Shown here: piece by piece, positions 1 through 64,000 of the stretch
Layout: each line of letters begins with the position of its first letter
Position numbering within the stretch: position 1 is the stretch's first letter
Source of the DNA: Unio delphinus
Lineage: Eukaryota; Mollusca; Bivalvia; Unionida; Unionidae
NCBI GenBank assembly: GCA_029339505.1
Contig: JAQISU010000132.1
Span: 5,558,001-5,622,000 of the forward strand
DNA: 64,000 nucleotides
Reading direction: 5' to 3'
The notes under the pieces: model-generated
The model's input: only the letters and a program-made list of their open reading frames with translations
Databases searched by the model: none
What the model was told of the DNA's origin: nothing
Made by a program: the position numbers and the translations under genes

Positions 1-760
1 TATCAGAAACTTCACTTCTGTATGGTTTATTTTCAGTATGAATTCTCGTGTGGCTCTTCAATCTACACACCTGCCTAAACGTTTTATTACAAATTTCACA
101 TCTGAATGGTTTATCTCCAGTATGGATCATCATGTGACTCTTTAAATGGGCCTTCTGCGTAAACATTTTTTCACATACATCACACTTGTATTGTTTATTG
201 CCAGTATGTATCACCATGTGCAGTTTTATCATACTTTTATGCCTAAAGCTTTTATTACAAATTTCACATTTGAATGGTTTATCTCCAGTATGAATCAATA
301 TATGAGTCTTTAAATGGCTCTTTCTTGAAAACATTTTTTCACATATATCACACTTGTATTGTTTCTCGCCAGTATGTATCACCATGTGCCGTTTTATCAT
401 ACATTTCTGCCTAAAGCATTTTTTACAAATTTCACATTTGAATGGTTTATCTCCAGTATGAATCAACATGTGACCATTTAAATGGTCCTTTCGTGAAAAC
501 GTTTGTTCACATATATGACACTTGATTCGCTTATCGTCAGTATGCATTTTACTGTGTCATCAAAGTTTTTCTTTCCCGAAAGATTTAACTACAAACTTCA
601 CACTTAAATGATTTATCACTAGTATGTATAATAACGTGCGTCTTCAAATCACGCATTTAGTTAAACATTTTTATCAAAAACTTCACATTTGAATGGCTAA
701 TCCTTAATGAACCCCGAAGTAAAATCAGCCTCTATAGCCGTCGTCATTGTTGTCGATAAT
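1..760 (-). pseudogene. C2H2 zinc-finger gene, broken copy running off the window edge
   Basis: Reading the minus strand, an open frame from 547 to the window edge encodes six consecutive C2H2 fingers (CX2C...HX3H with TGDKP/TGEKP-type linkers). A seventh begins at the edge but both its cysteines are replaced. The segment 548-760 is homologous to the 5' end of the intact gene at 18,096-19,148 but is disabled: an early TAG falls in the linker before finger 1, a finger-1 cysteine is changed to Phe, a TAA lies in the next finger, and a 2-base deletion just upstream of 547 removes a histidine. Compared with that paralogue it carries an extra pair of fingers, so fingers were duplicated locally. 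C2H2 arrays bind DNA in the nucleus. A shortened protein starting at 547 is possible but unproven; I call it a pseudogene because the start region is lost. Confidence 0.8.
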
Positions 761-779
761 GCCACGCTTTTCTACAAAT

Positions 780-2285
780 TAATGTTATAATGCATTAGTC
801 AGACTTGACTGTGATGTGCTTTTCCTAATAAATTGAAATTGCTACACTTTTAAATATGCATATTTTACGGTTCCGCTGGCCTACATTTCAGTTCACTGGA
901 ATGCGACGGAAGCCAGTAATACTGAAATCGGTTAAAAATCGTGAACGAAACGAAGTTATATAAACACTTTCTTTAAAAAAGTAATAAGTTTTAAAATTAG
1001 CTTTGTTACAGAAGTATAGTTGCTACTAAAAAAGTTTTCAAGTTATTTTCAAAAAACGTAGGTGGGAGACGGTGAATTGTGATTTTCCATTTATTTCTCT
1101 AAACTGTCTAAGTTCCAAATATGAAACTGAATAAATGATTGAAGATAAAAGTGTTCAAGGCTATATAAAATTTCATGGAGAACACGTTTATTGAGGTTAT
1201 AAAATCGTGCTATAGTATAGACTTATGGTTTGTTCTCAAACTAAAAAAAAGAGACTCTCGCAATGATCACAAAACCACAACTTTATTTGCTTTTGTTTCT
1301 AGCGAAATTGGAAATACGTATTAAATCAATAATTGTACTAAAGGAATTAAATGTTTCGCGGGTGAAAACAATACCTATATTGGTAGGGGTCATTTTATTT
1401 GGTCACTTTATAAAACTTGCTGGCTGACAATGGTACAAGTGTGCAACTTGTGTTAGTTTTAAAATAGGTAACAGAAAAGAGCGAACTGACAAAAAAACTC
1501 TGTAAAAGTATAAAAATAATGTATTTCCCAATAATATGAAGCTCATACTGAGAAGAAGAAGAAAAAGAACTTACAGTATTGGGAATTAATCCAAAATAAT
1601 CCAACAACTGTAGAGGCAAATCCATGTAAAGTCCTAAATAAAATTATTTATAAATCAGAATAAATCCCCAAAATAGAAATCGGTGACGTGTATGTGGTAG
1701 CTAGTAGGGCATTGATTTTGCAGCAGTCTTTTGCTGAATCATAGAAATATAATTCCAGGTTTGAAAACACTATAAATTCAAATAAATACCACCATCCAAG
1801 AATTGCATCAGAGCGCTTTTGTATTTCCAGAGAAAAAAAAATCTACTCATTTAAATAATCCGAGGAAATAAAGACCAAACCAGTAATGAAATACTTGAAA
1901 CTACATATACTTCAGTTTCAATGTGCTGGTTAAAGCACGAATAACCAAATCCTCGCACTTTTAAAATGATATAGTTCTCTACTTGACCTCGTGTCTCAAT
2001 TAACATTTTTTGTTTTAAAACTATATTACTTCGTGTAACAAAAATGCTTCTAGAATTATTATGATGTTTACAAAACAATAACCTGAACCACTTAAAATGC
2101 ATTTAGGTATTCTTTAACCAATATCCAAATAAATAAATTTACGTCTTCAATTAAAAATAGTACTGAATTTTAATCCTATACACATAGAGAAAAATGCAAA
2201 TATGTATTAATAATTTACACAGAATAAAGAAAAAGTCAACATGGGTCAAGCAGAAATGAATTCAGTTTTGGACAAGGTTAATACT
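780..2285. other. Non-coding flank shared by both duplication copies
   Basis: This is the 5' flank of the broken zinc-finger gene and the spacer to the LINE. I see no gene. It matches 19,170-21,835 apart from the G-rich tract and minisatellite found only there. A single unit of the 54-bp minisatellite sits near 1,170-1,215, which is probably the ancestral state. Confidence 0.6.
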
Positions 2286-2286
2286 A

Positions 2287-2440
2287 GTAAAGCGGGGATG
2301 TTTGGCATCGATGGGAAAATACATTACAGAACACCTGGGGCTGTTTGGCGTCAAGGTTTTAATAATTACCCTGTGGCTGTTTGGTCTCAATGGAAAAGAT
2401 CCTACATTAATTAACATAGGGACCATAGGAACCAGATACA
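2287..2440 (+). repeat. Diverged echo of Polinton subterminal repeats
   Basis: Three units of the form GGGG-N5-TGGCGTCAAGG / TGGGAAAAT resemble the subterminal units of the Polinton at 27,491 (GGGGACTATCTAGCGTCAA and TGGGAAAATCC). The duplicated copy at 21,835-21,965 has the same three units. It directly abuts the LINE open reading frame 1 region. Homology is judged by eye only. Confidence 0.35.
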
Positions 2441-4790
2441 GATTAGAACCATACATAAAAAACCAAGAATCTGCAAAAAATGCCAACACTGGTGGCACTT
2501 TACTACAAAGTGCATATATACAAACAAATGTCAACACTGCTATGGAAACAAATGACAATAACGAACCTCCAACCAGCACACACAAAAACAAAATTGCAAA
2601 ACAAATACCAACCCCAAAACAAAGAAAAAGCAAATAAAAAACTCAAACAATCAACGGCAACTACAAACTAAGTAAAATACAAACTGGAATCGAAAATCAA
2701 CTGGAGGAAGTTTTTACTTCACAAACCAATCTTTTTAGAATGATGTATCCAAATTAAACAAATATTAAACTAAATATCCAACAGGTACTAACCCAGTTGG
2801 CCAGCATCAATACAGTGAACGAACCAAAACATGGTGGATACTACACGAAATGGGAACGTTACAATACGGCAATGTAATGCACGAGGATTGTCGGGAAACA
2901 TCAATGAATTAAAACTGAAACTAAATAATACTCAGCACAAGCCTGACGTCATCTGCATTCAAGAAACTAAACTTTCTGTAAACTCCAAATCATTGCCTCT
3001 AATTCAAGGCTACTCCCCAGGCTATTTCAAACATAGAAGAGAACGCCGGGGTGATGGATTGGCCATATATGTAAATAGCAGCATTCCTAATGCAATAGTA
3101 ATCCCCATAGCACCAATAGCAAATAGCAATACAACAATAGAAATACAATCCCTATTAATAAATACAGGAAAAAGCGAGTTACAATACTCAATATATATTA
3201 CCCATGGGGAGATAATAAAGCAAACACCGTCACAGCACTTAGGGAAATAATTAAATATAAAAGGATCGAACAAACAATAATTTGAGGAGATTTCAATGCT
3301 CATGGTGTGCAGTGGCGTAAGGAGGTGACGGACAGTAGGGTGGGTGGTTAACGGAATGGATTAACGAAACCAACCTCGCCATACTTAATGATGGTGCCAA
3401 AATCAGACTCAATCTGGTTGACGGCACCTTGAAGGCCACCGACCTTACCGTATGCACGCCTAAATTGACATAGGTGGCAGACTAGAGAGCGGATCAAACA
3501 GATCCCATAGGGAGTGACCACTTTCCAATAATTACCACCTTACAAATGGAAGTGCAGCTCGACTCTAACATAAAAATCCCCAGATGGAACTATAATAAAG
3601 CAGATTGGGCAAAACTTAAAATTCAATTAACAAATATCAGCCCAAACACAATTGAAAATGAAGACACATATATATTCTATGAAAACCTAATTAAGATCAT
3701 AACACAGGCGACCACCACTAGTATATCAAAAACAAATAGCAAACCAAATAAACTAGAAGTACAGTGGTGGACCTGTCAAACAAAACAAACTCAGAAAGGA
3801 AAACAAAAAGACCTTAATAAATTCAACAGAATCAGGTAACACAACAGACTTATTAGAATATACGAGAAAAGACAAAAAACTAAAAGCAAACTGATCAAGC
3901 AGTCCAAAGAAAAAACTGCACCAGAATAAATATAAGAACCAACTCAAAATAGGTGTGGGATAAAATTAGAGCAATTACTGACAAAAATACCAGCAGAACC
4001 CCCACAATAAGTAATGCTAAAAACAACAAAGAAAAAGTTGACATATTAATCCAACACTTTTTTTTAAAAAAATGAGCAGCGATTGTAACCATACTAATGA
4101 ATTAAAATAATATAGGGAAAAAACTGAAGAAAAGTGTAAGATGTTAGTTCAAGACCTTGGACACAAACATTCGAATCTAAATAAAGAAATCACACTATAT
4201 GAATGGGATCAGGCACAAAAAAAACAAAAAAGAAAACATCAACCGGGGAAGACAAAATAGGGTACACTATAAACAAAAATGTACCCCATCACATAATTAA
4301 GTCTATTATAAAACTATTAAATAAAATGTGGGAAATAGGAAAGCTACGAAAAAATGAAAAACTGCAATAGTAATACTGATTTAAAAACCAAACAATAATT
4401 TAACTCCGCTGTAATTGAGAGCTTGAATTTGTTTGGAGTCAATTTTACCCGAGACACAGACTTTGATTCACTCCAAAACTGATCTGTAATGGCCATCAAC
4501 TAATTGTTAATATCACACAGACAAATTTTAGATAAAGGCGATATATACTTCCATCTTGCTGAAAACATGCTCATTGGCATACTAATTTTGTCTGACGCCA
4601 TGTCTGTTAACCTTTGATGGCTTTATTGGTCATAAAACTGAAGTTTTAGTGATACCGTGCTCTTAAGACTCACCTGTTTCGACAGCAGGGCCAAAGTTAT
4701 CGACCTAATCATGTTTTGTATCTTACATGTTTTCAGTATTGATGGTGTAAAGCGCTTAGAGCTTCGAAAGATTACGCGCTATACAAAGAC

Positions 4791-4833
<43 letters not shown>

Positions 4834-4990
4834 CATCAAACCAGTCAAATATAACTCTAAAAAAAGCGGATAGAAATTTAATTGCGGTCTTTATGGATTT
4901 GGAAAAAGCATTTGATCTCGTATTGACCAAAGGCCTAATAGCAAAAATAAATCACTATGGCATTACGGGAAGGATGTCATTGAAAACTTC
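2440..4990 (+). mobile_element. I-like non-LTR retrotransposon, decayed copy 1
   Basis: The first open reading frame region holds a gag-type zinc knuckle (CKKCQHWWHFTTKC, CX2CX4HX4C) near 2,475-2,520. An apurinic-like endonuclease starts near 2,830 (motifs RGLSGN, ICIQETKLS), and a short reverse-transcriptase piece lies at 4,855-4,985 (DLEKAFDLV, motif A). Several frameshifts and stops are visible, for example after 3,246 and around 3,837. It is homologous to the longer copy at 21,960-26,470, which carries the RNase H domain used for the clade call. A CR1 3' fragment (4,400-4,852) replaces part of its reverse transcriptase. It cannot make an active protein. Confidence 0.8.
4400..4852 (+). mobile_element. 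CR1-type LINE 3' end nested in the I-like LINE
   Basis: Around 4,660-4,700 the plus strand encodes LKTHLFRQQ, the usual C-terminal signature of CR1-group reverse transcriptases. It is followed by a 3' UTR with a GCGCTATACAAAG stretch and an (ATT)n tail at 4,794-4,831. Both flanks are I-like LINE sequence, though the insertion also replaced roughly 190 bases of it. It is a 5'-truncated dead copy. Confidence 0.7.
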
Positions 4991-6175
4991 CTCACTGACC
5001 TTAACAGAAAGAATGATTAAGCTTGAGACAGAACCAATCAAAGAAGAAAATAATGGAATATGGTTTGTGAATGCTAGACTGAAGAAGAAATTTAAAGACT
5101 TGAATCAGTATAGCCGGAATAAAAAATACCAAAACTTTGCTGGATAGATGACTCGAATAATAATGATAACCCTGAACGAAATATGGACAATGTCATAAAT
5201 TTTTCCATACAAAAAAGAATAAAAAAAATCAACAGCAATAGTTGAACTCGAGACGTTAGTGTAGCACACAGATTTTGCATATTTCTACGAAAATACATAT
5301 AGATCGATAATTTGCCGATTCATGAGGCGTATAACCAAATTGGAGGTACTACAGAAAAGGAAATCACTGAAAGAATCCGGTGGAAAACAGTAACCACTGA
5401 AACTAATTTAACAACTCTGCGGCAAAAAATTCACTAAAGTGTTAGCGTTACCGTGCTTAGCTTAACTTTCCAAAGATAAAAATGTACGTTTAACTTGATT
5501 GTGAATTTTGAATTTTAACTTTTTTTTCTTGTATTCTATATGCCGACTACTTAAACAGTCTTTTTTATTATGTTCATATTGTTTTTTCTTTCTTACTTGG
5601 TTATTCGGAGATCCTTCATTCAAATTCTTTTGATTTTTATGTTAATATTGTTTAAAATTTTCTTTCTTACTTGGTCATTCTGGGGATCGCAAATAATATA
5701 AATTTTAATGTTAAAAGATGCTCTTCATACGAAGATGAGAATCATAAAAAAACCACTTATACACATGTATTGCCCTAAGAACATTCTTCAATATTTTTCA
5801 ATGTATTTTTAAATGTAGTTGATGAAAATCTAATCACTGCCATTTGTGCAAATTGGAGCTTATTTCAAGACTACGATATAGCTTATATAATTAGTAAACA
5901 TTTAATAACAGGAAAGTAAGGGACAGCATAATAGTCCTGAAAAAGAAAGAACGACCTATCTGCAATCGGTAAAGACTTACAACCCTGATATTAAACAGTA
6001 TCCTCGGATTCATAATATTCCACTTAATATGGCAGGACGTTTTCTTGATAAACGAAGAGAGTTAAGTTTATTGATAATAAGACTACACAGGTTTAACCAT
6101 TCCCAATAATACTCACCTATCAATTCACTCCATTTAAAAAGAGACCAGGGTTTTGGAAACTTAATAACATTCACA
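4991..6175. other. AT-rich spacer without recognisable gene
   Basis: No open frame of interest. Between about 5,560 and 5,700 there is a two-copy imperfect tandem repeat built on TTTCTTTCTTACTTGGT. The rest looks like decayed repeat DNA. Confidence 0.5.
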
Positions 6176-6180
6176 AGAGA

Positions 6181-6435
6181 GGGGCGCCGAGTGGCTGAGT
6201 GGTCTAAAGCGCTGTCCGTTACGGATCACTGCCATCTCACCTCTGTCTGCGTAGGTTCGAGTCTAAGATTCGGCTAATGTAGTTATGTGAGAAAGATTGC
6301 CAGTAGCTTCTCGTGGGTCGGTGGTTCTTTGCGGGGGTTCTCCCAGGGTCTTCCTCTACCAATAATACTGGCCGCCATGTATAGCCTATCATGTGCTGAA
6401 AAATGGCGTTAAACCCTACATCAACAACAACAATA
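6181..6435 (+). mobile_element. tRNA-derived SINE, family B
   Basis: The head carries an A box-like TGGCTGAGTGGTCTAAAGCG and a B box-like GGTTCGAGTC, typical of a Leu/Ser tRNA-derived promoter for RNA polymerase III. The body includes GGCGGCCAG (as its reverse complement at other copies) and the tail region ends in CAGCA...GGCGTTAAACC and (CAA)n. Two further copies of the same family lie on the minus strand at about 59,960-60,205 and 63,380-63,640. The element has no coding capacity and would depend on a LINE for mobility. Confidence 0.75.
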
Positions 6436-6488
6436 TTCATAAGAGACAAAAAGTTTACATTTCAAAGGTAAAGAAGAAATAAAGTTAC

Positions 6489-6504
6489 TATGTACTACTA
6501 TTAC

Positions 6505-6542
<38 letters not shown>

Positions 6543-6580
6543 ATAATAATAATAATAATAATAATGATAGCAATAATATG
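6489..6580. repeat. (TAC)n / (TAA)n microsatellite
   Basis: Simple trinucleotide runs, first mixed TACTAC and then TAATAA. Confidence 0.95.
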
Positions 6581-6680
6581 GATGATCAATAATTCTTCAA
6601 AAATATTTTCTTAAAAATCCGTGCCGTGACAATAAAACGTTTTTCTTTTATTCAACAAAATGGAGAGTTGTACATACAAC

Positions 6681-7008
6681 AACCGCTCCGGTGGCCTAGT
6701 GGTTAGAGCGTCCGCCCCGGAAGCGGGAGGTCGTCGGTTCGATCCCCGGCCGAGTCGTACCAAAGACTTACAAAAATGGTACTAACAGCTGCCTCGCTTG
6801 ACGCTCAGCATTAAGAGGTTAGTGTTAGGACTGGTCGGCCTGGTGTCAGGATAATGTGACTGGGTGAGACATCATGCTACATGTCTGCGGCATGATGTCT
6901 CTGTGCTAGAAATCACTATAAACTACCTCACTGCAGACATCGTTGCGATATGACTAAAAAATTGTTAAAGCTACGTTAAAAATCCTAATCAAACAAACAA
7001 ACAAACAA
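6681..7008 (+). mobile_element. tRNA-derived SINE, family A
   Basis: A tRNA-like head with A box TGGCCTAGTGGTTAGAGCG and B box GGTTCGATCCC is followed by a roughly 230-bp body and a (CAAA)n tail at about 6,988-7,008. The acceptor stem pairs poorly, so this is a SINE head and not a tRNA gene. A diverged antisense copy lies at 16,243-16,512. Heads of this type are common in molluscan SINEs. Confidence 0.8.
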
Positions 7009-7379
7009 ATGTACATACAACTATCGTTCTTGATGACCAGAAATGAACACACACAGAGAAAATGAAGGACTGATCCTCAAACCAAGGAAGACTTAATCAT
7101 TACGATCCATAGATAATACGCATGTTTGTAAAACGACACAGGTATTATAGATTCCATAAAGTGTTGACATAACCTGTCTGTGAAATCGCCTTGTACCAGA
7201 ACATAGGTACTTTTCAACCACATTCAAGTCCGCGAGAGAGATTGCAGAAATACAGTCGGCCGTACGTTAGAACAAATCTCAAAACAACGAATACAAGAAT
7301 AGACTGCCTCACTCAAAACCTCTGAAAGTTTATTACGAATTAAGATTTTCATGATCAATTCCACTGTCTCGTACTTTTG

Positions 7380-7558
7380 GATTTTGCACGAAATGTTAGA
7401 AAAGTCATTTACGGTGATAAGCACACATTTGTACTAGTACTAGACGGTAATGATAACGATGCAATCATGCGGGCGATATGGCATCAGACCAAGATGGTTC
7501 TTCAACAAGGCATAGTTTCATTCCCCATCAAAATACTGAGTGAGGAAGCAATCAAGAA
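7380..7558 (+). other. Candidate exon, unrecognised
   Basis: An open stretch of about 60 codons ends exactly at a strong splice-donor consensus (AA|GTAAGTAT). A possible acceptor AG lies near 7,405 after a moderately pyrimidine-rich run. The residues (e.g. GDKHTFVLVLDGND) look protein-like, but I do not recognise a family. Without the donor it would be an ordinary chance open frame. Confidence 0.25.
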
Positions 7559-8181
7559 GTAAGTATAATGATATTTGAAAAACTCGGAGATACCGAAGTT
7601 TCTTTATAAATAAATGGACATCAAGAACCATCTGAAGATTTTTTAATTAAAATCATACAGCACCTGTTTATCATCGTTCGATGAGATTTATCGGATGTGA
7701 TAAAAACGTATATACTGGTTTACAAATATAAAAATGTGATTTTCAAATGTTTTATCCGACTTTTTAGTTTTCACCGAAAAATACTGATTTATTTAGACAA
7801 TCTTTACATGATATACGCTTTCGTGTATATAGAGATGTTGGAGCTATTGCTGATTGCATACCAATTGCCGTTATACTCAAGGACAAAACACTATTGCCTT
7901 AAGGTGTTGGTGGAAAAATGAAAAGCATTTAGGCCCAGTTGAACACATGTAACGTCGTTTATAAAACAATGTGTAATTAAAACGCTCATTTTATATTATA
8001 AAATGTAATATAGTCAAGTTAAAGTCACACTGACTCCTGATCAGGTAAAAAGTGACAATCAAAACTTGTAAGTAAATCCGGAACAAAAAACAGAAAGATC
8101 AAATTGCTAGTTGCGGTGAAAACAAATCAAGATCAAACATTTTAACAAAGCTTTAGAATTATAAAGAAAACAGAGCTCAAC

Positions 8182-8320
8182 TTGATCTTTCTCCGAGTTC
8201 CAGCAAAGGTTCAATAAATCTGGTGGTATATTTCCACTTTTATCAGCTATATCAGCATTAATAGACGCTGCTGCTCCAACTGTCGCAAAACATCCGCCGT
8301 TGGTGCTCACAGGACAGCTG
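8182..8320 (-). other. Candidate exon B of an unrecognised host gene
   Basis: On the minus strand an acceptor CCCAG at 8,321-8,325 opens a frame containing four cysteines in a short span (SCPVSTNGGCFATVGA...NLCW), ending near a weak donor (CAA|GTTGAG). It joins in phase with candidate exon A (8,540-8,735), which ends two bases into a codon. The cysteine-rich, Thr/Gly-rich composition would suit a secreted or extracellular protein, but I cannot name a family. Confidence 0.35.
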
Positions 8321-8539
8321 CTGGGATGACTTCAAAGAAAGCAGCATAAAAAAAGAATACATACGTCTAAACAAAAAGGGAAATAGTCAAAGACTACTAG
8401 GAACCATCATGGGTACGGAAAAGTGTTGACACATCCAGGAACACTTCGTTTGAACGTCTTCTTTCTTGTTATAATTTTGATTTATTGCAAAGCTAAATAT
8501 CAAACATTTTAGAGGTGTTTGTTTTGCGTGTTCACTAAC

Positions 8540-8735
8540 CTTCCAGACTCAAATATGTTGAAACCGGTATCATTAATCGTGACGAGAGTTCTGGTTAGGT
8601 AATCATTGGGCTGCATAGCAGATGATCCACGTGGAATTGTGTATTTTGGTTCTTTTGGACTGGCACCATCAAAAAAAGTTTTAAAAATTGTCGGCACAGT
8701 ACGAAGTACGGTTCTTCAAAATATTCAAATCTGGT
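8540..8735 (-). other. Candidate exon A of an unrecognised host gene
   Basis: The minus-strand frame (including FKTFFDGASPKEPKYTIPRG and later VTINDTGFNIFESG) ends at a good donor AAG|GTTAGT at 8,540. It is open on both sides of that point only by chance after the donor. The RTE-like LINE's (AAG)n 3' tail begins right at its 5' side, near 8,745, so the upstream part of the exon or its acceptor may have been displaced by that insertion. Confidence 0.35.
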
Positions 8736-8744
8736 ATTCAACAT

Positions 8745-11535
8745 TCTTCTTCTTCTCTGCCATATCTCTGCAAAATTTCTATTGCACATCATCGACGTGG
8801 GCTCTTGCATGTGTTGACAACAAACGCCATTCTTCTCTCTCCTGTGCAGTCCTCATGATAACTTGCTTCTCCACGTCGTATCTAGCCAGTGCAGACTTCA
8901 TCCATGTCGTTCACGGACGCCCTACTTTCGCCGTTCCTTCTACTCTACCGTGCAGTACAATATTCGCTATCCTGTTCTTATCCATCCTTATCACGTGTCC
9001 TAGCCATTGGTGTTGTCTCTCGTGCACTTTTTGCACGATTGTGTCTGTCTGATTTAGAGCCTTTCTGATGTCTTCATTTCTCATCCTGTCCATAATGTGA
9101 ACTCCTAGAATCTTTCTAAGCGCCGTCATCTCGAACACAAGTAGTTTCCTCTCCTCAGCGCTTCTTAGTGTCCAAGCTTCGCACCCATACAGGGCAATTG
9201 GGACTATAAGAGCTCGGTATAGCCTCATTTTCGTCTCACTCTTGTCATACTTGTTTTTCCAGATGTTGTTCAACTCGCTCATCACTTTCAAGGCTGTGGC
9301 TGTACGTATTTCGATGTCCTTCGCGCTTCTGCAATATTCAGTCAAGGTAGTCCCCAGGTATTTAAAACTGTCCACATGCTGTAGTTTCTTTCCTGTAAAC
9401 AATAGTCCCTTCTCAATTCTCTTTTTTACTATTTCCGCGTCTTTGGTACTCACTAGCATCCATTCTGTCTTGGTCTCACTAATTTCTTGTCCATACCTTG
9501 CGCTGATCTCATCGACTTTGTCCAGAAGGAGTCGAGCTTGTCCGAGCAGTTCGGCCAGAAGACCAATGTCGTCGGCAAAATGTAGGTTGTTAATTGTTCT
9601 GCCACTTATGCGTGTCCCAACGTCTTCTAGGCCATCGAGTGCCTCTCTCATGATATGTTTCAGGTAGATGTTAAATAGATCTGGAGATAAAATGCAGCCT
9701 TGTCGCACTCCAATCAATTGCCGAAACCATTCCGTCACATCGTTTCCAATTCTGATAGCGCTTTGCGTTCTCTTGTACAAATTTTCAATGAGATTGATCA
9801 GGTTTGGATGTATGCCATAATGGTGTAGTACCCTCCACAAGCCTTGGTGCCATACACGATCAAAGGCTTTCTTGAAGTCTCTGAAAATCAAGTACAATTC
9901 CTTGTCCTGCAACGCGAGGTACTTCTCTGCTATCAATCGCAGTGAGAAAATTTGTTCAATTGTGCCTCCTCCTGGTCTGAAACCGGCTTGCTCTTCCGAC
10001 ATCTGCACTTCAATTGTATTCTTCATTCGGCTCCTGATTATTTCCAACATGATCTTACTTGCGTGGCAAATGAGGCTAATCGTTCGGTAATTCTCACATT
10101 TGGTAGTGTCCCCTTTCTTCGCGATGGTGACCAAAATAGACTTCGTCCAAAGTGTTGGGAATTCTCCAGCATCCCAAATCTTGTTTCAGATCTTGTGCAT
10201 AGTTCGTATTACCGTTTGTCCACCTCCCTTTATCAGTTCTCCATCGATGCCATCAATTCCAGGAGCTTTACGAGGCTTGATCCTTGCAATAGCCTTCCTC
10301 ACTTCACTTTCAAGGAGATTCGGTTCAAGGTCATCCCCCTTACAGTTTGGCCAAAGTTGTTCGAGTACGCTCTAGTTTGTTTCTATCTTTGCGTTGTAGA
10401 GGATCTTACCATACTCGTGCCATTTTTGGAGAATGTCTGAATCTTTGGTGAGTAGGTTACCATACTTGTCTCTATTTTCACGCCCATCCTTCAGTTTCAC
10501 ACCTTTCTTGAGCGTTTTGACCTTTTGAAAGAGAGATAGTATGTCATTCTTGCGGTTTGCTTCTTCCGTTTCACGGCACTGTTTATTAAACCACTCTTCA
10601 CGGCATTCCTCAACCTAATCGTCTATGACATTCTTGAGCTGTGTGTATTGACGTTTCCAATCTTTAACTTTCGGATTTCTCTGATTCTTATTTATCTTCG
10701 CTTTTATTGCCCGTCGTTCGTCAGCCAGGTTGAGTATCTCGTCACTGATCCATGGGTCTTTCTTGTACCTCTTGAAACCAATCTCTACTTCAGCTGCCTC
10801 CTTTATCGTATGGTTAACAATTTCGAGTGCTTCATCTAGGCTTTCTTTTTCGATTATGTTGCCGAGTGCTTCAAAGCAATTCTTGATCGCTATCTCATAT
10901 CGTTATTTGACTTCAGAAATACGCAGCCTTTCAATGTCCACCTTCTTCGCATGTGTCCTTTTTTGAACATTGAATCTTATTCTGAAGTTTGCCATCACAA
11001 GATTGTGATCATTCATCACGTTTGGAACTATTGCACTTGGGTAACTGCGTGCGTTGTTGATGTAGCTCCTCCATCTTCGGTCAATCATGATATAGTCGAT
11101 CATCTGCCGCGTTCGATCACCGGGTGATGTCCAAGTCCATTTCCTCGAAGGCTTTTGTTCGAACCAGGTGTTCATGATGTTCAGTTTGTTGAGCCTACCT
11201 AATTGGAATAGTCGTTCACCTCTTTCGTTCATTGATCCATAGCCGAAGCGTACCAATACTCCATTCCATGTGATGTTGTCTGTTCCAACCTGTGCATTGA
11301 AATCGCCCATTACGATCTTGATGTCCCTTTTTTGGTACGCTGTCGATTGCATATTGCAACATCTTGTAAAATTCATCGACTACCTCATCATTATAGTCTG
11401 TATTCGGTGCGTACGCTTGGATGATAGTGATGATGTGTCCTTGACCAATAAACCTTGCGCTGATCAGCCTTGACGATATCGGATTCCAATCGACTAGGCT
11501 TCAGGATGCCATCTTCGATAAAAGTAACATTACCA
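8745..11535 (-). mobile_element. RTE-like non-LTR retrotransposon, decayed
   Basis: Minus-strand domains in order are: partial endonuclease (10,903-11,530; QAYAPNTDYNDE, IVMGDFNAQVG, YIMIDRRWR, NDHNLV), linker with KAPGIDGIDGELIKGG, reverse transcriptase (8,911-10,134 and upstream; YRTISLI, GFRPGGGT, FRDFKKAFDRVW, QGCILSP, HFADDIGLL) and the C-terminal GHVIRMDKNRI region. Stops interrupt it at about 10,617, 10,373, 10,190 and 8,911, and the endonuclease start is missing. The C-terminal WMK...EEWRLL tail resumes after the 8,911 stop and the element ends in (AAG)n at about 8,745-8,757. The catalytic FADD is intact but the copy is inactive. Confidence 0.9.
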
Positions 11536-13110
11536 ACACAAAAATCATCAGATCCGGCAATATCTGGCCGTGAAGCAATTGCTGTAATCAACGTTGTATC
11601 TTTATCAACAGCACCATCTCATAATGTTGTACATGAATGTACATTAAACAAATATTAAAAATATAATGATTGATATTTACGGAAGATCTTTTCAGAGTAA
11701 GACTCTGCAGATTGACTTATCCTAATATGCAACTGTTGACGAAGTCAAGTATGAACTCTCTAATACTTTGAGTCTCCCGAATGTAGATCCAAATGAAATC
11801 GTTATGTTTCAAGATTAGGAAGCACAAAAAGAAGAGTAATATTTTATTGCAAGAGATTATCGTTACAATTCATGGAGTAATTGAAAACAGCATAGCTGTG
11901 TTTGATAATAATGAACTAATTAAGCCTTGTGTTAATATGTCAAAGATCTTAGATATATTCGCAATCAAGTACAAATGTCCGGTGATACAATTTCATACCC
12001 CCTCTGCTGCTACGAATTAAATCATATATATTAATAAAGGTAGGCGTATCATTGACTATCCGTTGAGCACGAGAAAGACTAGCGGCGATAAAGAACTTTA
12101 TACCCGAATGTGATTCGACATATCAAAATTACAAGAAAGACAAGAATCACAAGTTGATTTTGCAGAATTTTCTCAACAATTGTTTAAACCTAAACTGCAA
12201 CTACTAAAGACGCTATATATGGAAAAGATGCAGAAGAATTGGATAAAAATAGGTTTAATTCCTGAATTTGAAAATAAATAGGAAAAAGTACGGAAGAAAC
12301 ATCGAGACTTTTACAAAATCTGTCTGGTCAAGTGCCTCCACTGGTATTACCTCAGCCAGTAATACACCAATCTGGTCAGTAAAAACTGATCAGGAAATAG
12401 TCCAGAATTACGTATTAAATTTACTGATGGTGCTTGATCAGAAATAAAAAAAAAAACCTGATCCTGATAAATTTCCAGCTCTTGTCTTTACGACTTAAAA
12501 AAATAGAAGAAAACAAAAATTAAAACCGGAACATGAAAAATATATTACAAATATACAACACTGGGCTCATTTAGTTTATAAAATTAGAACTAAGAAGAGT
12601 CGAATCAACACAAAAAACATATAATGTATATAGGTAATCGCGATGCGCTAGATAATGTAGGTGATAAATATAAAAAAAAAAACTAAAACAGCAAGAAACG
12701 GAAAAACGATATCGCGAAAGAAAGAAAAACATCAAAAGAAAAACAAAAATATTCAAAGCAAGAGCCTTCCTAATAACTTCCTCCACCTCAACAAGAAAGA
12801 ATAACAGATGAGTAGGATTATTCAAGAGAACTTGATTTAGAAGAATTTTACGATTCTCCTGTTGGAGTGGGTATATCTCAAAGCGGTGTTCGGGGAAGTG
12901 GTCTTATTGCCTGCGCTAATAATATTCTCTCTGACATTTCAAGATTAGAAAATCTCATAGGAGGAGTGCAGGCTGGAAAAATTCTCTAGAAATAATCAAT
13001 GAAGCCGCTGATATTTGTCGACGATTATTTCGAGGAGGTATCATAGATATTGGCGTAAATTGAGAACTCGTCGATGGTTACACAGCGATTAGATATAGCG
13101 ATAATAAATA
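11521..13110 (+). pseudogene. Decayed coding region of unknown family (relic A)
   Basis: Long coherent peptide stretches with few stops follow each other on the plus strand. One starts at 11,668 and has a pattern recalling a ubiquitin-like beta-grasp fold (MIDIYGRSF...TLQIDL...VDEVKYEL...). Others are ELYTRM / DISKLQERQESQVDFAEFSQ / RLLQNLSGQVP around 12,085-12,350, and ELDLEEFYDSPVGVG...LSDISRLENLIGG around 12,820-12,990. At least six stops and several frame changes break it. A second relic at 59,520-59,870 (minus) shares the SQ-x-x-FAE-x-SQQLF and RLLQ-x-LSG segments at DNA level, so this is a multicopy gene or element. I do not recognise the family. Codon use is AT-rich. Confidence 0.5.
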
Positions 13111-13189
13111 AGATGATCATACATTACCATCATAAACCGGTCATGGTCAGAGTAGTAAACTCGCGATTACCCGTTTATAGAACGGAAAT

Positions 13190-14760
13190 TCATCATGAAG
13201 AGTGCACCAAAGTTTTGTGAACTTGATCCAATTCCAACATCACTGCTGCTTGAGTTCCTAGACCCAAACTTGTCTTCAATAACTAATATTATTAATATCT
13301 CTCTCTCTCTCATTGAGGGGAATTCCCATCATTTTTCAAAACTGCCATTGTAAAGCCACTGCGGAAGAAACCAACACTTGACCATAACGATTTAAAGAAC
13401 TACCGCCCAGTTTCTAATCTCCCATTCATATAAAAAATCTTAGAAAAAGTTATTCAAACCCAGCTTGTATCTCATTAGAAATCAAAGAGTCTTTTAAGCA
13501 ATGCACAGTCTGCATATCGCACTTGCCACAGTACTGAAACTACTCTTCTGAAAGTATTTAATGACAGTCTCTCTGCTTTGGATAGTAAAAAGATTACAGT
13601 CATCAAGCTCCTTTGTTTGTCTGTAGCATTTGACACAAAAGAACATGATATATTACTTCACCGTCTCCAGCATATATTTGGCATTCAGAATATAGCCTTA
13701 CAGTGGTTCAAGTCCTTGGAATACATTCCAGCCCAGTTGATCTATGTTGTTGTGTTCCACTGGGATCTTTTCTTGGACCTGTTCTCTTCATTATATACAC
13801 TCAGCCGCTCTCAAGTGTCATAGATCATCACCCAGTGTCTCACCATTTGTACGCTGATTATACCCAAATATACAATAGTCTAGCCACTCAACTGAAGTTG
13901 ATGCTACCATCCATGCAGTAGAGAGCTGTATTTCTGACGTGAAATCATGGATGATATGTAACAAACTACAGATGAATGATGATAAAACTGAGGCTATTCT
14001 GATCACAACACAAAGACTTTCTCAATCACATCCTTTACCGGTACCTCAGATAATGAATATCAGCAACACCAACATTAAATTCTCACAGTTAGTACGAAGC
14101 CTAGGTGTTATTCTAGACAGTACTCTCACATTGCACCAATATGTCATGAACATATGCAAGGCTGCATATCTTGAACTGAGACGCTACAGTTCCATTCGTA
14201 AATATCTTTCAGTTGATGTCACTAAAACACTTGTGTGTTCATTAGTACTTTCAAGACTGGACTATTGTAACTCAATTCTGTCAGGTTCGTCACAATATTT
14301 TACAACAGAAACTTCAAAAAGTTCAAAACACAGCTGCACAGATCACTGATGCTACCATCCATGGAGTAGAGAGGTGTATTTCTGATATGATATCATGGAC
14401 GACATGTAACAAGCTGCAGATGAATGATGATCAACTGAGGCTATTCTGATCACAACAAAAAGATTTTCTCATTCACATCCTTTACCTCAGACAATAAATA
14501 TCAGCAACTCCAACATTAAATTCTCACAGTTGGTACGAAACCTAGGTGTTACCCTAGACTGTACTCTCACATTGCAAAAACATGTCATGAACATACGCAA
14601 GGCTGCAAGACTGGACTATTGTAACTCAATTATGTCTGATTCATCACAATATTTTACTCCAGAAACTTCACAAAGATCAAAACACAGCAGCAAGGAGCAT
14701 CTTTAGAGTACCTCAATCAGAACACACCTCATAACTGCTCTGTACCCTACACTGGATATC
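13190..14760 (+). mobile_element. CR1-type non-LTR retrotransposon fragment
   Basis: The plus strand encodes a CR1-group reverse transcriptase: LKNYRPVSNLPF, QSAYRTCHSTETTLLKV, CLSVAFDTKEHDILLHRLQ and HLYADYTQIYNS, the last being the catalytic YADD changed to YADY. Stops and frameshifts occur at about 13,430, 13,470, 13,735 and 13,900. An internal tandem duplication repeats 13,895-14,340 as 14,345-14,700. It is 5'-truncated at about 13,190 and matches the longer minus-strand copy at 60,690-63,345. Confidence 0.9.
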
Positions 14761-15574
14761 AATTCAATGCAGAATCAAACAGAAAATTTGTTCTCTGTGC
14801 TATGTTTCACTGACAGAATCCAGTCCAACATACCTATACAGCCTCACACGTGTATACCTGACCGATATAAACTCAAGTCAGGGTCAGATTTTTCCTATTC
14901 GTTTGAGTTTGATTATAGTTATGTTCGTAACCCTCATGGCGATATTTTTGAATGGCCTATGGCATTGAGATTCATATTTATTATTATTTGTTCACATATT
15001 GAATTATTAATAATTAATACAAAATATTTGAACCCAGATTGTCAATGTAATTATGATGTATAGAATGTTATACATTCTTCTTTGTAATAGCTTCTGTTTT
15101 TTTCCATTATCTATATTTTTAATGAACTCAACATTTCTATTTAATTGCCATTGATTTTTTGTGATACTTAATATTGTCTGCATGTATATTTGGATTTTTG
15201 TGTGTGGCAAAAGCTAAATCTAATAATTAACAAGATGTTACCAGCTTTAAAAGTGGGTTAAGTTCATATATGGAGAAATTATTAATTCAGAATGAAACAT
15301 CAGAATACCGGTAGTCATTAACAGCCAGTCACTAACAGCCAGTCATAAACAGATGTATTTTGAAAAGTTGCAGAACCAGAACTTCTATCATTATCAAATC
15401 GTCCATTTAATATAAAATTATTATTTCCACAGGACTGTCTTTTCCATTTTTTATATAATGATTATTATTTATACAGATTTGTACGTTTCATTTGATATAA
15501 TAAGATTATAAGATATAATAAGATTATTCTTTCTACATGTCTGTATTTTCCATTACTATAAATATGATATAATT
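14761..15574. other. AT-rich spacer
   Basis: No gene recognised. The first ~70 bases still match the region after the CR1 reverse transcriptase in the 60.7-kb copy (TTGTTCTCT...TATGTTTCACTGACAG). The remainder is low-complexity AT-rich sequence. Confidence 0.5.
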
Positions 15575-15856
15575 ATAATTATGTCTAATACATGGTATGG
15601 CCATGTCACTAGAGCCAACAGTCTATCCACAACAGAACTGCAAGGCAGTGTCCAGGTGGCAGAGGGAGAGGTAGGCAGAGAAAAATGTAGACTCACAACA
15701 TCAGAGAATGGACCAGGAAATGTTTTGCGCAGACATAGGCATTGGCACATGATTGAGACAAGTGTAGAGAACTGGTTAGATGTTCAGCAGCACAGTGCCT
15801 CAACGACCACATTAGGTCAAGACACTGATGATGATGATGATGATGATGATTTCTAA
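15575..15856 (+). mobile_element. RTE-like LINE 3' end fragment with (GAT)n tail
   Basis: The plus strand encodes WYGHVTRAN, matching the GHVIRMD region at the end of RTE-type reverse transcriptases. A decayed basic tail and a (GAT)n run at about 15,826-15,850 follow. The short open frame here ends in a run of Asp made by the microsatellite; it is not a gene. Confidence 0.6.
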
Positions 15857-16242
15857 GGCAATGTATTCTCAGTAAATATTTGGGTACCATTAAAATACAA
15901 ATTTATTCCATGTACACATGAAGAAAGCAAATTAGGATGAAAAAGTTTCCTTTCAGTATAAAACCTCTGATATGATAATGCAGAAACATTCAACAAATCC
16001 AAAATAAATGCCATCATCAATTTCAGACCTAGTTTTATTGACTTTAAACCAAAGTATGTAATCTGAGGCATTTTAAATGATAGATACAGAAAGAGATATA
16101 ATTCTTTGAAAACATCAAGTTAGTTGTCAAACATGGAGTAAAATAATGGTTTTACTGCCAACCAGATAAGGAAACCCCCCAGTGTCCATGTCCAATGTCA
16201 CAGTGTTAATAGCCATATCAAAACACAGCAGTTAAGAGCATT

Positions 16243-16512
16243 GACGTGTGTGTGATTTGCAATTTTAAAGTAGCTTTAACAATATTGCTAAAAATTTCTG
16301 CAGTGTGGAAGTTTATAGTGATGTCTAGCATTGGAGTATCATGCTGCAGACATGTTGCATGATAATCCACCCAGTCACATTATCCCGAGACCAGGTCAAC
16401 CAGCCCTAACACTAAACTCTTAATTCTAAAAGCCAAGCGAGACATCTCTAAGTACAATTTTTAAAAGTCTTTGGTATGACTTGGCCGATGGTCAAACCCA
16501 TGTTCTCCTGCA
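16243..16512 (-). mobile_element. tRNA-derived SINE, family A, diverged antisense copy
   Basis: The reverse complement shows the same head-to-body junction as the copy at 6,681 (AAGTCATACCAAAGAC) and the same body (ACTAAGAG...GGTTGACCTGGTCTCGGGATAATGTGACTGGG in shorter pieces). The B box has decayed to GGTTTGACC. Confidence 0.65.
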
Positions 16513-16554
16513 TCCAAGAGTGCATATAACATCAACACATGGAAGATATCACTA

Positions 16555-16760
16555 ACTAAAATGCTACAATCAAATCTGATGCACACTCTCCTGTGTGCAT
16601 CCTCATTTGCATCTTCAAATCGATACAATTCCTAAAGTTTATCACAAACATCACATCTAAATGATGCATATCTAGTATGTATCCCTTCTTTAAAGCAGAG
16701 GTCTGTTTACATGTTTTAATGGTTAATCTCAAGAATGCATGATGATGTGTTCCTTTATTT
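16555..16760 (-). pseudogene. C2H2 zinc-finger relic
   Basis: Minus-strand translation recovers decayed finger pieces, such as CDVCDKL-type cysteine knuckles followed by histidine pairs. Spacing matches the CATCCTCATTTGCATCTTCAAA...ATCACAAACATCACAT pattern of the neighbouring zinc-finger gene. It is probably the remains of a paralogue or of the far 3' part of the gene ending at 18,096. Confidence 0.45.
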
Positions 16761-16771
16761 GGGTTCCTAGA

Positions 16772-16980
16772 CATATCAACCCCAAAGACAATTCGGCCCA
16801 GACATTTCAACCCCAAAGACAATTGGCCCAGACATTTCAACCCCAAAGATGATTCAGCCCAGACATTTCAACCCCAAAGATAATTCTGCCCAGACGTTAT
16901 CACCCCAAAGACAATTTGGAGCAGACATTACCACCCCAAAGACAATGCAGCCCAGACATTTCAACCCCAAAGACAATTAA
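16772..16980. repeat. 31-bp tandem repeat, about seven copies
   Basis: Units of the form CCCAGACATTTCAACCCCAA + AGACAATT with about 31-bp spacing, moderately diverged. Confidence 0.9.
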
Positions 16981-17019
16981 AGATTAGGATAAAACGTTAT
17001 ATGGAATGAAAATGTTCAG

Positions 17020-17560
17020 CTATTTTATGCAAACTTACAATATGGTACGTTTGATTTGCATACCTTTTTCTTTACATGAACTGTTGACATATTTTTGGTG
17101 ACTTAGCGGTTTGTTGTGATTGCGACTGTCAAAGTAATAGCGTAGGATTAACGACCCCACATTGTCTTTAATTGCAAGCATTAATGAATCATGGGATTGA
17201 CCCATAACATTATGCTAATTATTATTCTTTTAAAAAATTCTGCTCTTTTACACAAAAGTACAGTAACAGCGTGTGGTACATTTGATTTCTTTTCATTTAG
17301 ATTAGCATGCATTCATTAACTTTACAAAAGCAATTTTACAGTATGTTTGTATTTTCTTAAATTAACTGAACCAGCACATCATTAGTGGGATTGCCAATTA
17401 GCAATGTGTTAATTGTTTTAAAAACAAATCTGACCGATTCAAAATTTACAGTGTGTGGTAAATTTGATTTCTTTTAATTCAAATTAGCATGCATTGATTA
17501 AGTTAAAACGAGACATTAAAGTTTAATTATAATTAATTGTACATATCGTTCTCAGTAATG
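17020..17560. repeat. Diverged ~200-bp tandem repeat, about 2.5 copies
   Basis: Recurring blocks share GTGTGGTACATTTGATTTCT / GTGTGGTAAATTTGATTTCT followed by ATTAGCATGCATT.ATTAA. No coding potential is seen. Confidence 0.6.
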
Positions 17561-17609
17561 CATTAGCGTAGAACTATCCCATGGCTGGGATTTAAATGTC
17601 TTGCTCCAA

Positions 17610-18095
17610 TTTATTTAGGTGACTCTTCCACCCGAACATTTTGTAACAAACTTTACATTTGAATGGTCTATCTCAGATATGAATCCTACATTTCAAAATG
17701 CCATCTTTGTATAACTTTTTATCACATGTTACATATTTGAATGGTTTATCACCAGTGTGTATTAACATTTAAATGGTTAATATCCCATATGTATCCACAT
17801 ATGCATCACCAAAATACTGCAGTGATTAAACATTTTATCACATATTGCAAAGTTTAATCTCCTGTATGTATTCTCTTGTGCGTTGCCAGACTACCATAGA
17901 AACATTTTATTACAAATTCCACATTTGAATGGTTTATCTCCTGTATGCATCCTCCTATGGTATTTTGCCTAAAGATTTCAGTACAAACTATTCATATTTG
18001 AATATTTAATCTCCAGAATGTATCATGCTGTGACGCTTCAAAGTGCTAATGTGACTAAACAACTGATTACAAACTTCACATTTGAATGGGTTCTC
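17610..18095 (-). pseudogene. Decayed C-terminal fingers of the zinc-finger gene at 18,096
   Basis: Directly downstream of the stop of the 12-finger gene, in the same orientation, the sequence still holds about five or six degenerate C2H2 fingers (PFKCEVCNQLFSH, PFKCGICNKMF, PFKCKVCYKMF). Frameshifts, stops and lost cysteines interrupt them. The gene's terminator TGA lies where the conserved linker would read TGGA, so the original protein was longer. Confidence 0.75.
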
Positions 18096-19148
18096 TCAAT
18101 TATGTACACCCATATGCCTCTTGAAAGTATCCTTGTGCCGAAACATTTTATCACAAACTTCACATTTAAATGGCTTCTCTCGATTATGTATTCTCATGTG
18201 CCTTTTCAAAGTACCCATCTGATGAAACGTTCTACCACAAACTTCACATTTGAATGGTTTAATGTCAGTGTGTATTTTCATATGACTGCTCAAATTACTT
18301 GTATACCAAAACATTCGACTACACACTTCACACTTGAACGGTTTATCTCCATTATGTCCTGTCATGTGCGCATTCAAAGTACACTGATCCCTAAAAATGT
18401 TATCACAAACTTGACATTTCAGTGATATACTTTTAGTACAAATCAACATGTGTCTTTTTAAAGTACTACTCTGTGTATAAAATTTGTGACAAAGGTTACA
18501 CTTCCATTGTTTATCTCCAGAATGCATCATCATATGCACCTCAAGCTGACTATTGCATCCAAACATTTCACCACAAACTTTACAACTGTTTGGTTTATTT
18601 CTAGTATGAATTCTCGTGTGGCTCTTCAATCTACCCACCTGATTAAACGTTTTATTACAAATTTCACATTTGAATGGTTTATCTCCAGTATGAATCAACA
18701 TGTGACTCTTTAAATTGCCTTTCTGTGTAAACATTTTTTCACATACATCACACTTGTATTGCTTATCGCCAGTATGCGTCACCATGTGCAATTTTATACT
18801 ACTTTCCTGACTAAAACATTTATTACATATTTCACATTTAAATGGTTTATCTCCGGTATGTATCCTCATGTGACGGTTCAATGTGTTACGTTGCCGAAAA
18901 CATTGATTACAAATTTCACATTTGAATGGCTTATCTCCAGTATGTATTTTACTGTGTGTCGCCAAAGTTCTTCTTTCCCGAAAGATTTTACTACAAACTT
19001 CACACTTGAATGGTTTATCACCAGTATGTATCATCACGTGCGTCTTCAAAGCATACTTGTATTTAAACATTTTATCACAAACTTCACATTTGAATGGCTT
19101 ATCTTTAATGAGCCCCGAAGTAAAATCAGCCTCTATCGCCGTCGTCAT
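18096..19148 (-). CDS. Twelve-finger C2H2 zinc-finger protein
   Basis: A continuous minus-strand frame encodes a short N-terminal leader (MTTAIEADFTSGLIKDKP) and twelve tandem C2H2 fingers spaced 28 residues with TGDKP-type linkers. Finger 8 ends in HX3C in place of HX3H and finger 7 has an atypical NSCKVC start. The first in-frame ATG is at 19,148; the frame stays open a further six codons upstream to a TTG, which is not a likely start. No KRAB, BTB or SCAN domain is visible in this exon, and an upstream exon cannot be excluded. Such arrays bind DNA in the nucleus, often as repressors. The 5' flank is shared with the broken paralogue at 1-760 and here carries a G-rich tract and a large minisatellite. 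The TGA is probably a truncating mutation. Confidence 0.85.
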   Translation of the reverse strand: MTTAIEADFTSGLIKDKPFKCEVCDKMFKYKYALKTHVMIHTGDKPFKCEVCSKIFRERRTLATHSKIHTGDKPFKCEICNQCFRQRNTLNRHMRIHTGDKPFKCEICNKCFSQESSIKLHMVTHTGDKQYKCDVCEKMFTQKGNLKSHMLIHTGDKPFKCEICNKTFNQVGRLKSHTRIHTRNKPNSCKVCGEMFGCNSQLEVHMMMHSGDKQWKCNLCHKFYTQSSTLKRHMLICTKSISLKCQVCDNIFRDQCTLNAHMTGHNGDKPFKCEVCSRMFWYTSNLSSHMKIHTDIKPFKCEVCGRTFHQMGTLKRHMRIHNREKPFKCEVCDKMFRHKDTFKRHMGVHN

Positions 19149-19485
19149 TGTTGTCGATAATGCCAAGCTTTTCTATAAATTAATGTTATAATGTTTTACT
19201 CAGACTTGACTGTGATGTGTTGATCATAATAAATTCAAATTGCTACACTTTTAACTATGCATAATTTCCGGTTCTGCCAGCCTACATTTAAGTTATTGGA
19301 TGGAAGCCAAGAATACTGAAAGCGGTAAAGAATCGTGAACGAAACAAAGCTATACAAAACTTTCTTTAAAAATAATCAGTTTTAAAGTTAGTTTCGTTAA
19401 AGAAGTATAGTTGGTACAAATTTGTTTTTTCGAGTTTTAATAAACAAAAACATAATGTTATACTCAACTTTCAACCCTGTGAAAT

Positions 19486-19553
19486 GAGAGGGGAGGAGGG
19501 GGGGAGGGGGCGAGGGGGAGGAAGGGGGGAGGGGGCGAGGGGGAGGGAGGGGA
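19486..19553 (+). repeat. G-rich tract with G-quadruplex potential
   Basis: More than eight runs of four or more G separated by A, GA or C lie about 340 bp upstream of the zinc-finger start. The matching place in copy 1 (about 1,050-1,075) has only GGTGGGAG. Confidence 0.9.
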
Positions 19554-19654
19554 TTAAATGCAAAATGTAGACGGTGAATAATGATTGTCCCTTTTATTTC
19601 TCTAGACTGTCTATGTTCCAAATATGAAACTGAATAAAAATGATAAAGGCATGG

Positions 19655-20716
19655 AGGACACGTTTAATGAGATTATACATACGGGCTAACTAGGCGTGAA
19701 TTTAATTGAGAACAAGTTTATTGAGATTATAAAAACGGGCTAACTAGGCGTGAATTTCATTGAGAACACGTTTATTGAGATTATAAATACGAGCTAACTA
19801 GGCGTGAGTCTCACTGAAAACACGTTTATTGAGATTATAAATACGGGCTAACTAGGCGTGAATTTCGTTGAGAACACGTTTATAAATACGGGTTAACTAG
19901 GCGTGAATTTCATTGAGAATACGTTTATTGAGATTGTAAATACGGGCTAACTAGCCGTGAATTTCATTGAGAACACGTTTATTGAGATCATAAATACGGG
20001 CTAACTAGACGTGAATTTCATTGAGAACACGTTTATTGAGATCATAAATACGGGCTAACTAGGCGTGAATCTCACTGAAAACTCGTTTATTGAGATTATA
20101 AATACGGGCTAACTAGGCGTGAATTTCATTGAAAACTCGTTTATTGAGATTATAAATACGGGCTAACTAGGCGTAAATTTCATTGAAAACACTTTTATTG
20201 AGATTAGAAATACGGGCTAACTAGGCGTGAATTTCATTGAAAACACGTTTCTTGAGATTATAAATACGGCTAATTAGGCGTGAATTTCATTGAAAACACG
20301 TTTATTAAGATTATAAATACGGGCTAACTAGGCGTGAATTTCATTGAGAATACGTTTATTGAGATTGTAAATACGGGCTAACTAGCCGTGAATTTCATTG
20401 AGAACACGTTTATTGAGATCATAAATACGGGCTAACTAGGCGTGAATTTCATTGAGAACACGTTTATTGAGATTATAAATACGGGCTAACTATGCGTGAA
20501 TTTCATTGAGAACACGTTTATTGAGATTATAAATACGGGCTAACTAGGAGTGAATCTCACTGAAAACTCTTTTATTGAGATTATAAATACGGGCTAACTA
20601 GGCGTGAATTTCATTGAAAACACTTTTATTGAGATTAGAAATACGGGCTAACTAGGCGTGAATTTCATTGAAAACACGTTTCTTGAGATTATAAATACGG
20701 GCTAACTAGGCGTGAT
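19655..20716 (+). repeat. 54-bp minisatellite, about 19 copies
   Basis: Units contain ATACGGGCTAACTAGGCGTG then AATTTCATTGAGAACACG and TTTATTGAGATTATAA. Most are full length; one near 19,880 is shortened. Blocks of units repeat as higher-order groups, for example 19,900-20,050 resembles 20,335-20,480, indicating segment-wise expansion. It lies 0.5-1.5 kb upstream of the zinc-finger gene. Confidence 0.95.
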
Positions 20717-21834
20717 ATCTTCAATGTTCCATTAGTGTATCGTTGTAGTACAGACTTATGGTATGTTCTCGAGTGTAAGAAAAGAGACACTCGCAATGAT
20801 CACAAAACCACAACTTTACTTTTTCTTGTTTCTAGCGAAATTGTAAATACGTATTAAATCAATAATTGTACTAAAGGAATTAAATGTATCGCTGGTAAAA
20901 ACAGTACATATATTGGTAGTGTCATTTTATTTGGTCACTTTATAAAACGTGTTGGCTGATAATGGTGCAAGTGTGCAACCTGTGTTAGTCTTAAAATAGG
21001 TAACAGAAAGAACGAACTGACAAAAAACTCTGTAAAAGTATAAAAACAATGTATTTCCCAATAATAAAAAGTGAATACTAAGAAGAAGAAGAAAAAGAAC
21101 TTACAGTATTGCTAATAAATCCAAAATAATTAAACACTTGTAGACATAAATCCATCAATTGTAAGTCCTAAATAAAACTACTTATAAGTCCAGAATATAT
21201 CCCCAAAATATGATAACGGTGACGTGTTTGTGTTAGCTCGTAGAACATTGATTTTGCAGCAGTCTTTCGCTGAATCATAGAAATATAATTTCAGGTTTGA
21301 ATATACTATAACTTCAAGTGATAAAGAAATACAAAAATGCTCTGATAAAATCCTTGGAGCCGGTTATCCCCATCCAAGAATTTTATCACAGCGCTTTTGT
21401 ATTTCCAGAGAAAATAATCAACTCATTTAAATAATCTGAAGAAATAAAGTCCAGCGCAGTAATGAAATACTTAAAACAACATATACTTTAGTTTCAATAT
21501 GCTGGATGTAAATCACGAATAACTAAATCCTCGCACTTATAAGATGATATAGTTCTCTACTTGAGGTCTTGTCTCAATTAACATTTTTTTCTTTTAAAAA
21601 TATATTACTTCGTGTAAAATAAGCTTATATAATTATTCTGATGTTTACAAAACAAAAACCTCGACTACTTAAAATGCATTTAGGTATTCTTTAACCAATA
21701 TCCAAATAAATAAATTTACTATTTATTAGAAAATAATGCAACTATGTATTAATTATTTATACAGAATAAAGAAAAAGTTAACTTGGGTCAAGGAGAAATG
21801 AATTCAGTTTTGGACAAGGTTAATAGTAGTAAAG
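20717..21834. other. Non-coding flank, duplication copy 2
   Basis: It matches 1,215-2,286 of copy 1. No gene is seen. A short inverted pair (ATACAAAAATGCTCTGATAAAATCCTTGGA near 21,328 and its near-complement at about 21,368) gives a hairpin-like element absent in that form from copy 1. Confidence 0.5.
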
Positions 21835-21965
21835 TGGGGATGTTTGGCTTTAATGGGAAAATACATTACAGAACACCTCCTGGGGCTGTTTGGCGTCAAG
21901 GTTTAAAAAATCACCCCGTGGATGTTTGGCGTCAATGGAAAAAATCCTAGATTAATTAATAGGGA
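21835..21965 (+). repeat. Diverged echo of Polinton subterminal repeats (copy 2)
   Basis: Three GGGG...TGGCGTCAA units like those at 2,287-2,440. The last reads GCGTCAATGG followed by AAAAAATCCTA, close to GCGTCAATGGGAAAATCCTA at the Polinton end. Confidence 0.35.
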
Positions 21966-24900
21966 CCACAGGAACCAGATACAGATTAGAACCATACATA
22001 AATAAACCAAGACTCTGCAAAAAATGCCAACACTGACGGCACTTTGCTACAAAGTGCACATATGAAAACAAATGTCAACAAGGCGGGGGTGGATACAAGG
22101 GAAAGTGTAACAGAAAAAAACCCTAAATACAACATCTGTAGGGGACCCCACCTACCACAATTACCGGACTTCTCAGCTACAATTAGAGAAACAAAATCAT
22201 CAAACTAATGAATACAAAACACTTAACTCATAAACAAGCCAAAAGGGAAGTAAGTGTAAATCAAGGGAACAAACCCACCAATACTATGGAAACAAATGAC
22301 AATAATGAACCTCCAACCAGCACACACAAAAATAACATTGCAAAACGAATACCAAACCCAAAACATGAAAATAAAGAAATAGCAAATAAAGAAACTCAAA
22401 CAATCAATCACGACTGCAAACTAAGTAGATACAAACTGGAATCGAAAAACAACTGGAGGAAGTCATTACTTCACTCACCAATCTTTTTAGAATGTTGGAA
22501 CCAAATTAAACAAATATTAAACTAAACATCCAACAGGAACTAACCCAGTTGAATAACATCAATACAGTAAACGAACCCAACAATAATTGATATTACACAA
22601 AATGGGAATGTTACAATACGGCAATGGAATGCACGAGGATTGTCGGAAAACATCAATGAATCAAAACAAAAAATAATTAATACTCAGCACAAGCCTCACG
22701 TCATCTGTATTCAAGAAATTAAACTTTCTGTAAACTCCAAATCATTGCCTCTAATTCAAGGCTACTCCCCAGGCTATTTCAAACATAGAAGAGAACGCCG
22801 GGATGGTGTATTGGCCATATATATAAATATCAACATTCCTAATGCAATAGTAATCCCCATAACACCAATAGCAAATAGCTATACAACAATAGAAATACAA
22901 TCCCTATTAACACATACAGGGAAAAGCGAATTGCAAATACTCAATATCTATTACCCATGGGGAGATAATAAAGCAAACACCATCACAGCACTTAGGGAAA
23001 TAATTAAATATAAAAGGATCGAACAAACAATAATTTGCGGAGATTTAAATGCTCATGGCGTGCAGTGGGGTGGGGATATGACGGACAGTAGGGGTGGTTG
23101 GTTTACGGAATGGATTAGCGAAACCAACCTCACCATACTTAATGATGGTGCCAAAACCCGACTCAATCCGGTTGACGGCACCATGGCCGCCATCGACCTT
23201 AACTTATGCACGCATAAACTAACACAGGTGGCAGACTAGAGAGTGGATCAAACAGACCCCATGGGGAGTGACCACTTTCCAATAATTACCACCCTGCAAA
23301 TGGAAGTGCAGTTCAACTCTAACGTCAAAATCCCCAGATGGAACTAAAATAAAGCAGATTGGGCAAAACATAAAACTCAGTTAATAAATATCAACCAAAA
23401 TACAATTGAAAATGAAGACACTGATATATATACTATGAAAACCTAATTAAGATCATAATACAGCCGACCACCACTAGCACATCAAAAACAAATAGCATAC
23501 CAAATAAACTAGAAGTACCATGGTGGACCTGTCAAATAAAACAAACTCGGAAAGAAAAACAAAAATCCCTTAATAAGTTCAAAAGATCAGGTAACACAAC
23601 AGACTTATTAAAATATACGAAAAAAGACAAAAAAATAAAAACAAACTGATCAAGCAGTCCAAAGTAAAAACTTGGCGAAAATACTGCACCAGTATAAATA
23701 TAAGAACCAACTCAAAACAGGTGTGGGATAACATTGGAGCAATTAGGGCCAAAATACCAACAAAACCCCACAAAAAGTAAAATAAAAAAAAAACAAAGAA
23801 AAAGTTAACATATTAGCCCAACACTTTAAAAAAAAATGAGCAGCGGTTGCAACCACACTAATGAATTCCAACAATATAGGGAACAAAACAGAAGAAAAGT
23901 GTAAGATATTATTTCAAGACCTTGAACCCAAACATTCTAATCTAAATAAAGAAATAGCACTATATGAATGCGATCAGGCACTAAAAACAAAAAAGGAAAC
24001 TTCACCCGGGGAAGACAAAATAGGGTACAGTATATACAAAAATGTACCCCATCACATAATTAAGTCTATTATAAAACTATTAAATAAAATACGGGAAATA
24101 GGAAAGCTACGAAAAAATGAAAGACTACGATAGTAATACCCATCTTAAAACCGAACAAAGATCGCAATGACATCGACTCATATCGACCCATTTCACTAAC
24201 CAACAATATATGCAAGATTATGGAAACTATAGTTTCCAAAAGGCTAAAACACTACCTTGAATGTAACAAACTAATATCTGAAAACCAATGTGGATTTAGG
24301 AACCAAAGGTCCACTACGGACCAACTCATAAGATTAGAAACCGCTATAAAATTGGCATTTAACTCTAAAAGAAAAGCGGATAGAAATTTAATTGCGGTGT
24401 TTATTGATTTAGAAAAAGCATTCGATCTCGTATGGACCAAAGGCCTAATAGCCAGAATAAATCATTATGGCATTACGGGAAGGATGTATGACTTCATTGA
24501 ACATTTCCTCACTGACTCTAAAATAATAACTAGAGTAGGAGACACTTACTCATAAAGAACATACCCTTGAAAATGGAACCCCATACTGGAGTGTACTCAG
24601 GCCCACTCTTTTCAATCTAATGATAAACGACCTTGACAGAACTCAGGCATCACCCAAAGTTGAATTATTGCAATTTGCAGATGATAGTGGACTACGGAGA
24701 GAAGGTAACCCATCCAACCACAAAACTATAACAGATATTCAAGATAGTTTGAATAATATAGAAGAATGGGCAAATAAATGGGGATTCAAACTATCGCACC
24801 AAAAAACGGTAGCAGTACTTTTTACCCCACATAACAGAAATAAAAAACAATGCCCTAAGCTAACCATACAAAATCAAGAAATAAAATTTGTAAAAGTAGC

Positions 24901-26480
24901 CCGATTTCTGAGTATGTTTTATTATGATGAACATCTCAAATGGGCGCATCACATAGATGAACTAGTACAAAAATGTAGTCAGGACTTAAACTTATTATGA
25001 AACCTAAAAGGTACCAAGTGGGAAGCAAATCAAGAAACAATTCTAACCTTATACAGATCTTTATTTAGATCTAAACAAGACTATGGCTGTCAAATATATA
25101 ACACGGCACCCAAATGTCAAATAAATAAATTAGATAAAGTTCAGAGAAAAGCCCAACTGATTGGCACTGGCGCACTGCCATCAACCTCACTAGCTGCGCT
25201 GCAAATCTTAACCGGAAAACTGCCGTTACATCTAAGAAGGCAGGAACTTATCCTAAAATATGCACCCAGACTTTCAACACACACAACTTGCCAGGCAATA
25301 AATTATTGTAACATACCCTTCAGGGCAACAATGAAAAAATAAACCCCTATGGGAAAACTAGTTCATGATTTAAAACATCAACTTCCAAAAGAGTTATTCC
25401 AGGCCGAAAATAATATATCATATGGCAAGGAGCCTTGAAATAACATAAAACCAATAGTCAATATAGCAGAAAGTAAGATTACATATGATAAAAACCTTGG
25501 AGTAAATATCTCCCTTTCAACTAAAGGAAACAAGGAAAATAAAGCAAACTATCTACACACATTAGCTTTAGAAGAAATTAAATACAAATATCAAAATTAC
25601 CTCAAAATATACACAGATGGATACAAAATAATAAATCCTTGCAAAACAGCTGCAGCAATTGTAATACCTGAGCTGAATATACAAATAATGTGGCGTCTAC
25701 TTGACTACTGCTCCATATAAACAGCCGAATTCTGGGTCATCTTAAAAGCACTAAAATGGAATGAAAAATAAAAACCAAACAAGACAGTTATAATAAGTGA
25801 TTCGCTTATTGTCAAAACCTCAATCCAAAATAACGCCACTAAATCAAGAGAGAATTTCCTAAACCAAACCAACGCAATAATGAAACAAATAAATATAAAC
25901 AAATTAATCATAGAATACATGTGGATTCCATCCCGCATTAATATCCAAGGAAATGGCTAAGCAGACCAGATAGCTAAAGAAAAACTCAATGAACCAAATT
26001 ACATGCCACTCGAATATAGTCAACATGAACTATACAGCCTAATTAACACATTAATTAACAATAAATGGCAAACAATTGGAATCAAAATTACAAAGGGAGA
26101 AAATTATATAATATCATCTAGGAAGTAAATAGAAATAGAAAACCACATTGGTGCACAGGTTATGAACAATCAATAATCAGTCGAATTCTCTTAAGAAAAA
26201 CTAAACTGGCAAACAGCTTTGGAAAATACATAGGACTCTTCCCACATAGCATAAATTGCTAAAATTGTAACACCTCAGAAGATTTACACCATATCTTTAA
26301 TGATCTAGAATAACCAAGAAGGAAAGGAACAAATTCAAATCCGAACAATAAATTATAGCCGCCCATAGACATACTCAGAAATAATTAAATTAACAAATAT
26401 AAACCCCCAAACAACATTCAAAAATATAATTGAATTTTTAAAAGCAGCAGGGCTACTAGAGAAAATTTAAAAAATAGGAA
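21966..26480 (+). mobile_element. I-like non-LTR retrotransposon with RNase H, decayed copy 2
   Basis: Order on the plus strand: zinc-knuckle region (22,010-22,170; CKKCQH...KCTYENKC), endonuclease (about 22,600-23,240; ARGLSENIN, ICIQEIKLS, IICGDLNAHGVQW), reverse transcriptase (24,130-25,000; ENQCGFRNQRSTTDQL, FIDLEKAFDLVW, LLQFADDSGL), RNase H (25,600-25,990; IYTDGYK, AEFWVI, ISDSLIV, ADQIAKEKL, giving the D-E-D-D set) and a final cysteine-histidine motif near 26,260. Endonuclease plus RT plus RNase H is the I-group arrangement. Stops and frameshifts are frequent (23,237; 24,553; 24,998), so it is dead, though the FADD and RNase H residues survive. The last codons are near 26,468. Confidence 0.88.
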
Positions 26481-26559
26481 AATTAAGAACATAATAGCGA
26501 GAAGAAAAAAAACTAAGGAAGAAACCTAGTACTAGTACAAACCAAAAGTAATCATCAAA

Positions 26560-26970
26560 AATGAAAGCCTCTTTAAGGGATGGAAGAACCACCAGGAATG
26601 AGCAGGTAGATCTCAACCATCCTTGGAATCCACATTCACTATGGTGGGCATGAGATGATCAAGGCTCGTATACTGAGCAACCAAACCGGAAATTAAAGAT
26701 GCGAGTAACCCTATAAACAAAATAGGGAGACCACAAGGATTACATAAAAACTAGTACTAGAGTATTCCCAGGGTATGCAACCAAAAAGACAGCCTCCTTA
26801 AAGAATGGAAGCACCACCAGGAAAAAGCAGGTAGATCTTAACCGTCCTTCGAACCCACATACACTACGGTGAGCATGAGAGCACCAAGGCTCATACACTG
26901 AGCAACCAAACCGAAAAATAAAGACGCGAGTAACCCTAGAAACAAACTAGGGAACCTGGAAGAATTACTC
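26560..26970 (+). repeat. ~215-bp direct repeat in the LINE 3' UTR
   Basis: Two diverged copies (26,565-26,750 and 26,785-26,965) share GCAGGTAGATCT.AACC.TCC, CACTGAGCAACCAAACCG-like and GCGAGTAACCCTA segments. They lie just after the last LINE codons, so they are probably the element's 3' UTR. Confidence 0.7.
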
Positions 26971-27484
26971 AAAGCCCTTTGAGTTATCAAATCACTCCGG
27001 AAATAATAACAAGTCAACAAAGTAGATGACAGATAAAGTAATAGGAGTACACAAACCACAACGAATAGATAATGAAGACAAGTAGGTAATAAAAAACACC
27101 ATGTAAAAGGCAAAAAATAAACAAACAAATAATAACAAACAATTTTTTTTTATATAAAAAAAACAGACCATAAAAAAGTATAGGAACCTACCCTCACTAC
27201 TATTATTACCTTATGTAACTTTCCTCTCAATACAGCCTCATTGATAGTAAGTAATAATTACCAAATACCTATCAAGTTCCAAAGTCAGAAAGCCAAAAAT
27301 TAAATATAAGTAGATGGTTTGATACCAGACTATCAAAATTTTGTCCCGATATTATGGTCTCAATTTAGACAGTATGAGGTTGTCTAAAAGCCCAAACATA
27401 CCAGGCCCCGCGGATCAAGGCTGCAATTTTTTTTTTTTTTGGATCTAACTTTAGGCATCTAATCTTCTAACTCAACTATAAGGG
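26971..27484. other. AT-rich spacer left of the Polinton
   Basis: No gene seen. A T-tract lies at 27,428-27,440. The last bases before the element read AAGGGCTGGGG and continue, without the element, into CGTATGGGCTG at 46,373. Confidence 0.6.
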
Positions 27485-27490
27485 CTGGGG
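27485..27490. repeat. Target-site duplication, left (CTGGGG)
   Basis: Six bases identical to 46,367-46,372 immediately outside the element end. Six-base duplications are the rule for Polinton/Maverick integrases. Confidence 0.92.
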
Positions 27491-27500
27491 AGTAGTTAAT

Positions 27501-27945
27501 GGGGACTATCTAGCGTCAATGGGAAAATCCTATGTTAAACAGCTTGGGACACTCTAGCGTCAAGGGGAATTTAACATGGTGGGGACTATCTAGCGTCAAG
27601 GGGAATTTAACATTGTGGGACTATCTAGCGTCAAGGGGAATTTAACATTGTGGGACTATCTAGCGTCAAGGGGAATTTAACATTGTGGGACTATCTAGCG
27701 TCAAGGGGAATTTAACATTGTGGGACTATCTAGCGTCAAGGGAAATTTAACATGGTGGGGACTATCTAGCGTCAAGGGGAATTTAACATGGTGGGACTAT
27801 CTAGCGTCAAGGGGAATTTTAACATGGGAACTATTTGGGACTATCTAGCGTCAAGAGGAATTGAACATGGTGGGACTATCTAGCGTCAAGGGGAATTGAA
27901 CATGGGAATTATTTGGGCCTATCTAGCGTCAAGGGAAATTACAAG
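27501..27945. repeat. Subterminal 35-bp tandem repeats, left end
   Basis: About twelve units of GGGACTATCTAGCGTCAAGG + GGAATTTAACATT (about 35 bp). They could be binding sites for a replication or packaging protein; that is inference. Mirrored at 45,912-46,356. Confidence 0.9.
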
Positions 27946-28823
27946 AAAAAAAAAAATGGTGGCAAAGAAACCTACTATCTTTTCGAGGTATAGGAGTGGC
28001 CCAAAAAACAAACCACACAATATCCTATCAAAACAGAAGGGAAGGAAAATAAAATCACACAATCTCCTATACACACAGAAGGAAAGGAAAACAAAACAAT
28101 GATAATTAAGAATACCATACATTCTATGTGAAATATGTTCATTTTCATTCATTCATCGATTTAGTAAAATGGTAAGGTGATATTTATTGTCGACTGACTT
28201 CTTAACATATATCAAATTTAAGGGATGTCCTGTGTTTCTATGCACACGCTTCAAACAATGTTGCGAAGTTGTAATAAATCTAAGTCGAAGGGGGGAAAAA
28301 TCAACAGTAAATATGCTTTGTTCTATCGACAGTCTAAGATGTGTGTTATGATTTGAAATTCAAAGTTAACCATAGGCAGGCCTATAAAGTGCAATGTCAC
28401 TCGCGTCAGTCATTGTTACATTGTTACAATTCTTCCGAGCGTGTGTTTTGGTTGTGGCATTTTTATTTCAAAGTTAGCCATAAGCAGGGTTATACAGTGC
28501 AAGATCACTCGTGTCGTTCTTGAAATAGTTTTGTAGTTGTTTCCTTTCTAAAAAACGGTAGAGCTCATGCTTAAAAAAAATTCCGTGACACATTGCAGTG
28601 CCAATTATTAAAATAAAGCTCTGATAACTGAATTGTACAAGTTTGTCAACTCAAGATTTTATTTCATCCAACGATTTACTGACTGACTATTTGTAAGAGG
28701 GCGTAGCGTTTGAAAAACAAATTACATGACAAAAGAAAATTATGGTGCCTACTGATTAAAATTTTGGAGAGGTATCTTCAAACGGGAAAATCTACCATCA
28801 GGATTTCAATCAAACGTATTACG

Positions 28824-28826
<3 letters not shown>

Positions 28827-28886
<60 letters not shown>

Positions 28887-28887
28887 C
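28827..28887. repeat. (GA)n microsatellite, left arm
   Basis: A GA run with one interrupting A. Its mirror at 44,963-45,033 is nine bases longer and uninterrupted, one of the few differences between the arms. Confidence 0.95.
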
Positions 28888-29902
28888 TACGTTATACCTA
28901 CTTTAAAAAAGAATCAGGACACATTCGCTTGTTTTTCTGGTATATTTTCCTTTAGAAAAATTCAAAGAAACACACATCCCACTTAGAAAATCAATTCCAT
29001 AGGAAAGGTCCACGATTTTAAAATATCTCCAGAGTGAACCGATGACAAATACGACTAAAATGTTCTCACAGAATAGTACATCCAAACATGTTTCAGTATA
29101 TTTCGCAATAAGACTGACATTTCTACGATGGTGCGATTATTTGTGCATAAGTTTTATTGTTTGGAAAGTGACTAGTGGACAGGTACAGAAATACACGACT
29201 TATCTTCTCGCTGTCAGAATAACAACTGAAGCCGATTTGAAGCGAAGGCGGTAAAAAATATCGGTTTGCCAATGAAATCACTTACAATGAGTGACGCATT
29301 GTTTGGTTGGAAATTCAAGGTAGGTCGTGTAGTGGTCAGGCACAGAAAAAAACACGTCTTATCTTGTCACTGTACTAAGAAAGAGTGACGGCATTTTGAA
29401 CCTAAGGGGTAGAAAAAATGTGTAGTCAATAAATTGCTTATAAGGACTGGCGCATTGTTTTGCCTAGGCTCATGCATTGATTCAATTGCAGCGCAGACAG
29501 ACTGGAGTGTGAACTTACAAGCCCTTTGTTGCACATTGTACCATTTCTTCATGACACATCAACTACTTAATTGCAATTATTGTTCGAGTTTTAAAACTGA
29601 ACCAAAAAAAAATATTTTCTCACTTTGACAGAAACACATTCGTCTAGGTAGAGACAAAATAAAAAATACGCTCTCAAGTTGTTCCCATTGCAATGCAGAC
29701 TGGAATGTGAACTTATATCCCTCCGTTGTGTATTGTAACATTTCTTCTTACCACATCAACTACTGAATGGTCACAGTATTCGTACCATTTCTTTTTACCA
29801 CATCAGCTACTGAACGGTCCCAGTACTGGTTCGCATTTTGAAACTGACACTTTATATGTTTCTGACTTAACCATTTTGACGTACACACTCACATCGGTAT
29901 AG

Positions 29903-30265
29903 TCAAGAGTGGTGCAGTATTAAGTGGCATGGTTTTTCATTTTCTTTTTTTTTTGTTCTTTTTCTTTTCAAACTTGTGAATCTGGGATTTGTACGAATTA
30001 ACGAAGCAAGTTCAGTGACCTCGAGGATAAAAAACCCAGTTGTCTGTCTATTGATGTGAATATTTACATTAAAAACAATATGACCTGCAAAACACAAAGA
30101 TATACGGCAAGCATGATTAGAATGAACACAACAACACCTAACTGTTGTAACAAAGAGATATTTTTCTTCACGTCCGCGTAACTTAAAGTTTCGGTCCTCT
30201 TTCAAGACAAACTTGGTATGCTTTTGTGAGCGTGAAATTAAAATACTGAAGAAACTTAAGCGCAT
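29903..30265 (-). CDS. Unrecognised 120-codon frame in the left arm
   Basis: An ATG-started frame of 120 codons with a basic C-terminus (SLKRKRTKKKENEK) and no recognisable domain; two cysteines pairs near residues 44-57. It is identical to 43,585-43,947 in the right arm. Length and basic tail would fit a small DNA-binding or virion protein, but it may be a chance frame. Confidence 0.3.
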   Translation of the reverse strand: MRLSFFSILISRSQKHTKFVLKEDRNFKLRGREEKYLFVTTVRCCCVHSNHACRISLCFAGHIVFNVNIHINRQTTGFFILEVTELASLIRTNPRFTSLKRKRTKKKENEKPCHLILHHS

Positions 30266-30604
30266 TGCTATAGACTATAGTATACATAATTTCAGCAACA
30301 AACTAAACAAAATAAATACCGTTACAACAATAGACAGCCCGAAATCGTCAATTAAAAAAGAAATGCGTTAAAAAAATAATTAAAGATTAACGATGGTTAA
30401 GCAATACAACCGAATTTAAGAAAAGCAATGGGATTTGTATATAGTCCTTTCACTCTGATATTGTATGCGGATGTAATCTGCCATGTATTAACAGCTTGTA
30501 AAAAGGAATACGCAAAGAGAAACCTCAATTTAAACTGACTTTTTCAGATTTGTTCCTTCTTTTTATTTTTTGGGAACACTTCTAAACACCATTCAAGGAA
30601 AATA

Positions 30605-30904
30605 CACATATCAAAACATACTATTTACTATCCACACACCGGTAAGCAGGCAAAACAAACCACATCATTTACTAACCAATATCACACCATCTACCATCCA
30701 CACACACACAAAGAAGCAGCCAAACAAACCACAAAATCTACTATCCAATATCACACCATCTGCCATCCACACACGGAAAGCAGCCAAAATAAAACATACA
30801 ATTTACTATCCACACACAAGAAGCTGCCAAAAGAAAACAAACAATTTACTATCCACACACCGGTAAGCAGCCAAACACACCATTTACTAACTACACACAC
30901 ACAG

Positions 30905-30936
<32 letters not shown>

Positions 30937-31196
30937 ACGGGGAAGCAGCCAAAACACACCCTATTATATACTATCCAAAATCACACCCTATACTATCCAC
31001 ACACACGGGGAAGCAGCCAAAACACACCCTATTATATACTATCCAAAACACACCCTATACTATCCACACACACGGGGAAGCAGCCAAAACAAGCCAAACC
31101 CTTTACTATCCAAAATCACACCCTATACTATCCACACACACGGTGAAGCAGCCAAAACAAGCCATATTATATACTATCCAAAATCACACACTATAC

Positions 31197-31231
<35 letters not shown>

Positions 31232-31560
31232 GGAAGCAGCCAAAAACAAATCCTACTATATACTATCCAAAATCACACCCTATACTAACCACACACACGG
31301 AAAAGCAGCCAAAACAAGCCATATTATTTACTATCCAAAATCACACCCTATATTATCCACACACACCGGGAAGCAGCCAAAAAAAGCCATATTATATACT
31401 ATCCAAAATCACACCCTATACTAACCACACACACGGGGAAGCAGCCAAAACACACCCTATTATATACTATTCAAAATCACACTCTATACTATCCACACAC
31501 ACACACGTGAAGCAGCCAAAACAAACCAAACCCTTTACTATCCAAAATCACACCCTATAC

Positions 31561-31595
<35 letters not shown>

Positions 31596-34455
31596 GGAAG
31601 CAGCCAAAACACACCCTATTATATACTATCCAAAATCACACCCTATACTATCCACACACACGGGGAAACAGCCAAAACAAGCCATATTATTTACTATCCA
31701 AAATCACACCCTATACTATCCACACACACGGGGTAGCAACCAAACCACACCCTATTATTTACTATCCAAAATCACACCCTATACTATCCACACACACGGG
31801 GAAGCAGCCAAAACACACCCTATTATATACTAACCAAAATCACACCCTATACTATCCACACACACGGGGAAGCAGCCAAAACAAACCAAACCCTTTACTA
31901 TCCAAAATCACACCCTATACTATCCACACACACGGGGAAGCAGCCAAAACAAGCCATATTATATACTATCCAATATCACACCATCTGCCATCCACACACG
32001 GAAAGCAGCCAAAACAAGCCATATTATATACTATCCAAAATCACACCCTATACTATACACACACACACAGACACACACGGGGAAGCAGCCAAAACACACC
32101 CTATTATATACTATCCAAAATCACACCCTATACTATCCACACACACGGGGAAGCAGCCAAAACAAGCCATATTATTTACTATCCAAAATCACACCCTATA
32201 CTATCCACACACACGGGGTAGCAACCAAACCACACCCTATTATTTACTATCCAAAATCACACCCTATACTATCCACACACACGGGGAAGCAGCCAAAACA
32301 AGCCATATTATATACTATTCAAAATCACACTCTATACTATCCACACACACACACGTGAAGCAGCCAAAACAAACCAAACCCTTTACTATCCAAAATCACA
32401 CCCTATACTATCCACACACACGGGGAAGCAGCCAAAACACACCCTATTATATACTATCCAAACTCACACTCTATACTATCCACACACACACACGGGGAAG
32501 CAGCCAAAAACACACCCTATTATTTACTGTCCAAAATCACTATACTATCCACACACACGGTGAAGCAGCCAAAACAAGCCATATTATATACTATCCAAAA
32601 TCACACTCTATACTAACGACACACGGAAAGCAGGCAAAACAAACCACATCATTTACTAACCAATATCACACCATCTACCATCCACACACACACAAAGAAG
32701 CAGCCAAACAAACCACAAAATCTACTATCCAATATCACACCATCTGCCATCCACACACGGAAAGCAGCCAAAACAAGCCATATTATATACTATCCAAAAT
32801 CACACCCTATACTATACACACACACACACACACACACGGGGAAGTAGCCAAAACACACCCTATTATATACTATCCAAAATCACACCCTATACTATCCACA
32901 CACACGGGGAAGCAGCCAAAACACACCCTATTATATACTAACCAAAATCACACCCTATACTATCCACACACACGGGGAAGCAGCCAAAACAAACCAAACC
33001 CTTTACTATCCAAAATCACACCCTATACTATCCACACACACGGGGAAGCAGCCAAAACAAGCCATATTATATACTATCCAAAATCACACCCTATACTATA
33101 CACACACACACAGACACACACGGGGAAGCAGCCAAAACACACCCTATTATATACTATCCAAAATCACACCCTATACTATCCACACACACGGGGAAGCAGC
33201 CAAAACAAGCCATATTATATACTATCCAAAATCACACCCTATACTATCCACACACACGGGGAAGCAGCCAAAACAAACCAAACCCTTTACTATCCAAAAT
33301 CACACCCTATACTATCCACACACACGGGGAAGCAGCCAAAACAAGCCCTATTATATACTATCCAAAATCACACCCTATACTATACACACACACACAGACA
33401 CACACGGGGAAGCAGCCAAAACACACCCTATCATATACTATCCAAAATCACACCCTATACTAACCACACACACACGGGGAAGCAGCCAAAAACAAATCCT
33501 ACTATATACTATCCAAAATCACACTCTATACTATCCACACACACGGGGAAGCAGCCAAAACAAACCCTATTATATACTAACCAAAATAACACTCTATACT
33601 AACCACACACACGGGGAAGCAGCCAAAACACACCCTATTATATACTATTCAAAATCACACTCTATACTATACACACACACACAGACACACACGGGGAAGC
33701 AGCCAAAACACACCCTATTATATACTATCCAAAATCACACCCTATACTATCCACACACACGGGGAAGCAGCCAAAACAAGCCATATTATTTACTATCCAA
33801 AATCACACCCTATACTATCCACACACACGGGGTAGCAACCAAACCACACCCTATTATTTACTATCCAAAATCACACCCTATACTATCCACACACACGGGG
33901 AAGCAGCCAAAACACACCCTATTATATACTATCCAAACTCACACCCTATACTATCCACACACACAGGGAAGCAGCCAAAACAAATCATATTATATACTAT
34001 CCAAAATTACACTCTATACTAACCACACACACGGGGAAGCAGCCAAAACAAGCCATATTATATACTATCCAAAATCACACTCTATACTATCCACACACAC
34101 GGGGAAGCAGCCAAAACAAACCCTATTATATACTATCCAAAATCACACTCTATACTAACCACACACACGGGGAAGCAGCCAAAACAAGCCATATTATATA
34201 CTATTCAAAATCACACTCTATACTATCCACACACACACACACGGGGAAGCAGCCAAAAACACACCCTATTATTTACTGTCCAAAAGCACTATACTATCCA
34301 CACACACGGTGAAGCAGCCAAAACAAGCCATATTATATACTATCCAAAATCACACTCTATACTAACGACACACGGAAAGCAGCCAAAACGCACCATATTA
34401 TTTACTATCCAAAATCACACCATAAATTAACCACAAACACGGGAAGCAGCCAAAG
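30605..34455. repeat. 68-bp minisatellite with (CA)n inserts, left arm
   Basis: About 55 units built on CACACGGGGAAGCAGCCAAA, then ACACACCCTATTATATACTA, TCCAAAATCACACCC and TATACTATC. Many units carry (CA)n expansions. Since 68 is not a multiple of three and the units lack stops in most frames, long open frames (e.g. 32,355-33,602) arise by chance; they do not represent a protein gene. Confidence 0.95.
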
Positions 34456-34672
34456 AAGTCAAAGAGCATCTATATTTTACAAAAATGTAAAGCAAACGAC
34501 TGACGTATTGGTTTCAAAAGACATTTGTTTATTCATATAAGAAACAACTAACAAAACACAATTTTTTTCAACTAACAAATATTTCTTCCAAGAAGCAGTG
34601 TACGAACTACAGTTCAAAGGTAATAAAGTTACCAAGTATCCTTTTTTGTAGCCTTGTTTATTTTCCTTTCCT

Positions 34673-35146
34673 TCACAGGTGATGATAAGTCATCAATTCG
34701 ATCCAGACTTTTTGCTTGAAACGGTCTGTCAAGTAACTGTTGGTTAGATTCGTCTCCTTACTCTTGGTCAAGAGAGCTTCGATGCGATCAATTTCTTGAG
34801 CAAACATTGGAGGAGAGGAATGATCACGCAAGTCTTTATACCACTGAAGTAACACGTCTTCTTCTGGGATGAGACTCCAAGCTTCGTTCAGATAATCGTC
34901 CAATTTTTCTTTTTGACTATTCATCATATATTTATCGTGTTGAATTTGACTGGGATGATCGATTTGACATCCATAACAATCTTTTCTAATCATGTCCCTC
35001 ATTTTATCTTCCACGTGTTTGGCAAAACAGGTGACTAATTGTTGTTCCTGATCTAGCCATTTTACTTCATCATCACTACTTCTTCTTTTTGGTCTTGGGG
35101 TCTGCTTTCTCTTAAACCTCACATTCCATGTCCATGGATTCTCCAC
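34673..35146 (-). CDS. Polinton-associated 157-codon frame, left-arm copy
   Basis: Identical to the right-arm copy at 38,704-39,177; see there for description. It lies next to the antisense capsid-gene fragment and shares the same missing ATG (position 35,147-35,149 reads TAT on the plus strand, ATA on the coding strand). Confidence 0.55.
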   Translation of the reverse strand: MENPWTWNVRFKRKQTPRPKRRSSDDEVKWLDQEQQLVTCFAKHVEDKMRDMIRKDCYGCQIDHPSQIQHDKYMMNSQKEKLDDYLNEAWSLIPEEDVLLQWYKDLRDHSSPPMFAQEIDRIEALLTKSKETNLTNSYLTDRFKQKVWIELMTYHHL

Positions 35147-35206
35147 TATTCAAAGAGCGACAAGATTTGTCTAATAGTAGTGTCTAATAGTCTAAAATGA
35201 CTTCTT

Positions 35207-35505
35207 TCAAACTGTGATTTCTATGGTATTATCGAATTCGGCATACAGAATGACATTTACCGTTTCGGTAAGAGCTCTTGCAAACTGAAGTTCCACACGC
35301 AGTTGCCCATATTTTATAGGGTGGAAATGTCTCTCGTCGCTGCCTTGGTCTGGAGTGAAATCAAAAGCCCACAACGTGTAAGCTCCTGCCTAATCGTCGT
35401 AGGAAATGCCGTGACTGGTGTTGGTTCCTAACTGTCCTGTGGCTTCGTACACTGACAAGTACGACCTCAAGTAAGTCTTCTGGGCAAAATTGGGTTCGAA
35501 AGGTC
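35207..35505 (-). pseudogene. Major capsid gene 3' fragment (last 99 codons), left arm
   Basis: The reverse complement equals 38,345-38,643, the 3' end of the capsid pseudogene. The fragment starts abruptly at the arm/centre boundary without any 5' part, and it carries the same in-frame TAG (35,390-35,392) as the right copy (38,458-38,460). It marks the left arm as the derived copy. Confidence 0.9.
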
Positions 35506-35516
35506 AAGTCATCGAC

Positions 35517-35525
35517 TATAAAAAG
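35517..35525 (+). promoter_or_regulatory. TATA-like box at the start of the unique centre
   Basis: TATAAAAAG lies 12 bases before the ATG of the membrane-protein gene and 12 bases inside the arm boundary. Spacing is too short for that ATG to be the first codon of a conventional TATA-driven transcript, so its role is uncertain. Confidence 0.25.
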
Positions 35526-35536
35526 AAGTGACCATC

Positions 35537-35956
35537 ATGCCTTTCAATACAGCTTCAGTGACGACAGTGACTACTCCTTCACCCACTTCCTCTCTGCAAG
35601 ATTTACAAAAGCAACCTTTGTGGGTGTGGTGTGGAGAACGTGTCCCTAAAACGCAAATCGTCTTTTTCTGTCAAATCTTTGTAGTGTATTGTGTCATCGG
35701 TGCAGCCATTGCTAATTTGAGTTTGCAACAAGGAGACAAACAATTGTGGACCATTTTACTCAGCAGTTGCATCGGTTATCTTCTTCCCAATCCTTCCCTG
35801 AAATACTCTTACAACGGGAACAACAGTAACACTATTGGGAGTCTTGCGTCCAACGTTAGCCATTCTCCTAACAGTCCCCCTTCCAATCACAATCCTCTGT
35901 TAGATACTCCTTTAACCTTGAGTGACTCCTCGGACAGAAGAACATTAGAATTATGA
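35537..35956 (+). CDS. Polinton small membrane protein (two predicted helices)
   Basis: The ATG at 35,537 gives 139 residues; the frame extends three codons upstream to a GTG that I do not use. After a Ser/Thr-rich N-terminus comes a conserved-looking block VPKTQIVFFCQIFVVYCVIG (helix 1, about residues 38-60) and LWTILLSSCIGYLLPNPSLK (helix 2, about residues 70-90), then a Ser/Asn/Pro-rich tail. Proteins with an IVFFCQ helix and an LLSSC-GYLLPNP helix occur beside F54H12.2-like capsid genes in invertebrate Polinton/adinto-type elements (from memory). The stop overlaps the next gene's ATG by four bases (ATGA), as expected in a compact viral cassette. The frame is intact. A role in the virion or membrane is inference. 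Confidence 0.6.
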   Translation: MPFNTASVTTVTTPSPTSSLQDLQKQPLWVWCGERVPKTQIVFFCQIFVVYCVIGAAIANLSLQQGDKQLWTILLSSCIGYLLPNPSLKYSYNGNNSNTIGSLASNVSHSPNSPPSNHNPLLDTPLTLSDSSDRRTLEL

Positions 35957-36879
35957 ACCACACTATGAACCAATTTTACTTAACGTTACCCAGTGACAGT
36001 TCCATGGAGGTGTTTCCTAACAACACATTGTGCTGTTACACGTCTAAATTACCTCAAGTTATGCATTTGGATCAAGATGATCATTGGGAAGTAGCTTTAT
36101 TGGAAATGATACACCCGACACAAATCAAAAACATCGTCGAAAATCAAAACACTTTTACTGTAGAAGTGTATGACAAGCCATTGCAAGATGTCTTAGACGA
36201 ACGAGCCATCACTGGCATTGACACAAAAAAATCAGATGGACCACCAACTAAAACCCTGTCCACACATGTGTTCACCATTCCTGCAGGCTATTATTTTAGT
36301 GGTCAACATTTAGTGACTACACTGGCTACCAGGTTCAATAATCTGTTTGGTAAAACTATGGACAAAGCTAGAAAAAGTGTTACCTTTGAGTACAATAAAG
36401 TGGCTCGTCGTCTCATGATGAAATTTTCAGAGAACAAAATGATGGGCATTACCTTTTGTCCTGAATTGTTTGAGATTTTAGGTGGAGACTTAAGGATGGT
36501 CAAGAAAAAAGAAATACCAGGTATAGCCAGTAACTTGGATTTTACGAAATATTTTCGATTCCCTGTCGAAATGAACCAAGGACTCAACTTGATGTTTGTG
36601 TACTCCGATGTGGTGGAGTACAACGTGGTAGGACACACCTCTGTACCGTTACTGCGTGTTATTCCGTTCAAAGTGGATACCACTACCGCTGATGTGGAAG
36701 GTGGAAATACCTATCACGTTCACCGTGAATTTGTACATCCTCATTATTTGCCCGTCAGCAAGTTGTATTTCGACAGTGTCAACATTACTATAAAAGGAGA
36801 ACTAGGACAAAATATTCCATTTACCAAAGTGAAATTCACAGTGAAACTCCATTTTCAAAAACGATTCTCGAACAACTGA
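35953..36879 (+). CDS. Polinton structural protein, candidate minor capsid (penton-like)
   Basis: An intact 308-residue frame with no signal peptide or membrane helix. The N-terminus (NQFYLTLPSDSSMEVFPNNT) and the following LPQ-x5-LDQDDHWEVALLEM match a protein family found next to F54H12.2-like capsid genes in cnidarian, molluscan and nematode Polintons. The length suits the single jelly-roll minor capsid (penton) protein of Polintons, and the C-terminal half is beta-rich in composition, but I cannot confirm the fold. It overlaps the preceding gene by four bases and is followed after seven bases by the next gene. That this frame is intact while the capsid gene is broken is notable. Confidence 0.6.
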   Translation: MNHTMNQFYLTLPSDSSMEVFPNNTLCCYTSKLPQVMHLDQDDHWEVALLEMIHPTQIKNIVENQNTFTVEVYDKPLQDVLDERAITGIDTKKSDGPPTKTLSTHVFTIPAGYYFSGQHLVTTLATRFNNLFGKTMDKARKSVTFEYNKVARRLMMKFSENKMMGITFCPELFEILGGDLRMVKKKEIPGIASNLDFTKYFRFPVEMNQGLNLMFVYSDVVEYNVVGHTSVPLLRVIPFKVDTTTADVEGGNTYHVHREFVHPHYLPVSKLYFDSVNITIKGELGQNIPFTKVKFTVKLHFQKRFSNN

Positions 36880-36886
36880 AAATGTG

Positions 36887-37327
36887 ATGTATCCTGTGTA
36901 CCGAGATGTCAGTCGACAACGAGGACATGGTTTAGGAGATATGTTTGAATCAGCCTTTCGTTCCGTGGTCCCTGTTTTGAAACCGATGGTGACACGAGGA
37001 TTGCACGCCTTAAAAGATGCCGCATTGACTCACGGCAAAGATTTTCTCCATAATGTTCTCATTGACAAACAAAACCCCAAAGAAGCTTTTTTGAGAGCAG
37101 GCAAAAATGTCTTGCTTCAAACGGGTAAAGAGATTTAGGGTCGACGAGAAAGTCCTATAAATGCCCTGAACGGTACCGAGTCTGGCATTCCTGCTTCCCT
37201 GGTGACACAACAAGGACAAGGTAGAAAGCGACGACGAAGGCACCCTTCCAAACGTCTCCGTACCTCTAAAGCTAGAAAGACAAAGAAAAAAAGAACCGCT
37301 CGAGACTTAGACATTTTTGATTATTAA
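36887..37327 (+). pseudogene. Polinton core-protein-like basic gene (PX type) with one in-frame TAG
   Basis: The ATG at 36,887 opens a frame with a MYPVYR...RGHGLGDMF N-terminus and a hydrophobic/amphipathic stretch, ended by TAG at 37,136-37,138. The same frame then stays open for 62 codons with a strongly basic stretch (GRKRRRRHPSKRLR) to a TAA at 37,325. Small glycine-then-basic proteins with an RGHG/RGYG-type start accompany the capsid genes of adinto- and Polinton-type elements and have been compared with adenovirus core protein X. A single base change explains the break. Whether the 83-residue product is stable is unknown. Confidence 0.6.
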
Positions 37328-37358
37328 AAGCGAAAAACATAGAGACTGAGAGAAAAAA

Positions 37359-38643
37359 ATGATGCACTAAGATTCTTGTGCCTGTTCCAAGTCGGAACTA
37401 GATCTCTTTGCCATGCCACCCACGATGATGACCATGCAAGAAGCCCAATAGGTTGAATTTCATCCCATCTCCTCTTTGACGGATTCAGCTCCCATTGAGT
37501 TTGAAATCAACCCAAAGATTACATCGATCTGAACAACAGTTACTTGTATTTGAAAGTGAAAGTGATTAAATCGACGGACAACCCAATGCCCAAGTAGCTC
37601 CCGTTAACAATTTCATGCATTCCTTGTTCAGCGATGTGGATTTGTACATGAATAACAAACTGGGCAGCAGTAGCATGGATACTTACCCTTACCGAGCGTA
37701 CCTCGAAAATCTCTTAACGTACGGAAAAGAAGCCAAAAACACTCATCTAGATGCTTGCGTGGTATGGAAAACCTGACACAGCAGATAAGTTTATCGACAC
37801 AAACTTGTCCGTACTTGACGGTGAGAATCCCAATCTTCACAATGTGGGTTTTAACGAACGTCGAAAGAAAATTCTGCAAGGACGTAGTTTAGAACTGTTC
37901 GATCGTTTGCATTTGGACATGTAGTTTTAAGAGAAGTATTTGCTGAACGGAGTGGATATTCGCTTGAGACTGAATCGTAGCAGTACTGCTTTCCATTTGA
38001 TGGCTGATACCAACGACTACAAACCATGATCCAAGAAGCCAAGTTATACGTGCGTCGTGTGAAAGTGTTAACTAAAGTGGGAAATGATATCAGCCACACT
38101 TTGAGCAGAACGACAGCCAAGTATCCGATACGACGCGTGGAAGTCAAAACTTTCACCATTGCCGCAGGACTCCGATCTAAGATCGAAGATCATCTGTTCC
38201 AAGGACAGTTACCCAAACGTTTATTCATTGGTATCGTCAGCAATGCAGCCCTCAATGGTGCCTAGAATATCAATCCTTTCCAGTTTCAGCACTGTAATGT
38301 AACCAAACTCGAAGTCAGTTGCGGTGGCAAAACGTTGTGTACCCGACCTTTCGAACCCAATTTTGCCCAGAAGACTTACTTGAGGTCGTACTTGTCAGTG
38401 TACGAAGCCACAGGACAGTTAGGAACCAACACCAGTCACGGCATTTCCTACGACGATTAGGCAGGAGCTTACACGTTGTGGGCTTTTGATTTCACTCCAG
38501 ACCAAGGCAGCGACGAGAGACATTTCCACCCTATAAAATATGGGCAACTGCGTGTGGAACTTCAGTTTGCAAGAGCTCTTACCGAAACGGTAAATGTCAT
38601 TCTGTATGCCGAATTCGATAATACCATAGAAATCACAGTTTGA
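37359..38643 (+). pseudogene. Polinton major capsid protein, F54H12.2 type, broken
   Basis: Fragments in successive frames match the F54H12.2-like double jelly-roll major capsid family: an N-terminal CACSKSELDLFAMPPT, then VEFHPISSLTDSAPIEFEI, a YIDLNNSYLYLKVKV strand, FMHSLFSDVDLYMNNKLGS, and a C-terminal VILYAEFDNTIEI. Breaks: TAA 37,368; TAG 37,449; frame change about 37,512-37,517; frame change about 37,590; frame change about 37,760; TAG 37,922 and TAA 37,928; frame change about 38,022; TAG 38,263; TAG 38,458. The last 299 bases lie in the right arm. In working elements this protein builds the T=large icosahedral shell. The many lesions show that no capsid is made from this copy. Confidence 0.85.
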
Positions 38644-38703
38644 AAGAAGTCATTTTAGACTATTAGACACTACTATTAGACAAATCTTGTCGCTCTTTGA
38701 ATA

Positions 38704-39177
38704 GTGGAGAATCCATGGACATGGAATGTGAGGTTTAAGAGAAAGCAGACCCCAAGACCAAAAAGAAGAAGTAGTGATGATGAAGTAAAATGGCTAGATC
38801 AGGAACAACAATTAGTCACCTGTTTTGCCAAACACGTGGAAGATAAAATGAGGGACATGATTAGAAAAGATTGTTATGGATGTCAAATCGATCATCCCAG
38901 TCAAATTCAACACGATAAATATATGATGAATAGTCAAAAAGAAAAATTGGACGATTATCTGAACGAAGCTTGGAGTCTCATCCCAGAAGAAGACGTGTTA
39001 CTTCAGTGGTATAAAGACTTGCGTGATCATTCCTCTCCTCCAATGTTTGCTCAAGAAATTGATCGCATCGAAGCTCTCTTGACCAAGAGTAAGGAGACGA
39101 ATCTAACCAACAGTTACTTGACAGACCGTTTCAAGCAAAAAGTCTGGATCGAATTGATGACTTATCATCACCTGTGA
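38704..39177 (+). CDS. Polinton-associated 157-codon frame, right-arm copy
   Basis: An open frame of 157 codons, 60 bases after the capsid gene. It has a basic N-terminus (RFKRKQTPRPKRRSSDDE), then a central Cys/His motif DCYGCQIDHPSQIQHDKYMM (a conserved-looking C-x2-C...H-P-S-Q...H pattern), then a helical acidic C-terminal half. Proteins with a CYGC..DHPSQ..H signature recur in invertebrate Polinton-type elements (from memory); function unknown. No ATG is present at the start: the first sense codon is GTG and the preceding codon is ATA, suggesting a lost ATG in both arms; the next in-frame ATG is about codon 48. An AATAAA lies at 39,188. Confidence 0.55.
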   Translation: MENPWTWNVRFKRKQTPRPKRRSSDDEVKWLDQEQQLVTCFAKHVEDKMRDMIRKDCYGCQIDHPSQIQHDKYMMNSQKEKLDDYLNEAWSLIPEEDVLLQWYKDLRDHSSPPMFAQEIDRIEALLTKSKETNLTNSYLTDRFKQKVWIELMTYHHL

Positions 39178-39394
39178 AGGAAAGGAAAATAAACAAGGCT
39201 ACAAAAAAGGATACTTGGTAACTTTATTACCTTTGAACTGTAGTTCGTACACTGCTTCTTGGAAGAAATATTTGTTAGTTGAAAAAAATTGTGTTTTGTT
39301 AGTTGTTTCTTATATGAATAAACAAATGTCTTTTGAAACCAATACGTCAGTCGTTTGCTTTACATTTTTGTAAAATATAGATGCTCTTTGACTT

Positions 39395-42258
39395 CTTTGG
39401 CTGCTTCCCGTGTTTGTGGTTAATTTATGGTGTGATTTTGGATAGTAAATAATATGGTGCGTTTTGGCTGCTTTCCGTGTGTCGTTAGTATAGAGTGTGA
39501 TTTTGGATAGTATATAATATGGCTTGTTTTGGCTGCTTCACCGTGTGTGTGGATAGTATAGTGATTTTGGACAGTAAATAATAGGGTGTGTTTTTGGCTG
39601 CTTCCCCGTGTGTGTGTGTGTGGATAGTATAGAGTGTGATTTTGAATAGTATATAATATGGCTTGTTTTGGCTGCTTCCCCGTGTGTGTGGTTAGTATAG
39701 AGTGTGATTTTGGATAGTATATAATAGGGTTTGTTTTGGCTGCTTCCCCGTGTGTGTGGATAGTATAGAGTGTGATTTTGGATAGTATATAATATGGCTT
39801 GTTTTGGCTGCTTCCCCGTGTGTGTGGTTAGTATAGAGTGTAATTTTGGATAGTATATAATATGATTTGTTTTGGCTGCTTCCCTGTGTGTGTGGATAGT
39901 ATAGGGTGTGAGTTTGGATAGTATATAATAGGGTGTGTTTTGGCTGCTTCCCCGTGTGTGTGGATAGTATAGGGTGTGATTTTGGATAGTAAATAATAGG
40001 GTGTGGTTTGGTTGCTACCCCGTGTGTGTGGATAGTATAGGGTGTGATTTTGGATAGTAAATAATATGGCTTGTTTTGGCTGCTTCCCCGTGTGTGTGGA
40101 TAGTATAGGGTGTGATTTTGGATAGTATATAATAGGGTGTGTTTTGGCTGCTTCCCCGTGTGTGTCTGTGTGTGTGTGTATAGTATAGAGTGTGATTTTG
40201 AATAGTATATAATAGGGTGTGTTTTGGCTGCTTCCCCGTGTGTGTGGTTAGTATAGAGTGTTATTTTGGTTAGTATATAATAGGGTTTGTTTTGGCTGCT
40301 TCCCCGTGTGTGTGTGGATAGTATAGAGTGTGATTTTGGATAGTATATAGTAGGATTTGTTTTTGACTGCTTCCCCGTGTGTGTGTGGTTAGTATAGGGT
40401 GTGATTTTGGATAGTATATGATAGGGTGTGTTTTGGCTGCTTCCCCGTGTGTGTCTGTGTGTGTGTGTATAGTATAGGGTGTGATTTTGGATAGTATATA
40501 ATAGGGCTTGTTTTGGCTGCTTCCCCGTGTGTGTGGATAGTATAGGGTGTGATTTTGGATAGTAAAGGGTTTGGTTTGTTTTGGCTGCTTCCCCGTGTGT
40601 GTGGATAGTATAGGGTGTGATTTTGGATAGTATATAATATGGCTTGTTTTGGCTGCTTCCCCGTGTGTGTGGATAGTATAGGGTGTGATTTTGGATAGTA
40701 TATAATAGGGTGTGTTTTGGCTGCTTCCCCGTGTGTGTCTGTGTGTGTGTGTATAGTATAGGGTGTGATTTTGGATAGTATATAATATGGCTTGTTTTGG
40801 CTGCTTCCCCGTGTGTGTGGATAGTATAGGGTGTGATTTTGGATAGTAAAGGGTTTGGTTTGTTTTGGCTGCTTCCCCGTGTGTGTGGATAGTATAGGGT
40901 GTGATTTTGGTTAGTATATAATAGGGTGTGTTTTGGCTGCTTCCCCGTGTGTGTGGATAGTATAGGGTGTGATTTTGGATAGTATATAATAGGGTGTGTT
41001 TTGGCTACTTCCCCGTGTGTGTGTGTGTGTGTGTGTGTATAGTATAGGGTGTGATTTTGGATAGTATATAATATGGCTTGTTTTGGCTGCTTTCCGTGTG
41101 TGGATGGCAGATGGTGTGATATTGGATAGTAGATTTTGTGGTTTGTTTGGCTGCTTCTTTGTGTGTGTGTGGATGGTAGATGGTGTGATATTGGTTAGTA
41201 AATGATGTGGTTTGTTTTGCCTGCTTTCCGTGTGTCGTTAGTATAGAGTGTGATTTTGGATAGTATATAATATGGCTTGTTTTGGCTGCTTCACCGTGTG
41301 TGTGGATAGTATAGTGATTTTGGACAGTAAATAATAGGGTGTGTTTTTGGCTGCTTCCCCGTGTGTGTGTGTGGATAGTATAGAGTGTGAGTTTGGATAG
41401 TATATAATAGGGTGTGTTTTGGCTGCTTCCCCGTGTGTGTGGATAGTATAGGGTGTGATTTTGGATAGTAAAGGGTTTGGTTTGTTTTGGCTGCTTCACG
41501 TGTGTGTGTGTGGATAGTATAGAGTGTGATTTTGAATAGTATATAATATGGCTTGTTTTGGCTGCTTCCCCGTGTGTGTGGATAGTATAGGGTGTGATTT
41601 TGGATAGTAAATAATAGGGTGTGGTTTGGTTGCTACCCCGTGTGTGTGGATAGTATAGGGTGTGATTTTGGATAGTAAATAATATGGCTTGTTTTGGCTG
41701 CTTCCCCGTGTGTGTGGATAGTATAGGGTGTGATTTTGGATAGTATATAATAGGGTGTGTTTTGGCTGCTTCCCCGTGTGTGTCTGTGTGTGTGTGTATA
41801 GTATAGGGTGTGATTTTGGATAGTATATAATATGGCTTGTTTTGGCTGCTTTCCGTGTGTGGATGGCAGATGGTGTGATATTGGATAGTATATAATATGG
41901 CTTGTTTTGGCTGCTTCCCCGTGTGTGTGGATAGTATAGGGTGTGATTTTGGATAGTAAAGGGTTTGGTTTGTTTTGGCTGCTTCCCCGTGTGTGTGGAT
42001 AGTATAGGGTGTGATTTTGGTTAGTATATAATAGGGTGTGTTTTGGCTGCTTCCCCGTGTGTGTGGATAGTATAGGGTGTGATTTTGGATAGTAAATAAT
42101 AGGGTGTGGTTTGGTTGCTACCCCGTGTGTGTGGATAGTATAGGGTGTGATTTTGGATAGTAAATAATATGGCTTGTTTTGGCTGCTTCCCCGTGTGTGT
42201 GGATAGTATAGGGTGTGATTTTGGATTGTATATAATAGGGTGTGTTTTGGCTGCTTCC

Positions 42259-42295
<37 letters not shown>

Positions 42296-43245
42296 GTATA
42301 GGGTGTGATTTTGGATAGTAAAGGGTTTGGTTTGTTTTGGCTGCTTCACGTGTGTGTGTGTGGATAGTATAGAGTGTGATTTTGAATAGTATATAATAGG
42401 GTGTGTTTTGGCTGCTTCCCCGTGTGTGTGGTTAGTATAGGGTGTGATTTTGGATAGTATATAATATGGCTTTTTTTGGCTGCTTCCCGGTGTGTGTGGA
42501 TAATATAGGGTGTGATTTTGGATAGTAAATAATATGGCTTGTTTTGGCTGCTTTTCCGTGTGTGTGGTTAGTATAGGGTGTGATTTTGGATAGTATATAG
42601 TAGGATTTGTTTTTGGCTGCTTCCCCGTGTGTGTGTGTGTGTGTGTGTGTGTATAGTATAGTGTGTGATTTTGGATAGTATATAATATGGCTTGTTTTGG
42701 CTGCTTCACCGTGTGTGTGGATAGTATAGGGTGTGATTTTGGATAGTAAAGGGTTTGGCTTGTTTTGGCTGCTTCCCCGTGTGTGTGGATAGTATAGGGT
42801 GTGTTTTGGATAGTATATAATAGGGTGTGTTTTGGCTGCTTCCCCGTGTGTGTGGATAGTATAGGGTGTGATTTTGGATAGTATATAATAGGGTGTGTTT
42901 TGGCTGCTTCCCCGTGTGTATGTGTGTGTGTGTGTGTGTGTGTGTCTGTGTGTGTGTAGTTAGTAAATGGTGTGTTTGGCTGCTTACCGGTGTGTGGATA
43001 GTAAATTGTTTGTTTTCTTTTGGCAGCTTCTTGTGTGTGGATAGTAAATTGTATGTTTTATTTTGGCTGCTTTCCGTGTGTGGATGGCAGATGGTGTGAT
43101 ATTGGATAGTAGATTTTGTGGTTTGTTTGGCTGCTTCTTTGTGTGTGTGTGGATGGTAGATGGTGTGATATTGGTTAGTAAATGATGTGGTTTGTTTTGC
43201 CTGCTTACCGGTGTGTGGATAGTAAATAGTATGTTTTGATATGTG
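39395..43245. repeat. 68-bp minisatellite with (GT)n inserts, right arm
   Basis: Mirror of 30,605-34,455. Despite about 3.85 kb of tandem repeats the two arrays differ by only a few bases, mainly in (CA/GT)n length (e.g. four bases near 41,020-41,040 versus 32,817-32,838). Confidence 0.95.
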
Positions 43246-43584
43246 TATTTTCCTTGAATGGTGTTTAGAAGTGTTCCCAAAAAATAAAAAGAAGGAACAA
43301 ATCTGAAAAAGTCAGTTTAAATTGAGGTTTCTCTTTGCGTATTCCTTTTTACAAGCTGTTAATACATGGCAGATTACATCCGCATACAATATCAGAGTGA
43401 AAGGACTATATACAAATCCCATTGCTTTTCTTAAATTCGGTTGTATTGCTTAACCATCGTTAATCTTTAATTATTTTTTTAACGCATTTCTTTTTTAATT
43501 GACGATTTCGGGCTGTCTATTGTTGTAACGGTATTTATTTTGTTTAGTTTGTTGCTGAAATTATGTATACTATAGTCTATAGCA

Positions 43585-43947
43585 ATGCGCTTAAGTTTCT
43601 TCAGTATTTTAATTTCACGCTCACAAAAGCATACCAAGTTTGTCTTGAAAGAGGACCGAAACTTTAAGTTACGCGGACGTGAAGAAAAATATCTCTTTGT
43701 TACAACAGTTAGGTGTTGTTGTGTTCATTCTAATCATGCTTGCCGTATATCTTTGTGTTTTGCAGGTCATATTGTTTTTAATGTAAATATTCACATCAAT
43801 AGACAGACAACTGGGTTTTTTATCCTCGAGGTCACTGAACTTGCTTCGTTAATTCGTACAAATCCCAGATTCACAAGTTTGAAAAGAAAAAGAACAAAAA
43901 AAAAAGAAAATGAAAAACCATGCCACTTAATACTGCACCACTCTTGA
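43585..43947 (+). CDS. Unrecognised 120-codon frame in the right arm
   Basis: Identical to the left-arm frame at 29,903-30,265. No domain recognised; basic C-terminus. Confidence 0.3.
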   Translation: MRLSFFSILISRSQKHTKFVLKEDRNFKLRGREEKYLFVTTVRCCCVHSNHACRISLCFAGHIVFNVNIHINRQTTGFFILEVTELASLIRTNPRFTSLKRKRTKKKENEKPCHLILHHS

Positions 43948-44961
43948 CTATACCGATGTGAGTGTGTACGTCAAAATGGTTAAGTCAGAAACATATAAAG
44001 TGTCAGTTTCAAAATGCGAACCAGTACTGGGACCGTTCAGTAGCTGATGTGGTAAAAAGAAATGGTACGAATACTGTGACCATTCAGTAGTTGATGTGGT
44101 AAGAAGAAATGTTACAATACACAACGGAGGGATATAAGTTCACATTCCAGTCTGCATTGCAATGGGAACAACTTGAGAGCGTATTTTTTATTTTGTCTCT
44201 ACCTAGACGAATGTGTTTCTGTCAAAGTGAGAAAATATTTTTTTTTGGTTCAGTTTTAAAACTCGAACAATAATTGCAATTAAGTAGTTGATGTGTCATG
44301 AAGAAATGGTACAATGTGCAACAAAGGGCTTGTAAGTTCACACTCCAGTCTGTCTGCGCTGCAATTGAATCAATGCATGAGCCTAGGCAAAACAATGCGC
44401 CAGTCCTTATAAGCAATTTATTGACTACACATTTTTTCTACCCCTTAGGTTCAAAATGCCGTCACTCTTTCTTAGTACAGTGACAAGATAAGACGTGTTT
44501 TTTTCTGTGCCTGACCACTACACGACCTACCTTGAATTTCCAACCAAACAATGCGTCACTCATTGTAAGTGATTTCATTGGCAAACCGATATTTTTTACC
44601 GCCTTCGCTTCAAATCGGCTTCAGTTGTTATTCTGACAGCGAGAAGATAAGTCGTGTATTTCTGTACCTGTCCACTAGTCACTTTCCAAACAATAAAACT
44701 TATGCACAAATAATCGCACCATCGTAGAAATGTCAGTCTTATTGCGAAATATACTGAAACATGTTTGGATGTACTATTCTGTGAGAACATTTTAGTCGTA
44801 TTTGTCATCGGTTCACTCTGGAGATATTTTAAAATCGTGGACCTTTCCTATGGAATTGATTTTCTAAGTGGGATGTGTGTTTCTTTGAATTTTTCTAAAG
44901 GAAAATATACCAGAAAAACAAGCGAATGTGTCCTGATTCTTTTTTAAAGTAGGTATAACGT

Positions 44962-44962
<1 letters not shown>

Positions 44963-45033
<71 letters not shown>
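44963..45033. repeat. (CT)n microsatellite, right arm
   Basis: Perfect CT run, longer than its left-arm mirror. Confidence 0.95.
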
Positions 45034-45036
<3 letters not shown>

Positions 45037-45911
45037 GTAATACGTTTGATTGAAATCCTGATGGTAGATTTTCCCGTTTGAAGATACCTCTCCAAAATTT
45101 TAATCAGTAGGCACCATAATTTTCTTTTGTCATGTAATTTGTTTTTCAAACGCTACGCCCTTACAAATAGTCAGTCAGTAAATCGTTGGATGAAATAAAA
45201 TCTTGAGTTGACAAACTTGTACAATTCAGTTATCAGAGCTTTATTTTAATAATTGGCACTGCAATGTGTCACGGAATTTTTTTTAAGCATGAGCTCTACC
45301 GTTTTTTAGAAAGGAAACAACTACAAAACTATTTCAAGAACGACACGAGTGATCTTGCACTGTATAACCCTGCTTATGGCTAACTTTGAAATAAAAATGC
45401 CACAACCAAAACACACGCTCGGAAGAATTGTAACAATGTAACAATGACTGACGCGAGTGACATTGCACTTTATAGGCCTGCCTATGGTTAACTTTGAATT
45501 TCAAATCATAACACACATCTTAGACTGTCGATAGAACAAAGCATATTTACTGTTGATTTTTCCCCCCTTCGACTTAGATTTATTACAACTTCGCAACATT
45601 GTTTGAAGCGTGTGCATAGAAACACAGGACATCCCTTAAATTTGATATATGTTAAGAAGTCAGTCGACAATAAATATCACCTTACCATTTTACTAAATCG
45701 ATGAATGAATGAAAATGAACATATTTCACATAGAATGTATGGTATTCTTAATTATCATTGTTTTGTTTTCCTTTCCTTCTGTGTGTATAGGAGATTGTGT
45801 GATTTTATTTTCCTTCCCTTCTGTTTTGATAGGATATTGTGTGGTTTGTTTTTTGGGCCACTCCTATACCTCGAAAAGATAGTAGGTTTCTTTGCCACCA
45901 TTTTTTTTTTT

Positions 45912-46356
45912 CTTGTAATTTCCCTTGACGCTAGATAGGCCCAAATAATTCCCATGTTCAATTCCCCTTGACGCTAGATAGTCCCACCATGTTCAATTCC
46001 TCTTGACGCTAGATAGTCCCAAATAGTTCCCATGTTAAAATTCCCCTTGACGCTAGATAGTCCCACCATGTTAAATTCCCCTTGACGCTAGATAGTCCCC
46101 ACCATGTTAAATTTCCCTTGACGCTAGATAGTCCCACAATGTTAAATTCCCCTTGACGCTAGATAGTCCCACAATGTTAAATTCCCCTTGACGCTAGATA
46201 GTCCCACAATGTTAAATTCCCCTTGACGCTAGATAGTCCCACAATGTTAAATTCCCCTTGACGCTAGATAGTCCCCACCATGTTAAATTCCCCTTGACGC
46301 TAGAGTGTCCCAAGCTGTTTAACATAGGATTTTCCCATTGACGCTAGATAGTCCCC
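45912..46356. repeat. Subterminal 35-bp tandem repeats, right end
   Basis: Mirror of 27,501-27,945, with units read as CCTTGACGCTAGATAGTCCC. Confidence 0.9.
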
Positions 46357-46366
46357 ATTAACTACT

Positions 46367-46372
46367 CTGGGG
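46367..46372. repeat. Target-site duplication, right (CTGGGG)
   Basis: Identical to 27,485-27,490; marks the end of the Polinton insertion. Confidence 0.92.
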
Positions 46373-47650
46373 CGTATGGGCTGTAGATAACTCGAAACAG
46401 CACAGAGTTCATCCAGTTTAGGGGTGTGGGGTTTGGATAAAGGGACATCACCGCTAGACCAAAACCGGAAAAACATCAGGAGAGAAACAACTTCAAAGAA
46501 ACCAGGACAAATAAAAATGCTGGTTCGAGGGAACAACCATATGCTGGGACATCATGAGAACAAGATGGTAGCTTTACATTAGGGGCTACTCAAACAGACA
46601 AGAAAAAGCAACACAGACAAGAATCCGATTGCTTGCATTACCTGGTTAACAGGGTCCTCATGTGGTCCGATAACCCTCTTCGAACAATCTATTTCACGAA
46701 ACCTGACTTAATCATTTTTTTTAGCACACCGTTCAAAATTAACAAGCTATTATTTATGTTGTATAGACATCTTAGTATTCAATCTTGTTAGGGACTTAAT
46801 ACATTATACATGTACACTCACACATTTTTGGTATTTTCCTGTCCATTAGTAATAACTGGACCAGATTTGAATTAAGCAAGGAATCACGATGTTGCGGGCT
46901 GTACGACATCCTTGGACTTAATGGTACCTCTCTTGTTTTGGCACAACTCGGATAACTCCAAAATGGCGGAGATGTGAAACCAATTTCCAATACCTCCACT
47001 TGTGCCATTGCACACCATTAACACACATAATTGGCTGTTAGGGTTGAGTGTGTATTGGGCCTATTCCCACTCACCCAGGATCCTCCGTTCAGGTCGATGG
47101 TTACTTAATAGCAGCCCCGACCTGACGACCAAATTAAATAGTACTCCTTGAGTACATAAATGCCTGGGGGAAGCGGCACCATTCCTCACCCCAGCTTTGC
47201 TGGAAACTTAAAACAGTGCTACATACCCCTAGTGGGCGATACAACACTATAAGTCAAATTCATCATCATCAATGGGAATTTAACATGAGGACTAATGGAG
47301 CTGTATCGCGTTAAGGGAATGTGGAATATACGTTAGATTTTGTAGTAGGAAAATAGGAATGGAAGAGGTGGGGTGACATCGCGGTATGCCCACAATGTTG
47401 CAACAATGGTAGGAACTTGTGTGCACCGTGTTGATCTCAGTGGGGAGTATACATATACTCCCAATAAACACAGAGTGATATAACACATACAACATGCCAC
47501 AATATACAGGGACAAACATTTCACAATAGTTTGTTGGTTGAGGCAAAGAAAGCAAATCTTTTCGAAACCTATACGTGGCCCTGAAAAAAAGGTCTTTGGG
47601 CTCTTCTTCTAATTTCTCCAGTTCTTCCACCAGCTCCTAACTTTTCCAAT
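46373..47650. other. Spacer right of the Polinton
   Basis: No gene recognised. At about 47,264-47,315 a diverged Polinton subterminal unit occurs (AATGGGAATTTAACATGAGG, then ATCGCGTTAAGGGAAT), preceded by a short (ATC)n run. Confidence 0.5.
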
Positions 47651-47657
47651 GATTATT

Positions 47658-47866
47658 TTCTTCTTCTTCTTCTTCTTCTTCTTCTTCTTCTTCTTCTTCT
47701 TCTTCTTCTTCTTCTTCTTCTTCATCATCATCCGGTCATGATGTCCCATCGCACTAAACGTTTCTTGAACCTTCATCCAGTTGTTGTTCCGTCTTTTAGA
47801 TTCCTCTTTCTTCACTGTTTTCTTGTTCCTTTCTTTCTTCAGTCCACTACTCTCTCTCTGTCTCTC

Positions 47867-47930
<64 letters not shown>
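47658..47930. repeat. (TTC)n and (CT)n microsatellites
   Basis: (TTC)n at about 47,658-47,724 and (CT)n with a few G interruptions at about 47,850-47,930. Open frames across them (poly-Lys, Leu-Ser runs) are artefacts. Confidence 0.95.
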
Positions 47931-47931
<1 letters not shown>

Positions 47932-48835
47932 AAATTTCTTCTTCCAGTATATTATTAATCATGTCATCTTTAGTTGATCTAGCCTCCACTTCATAAATGA
48001 CCACTCTGTGAAATTGAATGTTTTCTAAAGAAAACACCTGACTTGGATGACATTATCAAGTGCCTCCTTCGAGTTCCCCACTCGTACATATTTTGGTGTA
48101 ATGAAACATGTTATCTTTTTCACTTCTTCCAGTAGCATACTTTCCACCTAATCCCTGGCTAACTGTGTCTGAGTTCGTTAAATAAATTGATGGTCATCTT
48201 GATGTATTCAGTGTTGAATGGCCCGAATGATGATGAAACCCTTTTATTATGTTGCGTCAGGGTGTGGTTTTTGAAAACATCAAGGCAACAAAATGATGGA
48301 AGAATAGACGCGTTTTTCTATCCACTTACACGCATAAAGTGCGTGTGTAGATGAAAAAGACATCGTTTTTCCATTTTCAACCAAACAATGACCCAGAAGG
48401 ATAGAGAGGTGAAAGAGCACATATTCACGCAGTGTCAATAAAAACAAAACACGCCATTCTTATCGTCAAAAAGGCCAGACCAAGAGACACTTCCATTTTC
48501 AATTTTTTTTTATTATAGAAATTAGTAAATAACAGATATTTATCTTTTTTATATTATTGCAGGAAAATTAGAAAACTACTTATAATTTTAAAAAAAAAAA
48601 AAACAGGCGCGTGTTTCTTTGATTTTCTTTTAATATTTCACACGATAATGAGGCTGCAGCGTCCTGTCATTTTTCGGTGAATCAGTCCGTAACTGAGTCC
48701 GAATCAGAGAAAGGCCTGAATCTACGATATTACCAATCAGTAAGCTTTGACTGGACAAATTGCTTGTTCCGGACATTTGAACAGTGAAAATTCTGATATA
48801 TCCATAGCGGTGCTTGGAAGATGTAAAAAAAATAA
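47931..48835. other. Spacer upstream of the second zinc-finger gene
   Basis: No gene recognised. The minus strand at 47,990-48,180 has a protein-like stretch (VKKITCFITPKYVRVGNSKE) broken by stops, possibly a gene relic. 48,480-48,605 is poly(A/T)-rich. Confidence 0.4.
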
Positions 48836-50027
48836 GACTTTCAAATGTGAAGTTTGTGATAAAAATTTTGAGCAACAAGTACGCTTTCTAGAAACACACG
48901 AGCTTAGATACTGGAGATGAACTGTTCCTGTTCCGGAAGTTTGTTATAAAACATTTAGTGCCAGAGGTCAGTTGATAAGAAATACAACAATTCATAGAGA
49001 TGAACCATCAATATGTCAAATTTGTGATGTAATGTCTTCTTATAGTTGTGTAATGGAGGCACACATGACGAAACATACTGGAGATAAACTATTCAAGTGT
49101 CAATTGTGCGATAAATCATTTAGGCAACGTGCCAGTTTGAAAATTCACAGAAGGATTCATACTGGAGAAAAGCCGTTCAAGTGTGACGTTTGTGATTCAA
49201 TGTTTGCCGAGCAAGGTGTTTTGAAAAAGCACATGATGATACATACTGGAGATAAACCATTCAAGTGTCATTTCTGTGCTAAATCATTTAGGCAAAGTAC
49301 TGGTTTGCTTAATCACACAAGAATTCATACTGGAGATAAACCATTCAAGTGTGAATTTTGTGCCAAAACATTTAGGCAGTCTTCCAATTTGAATACTCAC
49401 AGAAGGATTCATACTGGCGATAAGCTAGTTAGGTGTGAAATTTCTGGTATGCTGTTTAACCAGAGCGGTGCTGGGAAGATGTCAATGGATGCAGAAGGTT
49501 TTAAATGTGAAGTTTGTGATGCAATGTTCAGCAACATGTGTACTTTGAAGTTACACAAGAGTATACATACTGAAGATAAACCGTTCAAGTGTGAATTTTG
49601 TGCTAAAACATTTACGCAAAGTACAGGTTTGCTTAATCACACAAGAATTCATACTGGAGATGCACCGTACAAGTGTGAAATTTGTGCTAAAACATTTAGG
49701 CAAAGTACTGGTTTGCGTAATCACACAAGAATTCATACTGGAGATAAACCATTCAAATGTGAAATTTGTGCTAAAACATTTAGGCAAAGTACTGGTTTGC
49801 TTAATCACACAAGAATTCATACTGGAGATAAACCATTCAAGTGTGCAATTTGTGCTAAAACATTTAGGCAAAGTACTGGTTTGCTTAATCACACAAGAAT
49901 TCATACTGGAGATAAACCATTCAAGTGTGAAATTTGTGATAAACGCTTTAGACAGAGTGGTGGTTTGAAGGTGCACATGAGGAAACATAGGACAACAAAC
50001 ATTAAAGGGTCTACAGTAGAGCTTTAG
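48836..50027 (+). CDS. C2H2 zinc-finger protein with eleven fingers
   Basis: The open frame runs from 48,927 (after a TGA) to the TAG at 50,025 and encodes eleven canonical C2H2 fingers plus one degenerate unit (RCEISGMLFNQSGAGK, histidines missing) after finger 5. Upstream, 48,836-48,900 still encodes finger remnants (FKCEVCDKNFEQQ) cut by the TGA. The first in-frame ATG is 49,032, inside finger 1; a TTG at 48,972 is not a likely start. The true start may be in a spliced upstream exon, or the 5' end may be decayed. Fingers 4, 7, 8, 9 and 10 are near-identical copies with the same DNA-contact residues. No KRAB, BTB or SCAN domain is seen. Nuclear DNA-binding role expected. Confidence 0.75.
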
Positions 50028-50457
50028 TTCTTCAGTCATGAAGATTTGCTCATAACATTCATTTCAGTAATGTATTTTCTACGATTTTATGTTTCATGGT
50101 AGAAACTACCCTTAGCAGAAATGTCGCTGGACTTGCATTTAAATTCTTGCCATTAACAGTGGGAAGGGTGAACAGACCTTTTGCTGAAATGTCAATTGCT
50201 TAAAAACAAAGCTTGCTCCAAAAACGAAAAATATAAGCATAAAAATGCCAAATCGAAGTCTCTAACTGAACAGAGTTTCACTAATTGATTAGTTTATGTT
50301 ATTTTATCCATCCTTATCAGATATTTAATTAATTATTTCTGGATAACTCTTTCCAGCTCGTTTTCCTCCAATCAGAACTGCTAGTATATTTACACCTCTT
50401 AAAGAATATTATTAGATCAAGAAATAAGACTACTTCCTTTTGGTAGAAATACCATTT
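50028..50457. other. AT-rich 3' flank of the zinc-finger gene
   Basis: No gene or clear repeat seen; several possible poly(A) signals only in weak form. Confidence 0.5.
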
Positions 50458-50734
50458 CTAGTAGTACCAGGCGGATTGTAAAATTATTTTATCACGTTCT
50501 CTCCATTTTTCTTCATCTTTTTTCTTAAATTTAACAAAATCTAAATCTACTGTAATAATACCATTCTTTTTATTACAATCTCTACGATAATCATCTTTAT
50601 AAAGTCCATGATGTTCTGGTAAAATATCAGACGAATAATTAAACAGATTGTCTGTATTTTCAGCTAATTTATCATTACTCATATTTTTCATTTTTTCATA
50701 AGTTCCAGGTCTAAATTTATCAACTGATTTTTAA
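50458..50734 (-). CDS. Unrecognised open frame, possibly the end of a decayed gene
   Basis: A minus-strand frame open from about 50,734 (KSVDKFRPGTYEKMKN...) with an ATG at 50,691 and ending QSAWYY-stop at 50,458. The composition is Asp/Lys/Asn-rich, with no low-complexity runs, which looks coding. I do not recognise a family and find no partner exon nearby. The Tigger element lies about 90 bp upstream. Confidence 0.35.
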
Positions 50735-50824
50735 ATGGATAAAAAAAATTTATTTCTCTTGGTTTTTCTGCTGTTTTCATTCCTTATATTGATCATCAAT
50801 TATTGCATTGATGTATCCTATATA

Positions 50825-53042
50825 CAGTCAAACCCACTTATCTCGACCTCGGTTATCTCGACAACCCGCTTATGTCGAGCGTTTTGGTCCGGTCCCGAAA
50901 AAATTCTTCTTTGTTATGCTATTTTTTACCCGCTTATCTCGACCTCTGTTAAGTCGATAACCCGGTTATGTCGGGCATAAGTTTCGGTCCGAAGTAGCAC
51001 GTGGACCCGCTTATTTCGACGAAATGCAACTTTTTAACGTCAATCTCACAGAAATTGTACAAGAAATAGTCAGCAAAAGCGATCGATTTTCAGGCACAAT
51101 TTTGGTCCATTACGGCAGTAGTCACATGTTTATTTCATATTCTTTCTATTTTTGCTTCGTAAGAGTAGCTTAATCGATTAGTTTTTAAGAATATATCATG
51201 TTCACTACATAAAATATTCAAGGATTCACAAAGACAAGAGTGTGCACAAATTACAATGTAACTTTATTTTACGAAAACGCAGAATCTTAGATGTCAGCTA
51301 CATGTGTATTTTATCATTTCCCTTTTATTTCTTAAGGTACATTTCAGATATGAATTATGTTCCGAAGTACATGTATACAAGAAACAACAATCAAGGAGAT
51401 ACAAGTAATGAAATATTATGTACATGTACACATTAATAATCAATGTGCAGACGGAAAAGTGCTGATCGGCTGAATATTCAGGTCATGAAATTGCTCCGTT
51501 TTTAAACCATTTTAGTGTTGCCTCGTCGACATCATCGAACTTTGCGGAACGCATTTTCTTTCTAGCGGGACCAAATTGTCCAAGTTCATAAGTAGTTTTG
51601 ATTTTATCAGCATTTTTCTTCCAGCCTGAAATAGTGTTTGATGGAATGTTGTACTTTTTTGCCAAATCAGCACACTTTTCGCCTTTTTCAAGTTGTAGCA
51701 AAATTTCATACTTCAGTTCAATGTTTTGGTTTGAAATCTTTCTCTTTTGGAACATTTTTTTCTCTCTCATGAAACAGCATATACTGTACATGTACTTGTC
51801 AACAGAAAATAAACAGAACAGATATATTTCTAGGCAGAATATGACCCTATATATGCTCGTATATATGCACGCGAATGGATAATCTCAGGCACTTGGCTTC
51901 TATACAATGGCAGTCGAGGCCCCATAATTTAGTTCTCATGCTTGAGGTCTTCTTAATTTTGTTTTGTTTTCTTATTTGTAATATATCTTATTTAGGTCTG
52001 GCAGAAAAATTGGCTTCCATTGTTTTAATTTATTTTCAAAATTCCTGTGAATGCCAGTAAAGGGGAACCCAAGTCGGCAAAAAAAAAAAAAAAAACAGGA
52101 TAGAAAATAAGAATCGGTACACTTGAAAGAATCAAAAGTCAGTTTCCAGGGTCGGTTTGCTTTGCAATAAAATAAACTTTGTATTTGATATCCTGCCGGT
52201 AAGTTCAAAGAATTAGTTTACTGCTCGCTATCGGATGTGTTTATTCACCACCCGTGCATCTATTTGTTTGCCATCTGGATTCATAATTGATACAAACTCG
52301 CATTGATGCCTGCGGGGTAAGTAGTCTACTCAACATTAACTTGCTTTAATAAATACTCTTTGTAACCCATGCTAGCGAAAGGAGTGTCATTTGCACTCAC
52401 AGTCAATGTACATGTACATGTATTTTCAAAAACATTAATTGATCTTTATCTGCGAGATACTGTCATATATTAACCTGGATATAATACAATCTTGGTTATT
52501 TTGCACCTAACACCGCGTTATGCGTGAATGGCGGGTGCCTGAAAGCAATCGGTGGATGTTTCTCTCTCACTCTCTCGTTTGTGATTTTCTTTGATCCATT
52601 TTTCAATCTGATAACATATTCAAACCTCTGAGTACAACCAAACATGATTTGTTTTCCAATATTCACATCAATTATAAAAATGCGTCGTGTGTTATCTGAC
52701 ATAAGTGATGCACACTACAGTAATGGATGCATACGCTACATGTGATATAAGGAGTTCATAGATATATTTTTTCTTTAATAAATTACTTATGATGATAAAA
52801 AAGGAATAAATGATAACAACACCAGGTTAGTTCATTTCATTTTATTATCAATTAAGCGTTTTGTTTATTTTAGTGTAACATGCAGTGGGAGGGGATTCCA
52901 GTAAACACCAGCAAGAGACAGGAGTAATGCTCAAGGACATTTTTAAAATTACCGGTTTTTATGAACCCGGATATCTCGGGACCCGGTTATCTCGACGATT
53001 TCTTTACACCCCCGACGTAATCGAGATAACCGGGTTTGACTG
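50825..53042. mobile_element. Tigger/pogo-type DNA transposon, 2.2 kb
   Basis: The ends CAGTCAAACCC...GGGTTTGACTG are inverted repeats flanked by TA dinucleotides (50,823-24 and 53,043-44), the pogo/Tigger target duplication. Both ends carry internal repeats of the TTATCTCGAC type (50,836-51,030 and 52,965-53,030). It encodes only the N-terminal DNA-binding part of a transposase on the minus strand (51,483-51,791); no DDE catalytic domain is present, so it is non-autonomous. Confidence 0.88.
51483..51791 (-). CDS. Tigger-type transposase N-terminal (CENP-B-like) domain only
   Basis: An intact ATG-started frame of 102 residues. KRKISNQNIELKYEILLQLE...CADLAKKYNIPSNTISGWKK is the CENP-B/pogo N-terminal helix-turn-helix, followed by KKMRSAKFDDVDEATLKWF, the start of the second helix-turn-helix (CENPB domain). 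The frame then stops after GAIS, where full-length transposases (usually 450-600 residues) continue to the DDE domain. Either internal deletion of the element or a domestication-like short product could explain it. Confidence 0.75.
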   Translation of the reverse strand: MYSICCFMREKKMFQKRKISNQNIELKYEILLQLEKGEKCADLAKKYNIPSNTISGWKKNADKIKTTYELGQFGPARKKMRSAKFDDVDEATLKWFKNGAIS

Positions 53043-53149
53043 TATGATGTATTTCTGTGTTGATTCGACTTGTTTTAAACCCAGTGTCGACTGGAAAGAT
53101 ATTTTCCATATGTTAGTCTCAACATTTTTTTCTTTCTTGTTTCATACGT

Positions 53150-53155
53150 TATAAG
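53150..53155 (+). promoter_or_regulatory. Possible TATA box of the histone H3 remnant
   Basis: TATAAG lies 72 bases before the H3 ATG, followed by a CAGTACAGTACAGTTC stretch just before the coding start. Consistent with a histone promoter but short. Confidence 0.3.
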
Positions 53156-53226
53156 AACAAGAGCTGGAAATTCACCAGTACTTGTAGTTGAGAAGTGTAC
53201 AGTACAGTACAGTACAGTTCAAGAAA

Positions 53227-53265
53227 ATGGCTCGTACCAAGCAAACGGCAAGGAAATCCACCGGT
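53227..53265 (+). pseudogene. H3: Histone H3, first 13 codons only
   Basis: The ATG at 53,227 begins MARTKQTARKSTG, the exact invariant N-terminus of histone H3 through Gly12. The frame then leaves H3 (YLC, stop). The LINE with frames at 53,546 and 55,094 follows. Codons matching the next H3 residues KAPR (AAGGCGCCACGC) occur at 58,593-58,604, after the LINE's A-tract, so an H3 gene may have been interrupted here. Confidence 0.8.
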
Positions 53266-53545
53266 TACTTGTGCTAGTTTATTCTTTTGTGGATTATATG
53301 GTATTAGGTAATTTTTTTTTATTCAGTGTAGAGCAGTACTCACAATTGTGAGTACTGTCAGTACTTTGATTTAACGTGTTTTTGCCCATAGTGAGCTAAA
53401 TCTCACTATTTTTTGCCAAATACGTGCATTTTTGCCGTGTAAATTTTTTTCACAATTTCAATTTCTAGTTTATTTAGATTAATTTTTCACAATTACTTTT
53501 TTCCGCACCCCTTTTTGCATAATTTTGATAGTGTCTTGTGCGAAA

Positions 53546-54997
53546 ATGACGGACAGTGACACTAGTGACAATATGGACTCCAATGAGACCACTGACCGCT
53601 ATCAATTTAGGGTCAAAGATTTCTTCCAAACAAAAATGGAAGGAGTGGGAAATGAGAGGAAATTATGGATATACCATCAACAAGGATGTCAGACCTTGGA
53701 CTTTGGTGAAGTTGAGAGAATACCTTCGCAAACAGAAGTATTAACAGCAATGCAAACACTTAACGTTAATACGGAAAAAATTGAAGGACTCCAGTACAAT
53801 GGTCCAAATAGGTATATCATTTATACCAGGGATAGGAAAGAACTGTTTAACCAGACGGAAATCCATATAATGGGAGTTAACGCAAAAATATATCGGACGC
53901 CTCCCATTCAAAGGAAACTCCAAGCCCAAATGGTGGAAGTTACTATCTCCGGTATGCCCCTAGAAATCAAGTCGACAGTTTTCAGGGAGAAACTCATGTA
54001 CATGTATAAAATAAACCCAGGAGAGGATAGACATAGGAAAGTATATGGACACACCAATGTACTATCTGGAGAGAGGACAATAATGGTCATGCCAGACGAA
54101 GTTAAAAAAATCCCTGCAAGATTTTACATTCTGGGATTTCTGTGCAGATCCTGGTACAAGGGGTGTGAACTACATAGAATATGTCCACGCTGCAAATGTT
54201 TCGGACATGCAGCGAAAAACTGCAACCAACCCCCACCACAAAGAGGACAAAATACATACGCCGCTAAGGCTGCTCAAGGGACCTCAGACGAGACAAATCA
54301 TAGGGCAGAACAAGACCAAATAAGTCAAATAGCAGCTGCCCAAACTGAAAGGGTTCAGGAAGAAATCCCTTTAGAGCCACCATATGAAACTCCGAAACGA
54401 ACGGCCAGAAAAATGGCGCCAAAAGCCCCTATCAAAACAACCAATAAATTCGAAGGGTTACCTATTGAGGAAGATACGGAAGGAGAAGCAGAAGAAGACG
54501 ATAAAGAAGACGATGAAAAAGAAACAGAAATGAGTGACATACAACCACTGGCAAATTCACCAATAACATCGACGCCTATGTCAAATAAAGAGAGGGAGAA
54601 GAAGAGGAAACAAATTGAAACTCTCACCGACTCATCCTCTCTTAGCCAGGGACAAATTGAGCAAGCTAGACAAAACAAGAAAAAAAACAAGAAAAAGAAA
54701 AAGAAGATCACGCGTATCATCAACCTATCGGAAGAATCATCATCAATCTCAATGGAGAAACCCGAGGGAAAAGATACCGACAAATCTGAAAAAACGGATG
54801 AAATGACCCAGGCTACAGCGCAAACAAATGACAGACAAACACAACAAGTGGACAAAGAGACAGAAAAAACCGACGTAACTGACAATAACGATTTCGCGCT
54901 ATATACAACGACAGAGACAAATGTTCAAGAGACAATCGACAGCAATGAACAAACAGACGGGGGACAGGAGCCCCCAAAATCTTTAGTATCTTACTAA
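53546..54997 (+). CDS. LINE ORF1 protein with CCHC zinc knuckle
   Basis: The ATG at 53,546 gives 483 residues; the frame is open seven codons further to a TTG not used here. The N-terminal half (to about residue 205) resembles an RNA-binding gag-like region of LINE ORF1s. A zinc knuckle CPRCKCFGHAAKNC (CX2CX4HX4C) sits at about residues 213-226. The C-terminal half is acidic and low-complexity (EEDDKEDDEKE), with a lysine cluster KKKNKKKKKK at about residue 375 that could act in nuclear import. ORF1 proteins coat the element RNA. It is separated from ORF2 by 96 non-coding bases. Confidence 0.85.
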   Translation: MTDSDTSDNMDSNETTDRYQFRVKDFFQTKMEGVGNERKLWIYHQQGCQTLDFGEVERIPSQTEVLTAMQTLNVNTEKIEGLQYNGPNRYIIYTRDRKELFNQTEIHIMGVNAKIYRTPPIQRKLQAQMVEVTISGMPLEIKSTVFREKLMYMYKINPGEDRHRKVYGHTNVLSGERTIMVMPDEVKKIPARFYILGFLCRSWYKGCELHRICPRCKCFGHAAKNCNQPPPQRGQNTYAAKAAQGTSDETNHRAEQDQISQIAAAQTERVQEEIPLEPPYETPKRTARKMAPKAPIKTTNKFEGLPIEEDTEGEAEEDDKEDDEKETEMSDIQPLANSPITSTPMSNKEREKKRKQIETLTDSSSLSQGQIEQARQNKKKNKKKKKKITRIINLSEESSSISMEKPEGKDTDKSEKTDEMTQATAQTNDRQTQQVDKETEKTDVTDNNDFALYTTTETNVQETIDSNEQTDGGQEPPKSLVSY

Positions 54998-55093
54998 ATA
55001 AATAAATAAAAAGAAATAATAAATAACTATAGTAATTATCATAATTCTTATAAATACAAATCGTAATTTATAATTTATTTTATCTTATTGGAA

Positions 55094-58000
55094 ATGCCAC
55101 CTGGATTTCATTTGGAGGAATTAAACCTCCATATCGCATCAATAAACGCAAATGGTATAGATATGAATAAAATTGCACACATATTAAAATTACCTCAGGA
55201 CATAATACTAATACAAGAAACGCACAACAAGCTTACACAACAAATGATTGGTATACTTGAGTCAAAAATGGATGCTGTAGTAGTTAATAGCTTAGCTAAA
55301 CACACAGACAGAAAGGCAGGGATAGCAGTAATTTTAAGGAACAGATGTAGACAAAATTGGGACAATGTACAGGTAGATAATGCTTTAGAAGGAAGGGTAA
55401 TTCACATTAAAGGTAAAAAATTAGATATTCTAAATATATATGCTCCTGCGGAACGTGAACGTCACTTGGACTTTATGAATAATTTAAACAAATATTTAAA
55501 CACATTCACTGCACACCATCTGATTATGGGGGGTGACTTTAACTGGGTGGGGGATAGTATAGACAGAACTGATACTTTCACCACCCATGACTTATATATA
55601 ATGAAGTTCATGGAAAACTTTATTCTAAATAATAAATTAACAGATGTGTATAGAAAACTCAATCTGTTAAGAACAGAATATACACATGAATATGTAAGTC
55701 AAGGGCAACATAAGGCTAGCAGACTAGATAGATTTTATGTTTCAGATTTTGATTATAAAACATACAAAAAAGCTGAAATTTCAAGTTTTAAACTTTCGGA
55801 CCATAAATTGATAACTCTAGAAATAGTGATAAAAAGCAATAGCTGGGGAAAGGGAATTTGGAAATTAAATAACTCCATTCTTGAAGATGAAGCACTAATT
55901 CAAGAAATTAAAGAAGAAATCCCAAAAATTATACTGCACACAAGGGATCAAAAATTTGCTGATATAGCATCTGATTGGGACATCTTAAAAAAGAAAATAA
56001 AGAGGATAGCTATATATCACTCAACTAAACAAAAGAAAATTCAAAATTTTGCGAAAGCGCAATGTAAACATGTAATAAATTCTACACACACAACTATTAG
56101 GGATAAAGAATACTGTACTAAACGTCTAGAACAGTTAGAAATTGTAGAGAACAAGGGGAATGAAATAAGGGCGGGAAAATACAGCCAACTATATACACAG
56201 GCTAGGGAACTTTATAAAAGGGAGGAAAAGAAAAATGGGAAAAATAAAGCACTAGACACTCTAAGTATAAATGGAAAAGAAATAACTACTAAAGCAGAAA
56301 TTTTGAGCGAGGTTAAAAAATACTACGAAACATTATATACCTCTCAATCCATAGACACGGACACGATCACAAACTATCTAAATTCAATACAATGTGAGAT
56401 GATATCATCAAATCACAAGAAACGGTGTGATGCTTTCATCTCTGTGGACGAAGTGCTATCCACAATTAAAGAACTAGCAAAGAATAAATCTCCAGGTAGA
56501 GATGGACTCACTGCTGAATTTTACAAAAAATTCAGTGGTGAAGTGGCACCAATTCTTGCAAACTTATTTAATAACTTACTCCTAAAAAATGACAAAATGA
56601 CAAATAGTATGAGGGAGGGTATAATTACAATTATATATAAAGGGAAAGGGGATAGAAATGATTTAAAAAACTGGAGACCCATCTCTCTCCTAAATAATGA
56701 TTACAAGATTCTAAGTAGAATTTTAGCTAGGAGAATAAAAGAAGGGATAGACACCATAGTAGACATTAATCAAACATGCGGCGGCACAAATAGGAGCATA
56801 CATAACAACATATTAAATATTAGGACAATAATAGATTTTGTAAAATCTTCTAATCAAAAATGTGCTATGGTACTTTTTGACCAGGAGAAAGCGTTTGATA
56901 GACTAGAACCTAATTACACACAAAAAGTACTTGAGAAATTTGGTTTTGGAATGAACTTCCGGAACTGGACCAAAATAATGTACAATGATATAACTGCGCA
57001 AGTACAAATTAACGGAGCTGTTACAAAAAAATTTGGCATAAATAGATCAGTGAGGCAAGGATGCCCACTATCTATGCTATTATACGTAATAGCAATTGAA
57101 ATCTTGAGTATTAGGATTAGGAATAACACTAATATCAAGGGCATAAAAATTCCTAACTTAAGGAAGGAATTTAAAATGCTCCAACATGCTGATGACTGTA
57201 CAAACTATATAACTGATCCAAACTCCTTTCAGCACCTAATAAAGGAATATGAAGACTTTGGTAAAGCTTCAGGATCAAAAATCAATCATGATAAAACAGA
57301 GATTCTATTAATAGGCAACTGGAGGGGAAACCACCCAGGTTTACCCCCCGACTTAATAAAAAGAAAGGTCAAAGCCCTAGGGATTTTCTTTGGGGAAAAT
57401 GAAGAAATAGCAAATCTAGATAATGTAAAAACAAAATTAAGACAAATAATAGAGATCTGGGCACTTGTGCCATTAAGCTTAATAGAACGTTCACAGGTTG
57501 CAAAAACTTATATGTACTCAATTTTGGCTTACTTAATAAACACTGTGGACATAAAAAACAAAACACTAGAAACAATAGATAATGACATCATAGACTACAT
57601 TTGGGATGAAAAACTACATAACATACAGAAATCAACACTATATAGGTCTAAACAAAAAGGGGGTTTAGCCTTGCCAAATCCTCTTTTAATAAAACAAAAA
57701 AGCATTTTAAATAGGTTCAAAAGAATAAACAGTACACCCCAAACACCTTGGGAAGCAATATACATATTTTGGTTCGGAATTAGCATGAAACAGAGACAAG
57801 ACATATATAGGAACAATAAACTAGTTAGGACTATTGATTTACCATGTTCATATAAAGAAATAAAGGGTTTACTAATTAAATACATAAATAACACAAAAAT
57901 CTGGGAACAAAGTAGTGACGATACATATGGACTGATTTTAGAGGAAATAACCATTAAAAATAAATTAAAAATAGAAATAGAAAAGCCTCATGTCAATTGG

Positions 58001-58411
58001 AATAGGGTCTGGAATAATTGGAACAAAATTAACTCCTTTAAAATACAAAGTACAATATATACATATATCCACAACGCCTGGCTGACAGGTGAAGTGGCAT
58101 ACAAAAGACGGATGATCAAAAAAATAATAAAATGCCCACTATGCAATAGAGACATGTACACAAAAGACCACGTGATAACTCAATGTGATGAAACAAAGGA
58201 AGAGCGAACAAAACTAATAAAGGAAATTATTAAGATCGACAAATATGACAAACGCCAACTACTCTTCCTTGACGGTAACTTCAATACAGCATTGGTTCGA
58301 CAAATAACAGACTACATTATGACGACTTTAATTAAATGTGGTCCCCTAATGAAGGTTAGGGGTATAATAAATAATTTGAGTAACAAAGACTTTCAAAGGA
58401 ATTTACTCTAA
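55094..58411 (+). CDS. LINE ORF2 protein: endonuclease and reverse transcriptase
   Basis: The ATG at 55,094 gives 1,105 residues. Apurinic-type endonuclease: IQETH (about 42-46), GGDFNW (about 146-151), SRLDRFYVSD and LSDHKL (about 209-240). Reverse transcriptase: KNKSPGRDGL, NWRPISLLNNDYKILSRILA, FDQEKAFDRL (motif A, about 594-603), RQGCPLSMLLY and LQHADDCTNY (motif C; HADD in place of Y/FADD, about 696-705). A thumb with YIWDE...KGGLALPNP follows, and a C-terminal zinc motif CPLCNRDMYTKDHVITQC at about 1,013. RPISLLN..YKILS and the terminal CX2C...HX4C are typical of L1/Tx1 types; there is no RNase H. The enzyme nicks target DNA and copies the element RNA in place. Uninterrupted, so possibly functional. 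Confidence 0.92.
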   Translation: MPPGFHLEELNLHIASINANGIDMNKIAHILKLPQDIILIQETHNKLTQQMIGILESKMDAVVVNSLAKHTDRKAGIAVILRNRCRQNWDNVQVDNALEGRVIHIKGKKLDILNIYAPAERERHLDFMNNLNKYLNTFTAHHLIMGGDFNWVGDSIDRTDTFTTHDLYIMKFMENFILNNKLTDVYRKLNLLRTEYTHEYVSQGQHKASRLDRFYVSDFDYKTYKKAEISSFKLSDHKLITLEIVIKSNSWGKGIWKLNNSILEDEALIQEIKEEIPKIILHTRDQKFADIASDWDILKKKIKRIAIYHSTKQKKIQNFAKAQCKHVINSTHTTIRDKEYCTKRLEQLEIVENKGNEIRAGKYSQLYTQARELYKREEKKNGKNKALDTLSINGKEITTKAEILSEVKKYYETLYTSQSIDTDTITNYLNSIQCEMISSNHKKRCDAFISVDEVLSTIKELAKNKSPGRDGLTAEFYKKFSGEVAPILANLFNNLLLKNDKMTNSMREGIITIIYKGKGDRNDLKNWRPISLLNNDYKILSRILARRIKEGIDTIVDINQTCGGTNRSIHNNILNIRTIIDFVKSSNQKCAMVLFDQEKAFDRLEPNYTQKVLEKFGFGMNFRNWTKIMYNDITAQVQINGAVTKKFGINRSVRQGCPLSMLLYVIAIEILSIRIRNNTNIKGIKIPNLRKEFKMLQHADDCTNYITDPNSFQHLIKEYEDFGKASGSKINHDKTEILLIGNWRGNHPGLPPDLIKRKVKALGIFFGENEEIANLDNVKTKLRQIIEIWALVPLSLIERSQVAKTYMYSILAYLINTVDIKNKTLETIDNDIIDYIWDEKLHNIQKSTLYRSKQKGGLALPNPLLIKQKSILNRFKRINSTPQTPWEAIYIFWFGISMKQRQDIYRNNKLVRTIDLPCSYKEIKGLLIKYINNTKIWEQSSDDTYGLILEEITIKNKLKIEIEKPHVNWNRVWNNWNKINSFKIQSTIYTYIHNAWLTGEVAYKRRMIKKIIKCPLCNRDMYTKDHVITQCDETKEERTKLIKEIIKIDKYDKRQLLFLDGNFNTALVRQITDYIMTTLIKCGPLMKVRGIINNLSNKDFQRNLL

Positions 58412-58509
58412 TTTAAATTAATTTTAAATTTTAAATTTAATTTTAAATTTAAATTTAATTTAAATTTTAATTTAAATTTTAATTTTAAATTATAATTATT
58501 ATTTAAATA

Positions 58510-58549
<40 letters not shown>
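58412..58549 (+). repeat. AT-only palindromic tract and A-tract after ORF2
   Basis: About 100 bases made only of A and T (TTTAAATTTAATTT variants, self-complementary) followed by about 38 A. Confidence 0.9.
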
Positions 58550-58553
<4 letters not shown>

Positions 58554-58559
58554 TTTAAA

Positions 58560-58640
58560 AGTACATTCGAGGAAGCTGCAGGGCTATACTACAAGGCGCC
58601 ACGCGAAGTAGGAAGGCCTGCAGAAGAGTTTGGAAAACAA
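58560..58640 (+). other. Possible decayed histone H3 continuation
   Basis: AAGGCGCCACGC (58,593-58,604) would encode H3 residues Lys14 to Arg17. Nine bases later AAGGCCTGCAGAAGAG resembles H3 codons for KAARKS with small changes. The surrounding frame is open (EAAGLYYKAPREVGRPAEEF) for 28 codons, which is another reading, so the H3 assignment is tentative. Confidence 0.35.
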
Positions 58641-59519
58641 ATAACCCAATGATGTATTTATGGAATTAAAATTATTATCTCTATTATATCATTAATCATA
58701 CCGTAAAAAATCAGCCATATTTGAATCTAATCCTTTTAATAAAAAATTTATTTATTTATTTTTCTATAAGCTCTCTGGAACTTATTCCATACTTTCCCTA
58801 TCAAGGCTACATCCTATAGTAGCCTTGAACCCCGTATTTAGGGGGAAATAAACAAAATTTTTGGCTTTTTAAACTAAATCAATAAATAAATACCAATGGC
58901 CGGACAAATTGAGATAGGAATAGCACAGTCAAATAAATTTTGTGCGATTTCCTATCTCAAGGAAAACGGACCAACTATATTACAAAATAATCATTTAGAT
59001 AAATTGAGACTCAAATAAAATATATAAATCTCGCACCTCAATTTATATTAAATTCAAAATTTCAATATAAATTAATTCCACTGGGAATTTACTGAATAGT
59101 AAGACTACTGGGAATGTTTTGACTCTATACGGCTGTCCTAAACAAAAACACTAGTACTTATTAACAGTACTACATACAATACAGAATAGCATTATACACA
59201 TAGCACACACCAGGACTATAGAGACCCCTAGCCAGGGTAACTAGTAACTAATAATAAAGTGTCCCTTAAGAGCATGGGTAGGTCAACTCCCATCTAGAAG
59301 GGACCATTAGAACAACACTAAGGAAATATAAATACTCCTTTTCATGTATAACCCCTTAGGGGGAAAAATAAAAAATTTTGAACTTAAATAATAAAAAATA
59401 AAAAACAACATAAAAACACTTTGGGGGTACACACTTACATATAAACTTTTTAAAACATTTTTTTGATTAGGGGGGGGCATCTGTCTGGTGCCCCAAAAAG
59501 AAAAAAAAAAAAGAAATTC

Positions 59520-59880
59520 ATCTGCATCAGTTTTATTGATTAAAAATAAAGCATCTTCATTTAAAAAAATTACTAAATTCTTCGACTATTTCTCCATCTT
59601 TTTTTTTTCATTCTTTGTACAGTAGTAATATGTTTTGCTATTCGAGGCATTCGACCAGAAAGGTCTTGTAAAAGTCTATATTTTTTCACTTTTTATGCTT
59701 TCTTATCAAGTTGAGGAAGAAGAGTTTTTAATAACAGGTCCGAATAATTGTTGAGAATTCTCTGCAAAATGCATCTGAGATTTACAAAACATTCTGTATA
59801 ACTCCTTGTTTTTATGATATGGCAATTTCCAATAAATAATTATAGACAAATTAAGAGAATGCATAACAGATAGTTAGGTA
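59520..59880 (-). pseudogene. Decayed coding region of unknown family (relic B)
   Basis: Minus-strand pieces in different frames: MHFAENSQQLFGP, LLLKTLLPQLDKKA, YRLLQDLSGRMPRIAKHITT and MKKKDGEIVEEFSNFFK. The first and third match relic A (12,090-12,350) at DNA level, e.g. AGACTTTTACAA then CTGGTC and TGCCTC. Two or three frame changes and stops are visible. Family not recognised. Confidence 0.5.
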
Positions 59881-59959
59881 CAAGTACTAATATTAAAGTA
59901 GTAAATACATGAATGTGTCATAGTTTTTTTTTTAGTTTTAACATTGCTGTATTGTAAGT

Positions 59960-60205
59960 TTTTTTTGTGGTTTAACTCCATATTTCAGCACAATATAGGC
60001 TATACATGGCGGCCAGTATTAATGGTGGACGAAGAACCTGGAAAACTCTCGGAAAAAACCACCGACCCACAGAAAGCTACTGGCAAGCTTTCTCACATAA
60101 CTACATTAGCCGAATCATAGACTCAAACCCATGCAGACGGTGGTGAGATGGCAGTGATCTGTAACAGACTGTGCTTTAGACCACTCGGCCATTTGAGGCC
60201 CTTTC
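59960..60205 (-). mobile_element. tRNA-derived SINE, family B, antisense
   Basis: The plus strand reads GGTTTAACTCCATATTTCAG, CATGGCGGCCAGTATTAATG and CCACCGACCCACAGAAAGCTAC, then the decayed tRNA-like head (GGCCGAGTGG region inverted at about 60,185). Same family as 6,181-6,435. Confidence 0.75.
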
Positions 60206-60689
60206 TATTGTAAGTAGTAGTGCTCTTTATATGTACTTGGAAAAGTGTGTAGTCAATAAAGACACATTTTACAAATTAAATTATCTTCTTGTGTTGAATC
60301 CCCAAGAGCAGCTCTTAACTTCTTATACCAAGAACATTCTATATCAGCATGGGCCTCTGTTTGCATCTGTCCTTTTGTGTCTGTTTATTTTCAACACTGA
60401 TATCACAAATTTGACGAGAGGAATCGGGTTATAAACCATTAGTACTAAAATAACTAGGGGGATAAAAACAGTACTAAATTAGTTTAGAATTGTGTATGTG
60501 TTTGTCTAAACCAAGAAAACTCATCACACACTTTCTATAACCTAACTTCATACACCTACGTGTATTAGTCTAGCATGTTTATGAACATGATAATAGGTTA
60601 TATCACTAACGTATCAGAACAGTGATGACTATGTCAAATAACAACAATAATTGGACTATGTATAACGTGTAATCTTTAGAAGCGCTTTA
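60206..60689. other. Spacer without recognised gene
   Basis: No supported feature; short chance frames only. Confidence 0.5.
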
Positions 60690-63345
60690 CAACATCTACA
60701 ATGATATAACTACACTACACTGGAGTCTGTCTGTCAGTGAAACATAGCAAAGAGAACAAATTTTGTGTTTGATTCTGTATCAAATTGATAGCCAGTGTAG
60801 GTTCGAGAGCAGTGGTGAGGTGTACTCTAAAGATGATCAGAACAGCTGTATTTTTAACTTTTCTAAGTTTCTGGAGCAGATATTGAGACGAACCAGACAG
60901 AATTGAGTTACAATAGTCCAGTCTTGAAAGTACTAATAAACATGCAAGTGTTTTAGTAGCATGAACTAAAAGATATTTGCGAATGGAACTGGTGCGTCAC
61001 AGTTCAAGATATGCAGCCTTGCATATGTTCATGACATGTTGGTGCAATGTGAGAGTAGTGTCTAAAGTAACACCTAGGTTTCGTACTGACAGTGAGAATT
61101 TAATATTGGTGTTATTTATTGTCTGAGGTAAAGGATCTGCATGAAAAGTCTTTGTATTATGATCAGAATGGCATCAGTTTTATTATCATTCATATGCAGA
61201 TTGTTACATGTCATCCATGATTTCACATCAGAAATGCACCTCTCTACTCCATGGATGGTAGCATTAACTTCAGTTGGGTGGCTAGACTTGTATATTTGGG
61301 TGTCATCAACATACAATTGGTATGACACTGGTCAATGATCAATCACACTTGAATGCGGCTGAGTTTTAGAATGAAGAGAACACGTCCATGAACAGACCCC
61401 GTGGAACACCACAACATAGATCAAATGGGCTGGAGTGTATTCCATTTGCAGATACAATTTGTGTCCTGTTGACTAAGTAGGACTTGAACCACTGTAAGGC
61501 TCTATTCTGAATGCCAAATACGTGCTGGAGACGATGAAGTAATTTATCATGGTCTATTGTGTCAAATGCTGCAGACAGACAAAGGAGGGTGATGACTAAT
61601 CTTTCTAGAATCCAAAGCAGACAGAATGTCATTAAATACTTTCAGAAGAGTAGTTTCATTACTATGGCAAGTGCGATATGCAGATTGTGTATTGCTAAAA
61701 ATACTGTTTGAATTCAAATGAGATGCAAGCCGGGTTTGAACAACTTTTTCTAAGACTTTTTATATGAATGGATGATTAGAAACTGGGCAGTAGCTCTTTA
61801 AATCGTTATGGTGAAGTGTTGGTTTCTTCCGCAGAGGCTCTACGATTGGCAGTTTTGAAAAATGATGTGAATTCCCCCCAATGAGAGAGATACATTAATA
61901 ACATCAGTTAGTGAAGGCTAGTTTGGGTCTAAGCACTCAAGTAGCATTGATGTTGGAATTGGATCAAGTTAACAAGACTTTGGTGCACTCTTCATGACGA
62001 TTTTCCGTACTCAATAGAGACGGGTTCAAATGCTGCTAATGGTTGTCTCTGAAATTCTGTATGATAACTGTATGGTTAAGAGTCAATTTAAATTGTGTTG
62101 TCAAGCGAATCTCTAATGGTTTGTACTTTGTCATGGAACACATTTGAAAATAGGCCCGGAAAGGCTACTGGAGAGAAGGTAGTTGGAAGTGGTGTACATT
62201 TGTTCCTTGACATTAGTTTGTTAGTTATCTCGAAGAGCTCTTTGCAGATGGAACTCTCCGTGATCTTAGTACTGTAGTGCGATAATTTTGCTAAATGGAC
62301 TATGTTTGTGACGTTCTTCTTAGCGGTTTCATCACTTTGTTTATGACTAGTGAGTCTGTTTATGACTAGTGAGTGTGGTAGAAAGCCAAAACCTCTCTGC
62401 TTTTCGGCGATGTCTTTTAGCAGTGCGAAGCTGGTCCCTAACACTGCTATACCATGGAGAACACTTTTTTTTTATTGGTAATCTGCATTTTGGTTTTGCA
62501 GGGGCATGTTTTTCAAGTAATAAACGCAGGTAGTTATCGAGCAGTTCTGCTGTAGGATCTAAGTTGTTACGTTTTCTTGGATGCCATGCATTAATTTGGT
62601 TATATTTATCATACGAAGGTTTCTCATAGTAGCAAATAAAGGTGGATGGTTAGGGACTGATACGTCGAGATGGCATACAATGCAGATGTGATCTGATGCA
62701 AGTTCGTGGGATACAAGGGTGGATTGCAGAATATTATCATCAGGTCTATGAAGAAACCAGTCTAAAATGTAACCACGTTTATGGGTGGGTTGGTTAACTG
62801 ACTGTTTATGGTTGAAAACATGAATGGAATCTAGTAGTCTTGACGTGTATACGTTACCAGGACAGTCAAAGTGAAAGTTGAAATCTCCAAGAATAATTAG
62901 GTTGCCACCTGACGAATTTCTATATTTCAGAAGATTCGGAAACTGCCCCATAAAGAGAGATTCAGTCAGCATGTTTTTTTCCTACTAGGAGGAGGGCGGT
63001 AGAGACAGAAAAAATGGACTGGTCTTTGTTCCAGTGTGAGTGTTGTTTGGGCTAGTTCAAACGATTTGTGGCAGAAATTGAAGGTTGTGTTGTACTTATG
63101 GCATTTTATCATGGAATTCTTTTTGATGTCAGCAATTCCACCTCCGCGAGAGTTGCAGGGGAACGACTTGATGGAGTAATCGGTGGGTGTTCAATCCGCG
63201 CACTTGGGCTTATCGCCTGAATCTTTTAGCCATGTTTATGTCAGGAAGAAGACGTCGATATTCTGGTAGTTGATAAAATTAACTATTTCTGTGCGATTTT
63301 CCGGTGATCCTACTGATTGGGCGTTGATCACATTCAATCAGTCTA
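60690..63345 (-). mobile_element. CR1-type non-LTR retrotransposon, long decayed copy
   Basis: Minus-strand order: endonuclease start (63,150-63,345; NAQSVGSPENRTEIVNFIN, VFFLT-x-TWLKDSGD, SRGGGIADIKK), endonuclease core (62,559-62,972; NLIILGDFNFHFD, GYILDWFLHRPDDN, ELASDHICIVCHLDV), linker (62,088-62,444), and reverse transcriptase (61,000-61,860; CLSAAFDTIDHDKLLHRLQ, FKSYLVNRTQIV, LYVDDTQIY with YVDD at the catalytic site). Stops and frameshifts occur throughout, e.g. near 63,225, 62,985, 62,490 and 61,610. It aligns with the shorter copy at 13,190-14,760, but keeps YVDD where that one has YADY. Confidence 0.9.
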
Positions 63346-63379
63346 TGAACGCACACATGGTATTATATTAGAGTTTGTT

Positions 63380-63640
63380 TCTTTTTATGGTTTAACGCCA
63401 TTTTTCAGCACAATATAGGCTATACATGGCGGCCAGTATTAATTGATGGAGGAAGAACCCGGACAACCCCCGGAAAGAACCACCGACCCACGAGAAGCTA
63501 CTGGCAAGCTTTCTCACATAACTATATTTGCCGAATCTTAGACTCGAACACACGCAGACAGAGGTGAGATGGCAGTGGTCCGTAACGGACAGCGCTTTAG
63601 GCCACTCGGCCATCCCTTAATTATACTCGGCCACTCGGGG
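63380..63640 (-). mobile_element. tRNA-derived SINE, family B, antisense
   Basis: Best-preserved copy of the family. The plus strand reads TATGGTTTAACGCCATTTTT, GGCTATACATGGCGGCCAGT, GACCCACGAGAAGCTACTGG, and the inverted head with GGACAGCGCTTTAGGCCACT. It sits directly upstream of the CR1 endonuclease start. Confidence 0.8.
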
Positions 63641-64000
63641 GCCCATTATATTATAGACCATGATGCATGATTTCGTAACACTAACGACTAATAAACATTC
63701 TATGGATGGAAAGGCCATCAAGTTCATATGTGTATCAAAAATGTATCATTTCAATTACTGTGCATAATGTACTAAATTAAACATGTAGCAAAGGTTTTAC
63801 CCCAATCCTTTTTTATATTATAGATTTGGGTATATTGTTTGTATCATTTGAAAAGTATCACCCTAAAGGATCTGCCATATGTCCTCTTCAAGGCAATGTC
63901 ATTTTAATAATCATGAAATAGCTATCAGCCATAAAACATTTTAACTTTATTGTAACTTACAGGAAGAATTTTTATTTGACTATCTTTGCTTTACTAATGA
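63641..64000. other. Spacer without recognised gene
   Basis: AT-rich; no supported feature up to the window end. Confidence 0.5.

What the first reader, a model, noticed from the sequence alone, without database searches (positions are those of the whole stretch)
27491..46366. An 18.9-kb Polinton that is a near-perfect giant palindrome
Seen: inverted arms of 8,015 and 8,022 bp, a 2,839-bp unique centre, perfect CTGGGG duplications and AG...CT ends. Known: Polinton inverted repeats are usually well under 2 kb. Inference: this is a distinct structural form in which about 85% of the element is inverted repeat. Its target duplications mean it was integrated as a palindrome or became one by conversion after insertion.
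Basis: partly seen in the sequence, partly recalled or inferred. Interest (0 to 1): 0.95.

Follow-up and report, generated by a model that had tools for sequence, protein, structure and literature searches.

The report
Giant palindromic Polintons that spread
An 18.9-kb virus-like mobile element in what is probably a bivalve genome is almost entirely two mirror-image halves; it belongs to a set of such elements that inserted as mirror images at many sites and look like the defective "snap-back" genomes some DNA viruses make.

Summary
Confirmed: arms of 8,015 and 8,022 bp (5 substitutions, 7 small indels), a 2,839-bp centre, CTGGGG duplications, AGTAGT...ACTACT ends. It is not a complete Polinton: it keeps an intact penton frame and a broken major capsid gene, and no polymerase, integrase core or ATPase was found in it.

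The host genome shows how it moves. The same centre junction stands exactly at six sites, each with its own perfect 6-bp duplication, so the element inserted as a palindrome; conversion at a single site cannot explain this. Other elements with related ends have other centres: seven junctions were seen, loops about 90 bp to 3.6 kb. Both ends were read in 18 elements; 16 have perfect 6-bp duplications. Within the six-copy class the last 1.29 kb differ between copies at up to 25 sites, and in each copy the change is in both arms, so one arm is copied from the other.

Best reading (0.62): self-complementary, non-autonomous Polintons born by snap-back template switching during terminal (protein-primed) replication, resembling AAV snapback genomes, and mobilised in trans by the many Polintons with open polymerase frames in this genome. 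Repeated snap-back versus later centre deletion of one palindrome is unresolved. My paper searches listed no palindromic Polinton.

The parts
27485..27490 (.). target-site duplication, left (CTGGGG)
46367..46372 (.). target-site duplication, right (CTGGGG)
27491..35505 (.). left arm of the palindrome, 8,015 bp
38345..46366 (.). right arm of the palindrome, 8,022 bp
35506..38344 (+). unique centre (loop), 2,839 bp
35505..35506 (.). class A junction: mirrored major-capsid sequence joined to the sequence just upstream of the membrane-type frame; about 1 bp overlap by eye
27545..27937 (.). subterminal repeats of about 35 bp, left
45917..46312 (.). subterminal repeats of about 35 bp, right
30933..34454 (.). 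AC-rich array of about 68-bp units, left arm
   Evidence: overlapping rows
39396..42939 (.). the same array mirrored, right arm
   Evidence: overlapping rows
35537..35956 (+). small frame with a hydrophobic stretch (membrane-type by eye; no Pfam family over its cut-off)
35953..36879 (+). penton (PX-type minor capsid) frame, 308 aa, intact; called PY in my notes and script labels
36845..37327 (+). two basic small frames in one reading frame, parted by a stop at 37136-37138
37570..38643 (+). major capsid gene remains, broken by stops (among them 38263 and 38458) and frame changes; crosses into the right arm at 38345
35216..35503 (-). mirrored 3' part of the major capsid remains in the left arm
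38701..39177 (+). conserved frame of unknown function with a CYGC motif, 158 aa, right arm
34673..35149 (-). the same CYGC frame mirrored, left arm

Best explanation
It is a non-autonomous, self-complementary derivative of a Polinton (Maverick). A strand being copied inward from the capsid-gene end switched template and was copied back to the end it started from, so the polymerase end was lost, the capsid end was doubled and both termini became identical. Such molecules were replicated from their termini and inserted as whole palindromes by polymerase and integrase from other Polintons. During replication one arm is copied from the other, so changes appear in both. SHOWN: the palindrome, its ends and duplications; no detectable polymerase, integrase core or ATPase; one junction at six sites; several centre classes; symmetric changes; junction overlaps of about 1-3 bp where compared. 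INFERRED: snap-back as the birth step, protein-primed replication, supply in trans, and any replicative advantage of a strand that folds on itself.
For: Same 25-mer junction exactly at six sites, control 0, with six different perfect 6-bp duplications. Both ends read in 18 elements: 16 perfect duplications. Outer-arm query: 36 of 40 scored hits form 18 inverted pairs, no same-orientation pair. Terminal 1,290 bp within class A: C140 vs C247 21 of 21 variable ungapped sites symmetric, C534 vs C247 25 of 25, C140 vs C534 10 of 10. Junction overlaps about 1-3 bp by eye in classes A, B, D, E, F, G. A relative keeps the undoubled order integrase (rve and chromodomain)-membrane frame-penton (C64). 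Polymerase (PF03175) at 75 scored places with open frames mostly 1,356-1,368 aa, so possible helpers abound. AAV snapback genomes are a documented parallel (PMC8235507, passages).
Against: No free DNA form was seen; the helper is inferred. Inner-arm differences among class A copies are not symmetric (0 of 1-3 sites per pair), so arms are not perfectly homogenised. Centre deletions of one older palindrome could give classes A, B, E, F and G without new snap-backs. Penton pN/pS of 0.3-0.7 shows only weak constraint.
Confidence: 0.62

Rival explanations
1. The first palindrome arose in the chromosome (inverted duplication at a break, or aberrant gap repair after insertion) and was only later mobilised in trans as a non-autonomous element; the other centre classes are later deletions around the middle.
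For: Long palindromes are unstable and shed their centres (general knowledge); classes A, B, E, F and G can be written as centre deletions of a larger palindrome; C534 and C53 have such deletions.
Against: A chromosomal duplication would have to end exactly at the outer terminus of the element to be mobile; the 471-bp tree places undoubled elements C34, C514, C518 and C589 with class C and apart from A and from C203/C95 of D, suggesting more than one origin, with weak support.
Confidence: 0.25
2. The element inserted as an ordinary Polinton at this site and became palindromic afterwards by conversion or inverted duplication.
For: Target duplications alone do not exclude it; arms are nearly identical.
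Against: The identical junction stands at six sites with different duplications.
Confidence: 0.03
3. Assembly artefact: inverted chimaeric reads or a misassembled inversion.
For: Long palindromes are a known assembly problem (general knowledge); no raw reads could be examined.
Against: The flanks differ but share the 6-bp duplication; the arms carry small differences; the structure is assembled on many contigs with other duplications.
Confidence: 0.03
4. A Foldback/Galileo-like transposon with long internally repetitive ends that captured Polinton genes.
For: Long inverted ends holding tandem repeats, as in Galileo (PMC3573991, passages).
Against: Ends and 6-bp duplications are of the Polinton type; relatives with the same membrane-penton segment carry a Polinton-type integrase.
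Confidence: 0.02

Closest known systems
Polinton / Maverick (polintovirus)
   Same: (AGT)2...(ACT)2 ends and 6-bp duplications as reported for vertebrate Mavericks (PMC8097293, passages); penton and major capsid genes (PMC4028283, passages); size of 15-20 kb
   Different: no polymerase, integrase core or ATPase found; arms of 8 kb instead of 46-1,447 bp; capsid end doubled
AAV snapback genomes (a class of defective interfering genomes)
   Same: self-complementary, symmetric or asymmetric with a loop, one genome end doubled, replicate with proteins from elsewhere (PMC8235507, passages)
   Different: parvovirus, not protein-primed; found in virions, not reported there as a germ-line multi-copy family
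Foldback-like transposons such as Galileo
   Same: long, internally repetitive ends; end extension in non-autonomous copies (PMC3573991, passages)
   Different: P-element superfamily; TIRs of about 0.3-1.2 kb in those passages; no capsid genes
Palindromic derivatives of protein-primed linear DNAs (adenovirus incomplete genomes, yeast pGKL1 derivatives)
   Same: one end doubled by fold-back copying in linear DNA with terminal protein (recalled; not in the passages I saw)
   Different: not integrated in germ-line DNA; recalled only

Membership tests
[quoted passage not shown]
   No hit in the element with the 275-aa fragment of the C323 polymerase frame; the fragment is only part of the protein. 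The fragment's genome hits adjoin PF03175 hits in the same frames, e.g. C54, C147, C101.
Polinton / Maverick, autonomous | RVE integrase | tested here: not met
   Two integrase queries gave no core hit in the element; the only hit is the read-on tail of the C64 frame over the membrane-frame region at 35488-35646. Relative C64 has rve and chromodomain.
Polinton / Maverick, autonomous | packaging ATPase | tested here: not met
   No hit with the C81 ATPase (Pox_A32) or with a C34 frame assigned by eye (no Pfam hit).
Polinton / Maverick, autonomous | cysteine protease | not tested
   no protease query was run
Polinton-derived element | AG...CT ends and 6-bp target duplication | tested here: met
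   AGTAGT...ACTACT, CTGGGG; 16 of 18 elements perfect
Polinton-derived element | penton (single jelly-roll minor capsid) | tested here: met
Polinton-derived element | double jelly-roll major capsid | tested here: inconclusive
   Broken; assigned through the C93 fragment matching F54H12.2-like proteins. That these are Polinton capsids is recalled; no Pfam capsid hit to the fragment.
Defective interfering / snapback genome | one genome end doubled, self-complementary, both termini kept | tested here: met
Defective interfering / snapback genome | replication with helper proteins; interference with the helper | not testable with these tools
   needs cells or free DNA
Foldback-like / Galileo | P-element-type transposase relationship | tested here: inconclusive
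   No Pfam family over its cut-off in the nine frames scanned; not all frames were scanned, and non-autonomous copies lack the gene anyway

The most novel reading that the evidence does not exclude
Polintons in this genome keep throwing off snap-back genomes, and these behave as a self-propagating satellite class: self-complementary DNAs that keep capsid genes, replicate by copying one arm from the other and colonise the germ line with help from intact Polintons. The inverted polymerase pairs (30 of 32 neighbouring pairs) would be the counterpart at the other end. The genome would then hold an inherited record of a free replication stage that has not been seen directly.
Probability: 0.33. Interest if true: 0.86.

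Novelty: new variant of a known kind. Interest (0 to 1): 0.74.

Why it matters
Maverick particles have not been observed (PMC8097293, abstract in the listing), and to my knowledge (recalled) their replication is inferred from gene content. Palindromes with defined junctions that spread as palindromes are the footprint expected of a free, terminally replicating DNA stage, and make that stage testable: free palindromic or hairpin DNA should exist in cells. They would also show that the logic of defective genomes, known from AAV, can yield a germ-line mobile element, and that Polinton-type terminal repeats can exceed 8 kb.

Tried and rejected
Scans of viral contigs and genome contigs with the penton found no relative; one alignment was too divergent to search with. 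A first penton model from 12 sequences was poor (pLDDT 59) and was replaced. I first read the opposite orientation of some centres (C507, C37, C247) as loop flips and dropped that: such a palindrome has no orientation. In one search the 'open' states of C37 and C247 come from truncated pieces and are ignored. Weak Pfam hits below cut-off were not believed. The label polymerase for the C323 fragment was first given by eye; Pfam and NCBIfam on the two C323 frames and a solved-structure search on the fragment did not show it, and it rests on PF03175 hits lying next to fragment hits in the same open frames. A C81 frame that I noted as polymerase (L020:1-1734) has no family hit and is not claimed; the C34 ATPase label is by eye (no hit). 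I had noted C34-type relatives as plain parents; their integrase lacks about 0.3 kb relative to C64. Ends not both found: C242, C132, C34. C93's ends were not examined. The C49 polymerase-pair palindrome was not traced to its ends. One search's hairpin count was faulty and was replaced. Host: named relatives include the mussel Potamilus and oysters, but also an ant and a scorpion; 'bivalve' is an inference.
Full report
OBSERVATION. The palindrome is real and where it was said to be. Arms 27491-35505 (8,015 bp) and 38345-46366 (8,022 bp) align with 5 substitutions and 7 small indels; the centre is 35506-38344 (2,839 bp). CTGGGG flanks both ends, which read AGTAGTTAATGGGG inward. The arms hold subterminal repeats of about 35 bp and an AC-rich array of about 68-bp units, roughly 3.5 kb per arm, visible as opposite GC skew in the two halves.

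FAMILY IN THE GENOME. The host genome is held (2.5 Gb; the window lies on C140). A 1.2-kb end query gave 43 matches (40 of 4,012 candidates scored), in inverted pairs on 19 contigs and single on two. An outer-arm query of 1,591 bp gave 40 scored hits of 1,400 candidates: 36 form 18 inverted pairs, 4 (C323, C101, C95, C255) have no scored partner, and none pair in the same orientation. In ten further elements the two halves were compared: centres are 2,839 bp in C49 and C37, 2,836 in C247, 92 in C9, C94 and C214, 561 in C347, about 1,040 in C53; C534 is shortened; C81 is 35 kb with 3.9-kb repeats. Both ends were read in 18 elements: 16 have perfect 6-bp duplications, C94 lies in a (TTA)n run and was not counted, C114 matches 5 of 6; in three more (C242, C132, C34) both ends were not found.

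ONE JUNCTION, SIX SITES. A 25-mer across the class A junction is found exactly at six places (C37, C49, C134, C140, C247, C534); the reversed control gives 0. Their duplications are AAGATT, CATACG, AATGGC, CTGGGG, ACTAAT and CTAATT. This palindrome was therefore inserted as a palindrome, repeatedly.

SEVERAL CENTRES. A penton query gave 44 matches (40 of 2,716 candidates scored). Stretches at 20 of these places and the ten elements above were mapped to window coordinates. Junctions: A 38345|35506; B 36029|35934 (C9, C94, C214, C132, C144); C inside the integrase (C347, C114, C507, C81; C86 a rearranged relative without the same 30-mer); D 36073 joined to sequence upstream in the integrase region (C37b, C203, C95); E 36096|35546 (C89); F 37049|36034 (C93); G 39084|35506 (C154). 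C101 and C53 have other centres, not classed. All seven double the capsid-gene end; since queries came from that end and its termini, this is partly how they were found. Overlaps at the joints are about 1-3 bp by eye for A, B, D, E, F and G; C was not settled. Undoubled order integrase-membrane frame-penton is seen in C64 (rve and chromodomain) and, with an integrase lacking about 0.3 kb, in C34 and its near-copies C514, C518 and C589; C243 diverges upstream. In C34 the two ends match at 98.1% over 3,001 bp including array. Caution: A, B, E, F and G can also be written as centre deletions of a larger palindrome. A 471-bp tree puts C34 and its kin beside class C, and class A and two of three D elements elsewhere: more than one origin is suggested, not shown.

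SYMMETRIC CHANGES. In the terminal 1,290 bp (columns with gaps dropped), class A copies C140 and C247 differ at 21 sites, all symmetric; C140 and C37 21 of 21; C140 and C534 10 of 10; C534 and C247 25 of 25. In the 1,591-bp outer segment, class B copies C94 and C214 differ at 6 sites, 5 symmetric, and C9 and C94 at 7, 5 symmetric, but C9 and C214 at 1, not symmetric. In the 1,016-bp inner segment no class A difference is symmetric (0 of 1-3 per pair). So changes that arose after the palindrome formed were often copied to the other arm, most clearly at the ends, as expected if one arm templates the other in replication; gene conversion could do the same.

MECHANISM. Inferred: during copying from the capsid end the growing strand switched to its own or the displaced strand and ran back to its start, giving a hairpin with a long stem that becomes a linear palindrome with two good ends. 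Polymerase and integrase must come from elsewhere. PF03175 matches at 75 scored places (3,467 candidates), with open frames mostly of 1,356-1,368 aa; the C323 polymerase fragment has 140 scored hits (6,134 candidates) of at least 95% identity, some in the same frames. C81 holds an rve integrase, a helicase, an A32-type ATPase and a double-jelly-roll capsid gene. The closest documented parallel that I read is AAV snapback genomes (PMC8235507, passages).

POLYMERASE-END PAIRS. Among the 140 fragment hits, 32 neighbour pairs lie within 35 kb: 30 in (-,+) order, one (+,-), one (+,+); seven share a gap of 11.155-11.206 kb. One pair, C49 near 21.69 Mb, was sampled: mirrored stretches are 99.0% identical, and the axis lies in a 125-bp near-palindrome (92%; 45-46 of 60 bases paired ungapped). 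The sequence beside the axis resembles the outer arm and points towards the axis, so this is another design, perhaps two elements joined near an end. Its ends were not tested.

KNOWN OR NEW. Vertebrate Maverick repeats are 46-1,447 bp (PMC8097293, passages). Searches for palindromic, long-repeat, non-autonomous, snapback or bivalve Polintons (listings with titles and abstract starts) showed no report of this form; the library lacks most subscription journals, and searches listed only the top 15 or 25 of 44 to 1,147 papers. I rate it a new variant of a known kind. On this check I lowered the main confidence from 0.65 to 0.62 and the novel case from 0.35 to 0.33, because the inner-arm result and the gap in the C34 integrase weaken the picture slightly.

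Noticed in passing
window 7356-7929: Pieces 49-58% identical to the double-jelly-roll capsid protein of element C81: remains of a second Polinton lineage beside the palindrome.
   Followed up: no
G000 C81:6669214-6704204 (L019, L029, L030, L020): A 35-kb element with 6-bp duplication CTTCTA: its left part is a class C palindrome, its right part a different Polinton gene set (DJR capsid, helicase, rve integrase, A32 ATPase), as if a palindrome had fused with another Polinton.
   Followed up: partly
G000, e.g. C49:21687383-21700197: 30 of 32 neighbouring polymerase-fragment pairs within 35 kb are head to head; seven share a gap of 11.155-11.206 kb; one sampled pair is a palindrome.
   Followed up: partly
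G000: DJR capsid (PF21738) matches at 126 scored of 25,216 candidate places, many with open frames of 470-480 aa; none in 14 control genomes: a Polinton-rich genome.
   Followed up: no
P0001, P0030, P0042: Close relatives of penton (81%), CYGC frame (83%) and capsid (89%) come from ENA entries whose longest contig is 5,147 bp in all three cases, perhaps one contig from a related host.
   Followed up: no
window 53483-54997 and 55067-58411: Two adjacent long open frames (504 and 1,114 aa) that look like an intact non-LTR retrotransposon (by eye, not tested).
   Followed up: no
window 1-556, 17971-19172, 48921-50027: Frames with repeated HTGDKPFKC-type units of 84 bp, C2H2 zinc-finger-like by eye, on both sides of the element.
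   Followed up: no
window 2540-4395 and 22284-24158: Direct repeat of about 1.9 kb, 88.8% identical; 22571-23239 holds an endonuclease-like frame by eye.
   Followed up: no
window 19650-20715: Tandem array of 54-bp units, 19.9 copies.
   Followed up: no
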